From Phaeodactylibacter xiamenensis (GTDB lineage Bacteria; Bacteroidota; Bacteroidia; Chitinophagales; Saprospiraceae): a stretch of DNA of 61,742 nt. The notes beneath the pieces were generated by a model. That model did not search any database. It was not told the DNA's origin and saw only the letters and a program-made list of their open reading frames with translations. The stretch's first letter is position 1; each line of letters begins with the position of its first letter. This document shows positions 1-61,742 of the stretch, in pieces. The DNA lies in contig NZ_JPOS01000080.1 of NCBI RefSeq assembly GCF_000759025.1, positions 1 to 61,742 on the forward strand. Direction: 5' to 3'. The translations under genes were made by a program, and so were the position numbers.

Positions 1-40
1 AGGGGGGGGGGGGGAGACCATGATTTTTTTAAAAGCATGC

Positions 41-113
41 AATATTACAGGCTGAAATGTCTGGTGCCACTGACATTTTCAGTCACGGTTGACCGGGATT
101 GCACGAAGCGGGG
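41..113. repeat. IS91-end-like repeat, copy 1
   Basis: This stretch is nearly the same as 5212-5284. Both carry GGCTGAAATGTCTGGTGCC, a partial palindrome around GGTTGACCGGG, and then CGAAGCGGGG. The second copy lies at the end of an IS91-like transposase fragment, so this one is probably the same element end. Here it abuts the ISL3 transposase remnant, so it appears to have landed in it. The match is seen directly; the IS assignment is inferred. Confidence 0.6.
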
Positions 114-556
114 CCAAGGTCAAAGCCCATAAGTACACCTTATTTAAAAGGAGAGAAGAAGTTGAGCACAAGGCACAAAAAGATAAGCCGGATAGCTTGT
201 TTAAGCTATATCCAACTCTTGGCGAAGCCTACTGGCTTAAAATACCATTTGATGACTTCTGGGAAATGAAGGAAGAACAACAAGCAGAAATGTTTTTAGC
301 TGATTGGTGTGGCCAGGTGGGGGAGAGTAACATCTTCCCATTCATTTAATTCACCAAAACCCTGAAAGCTCACTGTTATGGAATAATAAGTTTTACTACA
401 TCTCGGTTAACCAATGGGATATTAGAAGGCATTAACATAAAGATCCAGCTGGCAAAAAGAAGAGCGAGGGGATACCGGAATATCAATAATTTTATCACTA
501 TGATCTATTTATTAGCAGGTAAACCCGACCTTAAGCACCCACACAATTCCGCATAG
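89..556 (+). pseudogene. ISL3-family transposase, C-terminal remnant
   Basis: The reading frame begins inside the IS-end repeat and is interrupted by a TAA at 347-349. It continues in the same frame to a TAG at 554-556. The second half encodes NGILEGIN, KIQLAKRRARGYRN and NNFITMIYLL, the hallmark C-terminal block of ISL3-type DDE transposases. The N-terminal two thirds are absent, and the in-frame stop makes this a dead gene. It is evidence of past IS activity next to the AIPR defence gene. The family call is confident; exactly where homology starts (about 113) is approximate. Confidence 0.75.
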
Positions 557-577
557 AGCCATTCGTTTTCTACCTGG

Positions 578-925
578 AAACCTAAGCAAACCCATGGCTG
601 TGAAAACAGAATTAACTTATACTTTACAGAAGTTCCCGTAAAAGTAAGACTAACGGTTCCACAGCCACATAAAAGCAATAAAGAACCATTGTTCAAATAA
701 ATATGCACACTTCAAAAAAATCGCAAATATGTAGAAGTTGGAACCGGAAGTCTCACAAGGGCTTATGCGTTCATAAGCCTTTCCCAATTTAAACTAATGC
801 AAACTAAAAGGTGCACAAAGCACACTCACTTAATTTACCCTTCGTTTGACATGCCAAAAATCAGAAAAACCAGAGGGTGCCGTAAAATATATTCTTACTT
901 TTTGTGACAGTTAATTGGAATTATT
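578..925. repeat. ~350-bp duplicated non-coding element, copy 1
   Basis: This region resembles 1414-1785 in the order of its landmarks: AAACCTAA.CA.ACCCATG, then AGACTAACGGTTCC (647-660), then GGAACCGGAAGTCT (740-753), then a GGGTGCC block, then TTTTTGTGACAG. The 647-660 and 740-753 segments are near-perfect inverted repeats (12 of 14), so the element could fold into a stem with a ~80-nt loop. No convincing protein is encoded. It may be a degenerate mobile element or a regulatory RNA. Confidence 0.5.
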
Positions 926-1413
926 TACACGTAAAAAACATGATCTCGATATATATTATTCCGAATTACGATTTAAAAAGGAATAATATTCTAAATATCT
1001 CAGATACGCTTCCTATATCCCAGCTTTATAAGAATCAAATATATGAAAATAAATTAAATACAAGTAACACATATCCTTCGCCACAGTATGCGCTGAAATA
1101 ACGCTCAGGTCCCCCATTCATCGAGCAGGTACATAGGGAAATGAGCTACACTATTTTTCAACCTGATTCCAATCTTTAATGCACTGAAGGATCAAAGAAC
1201 CGAATGATGCAAAAAGCAGTAGCCTTTGGCTACTGCTTGAAGAGGATGTAAAGAAAACAGTCTGACTGGAGCGCTATGTGCTTTTGCCTTGAGTTAAAAA
1301 GGTCATGGGCATGTATCGGTTCAGCTGGGAGACTGGAAGAATAAACACACTGGGGGAACCAGCTCGATAGTGTTGAGGGAATTGCTGTACAAACAATTTT
1401 ATTTTCTTCCTAC
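926..1413. other. non-coding stretch, nothing recognised
   Basis: This is AT-rich sequence between the two copies of the duplicated element. The short open frames are not supported by composition or motifs. A short inverted repeat (CAGTAGCC...GGCTACTG, about 1210-1236) could be a terminator-like hairpin. I see no gene. Confidence 0.5.
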
Positions 1414-1785
1414 AAACCTAAACATACCCATGACAACTACTGAATGAACAAACAATACTGATTTAATCTTAGATTGTCAAAGTGTTAAGTGAGACTAACG
1501 GTTCCTGTACTTTACAACATTAGCATAAAAAATAAACGATTTCTCAATAACTATACACCAATGAAAGAACAATGTATTGCTAAAGTTGGAACCGAAAGCC
1601 TCACAAGACTGATTGGATTCATTAGACCTCCTATAGTATTTGGCTGACAGAGATATGAGACACAAACGGACACACAAGAAAGATTGTACCTCATTCCCTT
1701 TCAGATAAATCAAAACAAAGAAGAATCACAATAGGGTGCCATGTAACTAATTGTTTTTTGTGACAGCAAATTGAAATCTGTTACT
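1414..1785. repeat. ~350-bp duplicated non-coding element, copy 2
   Basis: This is the diverged second copy of 578-925. Its inverted arms are 1492-1505 (AGACTAACGGTTCC, identical to copy 1) and 1588-1601 (GGAACCGAAAGCCT). The second arm has changed while still pairing in part through the CGGTTCC core. The region 1786-2217 downstream has no recognisable gene. Confidence 0.5.
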
Positions 1786-2217
1786 CAGGCAAATTCTTCT
1801 TAAAAGCCTTTTTAATTCGGATTTGTGCTATAAATCCAAATGTTGTTCTTTTTAACAGGTTGAATAGTTTCCAGTTGGTGTTCTCTTTGCTTTATAAATA
1901 TAAATCACTATAATATGAGTGACATTGACCTTCCCTCATAATGCGCTTTAACAGGACATTTTTTAAACTTTTCCCAATAGGCAGATGCTATTCGGGCTCA
2001 GAAAACCCAATAGCGTACGCCGAAACAGTAAGCTCCTTGTACAGGGCGCAAACGGCAGCGTAGTAAAAAGTAAGAGGGGGAACCCGAAAGTCTCCACGTG
2101 GAAGGTTATGTGGTTTATCGGCTTGATTATTAGATTTTTTTAAAAAAAGACATAAAAGATTAGCCAAACTCCAAGATTTCCCGGATAAGCTCTTACATAA
2201 GTCAAATAATACCGCCC

Positions 2218-2850
2218 ATGATGAACAACAAAAGCTTAGCAAGTATAGCTGCTATAGTGTCTATGTCTACCGTTGTAACATACTTTGGGAGTGAATCATT
2301 GTTTATATTTTTGCATGGCTACGGTCTTGACCATTGGTTGTACAGACTCTCAGGTCTGTTAGTCTTATTTTCTGTTTTGGCATTACTGTTTGGACGGCTG
2401 CTTCACAGCCTCTTTTGTACTTTTTCGCTTTTATTCTATTTTCCAATAGCCTTTTATGGGGTTAATTCAGTTGTTTTAGCTCCCCAGGCGAATGAGCCAA
2501 TAACTTGGGTTGAGTATTCTGCTGTAGCTGTATTTTATCCGCTTTTATTAGCGCTTTTACCAGGGTACACATTGTTCTTGCTGTATACAGAGTATTCTAA
2601 TGCTATGCCAGATAAAACAGACAAGCATTTATTGCTTTTACTAGTTGTAAGCATTTGTTTTAGCGCTATCGCTTCGTTCTTATTAGCCTCTTTATTTCAA
2701 ATCATGCCTAGATCTGCTTTCTCAGGGTTCTTTTCTCATGGTTACACGGAATATAGCAGACTATTCATTCAATCGTTACTATTTCCTTTTCTTTCAATTG
2801 TCATTTTCCCAATTATTATGAATTTTTCAAAGCGGTTTTCAAAGTATTAG
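2218..2850 (+). CDS. multi-pass membrane protein, unknown function
   Basis: This 210-residue protein is highly hydrophobic, with about five membrane segments: roughly residues 7-30, 41-62, 63-90, 100-125 and 138-162, plus another near 185-203. I recognise no catalytic motif or family. Two adjacent ATGs (2218 and 2221) are possible starts, and neither has a clear ribosome binding site. It stands alone on the plus strand between IS debris and the AIPR gene. Composition is AT-rich like its surroundings. It is probably a real gene because it is long and has coherent membrane topology, but its role cannot be stated. Confidence 0.6.
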   Translation: MMNNKSLASIAAIVSMSTVVTYFGSESLFIFLHGYGLDHWLYRLSGLLVLFSVLALLFGRLLHSLFCTFSLLFYFPIAFYGVNSVVLAPQANEPITWVEYSAVAVFYPLLLALLPGYTLFLLYTEYSNAMPDKTDKHLLLLLVVSICFSAIASFLLASLFQIMPRSAFSGFFSHGYTEYSRLFIQSLLFPFLSIVIFPIIMNFSKRFSKY

Positions 2851-3385
2851 TGTAACAGCCCCCAAAGCGTACCGGAATATGGAGCCGCTGCTTACGATGC
2901 ACCAAATACTGCAACACCAACAGCCACGCTACTTCCAGCGCTCGCGGCATTATGGGCTGCATGCAGGGCTAACCCATAAACGCCCGGAGGGCCGTTGACC
3001 CAGCATTGTGCAGCAGGAAGGAGCAACGGTGCGCACCATCATCCAGATACTGTGAATGCCTGCCTGAAAGTGCCGGGCAGTAAAATAGGGCCTTCGGACT
3101 TTGAGCGGTGCGCTAAGTTTGACAGGGGAGAGAAAAAAGTATATTTTACAAGCACTTTGTTCGGGAGGAAGGCAAGCGCGTTTCCCCTAAGGCAACCGGA
3201 CAGCGAGGCAGGCTGGCTTAGTCCAACGGCTCGTCGCCAAAGGCTATGGCCGTCGTCGACTGAAATGTCTGCGCGGGCTGGCTCGGATGCCTGGCGCTCG
3301 GGATGTGGGGCGCAGACATTGCTTTGAGTTAGCAGTAGTCAAATTGTTGATAACGAGTTGATTAGCCAAAAGTGACAAACTCTCA
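2851..3385. other. intergenic region, probable mobile-element debris
   Basis: This region is GC-richer than its neighbours (2880-3330) and has short overlapping open frames on both strands that look spurious. I cannot match any to a family. It may be decayed insertion-sequence DNA. Confidence 0.4.
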
Positions 3386-3413
3386 TTGACTCTTTGAATA
3401 AAACTTATATTTG
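3386..3413 (+). promoter_or_regulatory. putative Bacteroidota promoter of the AIPR gene
   Basis: TATATTTG at 3406-3413 matches the Bacteroidota -7 consensus TAnnTTTG. A TTG (3386-3388) lies 17 nt upstream, where a -33 TTTG would be expected. The ATG of the downstream gene is 46 nt away. This is a sequence match only. Confidence 0.45.
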
Positions 3414-3458
3414 CATTTGATAGCCGTACACTCTTTGCATTAGAAAAGCATAAGGAAT

Positions 3459-5204
3459 ATGAGTAACAAAGATCTTTTTTTAGAAGGGTATATAGATAAA
3501 ATCTCATCAAGTTTTCAGGTAGATAGAGATACTGCTTTTGAAATATTTTCAATTGCAGCTGTATTGGATAGGTCATTTCAAGATGTTTACGATGACACTA
3601 TCATCAAGGGAAGTAAAGACGGTGGGATTGACGGTGTATACTTTCAAGAGCAAGGTGATTACTACATTATGCATGTTTTCCAATGTAAGAACTCGAATTC
3701 CTTAAAGCCAAATCAAATTGATAAGTTTAGAAATGATTTTAACGATATTTTCATTCATGGAAATCAGGTGGGGAAACCAAATGTAGAAGATCTTATCCCT
3801 AAGATCAATGAGTATAAGCAACTATCTACTTCAGGATATATAATTGATCCAAGACTATATTTTCTGTATAGTGGAGAAAATGATAACTCTAATTATGCTG
3901 GAAATACTCAAGCGTTCAATGCTTACCACAATGTAGATAATGGCTTTGAAATTTGGGATTCGAATAGTATTTACAGTAAGATAAGTGCGTTAATAAAAGC
4001 GCAAAATAGAAGAAATGATATTAGATTTGTATTCACACCTGAAAACTCTAATGTTGCGTTGAGGGATAATCAGGCATTATATAGTTATTCTATTCAAAAT
4101 GTTAGGGCGACAAATTTTCGCATTAGTGCTCTACAACTCTGCGAATTAGTTGAAGAAGAACTAAATTCTAATTCTACATATGACTTTTTATTTTCCGAAA
4201 ATATTAGGGGGTACTTAGGGATGCGAGCCAGAGCAAATAAAAAAATGTCCCAAACAATTGACGATGCTAACGATGCGATTTATTTCCCTTTCCTGAACAA
4301 TGGAATAACAATTATTTGCGAAAAGCTAAGTTTACCTAATGGTCCTCAAGATGGAGAATACATAATTCCAACAACTAATCCAGTCATAGTAAATGGACTA
4401 CAAACGACTAGAGTGATTTATTCTAAATTTAAAGAATCGCCAGCCAAAGTTAGGGATATATTTTTAAACATTAGATTATACGAAACAGATGATCCGACTC
4501 TTATTGATAAAATTACAGATGCAACGAATACTCAGACACCGATAAATTTTAGGGATAAAGTTAGTAACAAAGATTTTAACTCTTGGACAAAAGAGTTGTT
4601 TGAATTAAATGACATTGCTTATATTACTAAAAGAGGAGAGACCTTCTCGAATAAGTTGAGTAAAGACGGTAAGGAATCAATAAATAGTGATACAGTAATT
4701 AAGTATTGGTATGCTACATTTTACGAAAAGCCAGAAATTGCAAAAAACAGTATATCAACAGTATTGGAGACAGTTTTTGATGCTACTAATTCTAATAATC
4801 CTTTAAATAAATTGTTCGATGGAAGCGAGGAGTCTCCTTTATATTCACAGTTATTAATTGCTTATAAAATATATAAAAAAGTGCAGGAAAAAAAGAAAGT
4901 TAAAAGGAATGAAAATCAATTTGTCCTGTACGCAGATGAACTACTATCATATGGAACTTATAAAAACCTGGAATCAAATTTAACTAAAGTTGATTCAAGT
5001 TCAGAATTAGATAGAGCCTATGAGGATGCCTATTCAATTGTGGAAAAAATCGTAAAGGAAGACATAGAGGCACATAATAGAGTAAACAAGACTTTTTCAT
5101 TTCCAGGATATTTTAAAAGACCTAAATCAAAGGTAGACTATAATAATAAATCCAATATTATAGAAGAGGAGGACTTGGTTGCTGACCTATTAGAGAAAAA
5201 ATGA
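3459..5204 (+). CDS. AIPR-family (abortive infection phage resistance) protein
   Basis: This 581-residue protein has two parts. The N-terminal ~180 residues look like a PD-(D/E)XK nuclease-like fold: GGIDG (D58) is followed by a beta-strand ending in FQCK (Q75, K77), the D...QxK pattern. The remainder contains AIPR signatures: an NPVIVNGLQTT stretch about residue 310, then FLNIRLYETDD and ITDATNTQTPI about residues 335-360. AIPR proteins are found in phage-defence settings and some act in abortive infection. The gene is monocistronic, AT-rich, flanked by IS fragments, and likely acquired horizontally. The ATG at 3459 follows a putative promoter. The exact activity (nuclease target, trigger) cannot be read from sequence. 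Confidence 0.8.
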   Translation: MSNKDLFLEGYIDKISSSFQVDRDTAFEIFSIAAVLDRSFQDVYDDTIIKGSKDGGIDGVYFQEQGDYYIMHVFQCKNSNSLKPNQIDKFRNDFNDIFIHGNQVGKPNVEDLIPKINEYKQLSTSGYIIDPRLYFLYSGENDNSNYAGNTQAFNAYHNVDNGFEIWDSNSIYSKISALIKAQNRRNDIRFVFTPENSNVALRDNQALYSYSIQNVRATNFRISALQLCELVEEELNSNSTYDFLFSENIRGYLGMRARANKKMSQTIDDANDAIYFPFLNNGITIICEKLSLPNGPQDGEYIIPTTNPVIVNGLQTTRVIYSKFKESPAKVRDIFLNIRLYETDDPTLIDKITDATNTQTPINFRDKVSNKDFNSWTKELFELNDIAYITKRGETFSNKLSKDGKESINSDTVIKYWYATFYEKPEIAKNSISTVLETVFDATNSNNPLNKLFDGSEESPLYSQLLIAYKIYKKVQEKKKVKRNENQFVLYADELLSYGTYKNLESNLTKVDSSSELDRAYEDAYSIVEKIVKEDIEAHNRVNKTFSFPGYFKRPKSKVDYNNKSNIIEEEDLVADLLEKK

Positions 5205-5211
5205 TGCTGCT

Positions 5212-5284
5212 AATATTAAAGGCTGAAATGTCTGGTGCCACTGACATTTTTAGCCCCGGTTGACCGGGATTGAACGAAGCGGGG
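5212..5284. repeat. IS91-end-like repeat, copy 2
   Basis: This matches 41-113. It contains the perfect palindrome CCCGGTTGACCGGG and runs into the 3' end of the IS91-type transposase fragment on the minus strand, so it is probably the transposase-proximal end of that element. Confidence 0.6.
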
Positions 5285-5470
5285 GCAGGGGTGCACGGCG
5301 CATCTTCCGGAAGTGTGGGGGCAGTATATGGAAGCAAAACCTGCGGATGAACTCCGTTCCGGGCAGGTCCATCTCCTTTTTGCGTGCGCCATCGGCATAA
5401 TCCTGGTAGGCAAAGCGTACCGTGTCTTGGCCGATATCCAGGATGGACTTCTTAACTGGGGACTTGTGAA
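5250..5470 (-). pseudogene. IS91-type transposase, C-terminal fragment
   Basis: Read on the minus strand, this encodes VRFAYQDYADGARKKEM, then LPGTEFIRRFCFHILP, then HFRKMRRA, and stops at 5250-5252. The DYADG...EFIRRF..H.LP pattern is typical of the C-terminal part of IS91/IS801-like rolling-circle (Y2) transposases. The catalytic tyrosine region is missing and a stop precedes the fragment, so it is inactive. With the two end-repeats it suggests that an IS91-like element once passed through this region, possibly carrying the AIPR gene. Confidence 0.65.
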
Positions 5471-5748
5471 GTTATTTTGAGGCTTAGCAACCATAAAGGA
5501 TGTCACATTCCCAAATGATTTACATTGTCAATCATGGAAAAAGGCCTACATTTACGCATAACCCAAATGAAAACATGAATTTTATGGTTCGATTATTTAG
5601 AAAGCTCTTCTTGGATACTCTTAAGCGTTCAATAATACTCTTTAATTTAGTATTCAAGAAATCATCTTCTATTCTGATTTTTAACCGCTCTAAATTCATT
5701 AACGAAAGAGGCGTCATAGAAAAAGGAGTGCAATACACATTTATGCAT

Positions 5749-8700
5749 ATGAAAGCTATTTCAAAGGCAGCACTCGTAGCCCTGCTATTATTTCTAATTG
5801 TAAAGCCTAATTTTGGACAAAAACAGTTAGGTGAGATTATAACGGGAAATTCAGAATATGGCCTCCTTGGCTCGGATGTAAGTATATCTGACCAAGGGAC
5901 AGTTGTAATTGGTATACCATTTGACGATTTTTATGATTCTAACGCAGGACTGGTCTATGTATACAATTTAGAAACTGAGGAGTTCGATACCCTAATGGCA
6001 ACTAGTTTCATTGGAGGCCTACTAGGTGGGCAAGGAGGTCTAGGTCATAAAGTTTGTATTTCTGATGATGGACTAGTGGTTGCAGCAAGTGCACCTTATT
6101 ATGATGAGGACGACCTGTATGATATTGGTTTAGTTGTAATTTGGGAAAACATAAATGGTGTTTGGCAGCAAAGAGGGGATGCATTTATCGGGAGCGGTTC
6201 AAATATTAGGTTTGGAGAGGCAATAGACCTATCCTCTGATGGCTCAGTGTTGATTGTTGGATCACCAAGAAGTGAAATAGGAGGTGATGTGAAGGTATTT
6301 GATTGGGACGGTAGTTCGTGGAACCTGAGAGGACAAGCAATTTTAGGGGGGGCAGGAGATCAGTTAGGTACCACAGTGGCCATTTCTTCTGACGGCGGTA
6401 CCATAGCATGTGGTGCCCCAGGATATGGAACACCTTCAGCTCCTGGTATCATAAGGGTCTACGATTGGACTTCTGGTAATTGGCAACAGAGAGGGAACCA
6501 AATAAGTGGAAATTCGGGCTATAGAGTAGCGGGGAGGGTTTTGGCAATGTCTGGAGATGGCAATACTATTGGAATTAATTTAGGGAATGAGGATTTAGTA
6601 CGAATATATTCATGGGGCTCATCAACTTGGCAGCAGGTTGCGGAAGTGGCAGACACTTGCTGTGTCTATTTTGGTCAGGAGATTTCTTTTTCGTATGATG
6701 GAGCCAAAGTCGCTATAGGAGACCCATTTGTTGATATATATGAAAACATCTATGGAAAAGTTAATATTTACAGCTGGGATGGCAACAACTATGTAGCTGA
6801 AAAATATTCACTGTCTGGTGAAGTTATAGGAGATAAATTTGGATACTCTGTAGATTTATCTACTTCAGGCGATACGATTGCCATTGGTTCTCCGTTTTAC
6901 GATGTACGGAGGAATAAGGGGGCAGTAGCGATATTTGATATTGGAGCCTTACAAAAAGAGCAAATATCAGTTTATAATGAAAGTAACAGGTTTCTAGTGA
7001 ATTCGGATGGAGAACCTTCTGTCTCTAGAGGTACTTATTTCGACTATTCAACAGACAATTCTAACCATGCTTTTAAAATAATTAATACGGATTCTGTAGC
7101 TGCTTATATTGATACAATAATTGTTACCAATGGAGGCTTTATTATAAATGGTAGCACCAATTATCATCTTCTGCCTGGAGAGTCCGAACTATTTGATCTT
7201 TTTTTAGTTGATCCATCCTCCTATAGTTGCGGAGATACTTTAAAAGGTAATGTTAAGGTGTTATATAACAACTATTTTGGCGAACAAAGAATATATTCCA
7301 TCCCAATTGGTGCAATTTTTGATTCCTCTCCTCCTGTTGCCCTCTGCAAAAATGCCAGAATATATATACCTGCGGGAGCCAATGATGTCAACATAGATGA
7401 AAGTTTAATTAATAATGGGTCGTTTGATGAATGCGGAGATATATCAATAAGCTTATCCACGACAACACTGTCTTCTCAGAGCATTGGCTGTCATGAACTG
7501 ATAATGAATGTTTTTGATGAATCAGGGCTCCAAGATAGTTGTTCAGCTGTAGTAGAACTTATTGATTCCTTGACTACTCCACACACTACTGGGCTTATAT
7601 CAGATACAGTAAAAACCATCTGCATGGGGGATAGTATCTCAATATCGTTGGTCAATGATCTTCGTAAAGCATTAATGTTGGATGGTAAAACAGACCTTGT
7701 TACAGCAATTTATAGATTCAACGGAAACACATTAAATGCCCAAGGGAAGTATCACTTGAGTTCCAAGCAGGCAGCAGCGTTTTCCGCTGACAGATTTGGC
7801 TATGAGAATAAAGCCCTATATTTGAGTGGGGCAAAAGATACTCATTTTGAGCTTTTAGAGCCCATTCTCTTTAACGAAGAAAAAAGGAATGAATACTCAT
7901 ACTCTTTTTGGTTTAGCACCTTAGATAGCCTCTCTGCTGGAAGGATTTTAGGCGGTGCCCCGAGAGGTCCTCACTATGATCTTTCCACTATGTACTATTC
8001 AAATAGTGGCATTAGCTTACTCAGAGGAGATGAAATTTTTGGATTCTCAGATCAATTATTTTTTTCTTTACCTAATAATGTAGTTTCTATAGAGCCCTCT
8101 AGTATTGACAACTCTGTGTGGAACCACGTTACTGCTGTAAAAAAGAATGACTCCTTAAGTATCTTTCTAAACGGTCAATTAGCAAGCTCGATCGAGTTGG
8201 ACTTATCTCCATATACAAGTTGTAATTGGTTCACAGGAGCCAATGACTATGATTACTACGACGTTAATGGATGTCACAGTCCCGATGACTTTTTCTTTAA
8301 TCGAGTAGGAGCTTCTGAAAGTACATCATACTCTGAAAATAGAGAATTAAGAAACGAGTTCTTATTTGATGGTAAACTAGACGACCTAATTATTTGGAAT
8401 AAGGCTATAGATCCAAGCGATGTAAGTCTTCTATACAGCAATAGTATAAGAATAAATTGGTCTACAGGTGACACATCTTCATTAATAAAAATTACGCCCT
8501 CAACTTCCACTACTTATTACGTGACAGTTACAGATGGAGTTTATGTCTTATCAGATAGTATTGAGGTTAATGTGACAGATTTATTTCAAGCTGGTTCAAT
8601 ATATGAATCAGGAGAAACCCTCTGCTACGAGGGCTTTCCATCAGAAATCGGCAGTACGTCCGTTGCTAGTGGCGGTGACGGTAATATCAACTACACCTGG

Positions 8701-11700
8701 CGATCTTCGGTCGATAACTTTACATCAAATATCGCCGGCGCTACTGGCGCAACCTATACTCCTCCAGCAGGTATTACGCAATCTGTTACATATCGTCGTT
8801 ATGCCAATGATCAGCTGTGCAATACTGAACCTATTGCGTCTACCGGTGAGTGGGTACTAACGGTACTACCGGAGTTTAACCCAGGCGAGATCAATAACAC
8901 TGGTGAGACCATCTGTTACGAGGGCTTTCCATCAGGAATCGGCAGTACGTCCGTTGCTAGTGGTGGTGACGGTAATATCAACTACACCTGGCGATCTTCT
9001 GCAGATAACTTTACATCAAATATCGCCGGCGCTACTGGCGCAACCTATACTCCTCCAGCAGGTATTACGCAATCTGTTACATATCGTCGTTATGCCAATG
9101 ATCAGATGTGCAGTACTGAACCTATTGCGTCTTCCGGTGAGTGGGTACTAACGGTACTACCGGAGTTTAGCCCAGGCGAGATCAATAACACTGGTGAGAC
9201 CATCTGCTACGAAGGCTTTCCATCAGAAATCGGCAGTACGTCCGTTGCCAGTGGCGGTGACGGTAATATCAACTACACCTGGCGATCTTCGGCAGATAAC
9301 TTTACATCCAATATCGCTGGCGCTACTGGCGCAACCTACATACCGATGGCAGATAACCCACAGACAATCACATATCGCCGTTACGCTTACGAAGGCACAT
9401 GCAGCACTACTCCCTTAGTATCGTCCGGAAAGTGGATGTTGACCAAACTGCCTGAGTTTAGTTCAGGCAAGATTGATAGTGCTGGAGATACCTTATGCTA
9501 TGGCGGTACACCTAAAACTATAGGGAGTCTATCGGCAGCTACGGGGGGAGATGGGAATATTAGTTATCAATGGGTTGCTACATCAGAAGAATTTACTTTT
9601 TCTACAAGTGGTGGGGATGTTGGTGCTACATATACGCCCTCAGAAGGAGATTTTACGGAAACTACCATTTTTCGAAGATATGCGTATGATGGCACATGTA
9701 ATACCTCTCCTGCTTTGTCAGAAGGAGAATGGGTACTAATGGTCTTGGATAATAATCCAAGTCAAATTAGTGAATTATGCCAGGATGTTAGCTTTCAAAT
9801 TTTTCAAGACCAATCTGTCATTTTAGATCCATTGGACCTTATAAGTGATGAACTTCAAGCGGTATTTTGTACGGAATGGGAAGTGACGGCTTCTCTCAAT
9901 ATACTAGACTGTAGTAAAGTAGGTCAAAATGAGGTGCAGGTATCTTTGTTTACACCTATTGATACGTTCAACTGTATCTCTACAGTCTATGTAGAAGACA
10001 GTTCTGCTCCAACTTTGGCCTGTAATGATACAGTAGTTAACATTACAGATGGAACACATCTACGTTTGAGCCTCGACCTACTCCAAGCTTCCCTAACCGA
10101 CAATTGTACCCTAACCGATACCATTATCCTCCCCGGAAAGCTCTCTTGCACCGATATCGGCGATAATGAAGTCGTTATCCTGGCTGAAGATGCGAGTGGC
10201 AATATCGGTATGTGCACCGCCACCGTTACGGTCATTAATGAAGAGGTGCCGGTGGCACAGTGCCGCGACCGGGAGGTGAGCCTGAATCAGGAGGGCATGG
10301 CGAGCCTGACCGCTCTGGATTTAGATGATGGCTCTTATAGTAACTGCGGTACATTGAGCTATACGGCAAGTCAGCTGTCGTTCAGCTGCGAGGACGGTTC
10401 TGCTCAGACCGTTGCGTTGTATGTAGAAGGGGAAAATGGCAAAGCTGATACCTGTACAAGCAACGTTACGCTGAAAGATGTCTACGCGCCCAATGCCCAA
10501 TGTGCCGACATCACGGTCTACCTGGGAGCAAACGGACAGGTTGCGATCCCTCCGGCCTCCCTGGATGGCGGCAGCGAGGATAATTGCGATATTACCGATT
10601 GGGACTCGACTTTCCCGATGGCAGACTGCGATGAGGTAGGGACCCACTTTGCGCTATTGCTGGTTTCAGACGCAGCAGGCAATACGGGTGTTTGCATTTC
10701 AGAAATAACGGTAGCGGATACGCTGGGATCCTTGCTCACTGCGGCGATAACCGATACAACGGTAGTCCTTAATGCCAATTGTGAAGCCGTTGTACCGGAT
10801 CTCACCGGTGCAGTAATGGTTTCCGGTGGCTGTAGTGCGGATATTGGGAGCCTGTCTATTGGGCAATTCCCAGCAGCGGGCACGGCTATTCCGGAAGACA
10901 CAACCGTGGTCTCTTTATTCATTGAGGGCAGTACCGCTGACAGCCTGGAAATTACGTTGTCGGTTGCGCCAGATACGATTGCGCCGGAACTTTCCATCTA
11001 CACCCCCTGGGGCAGCCTGCTGGAACAGGACACCCTGCGGGTTTCCACTTTAGACACCTCCTGCGCAACGGTCACTACCTTTGAGCTTGTGCCTTCCGAT
11101 AACTGCCCATCGGCAGACACTTTTGCTATTACTGCCATACTTACAGACAGCCTCTCAGACGCCTCCCCGGATTTCGGGGTCGTTTACGATGCAGATAATG
11201 AACAATACCGCTTTGAGCTAAGCGCCGAAGACGGCTGGTATGCTTTCGATTTTAGTGTAACCGATGCTTTTGGGAATGCCGGTACCGCTTCCCTGATCGT
11301 TTTGGTGCAAGATAGCATTCCGCCGGTAGCGGTATGTGAAGACGCGGAGGTCAGCGTAACGCCAACTCAAGGCAGCAGTATCAGTTTTGCGGATATTGGT
11401 ATTGGCTCGACGGACAACTGCGGGCTGATGGACATCGCCTTATCTCAAACCCAGTTTACCTGTGCTGATGCCGGGCCACAGTCTGTCGTGCTCACATTGA
11501 CCGATCAGTTTGGGAACAGTTCAGCATGTACGGCTACAGTCACGGTCGTCAATGCCTTACAGGGGCTGCCCTGTGACGATGGAGATGACTGCACCATCAA
11601 TGACCGGTACCTGATTGACTGCGGTTGCGAAGGCGACCTGCTAGACACCAATGATAATGGTATATGCGACCTGGACGAAGGTTGTATCGAGCCTATCGAT

Positions 11701-12270
11701 CTGGCTGCTGAGGTGAATTCGCCCACAAGCGGCACCTTCTCCTGGTCGGCGGTACCCCAGGCGCAGTCCTATCGTCTCCAGTACCGTCCTATAGGTGGTG
11801 ATGGCGTGAGCATAGATGTCACCGAAAACGAAGTGCCATTAACAGGCTTCCCCCAGGGCTCGACTATCCAATGGCGGGTACGGGCACTGTGTGATGGAGA
11901 AAACTCCGCCTTTGTCATTGGCCCCGCATTGAACCTCGCAGTACCCGGAACCACCTGGACAGAACTGAGCGGCGGGGATGAGGAGTACCAAAACTTCAGT
12001 ACCCCGGCACAAGCGGCATCGGGCAATCCATTCAAGCTTTTCCCCAACCCTGTACAGGACAAAGCTTACCTGGTCTTCGAGCAGCCCTTCTCGGGCGTAG
12101 TCACAGTAAGCAGTATCTTGGGACAACAACTTTACCGCATAACGGCCGATAGCCAAAAACAACTGGAACTGGATCTTTCCGATTGGAAATCCAGCCATCA
12201 GCTATTGCTGATTACGGTTGCTGATGGGCACAGTGCCCCGGTGACGAAGCGGGTCTTGGTGGCCCGGTAA
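5749..12270 (+). CDS. giant secreted multidomain adhesin-like protein (T9SS cargo, type A sorting domain)
   Basis: About 2173 residues from the ATG at 5749, which opens a clear signal peptide (MKAISKAALVALLLFLIV, ending NFGQ). The open frame extends upstream to 5500 but that part lacks secretion signal character. Order of domains: integrin-alpha/FG-GAP-like beta-propeller repeats (SDDG...VGSP pattern) for ~400 residues; a LamG-like domain; four ~97-residue Ig-like repeats (GETICYEGFPS...YTWRSS); HYR-like modules with paired cysteines; a Cys-rich DxNDNGxCD calcium-binding-like stretch; an Fn3-like module; and a C-terminal FPNP...TKRVLVAR type A sorting domain. It is likely exported by the type IX system and attached at the cell surface, with roles in adhesion or polymer binding. 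The specific ligand is unknown. Confidence 0.8.
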   Translation: MKAISKAALVALLLFLIVKPNFGQKQLGEIITGNSEYGLLGSDVSISDQGTVVIGIPFDDFYDSNAGLVYVYNLETEEFDTLMATSFIGGLLGGQGGLGHKVCISDDGLVVAASAPYYDEDDLYDIGLVVIWENINGVWQQRGDAFIGSGSNIRFGEAIDLSSDGSVLIVGSPRSEIGGDVKVFDWDGSSWNLRGQAILGGAGDQLGTTVAISSDGGTIACGAPGYGTPSAPGIIRVYDWTSGNWQQRGNQISGNSGYRVAGRVLAMSGDGNTIGINLGNEDLVRIYSWGSSTWQQVAEVADTCCVYFGQEISFSYDGAKVAIGDPFVDIYENIYGKVNIYSWDGNNYVAEKYSLSGEVIGDKFGYSVDLSTSGDTIAIGSPFYDVRRNKGAVAIFDIGALQKEQISVYNESNRFLVNSDGEPSVSRGTYFDYSTDNSNHAFKIINTDSVAAYIDTIIVTNGGFIINGSTNYHLLPGESELFDLFLVDPSSYSCGDTLKGNVKVLYNNYFGEQRIYSIPIGAIFDSSPPVALCKNARIYIPAGANDVNIDESLINNGSFDECGDISISLSTTTLSSQSIGCHELIMNVFDESGLQDSCSAVVELIDSLTTPHTTGLISDTVKTICMGDSISISLVNDLRKALMLDGKTDLVTAIYRFNGNTLNAQGKYHLSSKQAAAFSADRFGYENKALYLSGAKDTHFELLEPILFNEEKRNEYSYSFWFSTLDSLSAGRILGGAPRGPHYDLSTMYYSNSGISLLRGDEIFGFSDQLFFSLPNNVVSIEPSSIDNSVWNHVTAVKKNDSLSIFLNGQLASSIELDLSPYTSCNWFTGANDYDYYDVNGCHSPDDFFFNRVGASESTSYSENRELRNEFLFDGKLDDLIIWNKAIDPSDVSLLYSNSIRINWSTGDTSSLIKITPSTSTTYYVTVTDGVYVLSDSIEVNVTDLFQAGSIYESGETLCYEGFPSEIGSTSVASGGDGNINYTWRSSVDNFTSNIAGATGATYTPPAGITQSVTYRRYANDQLCNTEPIASTGEWVLTVLPEFNPGEINNTGETICYEGFPSGIGSTSVASGGDGNINYTWRSSADNFTSNIAGATGATYTPPAGITQSVTYRRYANDQMCSTEPIASSGEWVLTVLPEFSPGEINNTGETICYEGFPSEIGSTSVASGGDGNINYTWRSSADNFTSNIAGATGATYIPMADNPQTITYRRYAYEGTCSTTPLVSSGKWMLTKLPEFSSGKIDSAGDTLCYGGTPKTIGSLSAATGGDGNISYQWVATSEEFTFSTSGGDVGATYTPSEGDFTETTIFRRYAYDGTCNTSPALSEGEWVLMVLDNNPSQISELCQDVSFQIFQDQSVILDPLDLISDELQAVFCTEWEVTASLNILDCSKVGQNEVQVSLFTPIDTFNCISTVYVEDSSAPTLACNDTVVNITDGTHLRLSLDLLQASLTDNCTLTDTIILPGKLSCTDIGDNEVVILAEDASGNIGMCTATVTVINEEVPVAQCRDREVSLNQEGMASLTALDLDDGSYSNCGTLSYTASQLSFSCEDGSAQTVALYVEGENGKADTCTSNVTLKDVYAPNAQCADITVYLGANGQVAIPPASLDGGSEDNCDITDWDSTFPMADCDEVGTHFALLLVSDAAGNTGVCISEITVADTLGSLLTAAITDTTVVLNANCEAVVPDLTGAVMVSGGCSADIGSLSIGQFPAAGTAIPEDTTVVSLFIEGSTADSLEITLSVAPDTIAPELSIYTPWGSLLEQDTLRVSTLDTSCATVTTFELVPSDNCPSADTFAITAILTDSLSDASPDFGVVYDADNEQYRFELSAEDGWYAFDFSVTDAFGNAGTASLIVLVQDSIPPVAVCEDAEVSVTPTQGSSISFADIGIGSTDNCGLMDIALSQTQFTCADAGPQSVVLTLTDQFGNSSACTATVTVVNALQGLPCDDGDDCTINDRYLIDCGCEGDLLDTNDNGICDLDEGCIEPIDLAAEVNSPTSGTFSWSAVPQAQSYRLQYRPIGGDGVSIDVTENEVPLTGFPQGSTIQWRVRALCDGENSAFVIGPALNLAVPGTTWTELSGGDEEYQNFSTPAQAASGNPFKLFPNPVQDKAYLVFEQPFSGVVTVSSILGQQLYRITADSQKQLELDLSDWKSSHQLLLITVADGHSAPVTKRVLVAR
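8600..9470 (+). repeat. tandem 291-bp DNA repeats inside the adhesin gene
   Basis: Three near-identical 291-bp units encode 97-residue Ig-like domains. For example, GGCTTTCCATC recurs at about 8632, 8923 and 9214. A fourth, diverged unit follows to about 9740. High DNA identity means recent amplification or homogenisation. Unit number may vary between strains. Confidence 0.85.
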
Positions 12271-12421
12271 AAGCACCGACCCACCATTGCTCCTGATGGG
12301 TACTTTGGGGGAAAGGAGATGCCTTGCCCCAAGGGCCCTGTCAGCGGCAGAAACAAAAGCATAGCCAGAGGTTATTCTAGCCGAACTCACTAAAAATAAT
12401 TTTTAGGCTAGACCTTGGATA

Positions 12422-12455
12422 TTTGCAGGGAAAACGCAGAAATGCCCTATCTTTG
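12422..12455 (+). promoter_or_regulatory. putative Bacteroidota promoter
   Basis: TATCTTTG (12448-12455) matches TAnnTTTG exactly, with TTTG (12422-12425) 22 nt upstream as a -33-like box. It would drive the truncated BspA-like gene and the following secreted-protein genes. Confidence 0.45.
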
Positions 12456-12484
12456 ACATAAATCATTGTCCAAGCGCAGGCATT

Positions 12485-12697
12485 GACTTTTCTTAGCACC
12501 GATCTATTAACCCATTCATTGTAGTCCCGACGTAAGCGGTGTTCAAATCGTGAACGTGGTCATACCGCACTTTATATTCCCCTTGGCGTGAAATCATGAA
12601 GGGAAATGAGGTTAAGGGATCTGCTATACGGATGCGTCTGTGACCGTATCTGACAGATACACCAGGCAAAGTAAATAACACAAAAAACCAAACAAAT
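12485..12697 (+). repeat. duplicated 5' region of BspA-like genes, copy 1
   Basis: This ~210-bp stretch is about 85-90% identical by eye to 28975-29183 and continues into the coding sequence. It includes GTGAAATCATGAAGGGAAAT and TATCTGACAGATACACCA, which contains the palindrome TATCTGACAGATA. Conservation outside the coding region suggests shared regulation or a recent segmental copy. Confidence 0.7.
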
Positions 12698-13006
12698 ATG
12701 CCTTCATCAAGCATCGCTCCCTTGAGAGCCCTTCACCTGCTTACAGGACTGTGCCTCTTGTTGTGGATCCCCACAGATTTATTCGGAGCCCACCCCTCTA
12801 AAATCGAAAATACAGCACCTTTCATCACCACTTGGAAGACCGACAACCCCGGCGTTTCCTGCTCCAGCTGTATAACCATACCTACCACGGGCGGCGGCTA
12901 CAACTACGATGTAGACTGGGAGAATGACGGGGTGTATGATGACTTTGGGGTTTCCGGGGATGTTATATACGACTATAGTATTACTGGTGCATATCAGGTG
13001 GGATAG
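12698..13006 (+). pseudogene. truncated BspA-like secreted protein (N-terminal copy)
   Basis: The 102 residues are almost identical to the N-terminus of the 2400-residue protein at 29184: signal peptide [20 protein letters not shown], then [16 protein letters not shown]. Reading then diverges and stops after YQVG. All leucine-rich repeats and the sorting domain are missing. It is either a decayed duplicate or a donor cassette for recombination with the two full-length relatives. It might be translated and exported but has no way to be anchored. Confidence 0.7.
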
Positions 13007-13076
13007 GAATTCCTTTTTTACTGACCCTCCACAAGCAAAGGAGCCGTTTTATTAAACTTTCTAAAATAAAATATCA

Positions 13077-14066
13077 ATGAGATTATTGATTTTAGCACCG
13101 CTTTTTACTTTATTCTTTTTTGCCACATCTTTTGCTCAAGCACCTGAAAAGATGAATTATCAGGGAGTCGCCCGAGATCTATCAGGTTCACCATTATCAG
13201 ATCAACAAATCAGCTTGCGCATCAGTATACTGGAAGGGTCTACATCTGGTACAATAAGTTATGCTGAAACCCATAATGTTACAACAAATTCTCTTGGATT
13301 GTTTTCGGTTCAAGTAGGTAGTGGAGACCCTTTATCAGGGAGCTTCTCAGCCATTAATTGGGCTGTGAGCACACATTATCTGCAACTCGAAATAGACGAG
13401 ACTGGTGGTGCTGATTATACTTTGGCAGGTACAAATCAATTGCTTTCAGTACCCTATGCGCTTTACGCAAAAAATGCAGGGAATACAGGGTTTTGGTCTC
13501 CATATAACGGTGGAATCAGCTATTCTGGGGGTAGTGTTGCTATTGCTGAGGGACTTGGTAGCGACTTTGACCCAAGTCGCCCATTGTCAATAATTGGAAA
13601 TACACAAGTGGCAAGTGAACGTGATTTTGTTTTTTTAGATAACCAAAATAATTCAAACTTGTCTAATGTGGCCCTAACATTGACTGCTGGTAGCCCTTCA
13701 ATGCCGGATAGGCCTTTTACTAGGTTATCACATTGTTCACCTAACTATACTGGTGTGCCTGATCAAGCAGGTAAAGGGGTGTTATCTCACCAGAATGGGA
13801 ATGGTTTGATCATTCGATCAAATCCGGAACTTTCAACAATTAAATTTAAAATAGGCGTTGATGGTAACGTTCCGACAGAAATAGCATCCTTTCAAAAATC
13901 TAATTATGTATTCAGTACAGAAGGAGGAATAAGATCAACCTCAGGAGATATCTACATTGAAGAATTAGGAAAAGGGGTGATCATGAAATCACCTAACGGG
14001 AATTGTTGGCGGGTAACGGTATCGAACAGCGGAGGCTTTATTAGTACTCAAGTCACCTGTCCATAG
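13077..14066 (+). CDS. secreted protein with NYQGVARD N-terminal domain, paralogue of 17280
   Basis: 329 residues with a signal peptide cleaved near SFAQA. The N-terminal ~130 residues (MNYQGVARD...ISLRISIL...LLSVPYALYA) form a domain common in Bacteroidota surface proteins that resemble phage-tail-fibre-like repeats. The extreme C-terminus, SPNGNCWRVTV plus NSG...TCP, is shared with the 407-residue protein at 17280. It lacks a type A or B sorting domain, so the conserved C-terminal block may itself be a retention or association module. The function is unknown. It lies between two BspA-like genes on the same strand. Confidence 0.65.
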   Translation: MRLLILAPLFTLFFFATSFAQAPEKMNYQGVARDLSGSPLSDQQISLRISILEGSTSGTISYAETHNVTTNSLGLFSVQVGSGDPLSGSFSAINWAVSTHYLQLEIDETGGADYTLAGTNQLLSVPYALYAKNAGNTGFWSPYNGGISYSGGSVAIAEGLGSDFDPSRPLSIIGNTQVASERDFVFLDNQNNSNLSNVALTLTAGSPSMPDRPFTRLSHCSPNYTGVPDQAGKGVLSHQNGNGLIIRSNPELSTIKFKIGVDGNVPTEIASFQKSNYVFSTEGGIRSTSGDIYIEELGKGVIMKSPNGNCWRVTVSNSGGFISTQVTCP

Positions 14067-14169
14067 AAGTTGGTGTGAGGCTATAAAGACTTTTTAACAA
14101 GATTCCCTTTCTCATGAACACATCTTTTTCTGGTTTCTGGGCATCGCTTGCTAAGACTTTAAATCATAA

Positions 14170-17100
14170 ATGAAAACAACTATTAATATGATCTCCAGAT
14201 TAATAGCTTTATACATTACCTTTTTCATCATTAGTATTGACTGTGCTGGACAAAATTTCACTCCGGTTGTCATCGGATCTTCAGGCAGTGAAGCCCAGGT
14301 CGGTGATCTACATATTAGCTGGACATTAGGCGAGCTTGCAACTTCCACTTTAATCAACGGAGGGATAATTGTTAGCCAAGGGTTTCATCAAACTTATGGT
14401 ATACAAGGCTGCACCAACCCCAATGCCCACAACTACAACCCTGCCGCCACCCAGCATGATGATTCCTGCGAGACCTGCAGTGATGGCATACAAAACGGAG
14501 ATGAAATCGAAACAGACTGCGGAGGTGCCTTATGCCCACCGTGTAATCCAACCTTTAATGCTTTCATCACCACCTGGAAGACCGACAACCCCGGCGTTTC
14601 CTGCTCCAGTTGTATTACCATACCTACCACAGGCATCGGTTACAACTACGATGTAGACTGGGAGAATGACGGGGTGTATGATGACTTTGGGGTTTCCGGG
14701 GATATTACACACGATTATGGTACGCCAGGTACCTATCAGGTGGCGATCCGGGGGGATTTTCCAAGGATTTATTTTAATGATGAAGGGGATAAGGAAAAAA
14801 TCCTTTCGGTTGATCAATGGGGAGATATTTCATGGAGTAGTATGAATTCTGCTTTTCGGGGTTGTACTTACCTTGCCGGGCAGGCAGTTGATGTGCCGGA
14901 CCTATCTAATGTGGCGGATATGTCACTTATGTTCTCAGACGCGGAGTCCTTCAATCAGGATATAGGCGGCTGGGATGTCAGTAGTGTAACAAATATGTTT
15001 GGCATGTTCTCATCTGCGTCTTCCTTCAATCAAGATATAGGCGGCTGGGACGTCAGTAGTGTGGTCGATATGGGGGGGGTGTTCTTTCAAACAGAATCTT
15101 TCAATCGGGATATAGGCGGCTGGGATGTAAGCAGTGTGACCAATATGTATGGGATGTTCTGGAAGGCAAGTTCTTTCAATCAAGATATAGGTAGTTGGGA
15201 TGTCGGCAATGTTAATAACATGTTTTATATGTTCCATTCAGCTATTGCTTTCAGTCAAGATATAGGGAGCTGGAATACCAATACTGTTACAAACATGAAG
15301 GCTATGTTCGCCGGAGCAGAATCCTTCAATCAGGATATAGGCGGCTGGGACCTCAGTAATGTAACTGATATAACATATATGTTCAGTGGCGCATCGTCCT
15401 TCAACGGAGATATAGGCGGTTGGGACCTAAGTAGTGTAACTGATACAAGATTTATGTTCAATCAAGCGAGTGCTTTCAATCAGGATATAGGCGGTTGGGA
15501 CGTCAGCAATGTGACCTCTATGGTCCAAATGTTTGAAGGCGCAACCTCTTTCGATCAGAACATAGGGGGCTGGGATATTAGTAACGTGACTGATATGTTT
15601 TTTATGTTATTTGATGTTGGGTTGTCCATAACTAGCTATGATAGTACCCTGATTGGTTGGGCCAATCAAAATGTTCAGGGTGGTATTCAGCTCATGGTCC
15701 CTAACTTGAAATATTGCGCTGGCGAGGACGCAAGGAATATATTAATCAACGATTATAATTGGGCCTTCGGAGGAGATGAGTTAGACTGCTCCGCAATATT
15801 AGGCTGCACCAACCCCAATGCCCACAACTACAACCCTGCTGCCACCCAGGACGATGGCTCCTGTGAGACCTGCAGCGATGGCATACAAAACGGCGATGAG
15901 ACAGATATAGATTGTGGTGGCGCGCTTTGCAGCCACTGTGCAACGGGCTGCACCGCCCCAACCAACCTCTCTGTCAATAACCCATCAAGCAATACCGCCA
16001 CCATCTCCTGGTCAGCGGTACCGGGAGCAGTAGAGTACTTTATTCAGTATATTGTACAGGGAGCCCCGCTTAATACGGTCAGCACAGGGACCACCACAAT
16101 GACAGAGGTAACCCTCCCAGGACTGCTTCCCTCAACAACCTACCAATGGAGGGTCAGAGCCATCTGCAGCGACGAAAATTCTCCTTATTCCGATATTGCT
16201 TCCTTTACCACATCTGCCTGCTCAGATATGGACGGTGATGGCATTTGCGATAGTCAGGATAATTGCCCGGACCTCGATGATGCCCTTATCGGGTCGCCCT
16301 GTGATGATGGGGATGACTGCACAGAAAATGATGTTTACGGCACAGACTGCAACTGTGCAGGGCAGCTCATCGATACCAACGCAAATGATATCTGCGACCT
16401 GCTGGAAAACGGTTGTGAAGCCCCTGTCAACCTACAAGCCATCGACCTCACGGATGACAGCGCCACCCTCACCTGGGACGCAGTGCTGGGAGCTACGGAG
16501 TACCAGGTTCAATACCTGGAAAATGGAGCGCCGACCAGTGCAGCGGTTTTCCTAACGGTAACGAGCAATAGCGTGGATATCACTGATTTGACCTTTGGCT
16601 CAGGCTATCAATGGCGGGTCAAAGCCATCTGCCCGGACGGTGACACTCCGTGGTCGGAAACGGGCGAATTCCTTATCGGCATAGCCCCATGCCCCAAACC
16701 GGCCAATCTGTTGGCCCAGTCCCAGTCCGCCACCTCTGCCACCTTTTCCTGGGATGCAGTAGCGGAGGCAACAGCCTACCGCTTCCAGTACCGTCCTGTC
16801 GGTGGGGATGGCGTTTCTATCGATGTCCCGGTCAGTAGCAGCTACACGGTCAATAATCTACCCGTTGGCGCTACGGTACAGTGGCGTGTAAGATCGTTAT
16901 GTGATGGTGAAAATTCTGGTTTTGAAGTAGGGCCTAGTGTCACACTCTCTGCCCCTATGCCTTTAGCTGGGGGTAGTAATGATAGTGGCTTCACTCTATT
17001 CCCTAACCCTAATGACGGGCAGTTTACCGTCTCCCTTCCGTACCGGGAACAGGGCAGCACCGTAGTCGTCCGAAACGCTGTAGGCCAGACGGTCTACACC

Positions 17101-17229
17101 GCCCAGACCACGGAAACTCAGCTCCTGATTGACCTGAGGGGGGCTTATTCCGCATCAGGTCTCCTTTTTGTAACTGTGCAGGGTGAGGGGCGTGCGCCGG
17201 TGACGAAGCGGGTCTTGGTGAGTCGGTAA
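14170..17229 (+). CDS. BspA-like (DUF285) surface protein with type A T9SS sorting domain
   Basis: 1019 residues with an N-terminal signal segment. It has a [12 protein letters not shown]...DDSCETC metal-binding-like motif (present twice, around residues 80 and 545) and a PKD-like segment nearly identical at DNA level to 12828-13000. About ten 25-residue DUF285 repeats follow ([17 protein letters not shown] pattern). Then come three Fn3-like modules separated by thrombospondin-3-like [16 protein letters not shown] calcium repeats. It ends with [12 protein letters not shown] and TKRVLVSR. BspA-like proteins mediate adhesion in other bacteria. T9SS export and cell-surface location are inferred from the sorting domain. 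Confidence 0.8.
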
Positions 17230-17279
17230 AAGAAGGAGTCAGTTCTTTAAAAAAAAATAATTCAAAAAAACAGACAGAC

Positions 17280-18503
17280 ATGAAAAATATAACACTCACT
17301 CTTTTTGTTCTCTTTATTGTAACTGTATCTTTCGCTCAAGCTCCGCAGATGATAAATTATCAAGGTGTCGCTAGAGATTTATCAGGAAACCCCTTGCCAA
17401 ATCAAAATATCAGTCTCCGTATGAGTGTCCTTAGTGGCTCACCAGCAGGGACTAATGAATATTCAGAGACTCATAGCGTTACAACAAATAACTTAGGGTT
17501 ATTCACAATTCAGATTGGAAATGGAATTGTACAGTCTGGAAACTTCACTACGATTGATTGGGGAGGAACTTCTCACTACTTACAAATTGAAATGAATGAA
17601 AATGGCGGCACAAGCTATACTTTGATTGGAACTACTCAAATGGTTTCAGTTCCTTATGCGCTTTATGCCGAAAATGGTTCTAAATGGAAAGAGGATGGAT
17701 TTGGGTTGTATTATGACTTAGGAAATATTGGAATTGGTAATATATCTGATAGCCTTCATTCCTTAAGCCTAATCCGAGATATTCCTAGTGGTGCAGGAAG
17801 ATATTTACTCTCGATTAATAATACATCTACCTCAAATGGTTCTAATGCTAGTATGAAATTAAAGGCTGGAAATGGTACAGGAATAACTCAACTTACACAT
17901 TGGTCTTCAACCTATACTGCTATTTCTGGGCTAGCGAACTACAGTGGCTTAGTTGGAACGGGCAATGGTATTGCACTAATTTCCAATGGCATTACCAAAA
18001 TAATGAATGGTTCTTCCAATCCTGTTGAACTAATGAGAATAGACAATAATGGAAATGTTGGCATTGGAACTAGTACACCTGTAAGTAAATTAGAAATAGT
18101 TGGTGATAATAATACACTTGTTCAATTTACTGAACATGCAAGCTCTCACCCTAGAATTAACTTAACTAATAGCGCTGCAAGTGTTAATTCTTCAATTTAT
18201 TCTGTTGATTTTATTAATTCCGAGCCGACTTTGAACTTCGGATTTCCACAAGGCGAAGGTTCTGGTAGACACTTCAATTTTAGATCAAACGGTAGCAATC
18301 ATCTCACAATTTCTGGCATTGGAAATATTGGTATTTCAACTGGAAATAGCTTGCCTACTTCAAAACTCCAAGTAAAAGGTGGAGATATTCATGTGGATAA
18401 TATCGGTAGTGGAATAATTCTTACATCTCCTAATGGAAATTGCTGGAGAGTTACAATTGACAATAGCGGCAATTTAATAAAAACTGCTATTACCTGTCCG
18501 TAA
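17280..18503 (+). CDS. secreted protein with NYQGVARD domain, paralogue of 13077
   Basis: 407 residues with a signal peptide ending VSFAQA. The N-terminal domain is about 60% identical by eye to the protein at 13077 (INYQGVARDLSGNPLPNQ). The middle part is longer, with a GNVGIGTSTPVSKLEI motif of the kind seen in tail-fibre/collar-like repeat proteins, and the same C-terminal SPNGNCWRVTI...TCP block. It is AT-richer than the preceding BspA gene. It is probably a structural surface protein; no enzymatic motif is visible. Confidence 0.65.
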   Translation: MKNITLTLFVLFIVTVSFAQAPQMINYQGVARDLSGNPLPNQNISLRMSVLSGSPAGTNEYSETHSVTTNNLGLFTIQIGNGIVQSGNFTTIDWGGTSHYLQIEMNENGGTSYTLIGTTQMVSVPYALYAENGSKWKEDGFGLYYDLGNIGIGNISDSLHSLSLIRDIPSGAGRYLLSINNTSTSNGSNASMKLKAGNGTGITQLTHWSSTYTAISGLANYSGLVGTGNGIALISNGITKIMNGSSNPVELMRIDNNGNVGIGTSTPVSKLEIVGDNNTLVQFTEHASSHPRINLTNSAASVNSSIYSVDFINSEPTLNFGFPQGEGSGRHFNFRSNGSNHLTISGIGNIGISTGNSLPTSKLQVKGGDIHVDNIGSGIILTSPNGNCWRVTIDNSGNLIKTAITCP

Positions 18504-18612
18504 AAAAACAGCCTCTAACACGAGGAATGTCTGAGCCCGCTGCACACGCTAGTTTTGCTCGGATGCACAGATCGCTAACAAGTATTTAAGAACAGCTTAA
18601 AAAATAATAAAC

Positions 18613-18987
18613 ATGGGATTATTTGATAGATTCAAGAAAAAGCAACCAGAAACTATGTTGGACAAAGTTCAAGAGCAAGCGGGGGCACTAATCATAAATG
18701 GTTTTAGAAGATTAGCTGCAGCAAATGGAACGGCTCCTACTGCTAAAACTTCTGACCTGAAAATAATTGAAATATACAAGCAAGTCGGCAGTGCATTTAG
18801 AAAAGCCTCAAAAGAAAGAAACGAACACTTACCAGCCGGCTACCTCAATACGATTGTGTTTAAATTCTTTCAGGTATATGAAATAATGGGAGATACGATG
18901 TTTTATGAACACCTTAAATACGAAGTTGCCAGGTATATTAAAGAAGGTCTTCGAGATGATTACAAACAAGACTTGAAACTTTTCTAA
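18613..18987 (+). CDS. small cytoplasmic protein, unknown
   Basis: 124 residues, starting MGLFDRFKKKQ, lysine-rich and predicted helical, with no signal or membrane segment. No family is recognised. It starts at an ATG preceded by an A-rich stretch, typical of Bacteroidota start sites. It precedes the chaperone/kinase cluster after a ~640-bp gap, so membership in that cluster is uncertain. Confidence 0.55.
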   Translation: MGLFDRFKKKQPETMLDKVQEQAGALIINGFRRLAAANGTAPTAKTSDLKIIEIYKQVGSAFRKASKERNEHLPAGYLNTIVFKFFQVYEIMGDTMFYEHLKYEVARYIKEGLRDDYKQDLKLF

Positions 18988-19623
18988 TGCATGCTAAGAT
19001 TTGGAGTTCAATGCCCCGTATCTATAATGTGTCTCCCAAAGCAAGCAAGCGTCCTTTCGCAGTTTGGCCAGTTGTTTAGATTTGGTTGAAGCGGCACTGG
19101 TTTGGTGTGAAGTTCTATGAAAAGGAAAAAAGGGATTGTATTTCGGATCAATGATGACTCTTTCTGGCAATATTGAAAAACTTAGATTAAATGCTTGCTT
19201 GTAATGTTAAGATGACCTATATTGCTAGTCTTCGTATAATACGGCTTGACCTACTAAATTTTCATCTCACTAAGGAATGTTATTTGGGGTTTGTGTAGAG
19301 GTTTTTTCTACATAACTCTAGGTTTCTGTACCCGTATTTAACATCCTTTGATTTTCCGTCCTGACTTCGGAAGTGCTTGTGAAAATACGACACTTAAAAG
19401 CACGAATCACACTGAAATACAAGACTATAGACAGGAATAATTGATTTTAACGATAAAAGATGAGTGAACCAAGCTGACGACATAAAAGCAGAAATCTACC
19501 TCTCTTTCCTGTAATATTTTGTCAGCAGTTACAGCCAATACTTGCAAGGTCTGTAACCCTGGGTTCCCATCAACTGAGCATTAATCAATAGCTCTTTATC
19601 ATCAACGGACCGAAAAACATATA
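18988..19623. other. 636-bp intergenic region
   Basis: There is no open frame with coding character on either strand, and no clear terminator hairpin or repeat. It probably holds the promoter of the downstream chaperone cluster, but I see no convincing -7/-33 pair. Confidence 0.5.
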
Positions 19624-21393
19624 ATGGAATTAATTAAGCAAAATCCATATAATGTCATTGGCATTTTGGCAGGGGCTAAACAACGACAAGTAGAGCGACA
19701 AAAAGCAAAAATAAAAGCGTACCAAAGGGTAGGGAAAAGTATTGAGTTCGAAACCGACCTTCACATTCAAGAAAAGCCAATTAGAACATCAGAGGCGATT
19801 GATGATGCGCTTTCCAAAATCGAAATCAATCATAATAAGCTGTTCTACTCATTATTCTGGTTCGTAAACAATAGCCATCTTGATGATATGGCAATCGATT
19901 ACCTTCGTTCCGGTGATCTAAAAAAAGCAGAAGAAATTTGGAGTAAGATCGCGCAGGACCGAGAGGTTTCCGTTAAGAACTTTTCTGCAGTTAACAACCT
20001 TGGCACACTTAAATTAGTATCCGCTCTTTCAGAATTTACCCTGAAAACTCAAAGCTTCAAAGAGGGGGTTAGATTAAAAATTGATCTCATCAATTCAGAC
20101 TACTTTACTGAATTTTGTCATCTTGTCGCAGACGAAACATACAGTGTTAGTCAGGAAAAAGAGATTAGGATTTTCGTGGATGCTTTGCTGAAAGAGTTAG
20201 AAGATTCCAAAAAACCCGGGACCGACAAAGCGCCACATTTAATCATTGGAATCTACCCTGCAGTCAAGGCTTACTTAACAGATAAGCTAACCAGCACTCC
20301 GATCCAAAATATAGAGCGAAGGACTCAGCAAACCCAAAAACAAAGAATTGCTAATCCTAAAAAGGGACTCCGGCTCGGGCTTGTACTTCACCAAAACACA
20401 ACAAGTGATTTATCTGCGCTGTCAGAATTACTTGGGAAGTCCGATCTGAAGTATCGATTGATGGCTGACAAGGTAGCTAAGGAAATTTTACAATGTGGGG
20501 TTGATTACTTTCTCGAGTTTCGAGAAAAAGAAGATCAGCATTCCGGAGAGGATCTTGGTAAAGACGTAATGAGGCTATTTAAAACCTCTATGTCAACAGC
20601 AGTAGGTACCAATACATTCGACCGAATAAATGAAAACATCGAGGGGCTTCAGGAGTGGATAGACCATGCTGACGAGAGGAGGAAGCAGAATCTAATTGGT
20701 TCGGAGCTACTATTTATTACGGCCAAGCTGGAACGTTTTCAAAGCCTACGTGATTCTACCGAAAATGCCCTTGAATTAGTTGTCAGCTGTGAGCCTAAAC
20801 TCCTAAGGATGAAGAAGTTTCTGGGCCACCGGGATGAGCTCTACTTAAAAATAAGTAGTGCTGTGGTGAATAACGCACAAGGCATGTTGGTAACAGTCAT
20901 TAATCAGACTCAGGAAATGGTGCCTTTGGGGGTTATTACGATTGATACCCTTTCCTCCAAGATCTCTGCAGCACTCCGCGTTTCGGAAAGACTCGGAAAG
21001 ATGGATATGGTTCCTGAACTACTCAGGAGTTACAAGAAAAACCACCAAACTCTATTATCTATATCTAACCAGATCAATGCCGCCAGATCCAGGGTGTCCA
21101 GTAATTTTGGATCTAGCCAGACGAATCGTGTTAGATCCAATGAGTCCAGTAATTCTGGTGGAGGTGGGTGTTATATAGCCACCATGGCTTACGGTAGGTA
21201 TGATCACCCTCAGGTTTTAGTGTTGAGGAGGTTCCGGGATGAAGTACTCAATTCATCTGCTCCAGGCAGGGCTTTTATCCGATGTTATTATTGGTTGTCT
21301 CCCAAGTTGGTAAAGCATTTGAAAGGATATCAAAAAGTCAATTCCCTTATTCGGAAAGTTTTAAACCAGTTTATCAAGCATATCGAACGATGA
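19624..21393 (+). CDS. J-like N-terminus protein with C-terminal CFI-box domain
   Basis: 589 residues. The N-terminus (NPYNVIGILAGAKQRQVERQ) resembles the first helices of J-domain-like proteins but lacks the HPD tripeptide. The middle ~430 residues are helical with no recognised motif. After a Ser/Asn/Gly-rich linker (about residues 500-517), the C-terminal ~70 residues, beginning GGGGCYIATMAYG and continuing LRRFRD, match the CFI-box C-terminal domain often found in proteins of chaperone and conflict clusters. Its stop codon overlaps the next ATG (ATGA), so it is translationally coupled with the GrpE-like gene. It is probably a cofactor or client adaptor of the adjacent Hsp70. Confidence 0.6.
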   Translation: MELIKQNPYNVIGILAGAKQRQVERQKAKIKAYQRVGKSIEFETDLHIQEKPIRTSEAIDDALSKIEINHNKLFYSLFWFVNNSHLDDMAIDYLRSGDLKKAEEIWSKIAQDREVSVKNFSAVNNLGTLKLVSALSEFTLKTQSFKEGVRLKIDLINSDYFTEFCHLVADETYSVSQEKEIRIFVDALLKELEDSKKPGTDKAPHLIIGIYPAVKAYLTDKLTSTPIQNIERRTQQTQKQRIANPKKGLRLGLVLHQNTTSDLSALSELLGKSDLKYRLMADKVAKEILQCGVDYFLEFREKEDQHSGEDLGKDVMRLFKTSMSTAVGTNTFDRINENIEGLQEWIDHADERRKQNLIGSELLFITAKLERFQSLRDSTENALELVVSCEPKLLRMKKFLGHRDELYLKISSAVVNNAQGMLVTVINQTQEMVPLGVITIDTLSSKISAALRVSERLGKMDMVPELLRSYKKNHQTLLSISNQINAARSRVSSNFGSSQTNRVRSNESSNSGGGGCYIATMAYGRYDHPQVLVLRRFRDEVLNSSAPGRAFIRCYYWLSPKLVKHLKGYQKVNSLIRKVLNQFIKHIER

Positions 21394-22355
21394 AATACCT
21401 TGTCATAATACTAACTATAATCATTGGAGGGGTAGTCAATATCCATGCCCAAGCTGATACCTCCTCCTTAAAGGATCAACTTCAGAAATTATCATCTGAA
21501 ATCCAGGCGGTCCAATACAGTAGCGATTCGTTAAAGATGAAAATGGAGCAGCTGGTTTCAAAAGACGAAACGCTTCAACGCAGTGTGAATAATGTAGCAA
21601 ATATCAATAGCCTCTTGCAAACCAAAATTGATAGCCTGAGCCAAAAGGTTGAAAAGAGCGAACTGGATATCGTTGGTCTGGATCAACAGCTGAACTCCCA
21701 AAAAGAAGCGCTAAGCGGAGAAATTTCAGAGACCAGAGAAACCACAAATCAAAGTATATCGGCATTGGATGATGCCCTGAGCAAGAATACTTTGTATTGG
21801 ATTATTGCAGTTTTAGCTGTTGGGCTGTTGTCCATCCTTGCGTTTCTGTTTTTACGCAGAAAAGTAACGGACAATCAGTCTTCCATTAATGAAAGCCTGG
21901 CCAACACCAGAAAAGAATTGGAGCAGGAAGCCATTCGCCTTGATGAAAAACTAATTGGCGTCATGGAAACACAGCTGAAGGTCATTCAGGAAGAACGCAA
22001 AGCTCAACCTGAAAGTCAGCAGGAAGAACAAGACCATTCGCTAGCCCTGAAAGTAGCCGATGAGATCGTCCGAATAGAGAAGAATATCAGCCGTATGGAC
22101 GAAGGCACAAAAGGGCTTAAACAGCTATCTAAAGCCGTCGGCAGGATCCGGGATAATTTTGCTGCTAATGGTTATGAAATGGTTGATATGGTAGGTAAGC
22201 CATTTGAAGAAGGACTTAAGGCATCTGTTACTTTTCGATCAGACCCAGATATGGAGGGGGAGCCGCCTAAAATTACTCGGATCATTAAACCGCAGGTAAA
22301 TTATAAAGGAGTAATGATCCAGCAAGCACAAATAGAAGTTTCTCAATTTGAATGA
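21390..22355 (+). CDS. membrane-anchored coiled-coil protein with GrpE-like C-terminal domain
   Basis: 321 residues from the ATG at 21390, which overlaps the upstream stop and begins a signal or anchor segment (MKYLVIILTIIIGGVVNIHAQ). A longer frame from 21282 would lie inside the previous gene. Next is a ~100-residue coiled coil, a single membrane helix (YWIIAVLAVGLLSILAFLFL, around residues 130-150), and a second coiled coil. The C-terminal ~70 residues (NGYEMVDMVGKPFEEGL...YKGVMIQQAQIEV) follow the GrpE beta-wing pattern (EGKPFDP.....G....R.A.V.V). It is likely a membrane-tethered nucleotide-exchange factor for the Hsp70 encoded 10 bp downstream. The GrpE relation is by motif only. Confidence 0.6.
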   Translation: MKYLVIILTIIIGGVVNIHAQADTSSLKDQLQKLSSEIQAVQYSSDSLKMKMEQLVSKDETLQRSVNNVANINSLLQTKIDSLSQKVEKSELDIVGLDQQLNSQKEALSGEISETRETTNQSISALDDALSKNTLYWIIAVLAVGLLSILAFLFLRRKVTDNQSSINESLANTRKELEQEAIRLDEKLIGVMETQLKVIQEERKAQPESQQEEQDHSLALKVADEIVRIEKNISRMDEGTKGLKQLSKAVGRIRDNFAANGYEMVDMVGKPFEEGLKASVTFRSDPDMEGEPPKITRIIKPQVNYKGVMIQQAQIEVSQFE

Positions 22356-22365
22356 ACAATAAGCA

Positions 22366-24888
22366 ATGACAAGAACAAAAATTGATTATGGAATTGACTT
22401 GGGTACTACTAACTCGGCTATTGCCAGAATGGAGCAAGGTGACCCAATTATAAAAAAGAGCGATACTTTAAAGGATACAATGCCTTCATGCGTTGGATTT
22501 AATAAAAAGGGGGCAACTCTTGTTGGAGACTCTGCATTCAACAACTATAAATCTGACAAATTGAGGTCGATGAAAGGGGGAAAGACCAAAACTAATACCT
22601 TCATCGAGTTCAAGCGGACAATGGGTACAGATAAGACCTACTCAAGCTCCCATATGAACGAGGCATTCAATTCTGAGCAGTTGTCCGCTGAAGTGCTAAA
22701 GAAGCTTAAGTCATTCATCACAGATGAAAACCTTCAGTCTGCTGTTATTACCGTTCCTGCCAAGTTTGAGATCCGGCAAAGAGATGCGACCCTTAGAGCT
22801 GCAAAGCTTGCCGGGTTCAAATACGCTGAGCTTCTGCAGGAACCCATCGCTGCATCAATGGCTTATGGACTGAATAGCCAAAATAAGAACGGGTATTGGG
22901 TGGTCTTTGACTTTGGTGGGGGAACATTTGATGCTGCTCTCGTCAAAGTGGAAGACGGGATTATGCAGGTTAAAGATACAGACGGAGACAATTACCTTGG
23001 TGGTAAAAACCTGGACGCCGCTATTGTCGACGAGATCATCATTCCTTATCTGGAAGAGGAGTATGTTATCGACAGTATTCTTGAGGACAATAACAAAAAG
23101 CAGATACTTCAATATGCCATGAAGTACTATGCTGAAGAAGCGAAAATACAGTTATCGTTTAAAGAAGAGCATAATATACTTTCTGACTTAGGTGATATTC
23201 CAGGAGAAGATGATGAAGGGGAAGAATTCGAATTGGATATCACAATCAACCGGGAAAGATTAAAGGAAGCGATCGCTCCGGTTTTTCAACGGGCTATAGA
23301 TATTACCAAAGACCTTATCCAACGGAATAACCTTAGTGGCGGAAAATTGGATGCCTTGATTTTGGTAGGTGGCCCAACCCATTCTCCAATTCTAAGGGAG
23401 ATGCTGGAGGAACAAATCAAAAAACCAGATACAAGTGCCGACCCGATGACTGCAGTGGCTACCGGCGCAGCTCTTTATGCGTCCACCATGGATGTTTCGG
23501 ATGAGGTAAAAGAAGCTTCGAGGGATCAGACGAAAATTCAATTGGATATCGGATATGAACCTTCAACGGTAGAATTGGAAGAATTCGTGACGCTGAAAAT
23601 GCTACCGGAAAAAACAGAAGGGGGTATTCCTGCATCAGTATTTGCAGAGATTGTCCGTGGTGACAAAGCCTGGTCTTCAGGCAAGGTCTCCATCAACGAA
23701 AAGGGAGAAATGATTGAGGCAAAACTCAATGAAGGCAAGCCAAATAATTTCCAGATCCTTCTATACGATGTGGCAGGTAATAGGCTGGAATGCCAACCCG
23801 ACAACTTTACCGTTATCCAGGGCTCAAAGGTAGGCAGCGCTACGTTGCCCTATAATATTGGGGTTGAAATTAAACGGGGCAGAGATGGCAAACTCGTTTT
23901 CAGAACGGTTAAAGGGCTTGAAGTCAATCAATCCTTGCCTGCAAAAGGAATCATCAATGGATTAAAAACTCAGCAGCAAATACGCCCCGGAAATGCACAG
24001 GATACGATAGAAATCCCCATTTATCAGGGTGATTACTATTCAGAAGGTTCAAGAGCATTGTACAACGAACACGTTTATGATGCCAGAATTACGGGAGATG
24101 ACCTTCCTGCTCTGCTACCGGAAAGATCTTATGTAGACCTAACCCTCATAACAGATAAATCTGGAAGAATAGAAAAGATTGAAGCATTCTTCCCATATTT
24201 AGATCATACTGTAGATATTGAGATTCCAGAGACCGTTGGCTCAGAAATTGATGCCGCTTTTCTGGATAAGGAAATACGAAAAGCCAAAGGGGCATTGTCT
24301 GGATTGGCTGCTCAAGGGTTGGTAAACAGGCAAGAGATAGAATCCACCGCAGAGGAAATCGAGCGCTTAAAACAATCCCTGGATCAAAGTCGGAATGACT
24401 ACGATCGCAAGAAAGAAGTGCTAAATAACCTAAAAAAGTCCCTGAGGAAAATTGATGAACTTGAGGATAATATCGAATGGCCTCAATTTGAGAAAGAGCT
24501 TAGAGAAGAATTTGACCGCCTTGAAGGAGCTAACGAGGAATTAGGTAACGAAAAAACGACCCAGCACGTAAATCAGTTAAGAACACAAGTCGATGAGGTC
24601 ATCCGCAAAAAGGACCTTAAGCTTGGGCAATCTGTACTGGAAGAGGTTCATAACTTCTTTATCGCGCTCACCTTTATCTATCAGTTAATTGGGGTCGTAC
24701 GCCATTTTAGGAATGACTTTGATAGGCTGCATTGGCGTGATCCTCAACAAGCCCGGCAACTTCTTGGACAGGCTACGCAAATTATTGCCGACAATCCAAC
24801 GAAGGAGCGGTTACATCCGATTGTAGTCCAATTATTCCAGCTCCTCCCGGAATCAGAAGTACCCGACGGAACCGTGTTAACAGAGTAA
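22366..24888 (+). CDS. Hsp70/DnaK-like chaperone with extended C-terminus
   Basis: 840 residues; housekeeping DnaK is about 640. Nucleotide-binding motifs are present: DYGIDLGTTNSAIA (about residues 3-16), VPAKFEIRQRDATLRAAKLAG, and FDFGGGTFDAALVK (about 183-196), plus LVGGPTHSPIL (about 330). A beta-sandwich-like substrate domain follows (YNIGVEIKRG...VNQSLPAKG). About 230 extra residues then include a long coiled coil (about 655-720). It sits between a GrpE-like membrane protein and a lipoprotein. A J-domain protein is encoded at the end of the cluster, so this is a dedicated chaperone set rather than the cellular dnaK operon. The client is unknown. Confidence 0.85.
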   Translation: MTRTKIDYGIDLGTTNSAIARMEQGDPIIKKSDTLKDTMPSCVGFNKKGATLVGDSAFNNYKSDKLRSMKGGKTKTNTFIEFKRTMGTDKTYSSSHMNEAFNSEQLSAEVLKKLKSFITDENLQSAVITVPAKFEIRQRDATLRAAKLAGFKYAELLQEPIAASMAYGLNSQNKNGYWVVFDFGGGTFDAALVKVEDGIMQVKDTDGDNYLGGKNLDAAIVDEIIIPYLEEEYVIDSILEDNNKKQILQYAMKYYAEEAKIQLSFKEEHNILSDLGDIPGEDDEGEEFELDITINRERLKEAIAPVFQRAIDITKDLIQRNNLSGGKLDALILVGGPTHSPILREMLEEQIKKPDTSADPMTAVATGAALYASTMDVSDEVKEASRDQTKIQLDIGYEPSTVELEEFVTLKMLPEKTEGGIPASVFAEIVRGDKAWSSGKVSINEKGEMIEAKLNEGKPNNFQILLYDVAGNRLECQPDNFTVIQGSKVGSATLPYNIGVEIKRGRDGKLVFRTVKGLEVNQSLPAKGIINGLKTQQQIRPGNAQDTIEIPIYQGDYYSEGSRALYNEHVYDARITGDDLPALLPERSYVDLTLITDKSGRIEKIEAFFPYLDHTVDIEIPETVGSEIDAAFLDKEIRKAKGALSGLAAQGLVNRQEIESTAEEIERLKQSLDQSRNDYDRKKEVLNNLKKSLRKIDELEDNIEWPQFEKELREEFDRLEGANEELGNEKTTQHVNQLRTQVDEVIRKKDLKLGQSVLEEVHNFFIALTFIYQLIGVVRHFRNDFDRLHWRDPQQARQLLGQATQIIADNPTKERLHPIVVQLFQLLPESEVPDGTVLTE

Positions 24889-24900
24889 ACAATCAGAATT

Positions 24901-25563
24901 ATGCAGCACTATATCAAAGGCCTGGTCTTTTTGGTCCTGATTGCTTTTTTCTTTTCCTGCGAATCTGATGAGGCCCGTCGGGAACGTCTTGCCCGGGAAG
25001 AACAGGAAAGGATAGAGCTGGTCAAACGTCAGAAAGCAGAAGAGGCTGAGAAAGCTCGAAAACTCGAGGAAGAAAGGAAAAAAGAAGCGGAACGGATTGA
25101 GAAGGAACGCAAGGAAAAAGCAATCTATGAAAAGTATATCAATAATACTTTAAGAACCGGTGCGACTCCTTACGCCTATTGTTATGGGAGAAACCGTTCC
25201 TGTTCTGGAAGCAGATGCTCTGAAATCAGCGTCAGGACCCCTTCAACCTCAGATGTCTTGGTCACGATCAAAAGCGATGGGGAAGTGGTCAGGCATGCTT
25301 TTATCTCAAAAGGCTCTACCTACAAGTTTAAGTTGCCCAACGGTACTTATCAGCCTTTCTTTTATTACGGGAAAGGCTGGAATCCGGAAAAGGTTATGAA
25401 GCAATCTAAATGCGGAACGATCAAAGGAGGGTTTTTGGAACGGGAGGTTTTTGGAAAGGATTCCCCGCAAAGCCTTGTCAATAACATTCTGTCTTATGAA
25501 CTGATCCTGACGCAGAATGGAAACTTTAGCACAAGGCCTAGTAATTCGAGTGAGGCTTTATAA
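24901..25563 (+). CDS. lipoprotein with charged coiled coil and Cys-rich domain
   Basis: 220 residues. The lipobox FFFSC gives a predicted lipidated Cys at about residue 20. Residues 25-75 are an Arg/Glu/Lys-rich helix (REEQERIELVKRQ). The C-terminal ~130 residues contain four cysteines (YCYGRNRSCSG, RCSE, KCG) and a beta-rich stretch (VLVTIKSDGEVVRHAFI) that looks like a small extracytoplasmic binding domain. The gene is 12 bp from the Hsp70 gene and 17 bp from the kinase gene, so it is co-transcribed. The family is unrecognised. Confidence 0.6.
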   Translation: MQHYIKGLVFLVLIAFFFSCESDEARRERLAREEQERIELVKRQKAEEAEKARKLEEERKKEAERIEKERKEKAIYEKYINNTLRTGATPYAYCYGRNRSCSGSRCSEISVRTPSTSDVLVTIKSDGEVVRHAFISKGSTYKFKLPNGTYQPFFYYGKGWNPEKVMKQSKCGTIKGGFLEREVFGKDSPQSLVNNILSYELILTQNGNFSTRPSNSSEAL

Positions 25564-25580
25564 TAAATGGCTGATATGAT

Positions 25581-27386
25581 ATGAAAAACTCCGGAGTAGC
25601 CATGTTGACAAGGTCTGAGACTATCGCTGATAGGTATACTGTTCTTTTTTTCATCAAGCATGGAGATCATGCAGAAACCTATCGGGTAAAGGACGAAGAG
25701 GGGAAGGTTGGTTTTCTAAAGTTATTCCACTTGACTAAACTCCATCGCACCCAATTCGACGGAGAGAGAAATATTAAGGAGATTGAATTTCTGAAGTCGG
25801 TTAAGCACCCCAATATCGTTCAATACAGAGATAGCGGGGAATGGGTGAAAGGCAATCAGCGTTTTGCCTATCTCGTCCTGGACTTCATTAGTGGGGAAAC
25901 GCTGGAAGAACGGTTAAAAAGAGCACATACCCTTACTTCGTATGAAGTAAAGCAAATCGTTACACCTGTTTTGAATGGGCTGAAGTATTTACATAGCCGA
26001 AGTCAGCCTTTGGTTCATAACGACATCAACCATCAAAACATCATGCTGGATTTGAGTGGGAATATCCCGATTCCAAAAATCATTGATTTCGGATATGCCC
26101 GGGCTTTTCATAATTCTACAAAAGTATATTACAGGCAAGGGCTTAACCCTTACTATCTGGCTCCGGAGTGCTTTAACAGCATTTTCTCGCCACAAAGTGA
26201 CCTTTTTTCAGTTGGAGCTTTAATGTTTCATTTGCTTACAGGACTCCCACCCTGGTTTGTCGATTTATCAGATTATAAAAAAAACAACACCGATTTAGAA
26301 GAAGTAGTGTTGGAGGCAAGAAAGAAAAAGCTGAAAATCCCCTACCTGTCTAATTCAACAGTCCCTAGTCCAGACAAAGATCAACTGCTGGCCATTGCAA
26401 AAAAAGCAATGGAAACAGATATCAACTATCGTTTCCAGTCAGCCGAAGCAATGCTTCGAGCTATTGAGGGTGATTTTTCCAATGAGGCTTCTCATCCTTC
26501 ATCCAGCCCCCCAAGCTCTGAAGTCGAGTCTGAAAGTAAGGCTAAGAAAGCGGGGGGAGGCTTTAACGAGATCGCAGGAATGGATGAACTGAAAGAGGTG
26601 CTGTACCATGATGTAATCAGAGCTTTAGAGGAAAAGGAGTTATACGAAGAGTACGGGCTGACTATTCCAAATGGCATGTTGTTGTACGGTCCGCCGGGAT
26701 GCGGAAAATCCTTTTTTGCACAAAAATTGGCTGAGGAAGTCGGGTACAATTATGTGGAGGTCAAACCCTCCGAACTGGCAAGTATTTATGTACATGGATC
26801 TCAGGAAAAGATCGGAAAGCTGTTTGATGAAGCAAGAAAAAATGCACCGACTATACTCAATTTCGAAGAGTTCGATGCCCTTGTGCCTAACCGGGATAGC
26901 CATGCCGGAAATCATCAATCCGGTGAAGTGAATGAATTTCTGGCTCAGCTCAACAACTGCGGGAAAGAGGGCATTTTCGTCATTGCAACCACTAATCAGC
27001 CCGGGCTCATTGACCCGGCCGTACTTAGAGCAGGGCGTATCGATAAAATCTTCTTTGTCCCTCCACCCGATTTTAAGGCCAGGAAAGAACTTTTTAAGCT
27101 CCTCTTAAAAAAACGGCCCTTAGATTTTGGTATTGACTTCGATTTGCTTGCCGAAAAGACCGAAAATTATGTTGCGATTGATATCGAGCATCTGGTCAAT
27201 GAGGCATCAAGGGAGGCGTTGAAGAGCCGGTCAAAGATCACTCAGGATATACTGTTGGGGACTATCCAAAAAACCAGGCCCTCCGTTAGGTTAAGTGAAA
27301 TCCAAAAATATGAACAAATAAAGGGCGTATTAGAGGGCCAGGATCAAAGACCTTCCAGGCCAAGAATTGGCTTCAGAACAGATTAG
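25581..27386 (+). CDS. Ser/Thr protein kinase fused to an AAA+ ATPase
   Basis: 601 residues. The kinase domain (about residues 15-300) has a catalytic loop HNDINHQNIM (D of HxD kept, HRD changed to HND) and IDFGYARA for DFG. The Lys/Glu pair is less clear (FLKLFH, IKEIEFL). After a Ser/Pro linker, the AAA+ domain (about 320-560) has Walker A GPPGCGKS, a Walker B-like strand LNFEEFDAL in which the usual D-E is E-E, sensor ATTNQPG and arginine finger region RAGRIDK, close to FtsH/Spastin-type AAA. Such fusions couple signalling to protein remodelling. The operon with Hsp70, TerB and J-domain genes supports a stress or conflict role. The substrate is unknown. Confidence 0.8.
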   Translation: MKNSGVAMLTRSETIADRYTVLFFIKHGDHAETYRVKDEEGKVGFLKLFHLTKLHRTQFDGERNIKEIEFLKSVKHPNIVQYRDSGEWVKGNQRFAYLVLDFISGETLEERLKRAHTLTSYEVKQIVTPVLNGLKYLHSRSQPLVHNDINHQNIMLDLSGNIPIPKIIDFGYARAFHNSTKVYYRQGLNPYYLAPECFNSIFSPQSDLFSVGALMFHLLTGLPPWFVDLSDYKKNNTDLEEVVLEARKKKLKIPYLSNSTVPSPDKDQLLAIAKKAMETDINYRFQSAEAMLRAIEGDFSNEASHPSSSPPSSEVESESKAKKAGGGFNEIAGMDELKEVLYHDVIRALEEKELYEEYGLTIPNGMLLYGPPGCGKSFFAQKLAEEVGYNYVEVKPSELASIYVHGSQEKIGKLFDEARKNAPTILNFEEFDALVPNRDSHAGNHQSGEVNEFLAQLNNCGKEGIFVIATTNQPGLIDPAVLRAGRIDKIFFVPPPDFKARKELFKLLLKKRPLDFGIDFDLLAEKTENYVAIDIEHLVNEASREALKSRSKITQDILLGTIQKTRPSVRLSEIQKYEQIKGVLEGQDQRPSRPRIGFRTD

Positions 27387-27402
27387 CAAAAACCAAAAGT
27401 AT

Positions 27403-27921
27403 ATGGCACAACCTACTTTCAAGTCATTGTTACTTCAGACAGCCTTCTCCTGCATGGCATCTGATGGCGAAATAGATCAGTCAGAAGTTCAGCTTATAAA
27501 GAAACTCGAACAAGAGGAGAAGTTATTTGGATTCGAGAATATCGGAACTGAGCTTAACCGCCTTGTGGAGGAAATCAACAAGAACGGGCATGCCTTTCTT
27601 CGTACATACCTCCATCACTTAAGCCAGGCAGACCTTACCGAAGACCAGGAAATTGAAATTGTAAAAACTTCGGTGAAAACCATAAAGGCGGACAACGATG
27701 AGAAGTATAGCGAGATTAAGTTCTTCAAAATCCTTCGCTCAAAACTGTCTGTCAGCAACGAAAAACTAATTGCTGCACTTCCAGAATTTGAAAATCTGGA
27801 AGAAGACTATTTGCGGCAGGACATCATTTCTGAAAGCTATCTTGAGAAATTGACAGCGGATTACTTTGACGAGCAGGATATCCCAGAGTTTGCGCCAATC
27901 GATTTGCAAGGGACTGAATAG
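27403..27921 (+). CDS. TerB-like helical protein
   Basis: 172 residues from the ATG at 27403; an upstream in-frame start at 27367 would overlap the kinase gene. The opening LLLQTAFSCMASDGEIDQSEV is the classic TerB/DjlA-N pattern, with an acidic residue cluster that can bind metal. The rest is helical. TerB proteins occur in tellurite-resistance and conflict clusters, often with kinases and J domains, which fits the neighbours. Confidence 0.7.
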   Translation: MAQPTFKSLLLQTAFSCMASDGEIDQSEVQLIKKLEQEEKLFGFENIGTELNRLVEEINKNGHAFLRTYLHHLSQADLTEDQEIEIVKTSVKTIKADNDEKYSEIKFFKILRSKLSVSNEKLIAALPEFENLEEDYLRQDIISESYLEKLTADYFDEQDIPEFAPIDLQGTE

Positions 27922-28153
27922 TTACAAGCTGTGAGGAATTAGATGCAATAGATTGCAGAGTGCTATCTATCCCATTTTGATACGGCTACTCAACGATTTC
28001 TATTGCTGCATTTTTGAGTTTTCCAACATGATCATAGATGAGGATCATCTCAAAACTTCAATAGCTTAAACTATTTGGCATCCGTGTTCAATGAATGGGA
28101 ATAGCTTAGTACGAGAACTTAATAGCGCGAGATCATTAACTAAAATAATTAAT

Positions 28154-28384
28154 ATGAGAATTGTAATTAAAATCGTCCTTATGATAGCAGTATTTATGAT
28201 TGGTATCGTGATTATGGCAGCTTTAAAAGAGAGCACTGGGAGACAGTCAGGCTCCGGCGGTCCCTTAGGCTTGGTGCTAATTTTCGGAATGATTGCTGCT
28301 TTCAGAGCAATTTGGAGGTATGGCAAAGAAGACGAGAGTAAAGAAACAGAAAGCAGTGATCTTCAGAAGCTCGATAAAAGCTAG
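28154..28384 (+). CDS. small two-TM membrane protein
   Basis: About 76 residues from the ATG at 28154 (MRIVIKIVLMIAVFMIGIVI). An earlier in-frame ATG at 28091 adds 21 polar residues. It has two hydrophobic segments separated by a Gly-rich loop, and a charged tail (KEDESKETESSD). It is 3 bp before the J-domain gene and so probably co-translated. No family is recognised. Confidence 0.55.
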   Translation: MRIVIKIVLMIAVFMIGIVIMAALKESTGRQSGSGGPLGLVLIFGMIAAFRAIWRYGKEDESKETESSDLQKLDKS

Positions 28385-28387
28385 CGT

Positions 28388-28918
28388 ATGGGCTTTGTTG
28401 ATTATTATCAGGTGTTGGGAGTGCCATTAGATGCTGACTTAAAGGCATTGAAAGCGGCTTTTAAAAAGCAGGCATTGAAATGGCACCCTGACAAAAACCC
28501 AGGCAAGGATACAACGGAACAGATGCAGCTGATTAATGAAGCTAGATTGATTTTGTTCGACGATGAAGCCCGGCGAAAGTATGACCTGGAATACCAGAGA
28601 TACAAACGGTTTAAAAGGGAGCAGTCGCGGGACAAAGAACAAACAAATCGCACCAGAACTTCAACGAATACTACATTTGACCAATCATGGGATTGGCAAA
28701 ATGATTACAAAGTACAAGATGAGACCCTGGAACGATGGATGAATAATGCCAAACGCCAAGCGGTAGACTTAGCTAAACAGACTATTGAAGACTTTAAAAA
28801 TATTGCCTACGCTGGGGCTAAAGCAGGACTGGAAGAGTCTGGTCGACAACTGATGATACAGGTTGTCATAGCAATATTTTTTTCAATTCTATTTGGGTTG
28901 GGAATGTGCGGAAGCTAA
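28388..28918 (+). CDS. J-domain protein with C-terminal membrane anchor
   Basis: 176 residues. Residues 4-70 are a canonical J domain (DYYQVLGVPLDADLKALKAA, HPDKNPG, YDLEYQRY) with intact HPD. A linker of ~60 charged residues follows, then a C-terminal hydrophobic helix (VVIAIFFSILFGLGMCG). It lacks the zinc-finger and client-binding domains of DnaJ, so it is a type III J-protein, likely to recruit the cluster's Hsp70 to the membrane. Confidence 0.85.
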   Translation: MGFVDYYQVLGVPLDADLKALKAAFKKQALKWHPDKNPGKDTTEQMQLINEARLILFDDEARRKYDLEYQRYKRFKREQSRDKEQTNRTRTSTNTTFDQSWDWQNDYKVQDETLERWMNNAKRQAVDLAKQTIEDFKNIAYAGAKAGLEESGRQLMIQVVIAIFFSILFGLGMCGS

Positions 28919-28974
28919 GTCAAATCTGAGTGGTAATTAGATCCTGACTACAAGAATTAATTTAAGATTAAATT

Positions 28975-29183
28975 TTTCTTAGCACCAACCTATGAACCTA
29001 TTTATTGTAGTCCCGAGGTAAGCTATGATCAAATCGTGAACGTGATCATACCACTTTTTATATTTCCCTTGCCGTGAAATCATGAAGGGAAATGCGGTTA
29101 AGGGGGCTGCTATACGGATGCGTCTGTGACAGTATCTGACAGATACACCAAGCAAAGTAAATAACACAAAAAACCAAACAAAT
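28975..29183 (+). repeat. duplicated 5' region of BspA-like genes, copy 2
   Basis: This is the partner of 12485-12697, with the same palindromic TATCTGACAGATA and the same run-in to ATGCCTTCATCAAGCATCGC. The similarity continues through the first ~270 bp of coding sequence. Confidence 0.7.
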
Positions 29184-32100
29184 ATGCCTTCATCAAGCAT
29201 CGCTCCCTTGAGAGCCCTTCACCTGCTCACAGGACTGTGCCTCTTGTTGTGGATTCCCACAGATTTGTTCGGAGCCCACCCCTCTAAAATCGAAAATACA
29301 GCACCTTTTATCACCACTTGGAAAACCGACAACCCCGGCGTTTCCTGCTCCAGTTGTATTACCATACCTACTACGGGCGGTGGCTACAACTATGATGTAG
29401 ACTGGGAGAATGATGGGGTGTATGATGATTTTGGGGTTTCCGGGGATGTTACACATGATTATGGAACGCCGGGCACGTATCAGGTGGCTATTCGGGGGGA
29501 TTTTCCGAGGATTTATTTTAATGACGAAAGCATATCTAGTCCCCCAACAAGTGATGCAGAAAAAGTCCTTTCCGTTGATCAGTGGGGGGATATTTCATGG
29601 AGTAGTATGAATTCTGCTTTTCGAGGTTGTACTAACCTTGCCGGGCAGGCAGTCGATGTGCCGGACCTATCTAATGTGGCGGATATGTCATTTATATTCT
29701 CAGGCGCGGAGTCCTTCAATCAGGATATAGGGGGCTGGGATGTAAGCAATGTGATCTCGATGTTATGGATGTTCCAGAACGCAACGTCTTTTAACCAAGA
29801 TATCGGAGACTGGGATGTAAGCAGTGTGAAGAATATGTTTGGGATGTTCTCAGGCGCGGAGTCTTTCAATCAAGACATAGGTGGTTGGGACGTTAGTAAT
29901 GTGACTGGTATGTCATTTATGTTCTCAGGCGCGGAGTCTTTCAATCAAGACATAGGTGGTTGGGACGTTAGTAATGTGACTGGTATGTCATTTATGTTCT
30001 CAGGCGCGGAGTCTTTCAATCAAGACATAGGTGGTTGGGACGTCAGCAGTGTGACTGATATGCAGTGGATGTTCGTTAACTCAGAATCCTTCAATCAAGA
30101 TATTGGTGGTTGGGACGTTAGCAGTGTGACCGATATGCAGTGGATGTTCTTTGGAGCATGGTCCTTCAATCAAGATATTGGTGCATGGGACGTTAGCAGT
30201 GTGACCAATATGGGGGATATGCTAAATAATAGCGGGCTTTCCAGAATAAATTACGACAGCACCCTAATCGGTTGGGCTAACCAAAACGTACAGGATAGTG
30301 TAGGGCTTGGTGCAATTGGCCTTCTCTACTGCGCCGGAGAAAATGCGAGAAATACGCTAATCGGCGATTACAATTGGACCATCTACGGAGATGCCTTGGA
30401 TTGCTCGCCAATCAACGGTTGTACGACACCAACCGCGTTTCTCACCTCAGAAATTTGCGAGGGTGGAACTTACTTTTTTCAGGGCGAACCAATCAGTCAG
30501 CCCGGCCAATATGAGGCCACGCTGCTCAATGCAGAAGGCTGCGACAGCACCGTCATCCTCAACCTAAGCGTCCTGCCTAAAATCCCGGAAAATTTTGATA
30601 CAACAGCGCTAAGCTTTTCTTCCTGCCAAACTGTAGAAGGGGAAGGGCTGTATGACCTGGCAGGGATATTAACGGACATGCCGGATGGGTATAACGGATT
30701 GTTCTATTCTGCCCAGGACACCACTGCGTTAATTGTCAATCCAGGAGCCTATTATAGCGAGCCGGGAATCGTATACCTGAAGTTCTTTTCCGGTACAGAC
30801 TGCTCTTCCGGTTTCATTCCTATAGAATTAGAGCTGGAAGATGGGCTTTTGCCACCGGTAAACTGCGCGGGCACCACCTGCGAAGGGGAAATCGGCGTAT
30901 ACACCACTTCTGCCGCTTCCGATTGCCAGCCTTACCTGTGGGAAGTCAACGGGCTGGGAGAAATCCTAAATGGCGGGTCTCCCACCGATAGTTTCATTGT
31001 GGTGCAATGGCATACTGCCGGTGAAGGCACACTGGCCCTTTCGCTGGGCGGGTGCCCCGATGCCGGTTACTGTCAGGCCACTTACCGGCAGGTCATCCCG
31101 ATTATTGGGGATGCTGCGGGAATTGAAGGGCCGGAGGTCGTTTGCAATGGCACCGTGGGCAATTACAGTATTCCTCAATTTGAAGGGACTGCGATCCAAT
31201 GGTCGGTCTCTCCCGGCGGGCAAATCATAGCCGGACAGGGCACCCCCAATGTTTTGGTGCAATGGGAGGTCTACGATTACGGTAGTCAGCAATCGGTAGG
31301 GGTCAGCTATGAGAACTGCGTATTAGGGTGCAGTACCTCGTCTTCCCTTGATGTCACCTTACTGCAGGGGCTGGCTATTTCCGGGCCGCCAGCGCTTTGC
31401 CGGAATGATTCCATAGATATGACCATCTATGATATCGGGGCAGGCACACCGGTACCAGCAACCTGGTTTTTAAAAGATATATCTGATGCGGTTGTGGGGC
31501 AATGGCTTGCTCCGGTAAGTCATCTGAATACGCCTTTCGATTTTCCTCCCGGGGCCTACGAGCTGTTGGGGGTTACAACTGAAGGGGGCGCTTTCTGTGC
31601 GGATACGGTTAGCAAGAGCATAGAAATATACGCTATTCCACCCGCCCCTCTGGGCATAGAAGAAGACCTGGCCGTATGCAGCGGCAGCTACGATGTGATC
31701 ACCGTAGTGCCGGCTGCTGATCAGTTCGACACACGATGGGCGATTTATGATGGCACTGGCGCAGTCAGGTACGGTAATCAGATCAACCATGAATGGGGCG
31801 ATGAAACGCCGTACAGCCTTGAGGTCCGGCATGTCAGCCCGGGCGGGCAGCAGTGTCTTTCTCCTCCCCTCCTGATTGAGTTAGAGGAGGTGCCCTCAGC
31901 TACTGTTTATGGGACTGAAACCCATTGTACAGGCGACACCAGTGTGTACCGGGTGGAGAATAGCCATCCCAATGGAAGCTGGGATATTGCTCCGGCAAAT
32001 TCAGCTATAGTGCTGTCCACTTCGCAAGACTCCATCGTAATCGAGTGGAAAAAATCGGGAGAGGCAATCGTAGCCTACTCCTCCTGTAGCAAAGCAGACT

Positions 32101-35100
32101 CCCTGGAGGTCCTGGTCAGCGGAGTGGATGCCATCGGGCTCCTCCCATTGGACACCCTTTGTCCTCAGGAACCCGTCAATATCGAATTTACGCAAGCCTA
32201 TGCCGCTTACGAATGGTACAATACCTCAGACAGCCTGATCAGTACCTCACCTGCTCCGGTGCTCGACACCGGGCTCTACTGGCTAAGTGTGGAAAACGAA
32301 TATGGGTGTTCCCGGGATACCTTTGTAGGGGTTTTCCGGCACCCCGAAAGGGCGGTCCCCATTTGGGACAGTGAATCTAATTTTTGTGCCAATGGTGCTG
32401 ATACCCTCTTTACCAATGATGCCGTAAATATTATTCATTACCAATGGCTAAGGAATGGCACGCCAATTGGGCAGAATCAGCCTCTTTTAGTTATTGGGCA
32501 GGAAGGCAGTTATCGGGTGGAAGTAACCACCCGGGACAGCTGCCAGTTTGTATCGGATACCCGGTCCTTTTCCTGTGGCGGAGGTGGTACCAGCTACAAT
32601 TGTTTCAATCAAGGGCTCAGCTTCACTGCCGAGCGCCTGCCCGACTGCTCAGCGTACCGGGTCTACGCGAATTTTGATACTATTCCCATTGATTTTGAAT
32701 GGAACGTGGAGGATTTCACTGGTAATGATGCCGGTTTTACCTCAAGCACGGATACCTTGAATATTGATATTGAAGAGGGCGCCCTCTGGCGGGTCACCCT
32801 AAGTGCAAATTTTTATGACCCTGCTTACCCCGATAGCATTTGGCTGCGCTGCGCGCGGCAGATCATTGGGCACCCGGTGAAGGCAAATTTCGCTGTCACC
32901 CAAGGGTGTAAGGGAGAACCCTTGGCATTCTACAATACTTCCCATAAGCTCCCTGGGCTTAACAGCGATATTTCCTGGTCCTGGGCATTTGGGGATGGGC
33001 AGGGTGCCGGGAATACGATGATCGAGTCGCCCTTCCATACTTACACCGAGGCGGACACCTTTTCCGTTACACTGCTGGCCACGCTGGGTGCCTGTTCCTC
33101 CTCTTTTACCCGCGATGTAGTGGTCAACTCTGCAACAACGGCTGGCTTTGAGCTGCCTTCGGAAACTTGCCCGGGTGTACCGCTTGCCCTGGAAGCCGAA
33201 ATGCCTGCTGATAATAGCATAGGCATTAGCTACACCTGGCAGCAATCGGGCCTGGCCCCAGGAACACTACAAGGCTCGCCTGTCTCTACAGTTCTTGCGC
33301 CCCTTGATGACGCTACGATAACCCTGGTAACCATCAATCAATTTGGGTGCCGGGATACTTTACAGCGTTCCATTACGGCACCAGATACCCTGGGAGGAGC
33401 GATAATAGCGTTCCCCAACTTGCCAGCCTGTGAGGTGGATACGGTCACCCTGACGGCTCCTTCCGGCGGGCAGAGCTGGTCCTGGAGCAATGGAGCGTCC
33501 ACAGCGGAAATTTCCACTATGCTGCGCGGGCCCTACACCGTCGAGGTTACGGATACCAACAACTGCACCTACACCTTCGGGCCCATCAACACCGACTTCG
33601 ATGAGCTGCCCTTCTTCCCGGTCCGCGCCATCCTCTACGATGAGAATGGGGACATCGAAGGCTACGCCTACGACAGCCTTACGGTCTGCGAAGGAGAAGA
33701 CGTATACCTGGAGACGCTTTCCGAGCCCCCCTTCGATATCGAGTGGAGCAACGGGAATAACAATGATCAGATTGAGTTTTCGGACGACCGGGGTAATCAG
33801 CTGGCAAGCGGCGTGCATGATATCTTTATTACAGTGGGCTCGCCCTACAGCCAGTGCCGGGACACGGTGCCCATCCGCATTATCGTCAATGCGCCGCCCC
33901 CGGCACCGGAACTGCAAAGCGATACCCCGGGGCCGTTGTGCGAAGGTACGCCCTACACCCTGTCCGTATCCAATCCGGTGCCGGGCATCACGTACACCTG
34001 GCCCAATGATTCGGTAGGGACAAGTTTTACCACATCAGAAGCCGATGCTTACGTAGTGACCGCCATGGACAGCACCGGCTGTGCTTCTACCGGCGATACC
34101 CTGCTGGTACACGCCGCTCCCAATACCGGGCAGGTCGCATCGGGCTGCCTGACCCGTTGCCGCCCGGATACGCTCTGCTTCCCCGGTTTGGAAGGGGCGA
34201 CTACGTTTGCCTGGTACTTCAATGGAGAGCCCTTTTCGGCCGACAGCCTGCTGATGGCCACCGAAAGCGGCACCTATCAGTTTTATGCGGAGAATGATTT
34301 TGGCTGCTCCGATATTAGTGAGCCGCTGGACCTCACGCTCTACGATGGGGTGGGCACCATCACCGGAGAGGTTATCCTGGACCTGAATGAAAACGGCATT
34401 GCTGATGCAGCCGACAGCCTGCTGAGCGGAGTGGGCATTGACTGGTCGAGCCCGGAGTGGGGCAATGGTGCAGATACCACAAATGAGAATGGGTTCATTA
34501 TTCTTCCTTTCATCTCGGCTGGCGACTATCAATTGGTACTGGATGAAAGCTCGCTGGATTTTTCAGTGATCAATGGCACGACGACCGCCTTTGATACAAC
34601 AATTACGGGCTGTGACAATACCTACAGCTTTACCTGGCTGCTTACCCCTCCGGCATGCGTCAATACAACTGATACCTTACAGGTGGTACAATGCGCGGAA
34701 GAACCGTTTGTCTTCAATGGCATTTCGTATTATGCAGACACGGCTATTGTTTCAGAAAATCAAACGTTAGCAGGCTGTGATTCAACTGTGGTAGCGCAAA
34801 TCAGCTTTTTGCCTTTTCCCGCCCGCTCATTGGATACTACGCTATGCCAGGGCGAGGCTTTAGAGTGGATTGGGAACACTTATACAGCTGCGGGCGCTTA
34901 TACGGATACTTTAGTATTGCCTAATGCCTGCGATACCATTTGGTCCATCAACCTGGCGTACATTGAGCCTGACACCGTCCTCCGGGAGCTCATTTCCTGC
35001 GATGGCGGGCCTGTTCAATTTGGAGAGGTCTGGATAGTACCCGGTGATACAGTGCTCGTTGCTCAAAATAGCTTTGCCTGTGATACCTTGTATGAGGTGA

Positions 35101-36386
35101 GGGTAAACACAGCAACTATACCGGAGATTTCAGTAACAGCACAGCCCACCTGCACCGGCCAGCAAACAGGGGAGGTCACCGTATCGGTCAATGGCATTGA
35201 TGCTCCGCAGTATTCGATTGACAGCATCAATTTTCAGTCAACGCCAGGCTTTAATGAGCTGCCAGCTGGATTCAATTCCGTGTACGTCAGGGGCAGCGAA
35301 GGCTGTGTGTTCCAAGAGCCGTTTTTCATTGACACCATCCCTGTCCTTAACGCCTGGGCGGATACCTTCTCCATAGATTGCCCCGGTGACTTAGTCACCA
35401 TTTATCCGGCCTATCAAATCACCGATAGCAGCTGGGTGGACATTATCTGGGAAGATGGGCAGAGTACGCCTGTATTAGAAGTAGAAGGAAATGGCACCTA
35501 TCCGGTAATCGTAACTAATGGTTGCGAGTACTTTGATCTGGTTATAGAAGTAGGCCCCGCTATCGTTTGGGAGCAAGCAGCAATTTTTGAAGAAGACACC
35601 CTGTCTGGCTGCCTTGACTCTGTTACGTTGTATGCTAATTTACCTTTAGGGGCATTGGGCTTATGGGAAACAGACCCCGCATCAATAATTACTTCACCTA
35701 CTACGCCAGCGACAACAATAATATGGGGAGGCGCTGGAGCTGGCTGGGCAACCTGGTCTTTATCAAGAGGGGACTGTCCAATGTATAGTCAGGATACCGT
35801 ATGGTTTGCAGCCCCATCAGATTTCATAGCGTATGATGATCAGTTGGACATACCACTTGACAGCACGGAAATGGCCATTAATATCCTCGAAAATGATGAG
35901 CTCCCTGGGGAGCCTTATACGGTATCTATTGTGGATAGCACCTTTGCGGACTACATATCCTTATCGAATACCGGGCAATTCATTGTTTCTGTTTCAGCAG
36001 GGCTGCCTGCTATGCTAGAAGTTCCATACCAAATCTGTTTAATAGACTGTCCGGACATCTGCTCCGAAGCAACTATCCGCATCTCCGTGGAAGAGGCATC
36101 GGACGAATACGAAGCGTGGAATGGATTTTCACCAAATGGAGATGGCATTAACGAAACACTGGTATTTGACCAACTGGAAGAAGCCCCCGACGAATATCCC
36201 AACAACGAGCTGATCATCTTCAACCGCTGGGGCGACATCGTCTTTCGAGCCCAGCCCTATCAAAATGACTGGGGCGGTACGAACCAAAAAGGCGGCCGGT
36301 TGCCAGACGGAACTTACTACTACATCTTACGCCTGGATATCGGTGATGGAGAGATCATCAAGGGGGATGTGACGATTTTGAGGTAG
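29184..36386 (+). CDS. giant BspA-like/PKD surface protein with type B (CHU_C) sorting domain
   Basis: 2400 residues with the signal peptide [18 protein letters not shown]. Residues ~45-130 are the PKD-like segment shared with 12698 and 14170. Residues ~150-380 are DUF285 repeats ([14 protein letters not shown]). Then follow some 1500 residues of PKD/Ig-like beta modules with many Cys pairs, and an SdrD B-like module ([17 protein letters not shown]). The C-terminus ([31 protein letters not shown]) is the gliding-motility-associated type B sorting domain. T9SS export is expected. It is a likely adhesin; the ligand is unknown. Confidence 0.85.
29851..30075 (+). repeat. tandem 75-bp DNA repeats within the BspA-like gene
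   Basis: CAGGCGCGGAGTCTTTCAAT recurs at 29851, 29926 and 30001, exactly 75 bp apart, with nearly identical sequence between. Each unit encodes one 25-residue DUF285 repeat. This indicates recent expansion by slippage or unequal crossover. Confidence 0.9.
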
Positions 36387-36540
36387 GAGAGGGGGGAGGC
36401 TACCGTTTGCCCCTGAGATCATTAAAGAGGCATGGCCTACTAACTACGCCCTATTCTAACAGTAAATATGATTTTACTGGCTCCGTTTATTTGTCAAGTA
36501 AATAGGATTGCCTTAAATTTCAAAAATAATTTTACACTTC

Positions 36541-37479
36541 ATGGCAGTACAACCTTCAGAAAACAAAACGGTAGTATATCTCCTCTGGTTTTTTTTGATC
36601 TATTCTCTATTGCTAGCAATAGGGTGGTTTGCTCTAGCCTGGCACTTTCAAGGGCGGCAGCAGGAAATCATTGACGAGGCTGTAAATGATATTGTCTTTG
36701 TCGACATTAGTACTCTTGATGCAGCAATTTTAGATTCGAAATCAATAAGTGCGCAAAAACTCGATTATCAATTTAAGCGGGTTGAGCAAAAGATTGCCTC
36801 GGTTGAATCAAAGCTGAAAAAAGAATACAATCAGTTTATCGTGCTTGGAATTCCTGCTACATTGATCGGGTTGATAGCTTTCTTTATTTCGGTTTATCGG
36901 TATGTAGCAAACCAGGCAAAGGAAGCTGTGAATAAAAATATCGCCGAAATCGTCAAAGACAGGGAGCATTCGATCATCAATCTGATAGAATCCTACGACG
37001 ATGAAAAACAGTTATTCAAACAAAAGGTAATCAGTGTATACGGAGAGGATGATGACAATGACTTGCGAAATGTGCTTAGAACGGTAGGTTTCGATATGGG
37101 GAATTACCATCGGAGCCAAGATATCAAACAAGGTCAGAAATACGATTTGTTGATCATTAATAATGTGAACGGAAAGATATTGTCAAAACATCCACAAAAA
37201 CCCAAAGACGAGAATTCCTCAGAGGAAGAAGAAAAACATTACCAAAAACAAAAAAATGACTACGATTCAAAATGGGATAAATTGCAACGTGTTTTAAATG
37301 AACAGGCCGAGGACGTTTGTATACTTTACTATTGTAAGAAATTTGTTCCTCTGCCAACTCAAAATCTAACGGACTCGAACCTACAGTCTAGGATCAACTT
37401 CGCTACCAATCCTGCTCAGATATATGGTAATGTATTGAATTCTCTCAAGTATCAGCATCATTTATCTTCCAAAGAGTAG
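36541..37479 (+). CDS. two-TM protein with cytosolic Rossmann-like sensor-type domain; candidate type III effector
   Basis: 312 residues. TM1 is at about 11-36 (VVYLLWFFLIYSLLLAIGWF). A ~60-residue coiled-coil-like stretch follows, then TM2 at about 98-122 (FIVLGIPATLIGLIAFFISV). The cytosolic half has alternating strands and helices (KVISVYGEDDD, YDLLIINN, VCILYYCKKF) and ends RINFATNPAQIYGNVLNSL. The final ATNPAQIYGNVL aligns without gaps to the ends of the STAND protein (43414) and of the remnant at 46965. It lies just upstream of the csm operon, whose Cas10 should make cyclic oligoadenylate. Inference: a membrane effector gated by a signal sensed through the C-terminal domain. Confidence 0.6.
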   Translation: MAVQPSENKTVVYLLWFFLIYSLLLAIGWFALAWHFQGRQQEIIDEAVNDIVFVDISTLDAAILDSKSISAQKLDYQFKRVEQKIASVESKLKKEYNQFIVLGIPATLIGLIAFFISVYRYVANQAKEAVNKNIAEIVKDREHSIINLIESYDDEKQLFKQKVISVYGEDDDNDLRNVLRTVGFDMGNYHRSQDIKQGQKYDLLIINNVNGKILSKHPQKPKDENSSEEEEKHYQKQKNDYDSKWDKLQRVLNEQAEDVCILYYCKKFVPLPTQNLTDSNLQSRINFATNPAQIYGNVLNSLKYQHHLSSKE

Positions 37480-37661
37480 ATAACACAATTTTTTTGCTTC
37501 CTAACATAATATTTTCTGTAATCCAATAGTTTTCTATATATTGGCAACATTGCTACGCTATTTTAGCCGCACTTCTGCACCTGTAACACAACGAGCCAAA
37601 ACAACAGCCTGAATAAAGTAGGACTCTGATGAGTCGCTTTGTAACCACAAAAACCAACCCC

Positions 37662-38045
37662 ATGCAGCAAATACGCCTCATCAGCGTTGCTTTTGATACC
37701 GAAATTGCGCCCCACGAGACCGCCGCCTTCCGCGGTGCCGTTATCGAAAAGGTGGGGTACGAACGGGAGCTTTACCACAACCACAATAACGATCCTGAAG
37801 CGGAGCGCCTTTACCATTACCGCTATCCGCTTGTGCAATACAAGCGGCAACGGCGGCGACCGGCCATCCTTTTCATTGATGAAGGGGTCAACGAGGCACA
37901 GCACTTCTTTTCCAACCCGGACTGGCAGCTCAACTTTGCCGGGCGGGACTATCAGGCGTCTGTGGCGGACCTTAGGGTGAAGGGCAAAACAAATAAGATA
38001 AATTATTTTAGGACTATTACCACAGCAAATACTGAACATGAATGA
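37662..38045 (+). CDS. N-terminal half of a Cas6-like protein (truncated paralogue)
   Basis: 127 residues from the ATG at 37662 (138 from 37629). It aligns with the first ~100 residues of Cas6 at 47060: AFRGAV..KVGYERELYHNHN versus RWRGAW..LVGWDVDYFHNHN, then YRYPLVQY versus YRYPLLQY, and PDWQLNF versus MDWELRW. The C-terminal RAMP half with the glycine-rich loop is missing. Its stop overlaps the cas10 start by 8 nt, so its translation may couple to cas10. It could be a relic kept for translational coupling or a half-protein partnering another subunit. Confidence 0.7.
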   Translation: MQQIRLISVAFDTEIAPHETAAFRGAVIEKVGYERELYHNHNNDPEAERLYHYRYPLVQYKRQRRRPAILFIDEGVNEAQHFFSNPDWQLNFAGRDYQASVADLRVKGKTNKINYFRTITTANTEHE

Positions 38046-39837
38046 ATCCTATTCAGAGCAGCTTGATATGCTGTTTGAAGACATCAAACTACCCGAAAAA
38101 GACTACTCTACCTTTCTTAAGATAGATATTTCAGGTATTCAGGACTATATCTTCCATGTGCAGTCGGATAAAGCCGCACGTACCCTTAAAGGGCGCTCCT
38201 TTCTGGTACAGGCATTGGGTTGGCTGGCGGAGGAGAATATTAAGCAAGCGGTTAATGATGATTGCTATACCATTTACAATGGGGGGGGCAATGTGTATAT
38301 GTTGGTTAATGAGGAGGAAGCGCTACTAGACGGCATGGAAGGCCGGCTGAATGATGTGCTCACGCCTTATTCCTTATATATTTGCATCAGCACTGTATCT
38401 TATGCTGCCAAGGATTTTAGGAACTGTAAACGAGCGCTGGAGCAACAGTCTGCCAAAGATAAACAGCGTAAATATCAGGGGCAGCATGAAGCTTTCCACT
38501 CCTTTGAGTTGCCTCGGGACCTTCCCGATAGAGAAGAAAAGAACCAAGAGGACAAATGGCATGTACTCACCAAACAGCTAGTAAAACATAAGGGGTATAC
38601 AATTGAAACGGCAGACGGTTCCCAGCAGGACTTGCTAGGTGCTGATGGGGTGATCCGCTTAGGCGATTTCCAATTAAAAATAGTACGGAACCCCACTGAA
38701 GACAAAAAGCTGGACAAAAGCATTCTGGTTAACCTGCCCACTTGGGATAATGATTTGTTAGATGACGGCCGCCTAAAAGAGCGTATAAATAAAGAATACA
38801 AGAGGCAAGCGAAACGGGACGGTACACCTGAAAGAACGGTGGAAGCAGGTCAAATACTAGAATTTTCAGTCTTAGCCGCCTTGGCAGGAAAGCGTACTGG
38901 CACCCCCAAGCTGGGCATACTAAAGATGGATGTCGACAATCTAGGTATGGTCTTCGGTGATTTGCCTGATGCGCAGGCAATGACTTATTTGTCCAAAGCA
39001 TTCAAATGGTTCTTCGAGGAGCGATTCTGTGAAATTTGGAATGAAGCGTTTGAATATAACTGCCATGCTCGGGGTAGCGATGGGAAGTATCAAACCAAAG
39101 GAAACCCTCAAAAAAAGCCATACTCGCAAAACTTGTACGTTGTCTTTGCCGGCGGTGACGATTGCTTTGTGTTAGGAGGCTGGGATACAATATTGGCCTT
39201 TGCTGACCGAATCGAGTCCGAATTTCAGCAGTTTGTTTTGGAACTTAAGCAGCATAAACGTACCGAATTCTTGTCCGACAGGAAGGTAACCTTATCCGCC
39301 GGCGTAGAGCTCGTAGGGCCTAAGCATCCGACCATCTTATTTGCCAGGGCAGCCAATGAAGCCATTGACACGGCAAAGGATTACGAAAAAGAACGTAAGG
39401 ACGAAGCGGGTAAACTTAGCAACGGTAAGCACCGTATTTGTTTGTTCAATGAGGCGCTGTCATGGGAGGATTATCGCAATTGTCAAACATGGAGGGATAG
39501 GTTAGCAGGGCTGATTAGCAGTAAACGATGCAACCGAAGTTTGTTTTACCGCATTCAGCACAGCAGTGCAGGATTTCAAGAAATGCCGCATCCCAGTGCA
39601 TTGCAATATAAACAAGATAAGTTTCCAGAAGAGTGGCACCTCTATCATTTTCTGGGACGGATGCGTAACACGAGTTCAGGCACCTTCAAAACGGTAGATG
39701 AATTGGTCAAAGCTTATGCTCCTGCTTTGTTGAAAGTATACAAGAATAACGGAGGCAACACACACATGACTTACCCGCTGGCAGCTCGGCTGGCGGAATT
39801 CTCAACCCGTACGATAAAACTTTCTTCCGATGAGTAA
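38038..39837 (+). CDS. cas10: Cas10 (Csm1) of type III-A, no HD domain, active-type GGDD
   Basis: 599 residues, the large subunit of the Csm effector. It begins almost directly with the first palm domain (FLKIDISGIQDYIF, residues 27-40), so the usual N-terminal HD nuclease (~150 residues) is absent. The second palm domain has MDVDNLG and FAGGDDCFVLGG (GGDD at 372-375), the cyclase motif that makes cyclic oligoadenylates when target RNA binds. The complex should therefore signal rather than cut DNA itself. The start codon overlaps the truncated cas6 stop; the end overlaps csm2 by 8 nt. Confidence 0.9.
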   Translation: MNESYSEQLDMLFEDIKLPEKDYSTFLKIDISGIQDYIFHVQSDKAARTLKGRSFLVQALGWLAEENIKQAVNDDCYTIYNGGGNVYMLVNEEEALLDGMEGRLNDVLTPYSLYICISTVSYAAKDFRNCKRALEQQSAKDKQRKYQGQHEAFHSFELPRDLPDREEKNQEDKWHVLTKQLVKHKGYTIETADGSQQDLLGADGVIRLGDFQLKIVRNPTEDKKLDKSILVNLPTWDNDLLDDGRLKERINKEYKRQAKRDGTPERTVEAGQILEFSVLAALAGKRTGTPKLGILKMDVDNLGMVFGDLPDAQAMTYLSKAFKWFFEERFCEIWNEAFEYNCHARGSDGKYQTKGNPQKKPYSQNLYVVFAGGDDCFVLGGWDTILAFADRIESEFQQFVLELKQHKRTEFLSDRKVTLSAGVELVGPKHPTILFARAANEAIDTAKDYEKERKDEAGKLSNGKHRICLFNEALSWEDYRNCQTWRDRLAGLISSKRCNRSLFYRIQHSSAGFQEMPHPSALQYKQDKFPEEWHLYHFLGRMRNTSSGTFKTVDELVKAYAPALLKVYKNNGGNTHMTYPLAARLAEFSTRTIKLSSDE

Positions 39838-40228
39838 ATCACTATATAACCCAAAGGACAACACCTTTGATGAAGGGGCTGCAAGCAAGCTGCTCCAAAT
39901 GAATGAGAATACTGTGGAAGCAGTCAAATTGTTTATGGAGCGCAATGCTCGTTTTGTTACTGCCAATCAGTTGCGGAATGTGTATGCCCGCATTCGCGCT
40001 AATGAAGGCAAACAAGACGAGTCCCAATTAGCGATGTTACGGGTACAACTCGCCTTTATCAGGGGCAAATCCGATCGCCGTAGTAAAGGCTTCCATGCTC
40101 TGCTTAAGCTGCTGGATGAAATGGTGCAGGAAGTGACCGCTCAAAAGGCTGAGCTTAAGCAGTTGAAACAGTTTTTTGAAGCTATTCTGGCCTATCACAA
40201 ATATTACGAAAACGTCAAAACCCGCTAA
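39830..40228 (+). CDS. csm2: Csm2 small subunit (Cas11)
   Basis: 132 residues, all-helical, of a size typical for Csm2. KLFMERNARFVTANQLRNVY and LAFIRGKSDRR resemble Csm2 signatures. It forms the inner filament of the Csm complex next to crRNA-target duplexes. It overlaps cas10 and lies 2 nt from csm3. Confidence 0.85.
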   Translation: MSKSLYNPKDNTFDEGAASKLLQMNENTVEAVKLFMERNARFVTANQLRNVYARIRANEGKQDESQLAMLRVQLAFIRGKSDRRSKGFHALLKLLDEMVQEVTAQKAELKQLKQFFEAILAYHKYYENVKTR

Positions 40229-40230
40229 CT

Positions 40231-41085
40231 ATGAGTGAGAACGATAAAAGAAAAAAAGACAGCAAAAGCTTACCTCCCCTGAAAGGTAAGATCATCATCA
40301 AAGGAAAGATTGTAGCCGTTACAGCTTTGCACATCGGCGGGTCAAAAGACGGTATAGACATTGGAGGGGTAGACCTCAATGTAATCAAAAACCATCACGG
40401 AGAACCGTTTATTCCGGGATCCTCGCTCAAAGGCAAGCTGCGTTCTATGCTGGCCCGGTTGGAAGGGACCCTGCAGGCAGAACGCCGCCCTGCTGATGAT
40501 GAAAATATACATACGGACCAAGACATCCGCTACCTGACTAATCTCTTCGGTATAGCCGCCAATGAAGATGGGCAAGGAGAAGAACCATTACAGCCTACCC
40601 GCCTGATCGTAAGAGACTGTCTGCTTGATCTAGAAAACTCTCCCAATCAGGAGAAATACAGTGAAATGGACTTTCCCTATACCGATGTAAAGTTTGAAAA
40701 CAGCATAGACCGTCGCCGAGGCGTTGCTCAGCATCCCCGTCAGCTGGAGCGCGTACCGGCTGAAGCCAAGTTTGATTTTGAGCTGATCATGGACGTGTAT
40801 GAGGATGATATGGAGCCATATTCCGCTAAAGAGGGTGAAAAGCTTGAGCTAAGCACGGAAGGGCCAGCCCGCAACCAATACCTGAAAGCGGTATGCATGG
40901 CCATGGAAATGCTACAGGATGACTATCTCGGTGGTCACGGTAGCCGAGGCTATGGCAAGATCGCTTTTGAAGTTGAGTCACTTATCTATAAGGAACTGAA
41001 TGGGCTAAACTACGGCCCTGTTGCTCTAGATGGCGAGTTGGCAGAAATATCGGAACAATTCGTGGCATTATCTACACAAAACTAA
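40231..41085 (+). CDS. csm3: Csm3 (Cas7-like backbone RNase)
   Basis: 284 residues. RAMP signatures: ALHIGGS, then GGVDLNV, then PFIPGSSLKGKLRS, and the C-terminal GGHGSRGYGK glycine-rich loop. By alignment with characterised Csm3, D48 in GGVD is the catalytic aspartate that cleaves target RNA every 6 nt, and it is present. The subunit polymerises along the crRNA spacer. It carries a ~17-residue charged N-terminal extension. Confidence 0.9.
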   Translation: MSENDKRKKDSKSLPPLKGKIIIKGKIVAVTALHIGGSKDGIDIGGVDLNVIKNHHGEPFIPGSSLKGKLRSMLARLEGTLQAERRPADDENIHTDQDIRYLTNLFGIAANEDGQGEEPLQPTRLIVRDCLLDLENSPNQEKYSEMDFPYTDVKFENSIDRRRGVAQHPRQLERVPAEAKFDFELIMDVYEDDMEPYSAKEGEKLELSTEGPARNQYLKAVCMAMEMLQDDYLGGHGSRGYGKIAFEVESLIYKELNGLNYGPVALDGELAEISEQFVALSTQN

Positions 41086-41089
41086 GTCT

Positions 41090-42181
41090 ATGCAGACCAT
41101 ACTTTTGCGCTGCCCCCGCCGGGCGCGTTTTCATTTTGGGCAGGTAGGGCTTGGTGAGAATATGGCATTGAGTGATACGGCTGTCTTAGCCCATTCAGAT
41201 ACTTTGTTTTCTGCTATCATCAATACGGCGGCTGTATTCCCGGATACGGCTATGTTGGATGATCTAATTGATGCCTTTAAGGAAGGGGAAGTTGGTATTT
41301 CTTCCGCCAACTTTTGCTGGCAAGTATCCGATTCCAACTATATCTGGTTTTTGCCTAAACCGGCCATTTCCAATGAATCGAGGCAAAACAGCAGCACACA
41401 AATAGCTCAAAGCTTAGATACCAGCCGGCGCAAAGAATTTGGCAAAGTAAAGTTTTTATCCAAAGGTGTATGGGAGTCTGATTTTACGCCCAATGACTGG
41501 TTCGACCCTGATAAATGTCTGATTTTGGATGGCAAATTTGTGGTTACCCAAACGGAAGCGCTAAAGATACCAGAAGTATATCGCCACGCTCGTACCAAAC
41601 TTTACGAGGTTGTCAATCTACCCAAGGTCCGGGTTCATGCTGCCGATCAACAGCAAGGCTTTTTTGGGCAGGCTGCCGTGCAGTTGGGCTATTGGGACGA
41701 AAACTGTAGGGTACATTATTACATGTTGGCTCAGATGCCGGAAGACGAGCGTTTGGCCGCTTTTTTCCGTACCGTGATGCAATTGTTGATAGATCAAGGT
41801 ATTGGAGGTGAACGACGTGTGGGCTGCGGGCAGTTGACAGAAATAGAATGGCGAACGGATTTGAATGAGCTGCCAACCGAGCCAACAGCCCTACAAATGA
41901 GTTTAGCCCTTTTAAATCCGGAGAGTGTGGCTGAACTAGGCGAATGCTTGAGCTACGAGACGATCATTCGCGGAGGCCGGCGTATCACAGTGGCTGGTGA
42001 GAATGAGGTCTACCTTAATCGGATTCGGATGATTCTGGAAGGAGCCATCAGTCAAAAAGCCCTTGATGGGCGGGTTGTCAATATTAACCCTTACGATGAA
42101 ACACCCCATCCTTTTTATCGACTGGGGCGGCACTTCAGCATTTCTTTACCGCAAAACCTGATGCCCTATGTCCAGCAATAA
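41090..42181 (+). CDS. csm4: Csm4 (Cas5-like, crRNA 5'-handle binding)
   Basis: 363 residues from the ATG at 41090, 4 nt after the csm3 stop; an upstream in-frame extension to 41030 would overlap csm3. The RAMP fold is visible from ARFHFGQVGLG near the N-terminus and GIGGERRVGCGQL (a glycine-rich loop). It caps the complex next to Cas10 and holds the 8-nt repeat-derived 5' tag of the crRNA. It overlaps csm5 by 14 nt. Confidence 0.85.
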   Translation: MQTILLRCPRRARFHFGQVGLGENMALSDTAVLAHSDTLFSAIINTAAVFPDTAMLDDLIDAFKEGEVGISSANFCWQVSDSNYIWFLPKPAISNESRQNSSTQIAQSLDTSRRKEFGKVKFLSKGVWESDFTPNDWFDPDKCLILDGKFVVTQTEALKIPEVYRHARTKLYEVVNLPKVRVHAADQQQGFFGQAAVQLGYWDENCRVHYYMLAQMPEDERLAAFFRTVMQLLIDQGIGGERRVGCGQLTEIEWRTDLNELPTEPTALQMSLALLNPESVAELGECLSYETIIRGGRRITVAGENEVYLNRIRMILEGAISQKALDGRVVNINPYDETPHPFYRLGRHFSISLPQNLMPYVQQ

Positions 42182-43403
42182 AACTGAAAATACAATCTCA
42201 TATCAACTGGAAATACAGGCTATTTCTCCTTTGCACATCGGTACGCAAGACTTACTTGAGCGCTCGCCCTATACCGATTATTATGTGGATGGCGATAAGG
42301 TATGCTATATAGATGAGCAGAAGTTAATGGCTGCAGTGCAGAAAAAGGGACTATTGGATGAATATCTTGACATCGTCAGCGAGTTTGACAACAATCGCGC
42401 TAAGGAGAGTATCGGCACTTTCATCAGTAAACATTTGGACGGTGGCGATTTCAGTGCCTATGCCCACGAGAATCATGGTCTTGAATCCGATATGCGTTTG
42501 CCCATTGCCCCTACCATTAGCAGCAAGGGGCAGGCCTATGTTCCTGGAAGCAGCCTGAAAGGGGCCTTGCGTACAGCTATTTTGTACCATTGGCTGTGCA
42601 AGAAGGGAAGCAGGGTACTCAAGAAGAGCTTTCGCGAAATAGAGCGCTTGCAAGCCACTAACAGCCGGAAGCGTCAATTGCGACGTAATGACCGTCATGG
42701 AATGCGGGATATACGGCGCGAAGAAAACCGCATCCTGCGCAATATCTTTCCCGAAGAGGAACTCTTTGGTCGTATCACCAGCTCCGATGCGCGCCGTATC
42801 CGGGTACGCGACTGTACACCTGTAGCCCAAGAGGAGGTAGGCGTATACTTAGCACAGCGTCATCGGCTAATACCACAACGAAGCCGTTATAACAACCGTA
42901 ATCAAAACAGCATCCCACAACCACGTCAGGCGATTTTGCCAGGCACCACCTTTAGCGGAGAACTCAACCTACTCTTACCCTTTGCCAACCCGGACTTAAG
43001 GTATTTGAGTAATAAGGAGCAATTCATAAACGATATTAATTATCTGGCGGAAGATGCCATAGACAATGAGATTTACCAGCTGGGCATGGCGCTTCATGAA
43101 GGTGGACAGTTTAAGGAAGGAGCGGAACTTCTCATCCGCTTTTACGAAGAAAACTTAAAGCCTATATTAAAGGAGTCTGATACCATCCTCTTGCGCCTGG
43201 GCGGCGGCAAAACGGTCTATGACAACAGTCTGTTGCTGGCATTGATCTACGGGGATGAAAAAGAACGGGAACGGGAATATTATTTCCGTATACTGCGGGA
43301 GGCGCTCTTTGGGGTGCGGGAGGATCATGACCTTTTTCCGGTTACGCGTACGCTGGGCCCGGGTGGGGAGGTGTTTGGGTGGGTTAAGATTAAGGTGAGC
43401 TAA
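42168..43403 (+). CDS. csm5: Csm5 (Cas7-like, crRNA 3' end)
   Basis: 411 residues. LEIQAISPLHIGTQD and YVPGSSLKGALRTAI are Csm5 RAMP motifs, with RLGGGKTVYDNSLLL near the C-terminus. A basic central stretch (NSRKRQLRRNDRHGMRDIRR) is probably RNA-contacting. Csm5 sits at the crRNA 3' end and recruits trimming nucleases. The next gene starts 10 nt downstream. Confidence 0.85.
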   Translation: MSSNKTENTISYQLEIQAISPLHIGTQDLLERSPYTDYYVDGDKVCYIDEQKLMAAVQKKGLLDEYLDIVSEFDNNRAKESIGTFISKHLDGGDFSAYAHENHGLESDMRLPIAPTISSKGQAYVPGSSLKGALRTAILYHWLCKKGSRVLKKSFREIERLQATNSRKRQLRRNDRHGMRDIRREENRILRNIFPEEELFGRITSSDARRIRVRDCTPVAQEEVGVYLAQRHRLIPQRSRYNNRNQNSIPQPRQAILPGTTFSGELNLLLPFANPDLRYLSNKEQFINDINYLAEDAIDNEIYQLGMALHEGGQFKEGAELLIRFYEENLKPILKESDTILLRLGGGKTVYDNSLLLALIYGDEKEREREYYFRILREALFGVREDHDLFPVTRTLGPGGEVFGWVKIKVS

Positions 43404-43413
43404 ATTCAATCCT

Positions 43414-46400
43414 ATGGCGACTACATTCCAAGATGGATATGAAATAGAGCTATCTGATGAGCTATGCAAGATTGAGGCAGGACCTTTTAAAGAGTTGGTT
43501 ATAGGTGGCGTACGATCTTTGCTAGATCCGACAGTTGTAGGTACTGTTGCACATATACCTAAACTAGTGAATATCGAAAAAGATATTTCTGCTGAGATAA
43601 AGGATGTATTGTTTAGGACTTTTAAAGCCACTATTCAATCTTTATTCCAAGACGAAATTGAACCTGATGCTCGTAAGAAGCTTAGAGAGGAGAGTCTGAT
43701 TGAGTGGAATACCGAAATGCGCCAATCAGATGAGGTAATAACTGTAACAAAATCAGATTTAAGGTATCCTGGCTCTTCTAAATTTTGTGTGCAGGCGTAT
43801 ATTATATTGAGCGACACCTGCGCTCATTATGGTATTACATTTGAGCATGGTTGGCTTGATTTTGCAAGAATGTTTTCTGCGATTTATAGTCACCAAATAC
43901 AGAAAGCCCCTGAAACCCTTGATGTATTTAGAAATGAAAGCCTCGATATTCATGTCAATGATGAGAAAAACTATTATGCAGAGAGCTTAAAGAAAGTAAA
44001 CCAGTTTAAGGCTAGAACATCCATTCTATCCGATAAAGAAGGAGCAAACATCCTTCTCTCTGAGATTGAAGTGCCTTCTGAAATTCGTATTTACAATACA
44101 GGTGGATTTGTAGAGTCAAACGCAAATAATCTTTTACCGTTATTTCTTGGGAGTGATCATGAGTACCGTTTGAGTATTTTGGAAGCTGATAGAGGTATGG
44201 GGAAATCCGTTTTATTGGAAAGATTATTTATGCAGCTGCAAGAAGAGGTATCTGGTCAAAGCAATATATTTATTATTAAACCGAACGATATAGGAGGCTT
44301 CTCTGGTAAGGTGTGCGATTGGAAAGCCCTATTCGGTAAATATGAAATAGAGCTCAGTAGTCGGTTGAAATCACGACGAATTTATTTGCTCATAGATAGC
44401 GTTTTTGAGGTATTTCATGGTGAGGCGCAGGTAAATGTTTGGAATCAGCTACTCGAAGTAATAATTGAAGAGCACCCACAATTGTTTCTAATTACCACTT
44501 GCCGGAAGCACGGACTAGACAAGAGGAGTTTAAAGAATAAGGATAATGTACAGGTGCTAGAGATAAATGGGTATTTGCCTGATGAACTGAAGAAATACGT
44601 AGAGAAAGTCCGGGAAAAGCGGGGTGAAGTTTGTCCAGAACTTGAATATATAGAAAACCAAAGCCCGAAAACTCGCTATGAAGAGGAAATAATAAAACTA
44701 GCTACGTCCCCCATGTATGTCGACTTGATAGAGATCAGGGGGGAGTCTAGTAATATGCCTGAAAAGCAAAACAAAATTGCCTTAATTAATGATACCATAG
44801 AACTGATGGTTGATAAGGCTATAGAAATAGAAAAGCTACCTAAAGAAAGCATATGTAGTGAAATTGAAAAAGCCCCAATGGATTTAGCTATTGCAAGTAT
44901 GGGGCTAATAGAACAGCCCTCGATTCCTGAAGATATAAGGAGACTTTTAAAGAAGATTTCCTGTTTTACTGTAGACTTGTATTTCGTACATGACTCTTTT
45001 AAGGAGGCTCTTGCAATGAAGTTTTTATCGGAAATGTTTATAAGTGACGATGATTCATGGACAAGTGGCGATTTTGATAAGGCCGTTCAAATTATTCATG
45101 AACTATTAGAAAAAGAGGATACAAAGGAGGAGTTGACAGTGTATTTGGAATATAGATTCAAATCTTTCTCACAAGAAAATACAGTGAAAAACTTTATCAG
45201 TCGGTTTTTCAAATTTTACGCAAAATTAAAAGAAGGTAGGCTTAAACTAAGTGACTCTCCACATAGCAATATTTATGGGCAGATTAGGGTAGTACATATT
45301 TTTATCGAGGTATATAACCTCATTTGCGCGAATATAAACGTAGAGGATATCAATTTCAGACGACTCGGCCGATACATCGATGATACTACGATATGGCTGA
45401 TAGATATGAAGGATGCTTTGAAGGAAACAGAGGTTCCTTTCTACTTTGTGGAACTAGGCAAAGACACACCACCGTCTTTATTGAGATTGCAAGTACTCAA
45501 ACTGATTAATCCTGAATTGGACGAATTTCAATTTGATGTTGAGAGCTGGAAACATGGAAAATCTTTGACAATAGAATCTGCTAATAAGGGTGCAGTTTCT
45601 ATTGGTAAAGAAATACGTAGGAGTTTTTCGGGGAAAAGCAGTAGGCGTAGAGTACCTATATCAAAAGACTACGAGGTTGAAGAAGTTAAAATTGTCGACT
45701 CTAGTTTGAGCTTAAAATTGTTGAGCACAGAAGCTAAAAGGTTTTTAATCACTCAGTGGTCTGATATAGAAGCTCAGAATAAAACTATAAAACTGATACT
45801 ATCTAATGCCAAAATTGGTCTTCTAGACTGTACAATAGATTTAAAAAATACTCGTGACGTTGTCGACCAGCTCAATGACGACACCCAAAAACATTATACC
45901 CTTGAGTTGAAAACTATAGCAGGAAAATCAATTATAAGAAAGGCTAGCATTGATCAGTTTCAATTACATCTATTTAGTGCCGAAAGTTCAGACTTCGTTA
46001 TTGAAGAGACCGAGTTCAACAACTGTCACTTCACTAGCGAGAGTAGCTTCAAGGGCATAACCCTAAAAAAAGTAACCTTTAACGAATGTGAGTTCACCGA
46101 GGAATCTATTTTGAGCATTTCGAATGATAGTGAGCAAATTCATTTTAATGCTTGTTGGTGGCGCGCGCCAGATAGAGAAATATCGAAGGATCGAGAGGAC
46201 ATAAGTAATAGGAAAAGGGAGTTTTTGAAGTTCACTACTAATACCAAGCTTCTTTTAGTCAAAGACGAAACAAACAATACCTGGACTTTTCAAGAAGATA
46301 AAAGCATGGAACAACATCAAGTTTTGACAGAGTGCAAGGAGCGTGTAAAGGCAGAGCTTGAAGTGAATATAATGAAGAGCTTGCAAACCCTGGGCAAGTA

Positions 46401-46962
46401 CCTTAAACCGAATTCTGGCTATACTGACAGAATCTATAAGTTGCTAGATGAGTTTGATACAGAAGCTAGGGAAGTTACGAAGTCGACTATTGAAGACATC
46501 CTTGATGATTTATCTTTTGAAGATATCAAGCTTGAGTATGCATTTAGCGATAAGATGTACGATCATATTTGTGTTATAGCTCCAGCCTCAGCGCATGAGG
46601 AGATAAAGAAAAATGATTTCCCTAAGAATCTGTTTCCTAATTCCTCCTTTGCTGATTCGGCACACAGTATCCCCAAAGAAGCTAAGATTTTGGTGTTTTA
46701 TGCAAAAAAGGAAGATTTAGTCAACAGCGAGGAAGGAAAGACTCCATGGGAGAAATGTCTTTCTGATGTTCTCAATCTAAGTATTTCTGAAAGTAATAAA
46801 CGATACGTGCTGCTTTTCACGAATGGTCGTTCTAATGAAATAAGTAATGAAAAATACAAAAGAAATACCGTATCTGCCAATTCTTATATCCCCCTTTACG
46901 CTCGCTTAAGAGAACTTCAAGATCACATTAGGCAACGTGCCGCACTACAGCTAGACGACTAA
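43414..46962 (+). CDS. STAND/NACHT-type NTPase in the csm operon; candidate type III effector
   Basis: 1182 residues. The N-terminal ~230 residues are of unknown fold. The NTPase has Walker A EADRGMGKS (258-265), Walker B IYLLID (D328), and a sensor-like LFLITTCRKH (358-366), as in NACHT/STAND proteins. The long helical middle is followed by a pentapeptide-like stretch (FNNCHFTSESSF, FNECEFTEES). The C-terminal ~120 residues have Rossmann-like strands (HICVIAPAS, ILVFYAK, YVLLFTNG) and end SANSYIPLYARLREL. The C-terminus aligns with the 2TM protein at 36541. It is much AT-richer than the csm genes, so it may be a recent arrival. Role inferred: effector or regulator triggered by CRISPR detection. 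Confidence 0.7.
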   Translation: MATTFQDGYEIELSDELCKIEAGPFKELVIGGVRSLLDPTVVGTVAHIPKLVNIEKDISAEIKDVLFRTFKATIQSLFQDEIEPDARKKLREESLIEWNTEMRQSDEVITVTKSDLRYPGSSKFCVQAYIILSDTCAHYGITFEHGWLDFARMFSAIYSHQIQKAPETLDVFRNESLDIHVNDEKNYYAESLKKVNQFKARTSILSDKEGANILLSEIEVPSEIRIYNTGGFVESNANNLLPLFLGSDHEYRLSILEADRGMGKSVLLERLFMQLQEEVSGQSNIFIIKPNDIGGFSGKVCDWKALFGKYEIELSSRLKSRRIYLLIDSVFEVFHGEAQVNVWNQLLEVIIEEHPQLFLITTCRKHGLDKRSLKNKDNVQVLEINGYLPDELKKYVEKVREKRGEVCPELEYIENQSPKTRYEEEIIKLATSPMYVDLIEIRGESSNMPEKQNKIALINDTIELMVDKAIEIEKLPKESICSEIEKAPMDLAIASMGLIEQPSIPEDIRRLLKKISCFTVDLYFVHDSFKEALAMKFLSEMFISDDDSWTSGDFDKAVQIIHELLEKEDTKEELTVYLEYRFKSFSQENTVKNFISRFFKFYAKLKEGRLKLSDSPHSNIYGQIRVVHIFIEVYNLICANINVEDINFRRLGRYIDDTTIWLIDMKDALKETEVPFYFVELGKDTPPSLLRLQVLKLINPELDEFQFDVESWKHGKSLTIESANKGAVSIGKEIRRSFSGKSSRRRVPISKDYEVEEVKIVDSSLSLKLLSTEAKRFLITQWSDIEAQNKTIKLILSNAKIGLLDCTIDLKNTRDVVDQLNDDTQKHYTLELKTIAGKSIIRKASIDQFQLHLFSAESSDFVIEETEFNNCHFTSESSFKGITLKKVTFNECEFTEESILSISNDSEQIHFNACWWRAPDREISKDREDISNRKREFLKFTTNTKLLLVKDETNNTWTFQEDKSMEQHQVLTECKERVKAELEVNIMKSLQTLGKYLKPNSGYTDRIYKLLDEFDTEAREVTKSTIEDILDDLSFEDIKLEYAFSDKMYDHICVIAPASAHEEIKKNDFPKNLFPNSSFADSAHSIPKEAKILVFYAKKEDLVNSEEGKTPWEKCLSDVLNLSISESNKRYVLLFTNGRSNEISNEKYKRNTVSANSYIPLYARLRELQDHIRQRAALQLDD

Positions 46963-46964
46963 AA

Positions 46965-47063
46965 TACGGTTACTACGCCAACTCCGATTCCTCCGTCTAC
47001 GCCCGCCTACGGGAGATGCTAGACTACCTAAAATACTTTGACGCTGACAAACCATCTACATGA
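46965..47063 (+). pseudogene. C-terminal remnant of a lost effector gene
   Basis: After the STAND stop, a different frame gives 32 codons: YGYYANSDSSVYARLREM, then LDYLKYFDADKPST, and a TGA overlapping the cas6 ATG (ATGA). ANSDSSVYARLRE aligns gap-free with the ends of the STAND NTPase and the 2TM protein. It has no start and is GC-richer than the STAND gene, like the csm genes. It is best read as the tail of a previous operon member replaced by the STAND gene. Confidence 0.6.
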
Positions 47064-47755
47064 CCCTTCAATACCTGCAAGCAGAATTTTCACTCCCCCT
47101 CCGATTCAAAGAAATTGCACGCTGGCGTGGTGCCTGGTGCGAACTTGTCGGCTGGGACGTTGATTATTTCCATAATCATAATGCGAAAGATGGCAGTGTT
47201 ATTTATCGGTATCCATTATTGCAATACAGAGCTTGGAAGCGCCGTGCAAGTTTCGTTGCTTTTCAAGAAGCAGTACCTGCGATCCAAGAGGCTTTGATCG
47301 ATATGGATTGGGAACTTCGCTGGGAAGATACTCTGACCACGCTTAGTCTGCAGCAGATGCATATGCGTACGCATGAATTGTATTTAGACTCAAAATGGCA
47401 TTATTACAAATTACATAACTATCTTCCGTTCAACTCCAAGAATTTTGCCAATTGGCAGGAACTGGAATTACTCACTGATAAGGTTCAATTTCTAAATAAG
47501 CTAATACCTAATCATATCTTGGGATTTGCTAATGGTATTAATTGGCGTCTTGAAGGGTATTTCGATGTTCAGTTGACTAACTTCATAGGTCAACGACCAA
47601 TGACTTTACACAATATCGTATTTCCCACTTTTACACTCGAATTCAGAACCCAGCTCTTTCTACCTTCTGGCGTGGGGCTAGGTAAAGGTGTAAGTCATGG
47701 TTTTGGTACCTTAGAACATATTGGAGCAAGTACTAAGTCAGAACTGGAAGAATAA
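47060..47755 (+). CDS. cas6: Cas6 crRNA-processing endoribonuclease
   Basis: 231 residues with the C-terminal RAMP glycine-rich loop LPSGVGLGKGVSHGFGTLE, the signature of Cas6, and an N-terminal FHNHN...YRYPLLQYR block seen in Bacteroidota Cas6 proteins. It cuts pre-crRNA within the repeats to leave the 5' tag. It is the last gene of the operon and lies 50 bp before the array 1 leader. The paralogous half-gene is at 37662. Confidence 0.85.
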   Translation: MTLQYLQAEFSLPLRFKEIARWRGAWCELVGWDVDYFHNHNAKDGSVIYRYPLLQYRAWKRRASFVAFQEAVPAIQEALIDMDWELRWEDTLTTLSLQQMHMRTHELYLDSKWHYYKLHNYLPFNSKNFANWQELELLTDKVQFLNKLIPNHILGFANGINWRLEGYFDVQLTNFIGQRPMTLHNIVFPTFTLEFRTQLFLPSGVGLGKGVSHGFGTLEHIGASTKSELEE

Positions 47756-47805
47756 TGCTCTCTCCTTTATTAATCTTGTAAAATAGCCTATATTAGTTTA
47801 CCAAC

Positions 47806-48237
47806 GTTCTTTGAAATACCAAATTCCAATGTCCAAATACCGGACAAAACCATCCACTTTTTGATGACAAAGTGTACGCAAGGAACACCAAAATTGCAAA
47901 ATTACATTATCACTAACAATAATATTAACATTGCAAAATACTGTTTTACAGACAGCTACACAGATAAAAAACCGCTATGCACTAGAAGTTGAATATAGTA
48001 AAAACGGCTATGTTTTAATTTCGGCGCATTTTGGGATAAAGACCTGTTAGTCAGTATTTTGTATAGTTTTGGTGTACTCATTTCCACTAAAAAGCAGCAT
48101 TTTGTGACAGCTCAAAGACACTAAAAACACTTTATACATTGTTAAAATATGGGCATATTTCTCCGGATTGGTGTTAAAGTGATAATGTTTTGTATATTGG
48201 AGGTCAGTTAGTTAAGTGGCTTTTTGAGAAGGGCAGG
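47806..48237 (+). promoter_or_regulatory. CRISPR leader of array 1
   Basis: This 432-bp AT-rich sequence is nearly identical (a handful of differences) to 58684-59115 and ends GGCAG directly before the first repeat. Leaders hold the array promoter and the integration signals for Cas1-Cas2. The high identity, with no coding sequence, argues that both arrays are still served by one adaptation complex or were recently duplicated. A possible -7-like box lies near GATAATGTTTTG (48181-48192). Confidence 0.85.
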
Positions 48238-49033
48238 GTCAGAGCGAGCATCCAGAATAGATAGGACTGCGACGTTGGTGCATCTGCAGGTGTGGTTAGT
48301 CCCTCAATGTCAGAGCGAGCATCCAGAATAGATAGGACTGCGACCTTAGCGTTCTAGGGAATTTCCTGCTCACTCCATGTCAGAGCGAGCATCCAGAATA
48401 GATAGGACTGCGACATCATAAGTCGAAAGTTTTTTGCCTAATACTAAGTCAGAGCGAGCATCCAGAATAGATAGGACTGCGACAAATTTTTAGGCTCGGG
48501 TTTTGGGTTGCCCTGAGTCAGAGCGAGCATCCAGAATAGATAGGACTGCGACTACTCTCATGTGTAGTCTAATTTATTAAAAAAGTCAGAGCGAGCATCC
48601 AGAATAGATAGGACTGCGACAGTCATTTATGACTGTTTTTAGTTTGAACATTATCGTCAGAGCGAGCATCCAGAATAGATAGGACTGCGACCCGCGCGGA
48701 CCAATCCAACCGAACTCAGCTTCAAGTCAGAGCGAGCATCCAGAATAGATAGGACTGCGACAAATCACTCAGTCTTGACTTATCTGAGAAAAGTCAGAGC
48801 GAGCATCCAGAATAGATAGGACTGCGACTACATTCAATGTTCTCCTGAGCTTCTTGAATATCGTCAGAGCGAGCATCCAGAATAGATAGGACTGCGACAA
48901 TACTGAAAAACGTTTTCATTCTTTTATAAATTGTCAGAGCGAGCATCCAGAATAGATAGGACTGCGACGCACCGCTGCCGCCGTAAGGGCTTCAAAAAGG
49001 GTCAGAGCGAGCATCCAGAATAGATAGGACTGC

Positions 49034-49297
49034 CGAAGCGCAGCGAAGGCCCGTATGGGCGATCCCGGTTAAGATGTACTATCTGGTTCCAGGCTACTTC
49101 AAGTACATCTAAGACCGGGACTAAATCGGCGCTGTTTCTGTCCTAATCCTGCCGATTTAGCTTTACTTTTGAATTGGTTTATAGATAGATGATGTATTTT
49201 TGGTCAGATGCCCGCTTACACCGCATCCCTAGATACTGACAAGCGCAGCTTCGTCAGTAAGAAAGGGCATACCGTGGGAAGCGTGAGCTTTTCCGGT
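49034..49297 (+). ncRNA. array-embedded structured unit U1 (array 1, core copy 1)
   Basis: This 264-nt unit replaces a spacer. It starts CGAAGCGCAGCG after a repeat cut at GGACTGC. It contains the GGCCCGTATGGGC hairpin, hairpin A (49064-49119: CCCGGT..AGATGTACT / AAGTACATCT..ACCGGG), hairpin B (49121-49160: CTAAATCGGC / GCCGATTTAG), and the alpha tail. The alpha tail has the stem ATGCCC.CTTAC (49208-49219) / GTAAG...GGGCAT (49257-49270), an inner CTGACAAGC/GCTTCGTCAG hairpin, and GGAAGC-GTGA-GC with a GNRA-type loop. It ends in a partial repeat (49298-49328). Too long and too conserved to be a spacer; probably transcribed with the array. Confidence 0.65.
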
Positions 49298-49669
49298 AGA
49301 GCGCATCCAGAATAGATAGGACTGCGACAGTTAAAGCTACTTCCACGTATCCATACACAGTCAGAGAGCGCATCCAGAATAGATAGGACTGCGACCGAAA
49401 GATACATTTGTCAATAAGCAAATAGCGTCAGAGCGAGCATCCAGAATAGATAGGACTGCGACAACGTTGCAACACCTGTGTTCTCTCCAGAAATTGGGTC
49501 AGAGCGAGCATCCAGAATAGATAGGACTGCGATTCCCACTCTCCAAAAGCTTTGTCGCGGTACTTGTCAGAGCGAGCATCCAGAATAGATAGGACTGCGA
49601 TACTCTCTCTAAGGAGGTTTTGTGAGGCGGTGCAGGGTCAGAGCGAGCATCCAGAATAGATAGGACTGC

Positions 49670-50149
49670 CGAAGCGCAGCGGAGGCCCGTATGGGCGATC
49701 CCGGTTCAAGACTTACTAAGGCTCGCTTTTAGAGCTCACCAAGAAAGTCTAAGACCGGGACTAAATCGGCGTTGTTTCGTCCATGGGGTAGCCGATTTAG
49801 CTAAAATTGTATTTTCTTTCTTGATTCAGCTGGAGCGCCTTAAAGGGACTGCATAGGCAGCGGAAGTCCCGGTCTTAGCGTAGTAGCTGAAGTGTAACGA
49901 AGCGTCACGTAGCTTCACCGGGAAGAGCGCATCCAGAATAGATAGGATCCCGGTTAAGATTTACTAAGGTTCGCCTTTGGGGCTCACCAAGAAAGTCTAG
50001 GGCCGGGACTAAATCGGCGCTATGGCTATGGCTGGGGCAGCCGATTTAGCTTTACTTTTTGTATTGGAGTATAGATGATATATTTTTGGTCAGATGCCTG
50101 CTTGCACCGCAAGTAAAGGCATGCCGCGTAAAGCGTGAGCTTTTCCGGT
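49670..50149 (+). ncRNA. array-embedded structured unit U2 (core copies 2 and 3)
   Basis: Composite unit. Core copy 2 has hairpin A 49700-49759 and hairpin B 49761-49800 with a beta tail containing GGGACT...AGTCCCGGTCTTAG. A repeat fragment follows (49924-49947) that stops at GATAGGA and runs straight into core copy 3 (hairpin A 49949-50007, hairpin B 50009-50049) with a short alpha tail. In copy 3 the alpha stem is ATGCCT.CTTGC (50094-50105) / GCAAG...AGGCAT (50109-50122), which differs from copy 1 at two base pairs yet stays fully paired. Confidence 0.65.
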
Positions 50150-50316
50150 AGAGCGCATCCAGAATAGATAGGACTGCGACAGAGTTCGACAGATTTCGAG
50201 AATTTTTCTCTCGTCAGAGCGAGCATCCAGAATAGATAGGACTGCGACCAAAAGCTCCATAAATTACGCCTGTTGTTTGTGGAGTCAGAGAGCGCATCCA
50301 GAATAGATAGGACTGC

Positions 50317-50832
50317 CGAAGCGCAGCGGAGGCCCGTATGGGCGATCCCGGTTCAAGACTTACTAAGGTTCGCCTTTGGGGCTCACCAAGAAAGTCTAAG
50401 ACCGGGACTAAATCGGCGCTGTTTCGTCCATGGGGTAGCCGATTTAGCTAAAATTGTATTTTCTTTCTTGATTCAGCTGGAGCGCATTTAAGGGACTGCA
50501 TAGGCAGCGGAAGTCCCGGTCTTAGCGTAGTAGCTGAAGTGTAACGAAGCGTCACGCAGCTTCACCGGGAAGAGCGCATCCAGAATAGATAGGATCCCGG
50601 TTAAGACTTACTAAGGTTCGCTTTTAGAGCTCACCAAGTAAGTCTAAGACCGGGACTAAATCGGCGCTATGCCTGTACTAGTTCTGCCGATTTAGCTTTT
50701 ATGAGCTGCTTTTGTTGCACTGGAGCACCTCGTGCTGCAATAGCGTGGAGTGCTCCAGTCCCGGTCTAGCGGAGTAGCTGAACAGTGTGAAGCGCCTGTA
50801 GGGCCCGTATGGGTTACGTAGCTTTGCCGGGA
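50317..50832 (+). ncRNA. array-embedded structured unit U3 (core copies 4 and 5)
   Basis: Core copy 4 (hairpin A 50347-50406, hairpin B 50408-50447) with a beta tail, a repeat fragment 50571-50594, then core copy 5 (hairpin A 50596-50654, hairpin B 50656-50695) with a gamma tail. In the gamma tail GGAGCAC/GTGCTCC pairs locally, and AGTCCCGGTCTAG (50757-50769) is complementary to CTAAGACCGGGACT (50644-50657) with one bulged A. It ends CCGGG fused directly to ATCCAGAATAG, a repeat missing its first ~12 nt (50833-50856). Confidence 0.65.
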
Positions 50833-51062
50833 TCCAGAATAGATAGGACTGCGACTCAGCGGCAGTAATAAGGCAATGTTTCCTACATGTCAGAGCGAGC
50901 ATCCAGAATAGATAGGACTGCGACTTTACTCGCAACATGGATGGGGCGCAAAACCGCCAGTCAGAGCGAGCATCCAGAATAGGTAGGACTGCGACCATGG
51001 TAATACAGTGAATGTGGTAATGAAATATCGTCAGAGCGAGTATCCAGAATAGATAGGACTGC

Positions 51063-51600
51063 CGAAGCGTAGCTAAGGCCCGTATGGGCGATCCCGGTTA
51101 AGATGTACTATCTGGTTCCAGGCTACTTCAAGTACATCTAAGACCGGGACTAAATCGGCGCTATTCCTGTCCTTGGTCTGCCGATTTAGCTTGATTGCGA
51201 AATTACATTTTGTGTATGCAGCTCTGGAGGCTCCGCATTGGAAGAGGGGAGATCTGGTATGCCCCATATGGGTACGGAGCTTAACCTGGAAAGCGTAGGG
51301 CCATGTAAAGCGCCTGCCTGATACCGTATGGGCGTAGCGGCATCCCTTTGCATAATACACATTCCGCACCTACGGCGCGGGGAAGCTGCGGCTTTACTGT
51401 GTTACCTACCTATAGCCCCTAACGGGGCTTACATCGATTGACTGCTACTTGCATTGGGCACGATGACCGCACTAGATTCAGCTGCAGTGCGTTAGATTGA
51501 GCTATGTCGGCAATGCCCCGCTAGGGGCAAAATGTCGGTAACCACAAGACAACGCTCTGCCACCGCGCCGTAGGTGCGGAAGGTGAGCTGCGGCCCTGCA
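51063..51600 (+). ncRNA. terminal structured unit U4 and array 1 trailer (core copy 6)
   Basis: Hairpin A 51093-51148, hairpin B 51150-51189, then a different (delta) tail and a long structured trailer. From about 51330 the trailer is shared almost word for word with the end of array 2 (61600-61742). It holds CCGCACCTACGGCGCGG (51364-51380), exactly complementary to CCGCGCCGTAGGTGCGG (51564-51580), and two small internal hairpins: AGCCCC-TAAC-GGGGCT and GCCCC-GCTA-GGGGC. No protein is encoded. It may be a terminator, a 3' processing signal or a stand-alone RNA. Confidence 0.55.
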
Positions 51601-51623
51601 TGGAAAACGCACACCACAAAAAA

Positions 51624-51652
51624 CCACCGGAGCACACAAGAAGCTCCGGTGG
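51624..51652 (-). terminator. Rho-independent terminator of the SPOR gene
   Basis: Read on the minus strand: CCACCGGAGC, a 9-nt loop, GCTCCGGTGG, then a run of six T. The perfect 10-bp stem lies 38 nt after the stop of the minus-strand gene at 51690. Confidence 0.9.
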
Positions 51653-51689
51653 CCAACTCAAAGGAAAGGCAAAAACAGGCAACTCTTTA

Positions 51690-52382
51690 TCAACTCTGGT
51701 AGAGGCGTATTTCATCCAAGGTGCGGGGGAAGGCTTTTAGGCGCTGAGCTTTCTTGAACTCAATGGCAGCACGGCGGCTGCGGAAGGGGCCGATCAGCAC
51801 TTTGTAGGGGACCGCATCGTAAGTGTGGTGACCTACCCATACCGGGCGGCGGTAGTGTGGTGCGACCCGGTGCTGCATTGCCCAGGCGGATTCATAGTTC
51901 CTGAAGGCGCTGAGCTGTAGGTACACGGGTGTCTCAATCGGTACAGGTGGTGGCTGCGGGTTAAAGTAGGGCTGCGGCTTGGGTACGGCAACGGCAGCTT
52001 TCTCGGGTTCACGGAGCTCAGGAGCTGCTGCGGGGGCTTCCGGGGCAGGCTCTATAACTGGCTGCTTTGGCGTTGGCGGGGTTTGAGCAGGGGCGGGTAA
52101 AGGAGCCAATTCCTGCGCTGCTTTACCGGGGGCTTCCGCGGTCATTGGGACTACCCTGACGTAGGCGTAGTTAAAGGCCAGTAAGGTAGCTGCAATGATG
52201 CCTACGCCAACGATCATTGTGATGCGTGTCTGCATGGCAAAGGCTTTTTGCGAAAGCCTCACCTTCAGGGGCATTAGCCGCAGTACCAGGCTCATAATCA
52301 GGTGGCGGGTGCGGCGGGCTATCCAATAGCCAATCAGTAAAGGGAGTACAACCCTTATCAGGATAGAGTAGGACATAAACAT
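51690..52382 (-). CDS. SPOR-domain membrane protein 1
   Basis: 230 residues. It has an N-terminal hydrophobic segment (ILIRVVLPLLIGYWIA), a second TM helix at about 53-75 (IVGVGIIAATLLAFNYAYV), and a Pro/Ala-rich linker (about 80-150). The C-terminal SPOR domain (VYLQLSAFRNYESAWAMQ...YKVLIGPFRSRRAAIEF) binds denuded peptidoglycan glycans at division sites. It is transcribed toward the array 1 trailer and ends in its own terminator. It is probably an unrelated housekeeping gene between the two CRISPR halves. Confidence 0.8.
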   Translation of the reverse strand: MFMSYSILIRVVLPLLIGYWIARRTRHLIMSLVLRLMPLKVRLSQKAFAMQTRITMIVGVGIIAATLLAFNYAYVRVVPMTAEAPGKAAQELAPLPAPAQTPPTPKQPVIEPAPEAPAAAPELREPEKAAVAVPKPQPYFNPQPPPVPIETPVYLQLSAFRNYESAWAMQHRVAPHYRRPVWVGHHTYDAVPYKVLIGPFRSRRAAIEFKKAQRLKAFPRTLDEIRLYQS

Positions 52383-52439
52383 AGGTTTAGAAAGCAGTTT
52401 CAGAATTCGTTTTGCCTATGCTTGCCTTGCCTTTCATTG

Positions 52440-52979
52440 TCAATTGAAATAGACGACTCTGGCTTTTAAGCCGTTACGGGCCATATGGGCTTCCGCTGCT
52501 TCCGGCCCGCGGAAAGGGCCAATGACGAGGTGATAGGTGGTGCCTGAAGACTGGCCTCTGACCAATTCCAGGTTTTGTTGGTGTATGACGGATAGCCTCC
52601 GCTGTGCATCATTGGCGCTTTCCCAGGTCGGGTACCGCCCGATTTCCAGGTAACAAGTGCGCAAAGTGGTCGTGGCGGATTTTACTGGTGTAGTGCCCAT
52701 ATTGCCATACCTGGCGGGAGCCGCAGGGGCCGTTGGGGCGGCAGGGTCACGGTCTGCAAAGAAGAGTATGAGTGCAAACAGGCTAACCACAATGAGTACA
52801 AACAGGAAAATGCCGCTGCCGTACGGCCGCTCTCTGTATCCATGATAAGGTATTGGTGGCGGATGATAATACCGGTTGTGGTAATAATCGTCGTAGTGCC
52901 GTTGGTTACTCCCTGTGAGCAGTGCACCAATCACGGCGCCTATGATAAGGATGATCAGGATTAAGCTTATGTTTTCCAT
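52440..52979 (-). CDS. SPOR-domain membrane protein 2
   Basis: 179 residues. TM1 (ISLILIILIIGAVIGALL), a Tyr/His/Pro-rich loop (NRYYHPPPIPYHGYRERP), TM2 (GIFLFVLIVVSLFALILFF), a Pro/Ala linker, and a C-terminal SPOR domain (CYLEIGRYPTWESANDAQR...YHLVIGPFRGPEAAEAHM). It lies 57 bp upstream of the other SPOR gene on the same strand, so it is likely an operon. The two SPOR domains are paralogous. Confidence 0.8.
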   Translation of the reverse strand: MENISLILIILIIGAVIGALLTGSNQRHYDDYYHNRYYHPPPIPYHGYRERPYGSGIFLFVLIVVSLFALILFFADRDPAAPTAPAAPARYGNMGTTPVKSATTTLRTCYLEIGRYPTWESANDAQRRLSVIHQQNLELVRGQSSGTTYHLVIGPFRGPEAAEAHMARNGLKARVVYFN

Positions 52980-53188
52980 AGGTGCTTTAGTTTGTTTCCA
53001 GGATTCGCATTAAACACGGAGCTGAAGGGCTTTTTATTCCAATACTGCTCAAGCAAACAATGTCTGCCTTAGGAAAACCCTTATTTCGCAGGGCATCTGG
53101 AAACAGGAATAGGAAAAATTAAAAAAAGTAGCCTCCTGATGTAAGAAAAGGAAACCCCGCTCCGTGATACAGCACAAAAGGGGAGTCA

Positions 53189-53533
53189 ATGAATCACATT
53201 TTATCACTTCTTGAAGGTATGAAAAAATACAAGGAACACCGGGAGGCCGAAGAGGAGCCTCCTTCCCAATCGGGACATGAACGATTAACAGAAAAACTGG
53301 TAGAGCTCAACATGAAGGCACTGGACGACAACTGGAACCTACTCTACCTGGTTGCAGTAAAAAACATAAAAGGTAAAACCAATTCAAATTCAGAGCTGCC
53401 ACAGTTTATTACCCAAAGAAGTTTCTCGATAACGCTGCAATTTGCTGATCAGCTCCGTCATAATCCTATCTCTAACCCAACTCTGAACAATATCATGAAC
53501 GCACTAAATACATTCATCAACCAATATCACTAA
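53189..53533 (+). CDS. small helical protein, unknown
   Basis: 114 residues, with a charged N-terminus (MKKYKEHREAEEEPPSQ), no membrane segment and no recognised domain. ATG start in the 210-bp gap after the divergent SPOR gene. It lies 20 bp before the next small gene, so it is likely co-transcribed with it and perhaps with the sigma factor. Confidence 0.5.
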   Translation: MNHILSLLEGMKKYKEHREAEEEPPSQSGHERLTEKLVELNMKALDDNWNLLYLVAVKNIKGKTNSNSELPQFITQRSFSITLQFADQLRHNPISNPTLNNIMNALNTFINQYH

Positions 53534-53553
53534 ACGTTTTCTATTTACTAATT

Positions 53554-53994
53554 ATGAAAACACAAGAAAACATGACTGCAATTTTGGCAAACAGGCCCCC
53601 GGGCAAAGACCATGCCGTAGACAGTAGCGTGCTAAGCAATGCACTGAATACATTGGCCCCGGGTGCAGTCCGGAAAGCTCCCGATTTGATCGGGCACATC
53701 AAAGCTTACATTTTTAATCCTCATCATATCTCTTCCGATTCCTTAAGGCGAAAGATCAGGCAGGTGGCCCGCCTGCATAAATCACTGGGCCTTACCCAAA
53801 CGGCCATTGAAGCCCTCCTCGATACCCTTGAGGGGATGAAAATCATCGTGGAAGAGCAGCAGTTGCAGTCCCTGCATGATATAGACGCTTTCATGAACGC
53901 TAAAAAAAAGTACTTCAAAAAAAGCCTGGATACCATGGGAGAGACAGGAGACAGCCCGGAGCATTCCGGCCCGGTGGAAGGGAGCAGGCCCTGA
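53554..53994 (+). CDS. small helical protein, possible paralogue of 54878
   Basis: 146 residues. The core HIKAYIFNPHHISSDSLRR and GMKIIVEE resemble RIRAYLFEQPQLKDTGLQR and NWVIVEE in the protein at 54878, with similar spacing. No known family. Together with that gene it flanks the sigma factor, which hints at a small regulatory cassette (for example sigma/anti-sigma partners). The similarity is weak. Confidence 0.5.
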   Translation: MKTQENMTAILANRPPGKDHAVDSSVLSNALNTLAPGAVRKAPDLIGHIKAYIFNPHHISSDSLRRKIRQVARLHKSLGLTQTAIEALLDTLEGMKIIVEEQQLQSLHDIDAFMNAKKKYFKKSLDTMGETGDSPEHSGPVEGSRP

Positions 53995-54206
53995 CTTTTT
54001 TCACAGTGTTGAAATAAACCGGCCATCTGCTCCGTATTATGATTGTAGAGAGACAAAACGATAGCCACTAAGCCTCTGCGTCGATTGGAAAGTGCAGAAC
54101 GACAGGCTTAAAAACAAACTGTAACCTGCTCCAAAAGTGGAGCTGAAAAGCATATATGGTGCCTTTAGTACCTCCTCATCATTATTAACTTTTCAATCCA
54201 GTTGTT

Positions 54207-54824
54207 ATGTCCTCAGATTTCCAATCTTCGTGGAGTCCAGATGACCAGGAGTTTGTACGCCAGGTCTGGCAGGTTTACTTTGAGCCGCTTTATCTTTCAG
54301 CCGTTAAGTTGTGCAGCGGCAATAGGGTAAGCCCGGATGATCTGGTCATGGACTTGTTTTACAAAATTGCAAAAAAGCCAGACTTGTTCCGGAACAACCT
54401 GGAACAAAGAGGAGCGGGGTACCTGTTTTCGGCACTTAAAAACGAATTCCGTGACACTTTGCGCTCGGACAAAAGCCGTCGGCAAAACGAACAGGCCATT
54501 GGCACGCTCCGTACGGGGCAAACTTCATTGTATGCCCATTGTGCTAATATCTGGCAGGAACATATCGAGCATTTTCTTGGCCTGGTGCTGAAAGGGCGGG
54601 AACTTGATATCATGGTCTGGTTTTCCCGTGGGTTTAAGTACAGGGAGATCGCTGAGAAGCTGGGTATGAACATCAATACAGTGGGGGTGTCCATAAAGCG
54701 GTCCAGGGAGAAATTAATCAAAGCCCTGGGGGATGCGGGGATGGACCGGTTCAAAAACATTGATATCAAGAAGTGGCGGCGCAAGCGGCCCCGCGATCCC
54801 GAACTTTTTGACGAAGAGGAATAA
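54207..54824 (+). CDS. ECF-type RNA polymerase sigma factor
   Basis: 205 residues. Region 2-like segment: YFEPLYLSAVKLCSG, then SPDDLVMDLFYKIAKKP, with LFSALKNEFRDTLR. Region 4 helix-turn-helix: FSRGFKYREIAEKLGMNINT, then VSIKRSREKL (about 140-172). A ~30-residue basic/acidic C-terminal tail (KKWRRKRPRD) is unusual. It directs RNA polymerase to a specific promoter set; the targets are unknown. It lies 500 bp upstream of the RT-cas1 operon on the same strand. Confidence 0.75.
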   Translation: MSSDFQSSWSPDDQEFVRQVWQVYFEPLYLSAVKLCSGNRVSPDDLVMDLFYKIAKKPDLFRNNLEQRGAGYLFSALKNEFRDTLRSDKSRRQNEQAIGTLRTGQTSLYAHCANIWQEHIEHFLGLVLKGRELDIMVWFSRGFKYREIAEKLGMNINTVGVSIKRSREKLIKALGDAGMDRFKNIDIKKWRRKRPRDPELFDEEE

Positions 54825-54877
54825 GCGCACCTCTAGACGCATTGGTTTGGTCATTTTTCCCTCAAAGTAATCCTATC

Positions 54878-55261
54878 ATGACAAATATAAAAGCAAGCAA
54901 AATCAACCCGGGAGTAGCCAAAACACTCTTTACCCTATTTCGCGATAACCCGCATTGCGATATTGCAGAAGTCCCTCTGCTTCGGCAGTTGCTTGTGGCT
55001 CATGCCCCGGAGTTGCTGCGGCACACCAACGAAGCGCAGTTGCTGCGCAACCGGATCAGAGCCTATCTTTTTGAGCAGCCTCAGCTTAAAGATACCGGCC
55101 TTCAAAGAGCAGTGCCCGAGGATCTTTTCGACGGGCTATACGTCCTTAAGAAAATGCTGCGCGATTTCAACTGGGTAATCGTTGAGGAAAGCATGAGGCA
55201 AAAAAAGATGGTATTTGGCCTGTGGCTGGATAACATCCTAAAAGAAGAAGAGGAAGAATAA
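54878..55261 (+). CDS. small acidic-tailed helical protein
   Basis: 127 residues from the ATG at 54878; an in-frame TTG at 54842 gives a longer, less plausible start. It is helical with an acidic C-terminus (LKEEEEE). It may be related to the protein at 53554. It is the gene directly upstream of the RT, separated only by 55 bp containing an inverted repeat. It could regulate or associate with the RT-Cas1 module, but no domain is recognised. Confidence 0.5.
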   Translation: MTNIKASKINPGVAKTLFTLFRDNPHCDIAEVPLLRQLLVAHAPELLRHTNEAQLLRNRIRAYLFEQPQLKDTGLQRAVPEDLFDGLYVLKKMLRDFNWVIVEESMRQKKMVFGLWLDNILKEEEEE

Positions 55262-55282
55262 CCAAAGGGCCCCGGCAAAACA

Positions 55283-55316
55283 GGCTGTAAATCTTACAAA
55301 ACCAAACTTTACAGCC
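55283..55316 (+). promoter_or_regulatory. inverted repeat abutting the RT start codon
   Basis: GGCTGTAAA (55283-55291) and TTTACAGCC (55308-55316) are perfect 9-bp complements with a 16-nt loop; the RT ATG follows immediately at 55317. As DNA it could be an operator; as mRNA, a hairpin controlling initiation or a protein-binding site for autoregulation. Confidence 0.6.
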
Positions 55317-56360
55317 ATGGATAAACGTACCCGGCAGCGGCACCTGCAGCTCAAAACGCAGTTCTGCAGCCTGCGCTCTGTAACGGAGTTCAGTATGCTC
55401 GTGAAAACGGAAAAACGCAAGCTGCAACTGCTTGCCGCCCAGCCTGCTTACAACACCTTCACCGTACCCAAAAAGGACGGCGGGGAACGCCTCATTGAAG
55501 CGCCTGCTCCTGCACTCAAGAAAGCACAGGGCTCCATCAACCGCTTCCTGCAGAGCATTTACTACCTGGAAAAGACCACTGCCGCTCATGGTTTCGTGGT
55601 AGGCGTACGCAATGATGATGACCGGCGTAACATTCTTACAAACGCCAAGAAGCACCTCAACAAAACTTACCTGCTCAACATCGACCTGCAGGACTTCTTC
55701 CATACGGTAACCAGGGATGAGGTTTTGGACGTCTTTATGAAGCCGCCCTTCAACTTCAAGCGGCAATTGCCGGACCTGCTGGCGGATTTGCTCACCTACA
55801 GCGGCCGCCTCCCGATGGGTGCACCGACATCACCGGTATTGTCCAATTTTGCCTGCCGTGAAATGGACCGCCGCCTTACAGCCATGGCAGAGGATATGCT
55901 CTGGGCATACACCCGCTATGCTGATGATATGAGCTTTTCCTCCAACCGGAACATTGATGAAGAAACCGTCAATACCGTCATCCGAATCATCCGTGAAGAA
56001 GGCTTTGTGCCCAATAAGCGGAAAATCAAAGTCTATGGCCCCAAAGACCAGAAAGTGGTCACCGGGCTGCTCATATCTGACAAGGTCAGTTTGGAGGACA
56101 ACTACCTGGCACAACTCGAAACGGACATCCGACAACTCGGTGACGTGCTGCTGGCGCAAAACGAGCAGGGCCAACTGGCTACTCGCTGGGTGGAACAGCT
56201 CAAGCAACAGGTGCGCGGCAGGCTAAGCTTTGCCGGCTTTGTCCTGGGGCGCCGCCATGAGCGCTACAATCAGCTTAAAGATGCCTACTACAATGCCGTC
56301 AACCCGCCTCAGGAAGAGTTTGGTGCGATCAGCTGGCGGGGATTTCCTTACAATTTTTAA
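55317..56360 (+). CDS. free-standing retron-like reverse transcriptase of the CRISPR adaptation operon
   Basis: 347 residues, an RT domain only. Motifs in order: RT1-like RLIEAPAPALKKAQ (58-71), AHGFVVG (90-96), NAKKH (109-113), LNIDLQDFFHTV (120-131), LPMGAPTSPVLSN (165-177), catalytic YADD (201-204), VTG (248-250). NAxxH and VTG are hallmarks of retron-type RTs; group II intron-like CRISPR RTs lack them and are often fused to Cas1. There is no X/maturase, Cas6 or Cas1 fusion. The cas1 gene starts 11 nt later. Expected role: making cDNA, either from RNA spacer precursors or from a dedicated structured RNA. Confidence 0.85.
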   Translation: MDKRTRQRHLQLKTQFCSLRSVTEFSMLVKTEKRKLQLLAAQPAYNTFTVPKKDGGERLIEAPAPALKKAQGSINRFLQSIYYLEKTTAAHGFVVGVRNDDDRRNILTNAKKHLNKTYLLNIDLQDFFHTVTRDEVLDVFMKPPFNFKRQLPDLLADLLTYSGRLPMGAPTSPVLSNFACREMDRRLTAMAEDMLWAYTRYADDMSFSSNRNIDEETVNTVIRIIREEGFVPNKRKIKVYGPKDQKVVTGLLISDKVSLEDNYLAQLETDIRQLGDVLLAQNEQGQLATRWVEQLKQQVRGRLSFAGFVLGRRHERYNQLKDAYYNAVNPPQEEFGAISWRGFPYNF

Positions 56361-56371
56361 TACCTCCAATC

Positions 56372-57349
56372 ATGCAATTAGTTCTCGATACGCCCGGTAC
56401 GATAGTGACGCACAAGGATGGCGCTTTCCGCATACAGGGCAAAAAAGGCGGGCGTACCTTTGGCCCGGGCAAGCTGGACAGCATCGCCATTACGGCAAAC
56501 GTCCAGTTGTCGGCGGGTGCCATTCAGCTGGCCATCCGGAACGGGATACCCATCTTGTTCTTCGACTACATCGGCAAAGCACAGGCACGGCTCTGGAGCC
56601 CTTACTTCGAGTCCATCGCCACCCTGCGCCGTCAACAGGTGCACTTTGCAGAGTCGACAGAAGCCACGCAGTGGATGATTGACTTGTTCCTGCTGAAAAC
56701 GGAGGCTCAGATGGCCCATTTGAAATACCTTAAAGGTCGGAAAGTCGCAACGGGCATTGGAGCAACAGTAGCCAAAATGAAGGTGGAGTCCCGCAATTTT
56801 GAAAACTTTCGCGGGGCCCTGCTCGAAGAAGTGCGGCAGCAGATGATGGGGGTGGAAGGCGGGCTTGCACGCCTGTACTGGCCAGCCGTCAGCAGTGCAT
56901 TGCCCAGGGCGTTCCGCTTCAAAAAGCGTACCCGGCGCCCGGCGAAGGACTACTTTAATGCCGCCATTAACTACGCTTATGGCATGCTCTACAGCGTAGT
57001 GGAAGGTGGGCTTTTTGCTGCCGGGCTCGACCCCCACCTCGGCCTGCTGCATGCAGATGAACACCGGAAACCTACCCTGGCTTTTGATATGATAGAGCCC
57101 TTCCGGCCCTGGGCCGATCAGGTGGTGTCAAGGGCTTGCGTACAGGGGCAAATGCAGCCGGGCTTCTTTGCGAAAAACCAGTACGGGTTCTTCCTGAACA
57201 AACACGGCAAAGCTTTCCTCATCCCCGCATTCAACGACTTTCTGCGGCAACGGGTCACCTACCTGCAGCAGGAAGCTACGGTCAAAAACCATATTTACTT
57301 CCTTGCTGCCCGCCTGGCTCAGCGTATCCGGGCTACGGCAGGGGAGTAG
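56372..57349 (+). CDS. cas1: Cas1 integrase
   Basis: 325 residues. N-terminal beta domain (KDGAFRIQGKKGGRTFGPGK) and C-terminal helical catalytic domain with MMGVEGGLARLYW (E162), LGLLHADEHRKP (H227) and AFDMIEPFRP (D239/E242), the expected metal-binding set. With Cas2 it integrates spacers at the leader-repeat junction. It follows the RT by 11 nt, consistent with an RT-Cas1 complex formed from separate chains. Confidence 0.92.
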   Translation: MQLVLDTPGTIVTHKDGAFRIQGKKGGRTFGPGKLDSIAITANVQLSAGAIQLAIRNGIPILFFDYIGKAQARLWSPYFESIATLRRQQVHFAESTEATQWMIDLFLLKTEAQMAHLKYLKGRKVATGIGATVAKMKVESRNFENFRGALLEEVRQQMMGVEGGLARLYWPAVSSALPRAFRFKKRTRRPAKDYFNAAINYAYGMLYSVVEGGLFAAGLDPHLGLLHADEHRKPTLAFDMIEPFRPWADQVVSRACVQGQMQPGFFAKNQYGFFLNKHGKAFLIPAFNDFLRQRVTYLQQEATVKNHIYFLAARLAQRIRATAGE

Positions 57350-57421
57350 CGAAGGGCCATCCGATGCTTTATAAGGGGGCAACAGCAGGCACCGCTATTT
57401 CTTCATCCAAAATCAAGTCCC

Positions 57422-58291
57422 TTGCTGGCCAAAAAAATTGAAGCTCACCTGCTGAAAAACTATGCTCAAAGCAGCCGCCTGCTGCCGAATGCGGCCTGGG
57501 AGATCGGCGCCCTGCTCAGTGAGCATTCCGCCGCAGAGCTGAAGGAAGTCTCTGAGGAGCTGCAACTGCTCGGGTATGCCTTCCGGATAGCGCAACTGAG
57601 GCAGATGGTCCGTCTATTCCGGGCTTTCCCGCATCAATCAGACCTCAGCCACCGCTTATCGGTTACGCACCATGTAATCATTGCCCGCCTGTCAGACCCG
57701 GCGCGAAGATCGTTCTACCTGCTTGCCGCCGAAGCCGGGCAGTGGAGTACGGCAGCGCTGCGCCGGCAGATTAAAGCCAGGTACTTTGAGCGTTGCAGCA
57801 GCCCCGGCTTACCCGTCAACCCGCACTATGTCCTGGAGTTTGCGGGCGGTGCGGGCATCACTTCGGAGGCACAGCTGGAAGCGAATTTGCTGCACCGTAT
57901 TGAGGCTTTCCTGCTGGAGCTCGGAGCAGGCTTTGCATTTGTGGGGCGGCAAAAGCGGATTACGACGAGCAGTGGGCGCCGGTTTTACGTAGACCTCGTT
58001 TTCTACCATGCCCACCTGAAGTGCTACGTGCTGATTGAGCTAAAAGTGGGTGCCCTGTCTCATCGGGATATCGGGCAGCTCGATTTCTACGTCCGCTATT
58101 TCGATGAGCACTTCCGGCAGTCAGAAGACAAGCCCACGATCGGGCTCCTCCTGGTCAGGCAACAGGATCAAACGCTGCTGCGATACTCCATGCTCCACCA
58201 AAGCGAGCAATTGTGGTCAGCGACCTATCAGCTGCACCTGCCTTCCGAAGCTGAGCTGTCCGCCGTACTGGAATCTTATTTTCAAACCTAA
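57422..58291 (+). CDS. PD-(D/E)XK nuclease of the DUF1016 (YhcG-like) family inside the adaptation operon
   Basis: 289 residues from a TTG start; no good ATG exists before residue 62, so the true start is uncertain. The N-terminal helical DUF1016-N region (NAAWEIGALLSEHS, QLRQMVRLFRAFP) is followed by the nuclease domain: FYVDLVFYH (D of PD), then YVLIELKVG (ExK), then DIGQLDFYVRYFD and KPTIGLLL. All catalytic residues are present. The domain order matches YhcG-like proteins but the N-terminus is short. It lies between cas1 and cas2, a place where Cas4-like trimming nucleases sit in other systems. Inferred role: processing of cDNA or prespacer ends. Confidence 0.8.
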   Translation: MLAKKIEAHLLKNYAQSSRLLPNAAWEIGALLSEHSAAELKEVSEELQLLGYAFRIAQLRQMVRLFRAFPHQSDLSHRLSVTHHVIIARLSDPARRSFYLLAAEAGQWSTAALRRQIKARYFERCSSPGLPVNPHYVLEFAGGAGITSEAQLEANLLHRIEAFLLELGAGFAFVGRQKRITTSSGRRFYVDLVFYHAHLKCYVLIELKVGALSHRDIGQLDFYVRYFDEHFRQSEDKPTIGLLLVRQQDQTLLRYSMLHQSEQLWSATYQLHLPSEAELSAVLESYFQT

Positions 58292-58305
58292 AGACACTTA
58301 AATCA

Positions 58306-58608
58306 ATGTTGCACCTGATCTGCTATGATATCACCAACAACAGCCTGCGGGCTAATTTTGCCCGTAAGATCATCGCCTGCGGGCTGGACCGCATCAACAA
58401 ATCCGTCTACCTCGGGCTGATCAAAGAAACGCCCCTGAACAACCTCGAAGCCGAGCTCTCCAGACTTCTGAAGTTGCGCGGGCAGCCACAGGATAGCCTG
58501 ATCATCTTACCCATCCTGGCCCGGCAGGTACAGGACATGCGCATCTACGGCAGGAATGACCTCGATAAAGACGAGCTGAGCGGTGAGAAAAGCACTCTGA
58601 TACTGTGA
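58306..58608 (+). CDS. cas2: Cas2
   Basis: 100 residues. CYDITNNSLRANFARKI is the Cas2 ferredoxin-fold start with the conserved Asp after strand 1, and QDSLIILPIL forms a later strand. It dimerises to bridge two Cas1 dimers. It lies 14 nt after the nuclease gene and 75 bp before the array 2 leader. Confidence 0.9.
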   Translation: MLHLICYDITNNSLRANFARKIIACGLDRINKSVYLGLIKETPLNNLEAELSRLLKLRGQPQDSLIILPILARQVQDMRIYGRNDLDKDELSGEKSTLIL

Positions 58609-58683
58609 GCCCAAATTAGTCCGTAGGCCAGTCAAAAATGTAAATTGCGAATGCCCTCTAAAAATCCTATATTGTTGAGCCAA

Positions 58684-59115
58684 GTTCTTTGAAATACCAA
58701 ATTCCAATGTCCAAATACCGGACAAAACCATCCACTTTTTGATGACAAAGTGTACGCAAGGAACACCAAAATTGCAAAATTACATTATCGCTAACAATAA
58801 TATTAACATTGCAAAATACTGTTTTACAGACTGCTAAACAGATAAAAAACCGCTATGCACTAGAAGTTGAATATAGTAAAAACGGCTATGTTTTAATTTC
58901 GGCGCATTTTGGGATAAAGACCTGTTAGTCAGTGTTTTGTATAGTTTTGGTGTACTCCTTTCCACTAAAAAGCAGCATTTTGTGACAGCCCAGAGACACT
59001 AAAAACACTTTATACATTGTTAAAATATGGGCATATTGCTCCGGATTGGTGTTAAAGTTGTAATATTTTGTGTATTGGAGGTCAGCTAGTTAAGTGGCTT
59101 TTTGGGAAGGGCAGG
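58684..59115 (+). promoter_or_regulatory. CRISPR leader of array 2
   Basis: This 432-bp copy of 47806-48237 has only scattered substitutions. It ends GGCAG before the first repeat. It directly follows the cas2 gene, so adaptation genes and array 2 form one unit. Confidence 0.85.
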
Positions 59116-59850
59116 GTCAGAGAGCGCATCCAGAATAGATAGGACTGCGACACTCCTGTCACGTTGGTATAATTTTCCCAACAAAAAGTCAGAGAGCGCA
59201 TCCAGAATAGATAGGACTGCGACGCCGGCGGCACGAGCGGAGCAACCGTGTCGGGTCAGAGAGCGCATCCAGAATAGATAGGACTGCGACTGGTGTACTT
59301 CTGACCTCCATCTCTCCCCATCTTGGTCAGAGAGCGCATCCAGAATAGATAGGACTGCGACGTTTCATCTGTAAAGATTTTATGAATGAAATAAAAAAGT
59401 CAGAGAGCGCATCCAGAATAGATAGGACTGCGACCCAAAGGATTCAATTTCCCCGGGAACCATTTCGGTCAGAGAGCGCATCCAGAATAGATAGGACTGC
59501 GACGTTTGTGTTGGCCCTACTTCTGATTCCTTGCGTGGTCAGAGAGCGCATCCAGAATAGATAGGACTGCGACGTTGCTGCGTTCCAGAATTTGAATGTC
59601 CATTCAGTCAGAGAGCGCATCCAGAATAGATAGGACTGCGACAACTTCTGGATGTTTGCAATTTGATTCATCTTAAGTCAGAGAGCGCATCCAGAATAGA
59701 TAGGACTGTGACTCTTTTCCCATATCAATTTTTTTTAGATATGGGTCAGAGAGCGCATCCAGAATAGATAGGACTGCGACACCTATGTTTTGGTTTTGTT
59801 AATGAATTATTGTTAGTCAGAGAGCGCATCCAGAATAGATAGGACTGCGA
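59116..59850 (+). CRISPR. CRISPR array 2 (10 leader-proximal spacers)
   Basis: Repeat form GTCAGAGAGCGCATCC...GATAGGACTGCGAC, starting at 59116, 59188, 59255, 59326, 59399, 59468, 59538, 59607, 59677, 59745 and 59816. Spacers are 31-37 nt. The ninth repeat has GTGAC at its end. The last repeat merges into the first structured unit at GGACTGCGA/TCCCGG. All repeats use the second repeat form, unlike the leader-proximal part of array 1. Confidence 0.95.
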
Positions 59851-60111
59851 TCCCGGTTAAGATGTACTATCTGGTTCCAGGCTACTTCAAGTACATCTAA
59901 GACCGGGACTAAATCGGCGCTGTTTCTGTCCTAATCCTGCCGATTTAGCTTTACTTCTTGTATTGGAGTATAGATAGATGATGTATTTTTGGTCAGATGC
60001 CCGCTTACACCGTATCCCTAGATGCTGACAAGCGCAGCTTCGTCAGTAAGTAAAGTGATCCCAGACGATGAATGTCTGGGCAGGACCGTGGGAAGCGTGA
60101 GCTTTTCCGGT
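59851..60111 (+). ncRNA. array 2 structured unit U1a (core copy 7)
   Basis: Hairpin A 59852-59907, hairpin B 59909-59948, alpha tail. Compared with array 1 copy 1, the tail carries an extra perfect hairpin CCCAGACGATGAATGTCTGGG-like insertion (CCCAGAC / GTCTGGG). It joins the preceding repeat at GCGA instead of after the CGAAGCG module. It ends in a partial repeat (60112-60139). Confidence 0.65.
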
Positions 60112-60139
60112 AGAGCGCATCCAGAATAGATAGGACTGC

Positions 60140-60429
60140 CGAAGCGCATCTAAGGCCCGTATGGGCGATCCCGGTTAAGATGTACTATCTGGTTCCAGGC
60201 TACTTCAAGTACATCTAAGACCGGGACTAAATCGGCGCTATTCCTGTCCTAATCCTGCCGATTTAGCTTTACTTCTTGTATTGGAGTATAGATAGATGAT
60301 GTATTTTTGGTCAGATGCCCGCTTACACCGTATCCCTAGATGCTGACAAGCGCAGCTTCGTCAGTAAGTAAAGTGATCCCAGACGATGAATGTCTGGGCA
60401 GGACCGTGGGAAGCGTGAGCTTTTCCGGT
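60140..60429 (+). ncRNA. array 2 structured unit U1b (core copy 8)
   Basis: A near-duplicate of U1a including the inserted CCCAGAC/GTCTGGG hairpin, but with the full start module (CGAAGCGCATCTAAGG, CCCGTATGGG). Hairpin A 60170-60225, hairpin B 60227-60266. It is bounded by partial repeats. Confidence 0.65.
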
Positions 60430-60457
60430 AGAGCGCATCCAGAATAGATAGGACTGC

Positions 60458-61017
60458 CGAAGCGCAGCGGAGGCCCGTATGGGCGATCCCGGTTCAAGAC
60501 TTACGAAGGCTCGCCTTGAGGGCTCACCAAGAAAGTCTAAGACCGGGACTAAATCGGCGCTGTTTCGTCCATAGGGTAGCCGATTTAGCTAAAATTGTAT
60601 TTTTTTCTTGATTCAGCTGGAGCGCCTTTAAGGGACTGCATAGGCAGCGGAAGTCCCGGTCTTAGCGTAGTAGCTGAAGTGTAACGAAGCGCCCAAAGGG
60701 CCCGCATGGGTCACGCAGCTTCACCGGGAAGAGAGCATCCAGATTAGATAGGATCCCGGTTCAAGACTTACTAAGGTTCGCCTTGAGGGCTCACCAAGAA
60801 AGTCTAAGACCGGGACTAAATCGGCGCTGTTTCTGTCCTAATCCTGCCGATTTAGCTTTACTTTTGAATTGGTTTATAGATAGATGATGTATTTTTGGTC
60901 AGATGCCCGCTTACACCGTATCCCTAGATGCTGACAAGCGCAGCTTCGTCAGTAAGAAAAGTGATCCCAGACGATGAATGTCTGGGCAGGACCGTGGGAA
61001 GCGTGAGCTTTTCCGGT
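60458..61017 (+). ncRNA. array 2 structured unit U2 (core copies 9 and 10)
   Basis: Core copy 9 (hairpin A 60488-60547, hairpin B 60549-60588) with beta tail, a degenerate repeat fragment 60730-60753 (AGATTAG for AGAATAG), then core copy 10 (60755-60814, 60816-60855) with alpha tail. It has the same beta-repeat-alpha order as U2 of array 1. Its beta tail holds a 20-nt insertion (GCCCAAAGGGCCCGCATGGG) absent from array 1. Confidence 0.65.
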
Positions 61018-61045
61018 AGAGCGCATCCAGAATAGATAGGACTGC

Positions 61046-61742
61046 CGAAGCGCAGCGAAGGCCCGTATGGGCGATCCCGGTTAAGACTTACTAAGGTTCG
61101 CCTTATGGGCTCACCAAGTAAGTCTAGGACCGGGACTAAATCGGCGCTGTTTCGTCCATAGGGTAGCCGATTTAGCTAAAATTGTATTTTCTTTCTTGAT
61201 TCAGCTGGAGCGCCTTTAAGGGACTGCATAGGCAGCGGAAGTCCCGGTCTTAGCGTAGTAGCTGAAGTGTAACGAAGCGCCCAAAGGGCCCGCATGGGTC
61301 ACGTAGCTTCACCGGGAAGAGCGCATCCAGAATAGATAGGATCCCGGTTAAGATTTACTAAGGTTCGCCTTTGGGGCTCACCAAGAAAGTCTAGGGCCGG
61401 GACTAAATCGGCGCTATGGCTATGGCTGGGGCAGCCGATTTAGCTTTTATGAACTACTTTTGTTGCACTGGAGCACCTCGTGCTGCAATAGGATGGAGTG
61501 CTCCAGTCCCGGCCTAGCGAAGTTGCTGAACAGTGTGAAGCGCCTGTAGGGCCCGTATGGGTTACGTAGCTTAACCTGGAAAGCGCCCGGTCACGTAAAG
61601 CGCCGTCCTGATACGGCATGGGCATAGCGGCATCCCTTTGCACAATACACATTCCGCACCTACGGCGCGGGGGAAGCTGCGGCTTTACTGTGTTACCTAC
61701 CTATAGCCCCTAACGGGGCTTACAGTGATTGACTGCTCCTTA
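61046..61742 (+). ncRNA. array 2 structured unit U3 and start of trailer (core copies 11 and 12)
   Basis: Core copy 11 (61076-61134, 61136-61175) with beta tail, repeat fragment 61318-61341, core copy 12 (61343-61401, 61403-61443) with gamma tail. AGTCCCGGCCTAG (61505-61517) pairs with CTAGGGCCGGGACT (61391-61404). It then runs into the same trailer as array 1 (CCGCACCTACGGCGCGG, AGCCCCTAACGGGGCT) and is cut by the window end. Confidence 0.6.

Follow-up and report, generated by a model that had tools for sequence, protein, structure and literature searches.

A structured element associated with the leader-distal ends of CRISPR arrays in Phaeodactylibacter xiamenensis and other genomes of one family

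What are the long, hairpin-rich units that take the place of spacers in two CRISPR arrays of Phaeodactylibacter xiamenensis? The window considered here is the whole stretch of 61,742 nucleotides on contig NZ_JPOS01000080.1. An initial annotation had recognized in it 12 such units with a shared core of hairpin A and hairpin B, and all 12 cores were found to begin exactly at the positions it gave. A pattern describing hairpin B matches the window 12 times, in every case on the + strand, and finds nothing in 100 shuffles. The arrays extend upstream of the range noted at that time, starting at about 48238 and 59116. They are listed below with the unit cores (each matched by both the pattern and the covariance model), an example of a 3' module and an insert found ahead of many units.

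48238..51190, + strand: CRISPR array 1, 36-nt repeats GTCAGAGCGAGCATCC..GGACTGCGAC; six units lie within it
49034..49062, + strand: GC-rich insert CGAAGCGCAGCGAAGGCCCGTATGGGCGA, which splits the repeat ahead of 7 of the 12 units
49064..49161, + strand: unit 1 core, hairpins A and B
49700..49801, + strand: unit 2 core, hairpins A and B
49802..49924, + strand: one beta-type 3' module as an example, with a second TCCCGG..CCGGGA hairpin
49949..50050, + strand: unit 3 core, hairpins A and B
50347..50448, + strand: unit 4 core, hairpins A and B
50596..50696, + strand: unit 5 core, hairpins A and B
51093..51190, + strand: unit 6 core, hairpins A and B; downstream repeat absent
59116..61742, + strand: CRISPR array 2, repeats GTCAGAGAGCGCATCC..; 11 repeats, then six leader-distal units, then other repeats up to the contig end
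59852..59949, + strand: unit 7 core, hairpins A and B; adjoins a repeat without its last base
60170..60267, + strand: unit 8 core, hairpins A and B
60488..60589, + strand: unit 9 core, hairpins A and B
60755..60856, + strand: unit 10 core, hairpins A and B
61076..61176, + strand: unit 11 core, hairpins A and B
61343..61444, + strand: unit 12 core, hairpins A and B; downstream repeat absent

Every core in the window is predicted to fold into two hairpins, with folding energies of -38.9 to -49.2 kcal/mol, and a unit read from 5' to 3' consists of hairpin A, hairpin B, and then 3' hairpins that vary. The eight window units (of 12) whose 3' end was set are 201-260 nt long, and all measured units fall within 152-260 nt. 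The beta-type 3' module has ten matches in the genome, seven of them at arrays and the remaining three with E > 0.2. In array 1, the units are interleaved with ordinary spacers, so that five have spacers downstream; in array 2, the six units form a single block at the leader-distal end. The repeat preceding a unit is interrupted by the GC-rich insert in seven cases (a 29-nt pattern, seven matches), truncated at the junction AGGA/TCCCG in four, and lacking only its final base in one (59852). The claim that partial repeats bound the units on both sides holds for ten of them, but no repeat follows the last unit of either array (51093 and 61343).

The linkage to arrays extends beyond the window. 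In its genome (7.87 Mb), all 15 covariance-model matches lie inside CRISPR arrays or at an array end, spread over four arrays and three repeat types, two of the arrays being on other contigs (C81 and C84). The original view of the units as conserved structured modules linked to CRISPR arrays is supported. Many copies away from CRISPR would, by the initial annotation, have made them ordinary intergenic repeats, and this refuting outcome did not appear: samples of the family, order and phylum, searched with stricter filters and with 10 candidates scored per genome (so that weak copies could escape), contained one clear off-array copy, in G243, flanked by two copies of the 3' end of tRNA-Gly. A strict pattern applied to 84,980 species matched in two relatives only, at loci carrying CRISPR repeats.

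Counting the genome of the window, 17 array ends carry the element, and they come from 8 genomes in 5 genera (G000 4, G003 1, G004 2, G005 3, G006 1, G028 2, G106 3, G143 1), 12 of the ends being assigned by model score or close kinship and the five in G028 and G106 by eye, from the architecture and place of the sequence. The R2 whole-genome search, with E up to 2, gave no match in either of these two genomes; the fetched loci alone gave E values of 0.15 and 0.22 at the array ends of G028 and 1.7 for one tandem copy in G106. Some copies at array ends have diverged strongly in sequence with their architecture unchanged. Among the genomes where it was seen, the element is confined to one family, and at all counted ends its strand is that of the crRNA. 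In several arrays, the leader-distal end holds it either as a lone cap or as a short tandem, and in G003 it is retained behind a single repeat, with the spacer absent.

The element is absent from the array ends of G004 C292 and G002 C27. In the family, 23 further ends of arrays or repeat runs also lack it; some of these close a run of like repeats without being the final repeat of their locus, and five (in G159 and G051) bear other long units. That family survey comprised 36 oriented rows: the 23 without the element, six that were too short, and seven with it, two of these being the same G106 arrays counted twice. G004 C38 is interrupted by the contig end, and G001 has no evaluable array end. 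The weak matches G004 C306, G004 C183 and G003 C384:912 (E 0.13-1.5) were left out of the array placement. Hairpin B follows a repeat without hairpin A in the second copy of G004 C149 and in G004 C276. A small contig of tandem modules, G005 C15:650-742 (E 0.056), in which no CRISPR repeat was seen, is unplaced.

The genes of the window that bear on what the element might do are these:

38038..43403, + strand: type III-A csm genes, Cas10/Csm1, Csm2, RAMP, Csm4, RAMP (Csm3 and Csm5 by order)
47060..47755, + strand: Cas6 (Cas6b N and C domains), immediately 5' of array 1
55317..56360, + strand: retron-type reverse transcriptase (RT; YADD, NAxxH, VTG)
56372..57349, + strand: Cas1
58306..58608, + strand: Cas2, immediately 5' of array 2

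At the junction with the terminal repeat, the start of hairpin A falls within the repeat's final 0-8 nt in 16 of the 17 array ends, the exception being array 1 of the window, with its insert. The terminal repeat has lost 4, 5, 7 or 8 nt at ten ends, which amounts to half or all of the 8-nt tag; it has lost 0-1 nt at six, which retain the tag wholly or nearly so; and at one it is split by the insert. Because ten of the 17 terminal repeats have lost 4-8 nt, the element is not, at those ends, an overlong spacer preceded by an ordinary tag, and the idea that Cas6 would release the units as tagged RNAs is not supported in the form in which it was put. The sequences directly 5' of the element differ (GCGA, AAGA, AGGA, GGATT, ACTG, GTAGG). 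Over the 65 nt past the repeat core, folding z is at or below -1.6 in 13 of 15 ends with the element and from -1.6 to +0.7 in 15 others, a comparison that is partly circular, as the classes were set by eye, and in which one sequence without the element is only 31 nt long.

Two-sided base changes occur at 13 of the 30 modelled pairs, a level reached in none of 500 shuffles, with pair counts biased towards the R1 structure to which the alignment (A6) was fitted. In this alignment, 96.1% of cells are paired; four of five covariation measures were reached in 0 of 500 shuffles and the fifth (further pair types) in 2. The arms of hairpin B, for example, are CTAAATCGGC/GCCGATTTAG in one species versus CTGCACAGC/GCTGTGCAG in another. 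A6 is a model-fitted alignment of 24 matches, 22 of them distinct, which omits the weaker matches (E > 5e-7: the second L069 copy, one L071 copy, and all below) and L071 entirely, including one stronger match there. MAFFT alignments of all copies had misplaced three rows with an extra C; these were dropped for A4, and A6 was then used instead.

On average, repeats track array type and elements track genome, an element being closer to others in its genome than to those on similar arrays elsewhere, although single pairs overlap (G000 array 2, for example, has 0.82 against array 3 and also against G004 C433), array types were set by hand, and G005 C250 and G003 C65 were excluded. Since elements are closest within a genome, it follows that they spread or undergo gene conversion, and the 12 copies in the window resemble the product of local duplication and exchange between arrays. 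The ends of a unit are complementary in 12 of the 15 units measured (TCCCGG..CCGGGA inverted repeats), partly by construction, the 3' ends having been set by end patterns.

As far as the relevant portions of two papers go, Class 1 systems are expected to produce extraneous crRNA (ecrRNA) from the last repeat, the problem has been described for types II, V and VI, and other CRISPR types are described as having mutated terminal repeats or hairpins that trap the guide (PMC13187072, PMC12080349). What is observed of the element (its sequence, position, strand, covariation, array linkage, and concerted likeness within genomes) leads us to suggest, tentatively and with rather less than even confidence, that the units are one array-linked structured element that caps leader-distal array ends against ecrRNA. 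The leader-distal end would be its basic place, and it would be transcribed together with the array. Hairpin A would form right behind the terminal repeat, or within its final few nucleotides, and so occupy the start of the guide of an ecrRNA from the spacer-less last repeat. With the 3' end of the repeat lost and a stable hairpin next to it, the tail would probably not be made into a Csm-loaded guide. Perhaps the cap also protects the 3' end of the pre-crRNA or terminates it. The extra copies in mid-array would have arisen by repeat-mediated recombination, and copies in the same genome may be kept alike through gene conversion or by spreading locally. Against all this, the element is much longer than a trap requires; five units of the window lie in mid-array with spacers downstream; likeness follows genome over array type, which is unexpected of a simple vertical trailer; the 23 ends in the family, and those of G004 C292 and G002 C27, do without it; the G243 copy is clearly off-array; and six junctions have the tag complete or almost so.

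Work by Liao from 2022 is reportedly among that on structures suppressing ecrRNA in type II-A, II-C and VI-B arrays. As portrayed in two later papers on arrays of these types (Feussner 2025 PMC12080349; Migur 2026 PMC13187072), such structures are like the element in that a hairpin adjoins a spacer-less extra repeat and the guide region is paired. Their extra repeat is altered, and that of the element is shortened by 4-8 nt at ten ends, by 0-1 nt at six, and split at one; here the hairpin overlaps the guide of the extra repeat at the 16 of 17 ends where it starts in the last 0-8 nt. Unlike them, the element is linked to type III-A, leader-distal, about 200 nt long and built of several hairpins, and it forms a homologous family across genera, multi-copy and also mid-array, known from sequence alone.

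The element can be read otherwise. REP/BIME and MITE repeats are short, palindromic and multi-copy, with hairpin ends, and the element is like them in each respect. The units could then be a small non-autonomous mobile element of this sort, inserting almost solely beside CRISPR repeats, with inverted-repeat ends and a hairpin at each, moved by some enzyme, possibly Cas1-Cas2, and of no gain to the array. We think this unlikely. Of the 15 units measured, 12 do have terminal inverted repeats, given 3' ends that were placed by pattern; on average, elements follow the genome and repeats follow array type, fragments of the repeat alternate with tandem copies in G000, G003 and G106, the G243 copy sits between tRNA-Gly ends, and other hairpin inserts occur within repeats. 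However, in place of many dispersed copies, the genome of the window has 15 of 15 at arrays, and, unlike REP/BIME and MITE repeats, the element is nearly confined to arrays, its strand and repeat-adjacent place fixed. Cas1-Cas2 insertion predicts leader-proximal copies, whereas these are leader-distal, and gene conversion without mobility could account for the likeness within genomes. A genome-wide search for Y1 transposases, the sole mobilising gene sought, gave three matches (contigs C22, C25 and C54). IS200/IS605-type (Y1) elements have the same target word at every 5' junction; here the junction has no fixed target word, and Y1 transposition with such a word was rejected. It is also improbable that the units are debris, palindromic repeats gathered by old, little-used leader-distal ends and persisting without function. 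The modules are nested and mosaic, and the G051 arrays have generic-looking foldback repeats in a comparable place, but the fold is preserved by two-sided base changes across large divergence, and the element keeps a narrow placement relative to the repeat, with no copies away from arrays in its own genome.

A further reading concerns the RT in the adaptation module. Retron ncRNA adjoins its RT, and msr-msd ncRNA has complementary ends and hairpins. The units are similar in size (152-260 nt), in their hairpins and, for most of those measured, in their complementary ends, and a retron-type RT is in the window locus. In this case, the units would be structured ncRNA partners of the RT, their ends acting as a retron's a1/a2; the RT would prime on or copy the unit RNA, and insertion of the cDNA by Cas1-Cas2 would explain its location in arrays. 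The RT motifs NAxxH, VTG and YADD are kept in every one of the 14 loci inspected, out of 22 that gave an RT match, the best matches are to retron models, with scores below their cut-offs, and the window RT leaves scant room for an ncRNA of its own (55 nt upstream and 11 nt downstream, by ORFs). Even so, we consider the reading very improbable. Unlike msr-msd ncRNA, the units are many, within arrays, and away from the RT, beginning or finishing about 3.5-6.3 kb from it or lying on other contigs, and are known here only as DNA sequence. Also, the putative a1 strand is already used by hairpin A, G168 and G023 have the RT with no element seen at array ends, and no RT was matched in the DNA fetched for the element-bearing arrays of G005 C35, G028 C14, G004 and, in the window's own genome, arrays 3 and 4. 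The fuller version makes the units the RNA partner of a CRISPR adaptation retron, which the RT would copy and Cas1-Cas2 would seed as cDNA, so that arrays carry their own template to mark or found ends; it strikes us as less credible still. Haliscomenobacter hydrossis has a retron-like RT adjoining CRISPR-Cas, as here, which its description leaves as a possible recent retrotransposition (Toro 2017 PMC5541045); unlike that case, the retron-type RT here is beside Cas1 in 14 loci of one family.

Other identities were considered and rejected. Covariance models of known Rfam RNAs gave no match up to E = 1 in 46900-61742. A tracrRNA-like anti-repeat is not indicated, the repeat duplex energies of four units being no better than the shuffled mean. 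Intrinsic terminators were predicted at none of the A hairpins; at hairpin B, two of the 12 window units have a weak predicted site on the + strand, and the C81 unit has none. Derivation from a phage or plasmid was rejected, as no match was found and the strict pattern gave 0 matches against viral contigs. Neither Rfam nor literature searches turned up a family of array-resident structured elements, and as an object the element fits no nameable kind.

If the element acts against ecrRNA, then its function, unlike the object itself, would be a variation on something described. If it is instead a parasite, it would be one adapted to CRISPR arrays themselves, living almost only there. And if it is a cap, it would reveal how the ecrRNA problem of the last repeat is handled in type III arrays: the cap may prevent the tail of the array from becoming a useless guide RNA.

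All 12 units that the initial annotation had placed in the two CRISPR arrays of the window, a complete contig (C80) within a 7.87-Mb genome, were confirmed at their positions, as was their two-hairpin core: hairpin A, closed by CCCGGT/ACCGGG, followed by hairpin B (CTAAATCGGC/GCCGATTTAG). The pertinent features of the window are:

about 48238-51190: CRISPR array 1, type III-A-linked
55317-56360: retron-type reverse transcriptase (RT) of the adaptation module, next to Cas1, with motifs NAxxH, VTG and YADD
between the arrays: locus comprising the RT, Cas1, a YhcG-like nuclease gene and Cas2
about 59116-61742: CRISPR array 2, type III-A-linked

Each unit begins at its 5' end with TCCCGG and runs through hairpin A and hairpin B into a 3' module. 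These modules are of several kinds, a number of which terminate in a second TCCCGG..CCGGGA hairpin. A GC-rich insert splits the repeat ahead of seven units in the window. Copies scattered outside CRISPR arrays would have marked the units as ordinary intergenic repeats, but all 15 matches of an improved model in the genome lie at or within arrays, and the 16 BLAST matches to a single unit are all inside or at the end of arrays. The arrays in question are the pair in the window, array 3 (on contig C81), which has a different repeat and cas6, cas1 and cas2 immediately upstream, and array 4 (on C84), with a third repeat type. In arrays 2, 3 and 4, no sequence separates the last repeat of the main run from the first unit. 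The 129-bp 3' module used as sole query gave 10 matches, seven at arrays and three elsewhere (E above 0.2).

A further multi-copy repeat lies after both window arrays (51270-51450 and 61560-61742) and also opens C81 (locus L047, 1-540), so C80 and C81 may be genomic neighbours. Downstream of the element at array 3 is an Rpn-like (Transposase_31/YhgA-like) gene (L047, 5008-5970), and the DNA after an array of the relative G004 (contig C433; L068, about 9146 onward) is very similar to the DNA of that gene.

A covariance model built from seven copies (R1) matched two of five congeners, G003 and G004, and no further relative across 99 genomes, the source genome included. Read directly, three arrays of G005 terminate in TCCCGCTC..; two of their elements are complete, with the sequence of hairpin B changed to CTGCACAGC/GCTGTGCAG, and in the third the contig end falls within hairpin A. 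R1 recovers both complete copies (E 2e-8 and 4e-7). A second model (R2), built from 24 matches, matched seven of 398 family genomes at E up to 0.05: four of the host genus, G006 and G143 (each at an array end) and G243. The copy in G243 (L085, 587-662, minus strand) is the sole clear off-array element; it lies directly beside a duplicated tRNA-Gly 3' end and resembles an insertion that duplicated about 20 nt. Samples of the order (3 of 396 genomes matched) and phylum (1 of 395) added no genome to those already found, and matches to a strict sequence pattern among 84,980 species were confined to contigs of two MAGs, G003 and G004.

Array ends were also read without a model. Cas1 is present in 51 of 150 family genomes, and in 40 Cas1-flanking regions from 33 genomes, arrays were detected by script and their leader-distal ends read by eye. 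The same architecture, its sequence further changed, appeared in G106 (all three arrays seen), where tandem units are separated by repeat fragments, and in G028 (two of three seen); none of these five ends was recovered by whole-genome model search. The element is absent from 23 other oriented array or repeat-run ends of the family, and six more are too short to judge. Over all sources, it stands at 17 array ends in eight genomes of five genera. In G003 (L070, 10220-10360), a leader-like stretch and a single repeat with no spacer precede the element.

Arrays of other relatives carry other inserts. An unrelated unit of ~310 nt fills four spacer places in G159 (L111, 7077, 7805, 11733 and 12882); its matches longer than 45 nt are confined to its own arrays among 21 genomes of that genus, and it constitutes a further family of array-embedded units, distinct from the first. 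Long, generic-looking foldback repeats (AAAGGGATTTCGG.., GTCATTCCG..) lie between CRISPR repeats in G051 (L107, minus strand, about 6300-7720), and a 22-nt GC-rich insert (CCGCCGCAGGCAGCTGCGCAGC) occurs in four of the last repeats of an array in G011 (L108, about 3190-3500).

The junction with the terminal repeat varies. In window array 1, the insert splits that repeat; at the other 16 ends, the loss never exceeds 8 nt: 0-1 nt at six (arrays 2-4, G003, G004 C149 and one G106 array), 4 nt at three (G143 and two of G106), 5 nt at five (three of G005, two of G028), 7 nt at one (G004 C433) and 8 nt at one (G006). The terminal repeat is thus shortened by at least 4 nt at 10 of the 17 ends. Since every array 4 repeat ends in T, the T at its junction is common to repeat and element. 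The predicted repeat stem extends into the 3' part affected by the losses; the 5' tag made by Cas6 is usually 8 nt long, a general value not specific to the element-bearing repeat.

How the copies spread may be judged from nine arrays of four congeners in which the first unit is complete. Mean element identity is 0.83 within a genome between different repeat types (6 pairs) and 0.71 between genomes with the same repeat type (10 pairs), whereas repeat identity runs the opposite way (0.72 and 0.87, respectively), although single pairs overlap. The units therefore do not simply descend with the array. Their likeness within a genome could come from gene conversion or from mobility; repeats of both window array types are mixed around the units of array 1, which points to exchange between arrays.

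In an alignment of the 24 matches fitted to the model (22 distinct rows), 96.1% of cells are paired, a share that drops to 25-44% if the 3' side is shifted by 1-3 columns, and two-sided changes occur at 13 of 30 pairs. Both observations support a fold under constraint, whether of RNA or of single-stranded DNA. All copies at the arrays examined lie on the crRNA strand (judged by repeat ends and the cas-gene and leader side), which fits RNA but also directed insertion. No description of such array-resident units was found in the literature searched, judged by titles and abstracts; a survey of structured RNAs in CRISPR operons offers 12 Bacteroidetes candidates, one of which could overlap with the units (PMC9067536).

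What might such units do? The best NCBIfam matches of the RT are retron models, with scores below the model cut-offs. NAxxH, which we take to be a retron-type RT motif, recurs with VTG and YADD at all 14 loci examined (from 22 with an RT match), suggesting a stable partnership; a YhcG-like PDDEXK gene is also nearby in about half. VTG is described as a retron motif, and one such RT, from Haliscomenobacter hydrossis, was thought possibly a recent retrotransposition (PMC5541045) and served elsewhere as an outgroup (PMC6013744). This recurrence opens the reading that the units are RNA partners of the RT; however, some loci with the element lack the RT, and some with the RT lack the element.

Elsewhere in the window, the stretch between the csm genes and Cas6 (43414-46962) encodes a protein of 1182 aa whose NACHT-like match falls narrowly short of the Pfam cut-off, a short ORF ahead of Cas10 (37629-38045) has only the N-terminal Cas6b domain (the full Cas6 is at 47060), and possible defence genes encode an AbiU/AIPR-like protein, an Hsp70-like protein and a kinase-AAA fusion (3459-5204, 22366-24888 and 25581-27386).

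The place of the units suggests another role. The last repeat of a Class 1 array has no spacer and is expected to give extraneous crRNA (ecrRNA) at the array end, and the oldest repeat may mutate, preventing this (PMC13187072); in type II-C, hairpins are described as sequestering the ecrRNA guide (PMC12080349). The unit occupies the site at which a trap of this kind would have to act, and at 10 of the 17 ends the terminal repeat is also shortened by at least 4 nt. Alone, this leaves the length of the units, the mid-array copies and the copy at the tRNA unexplained. Nevertheless, because it explains their strand, place and fold, we tentatively prefer, at somewhat short of an even chance, the reading in which the units cap array ends against ecrRNA.
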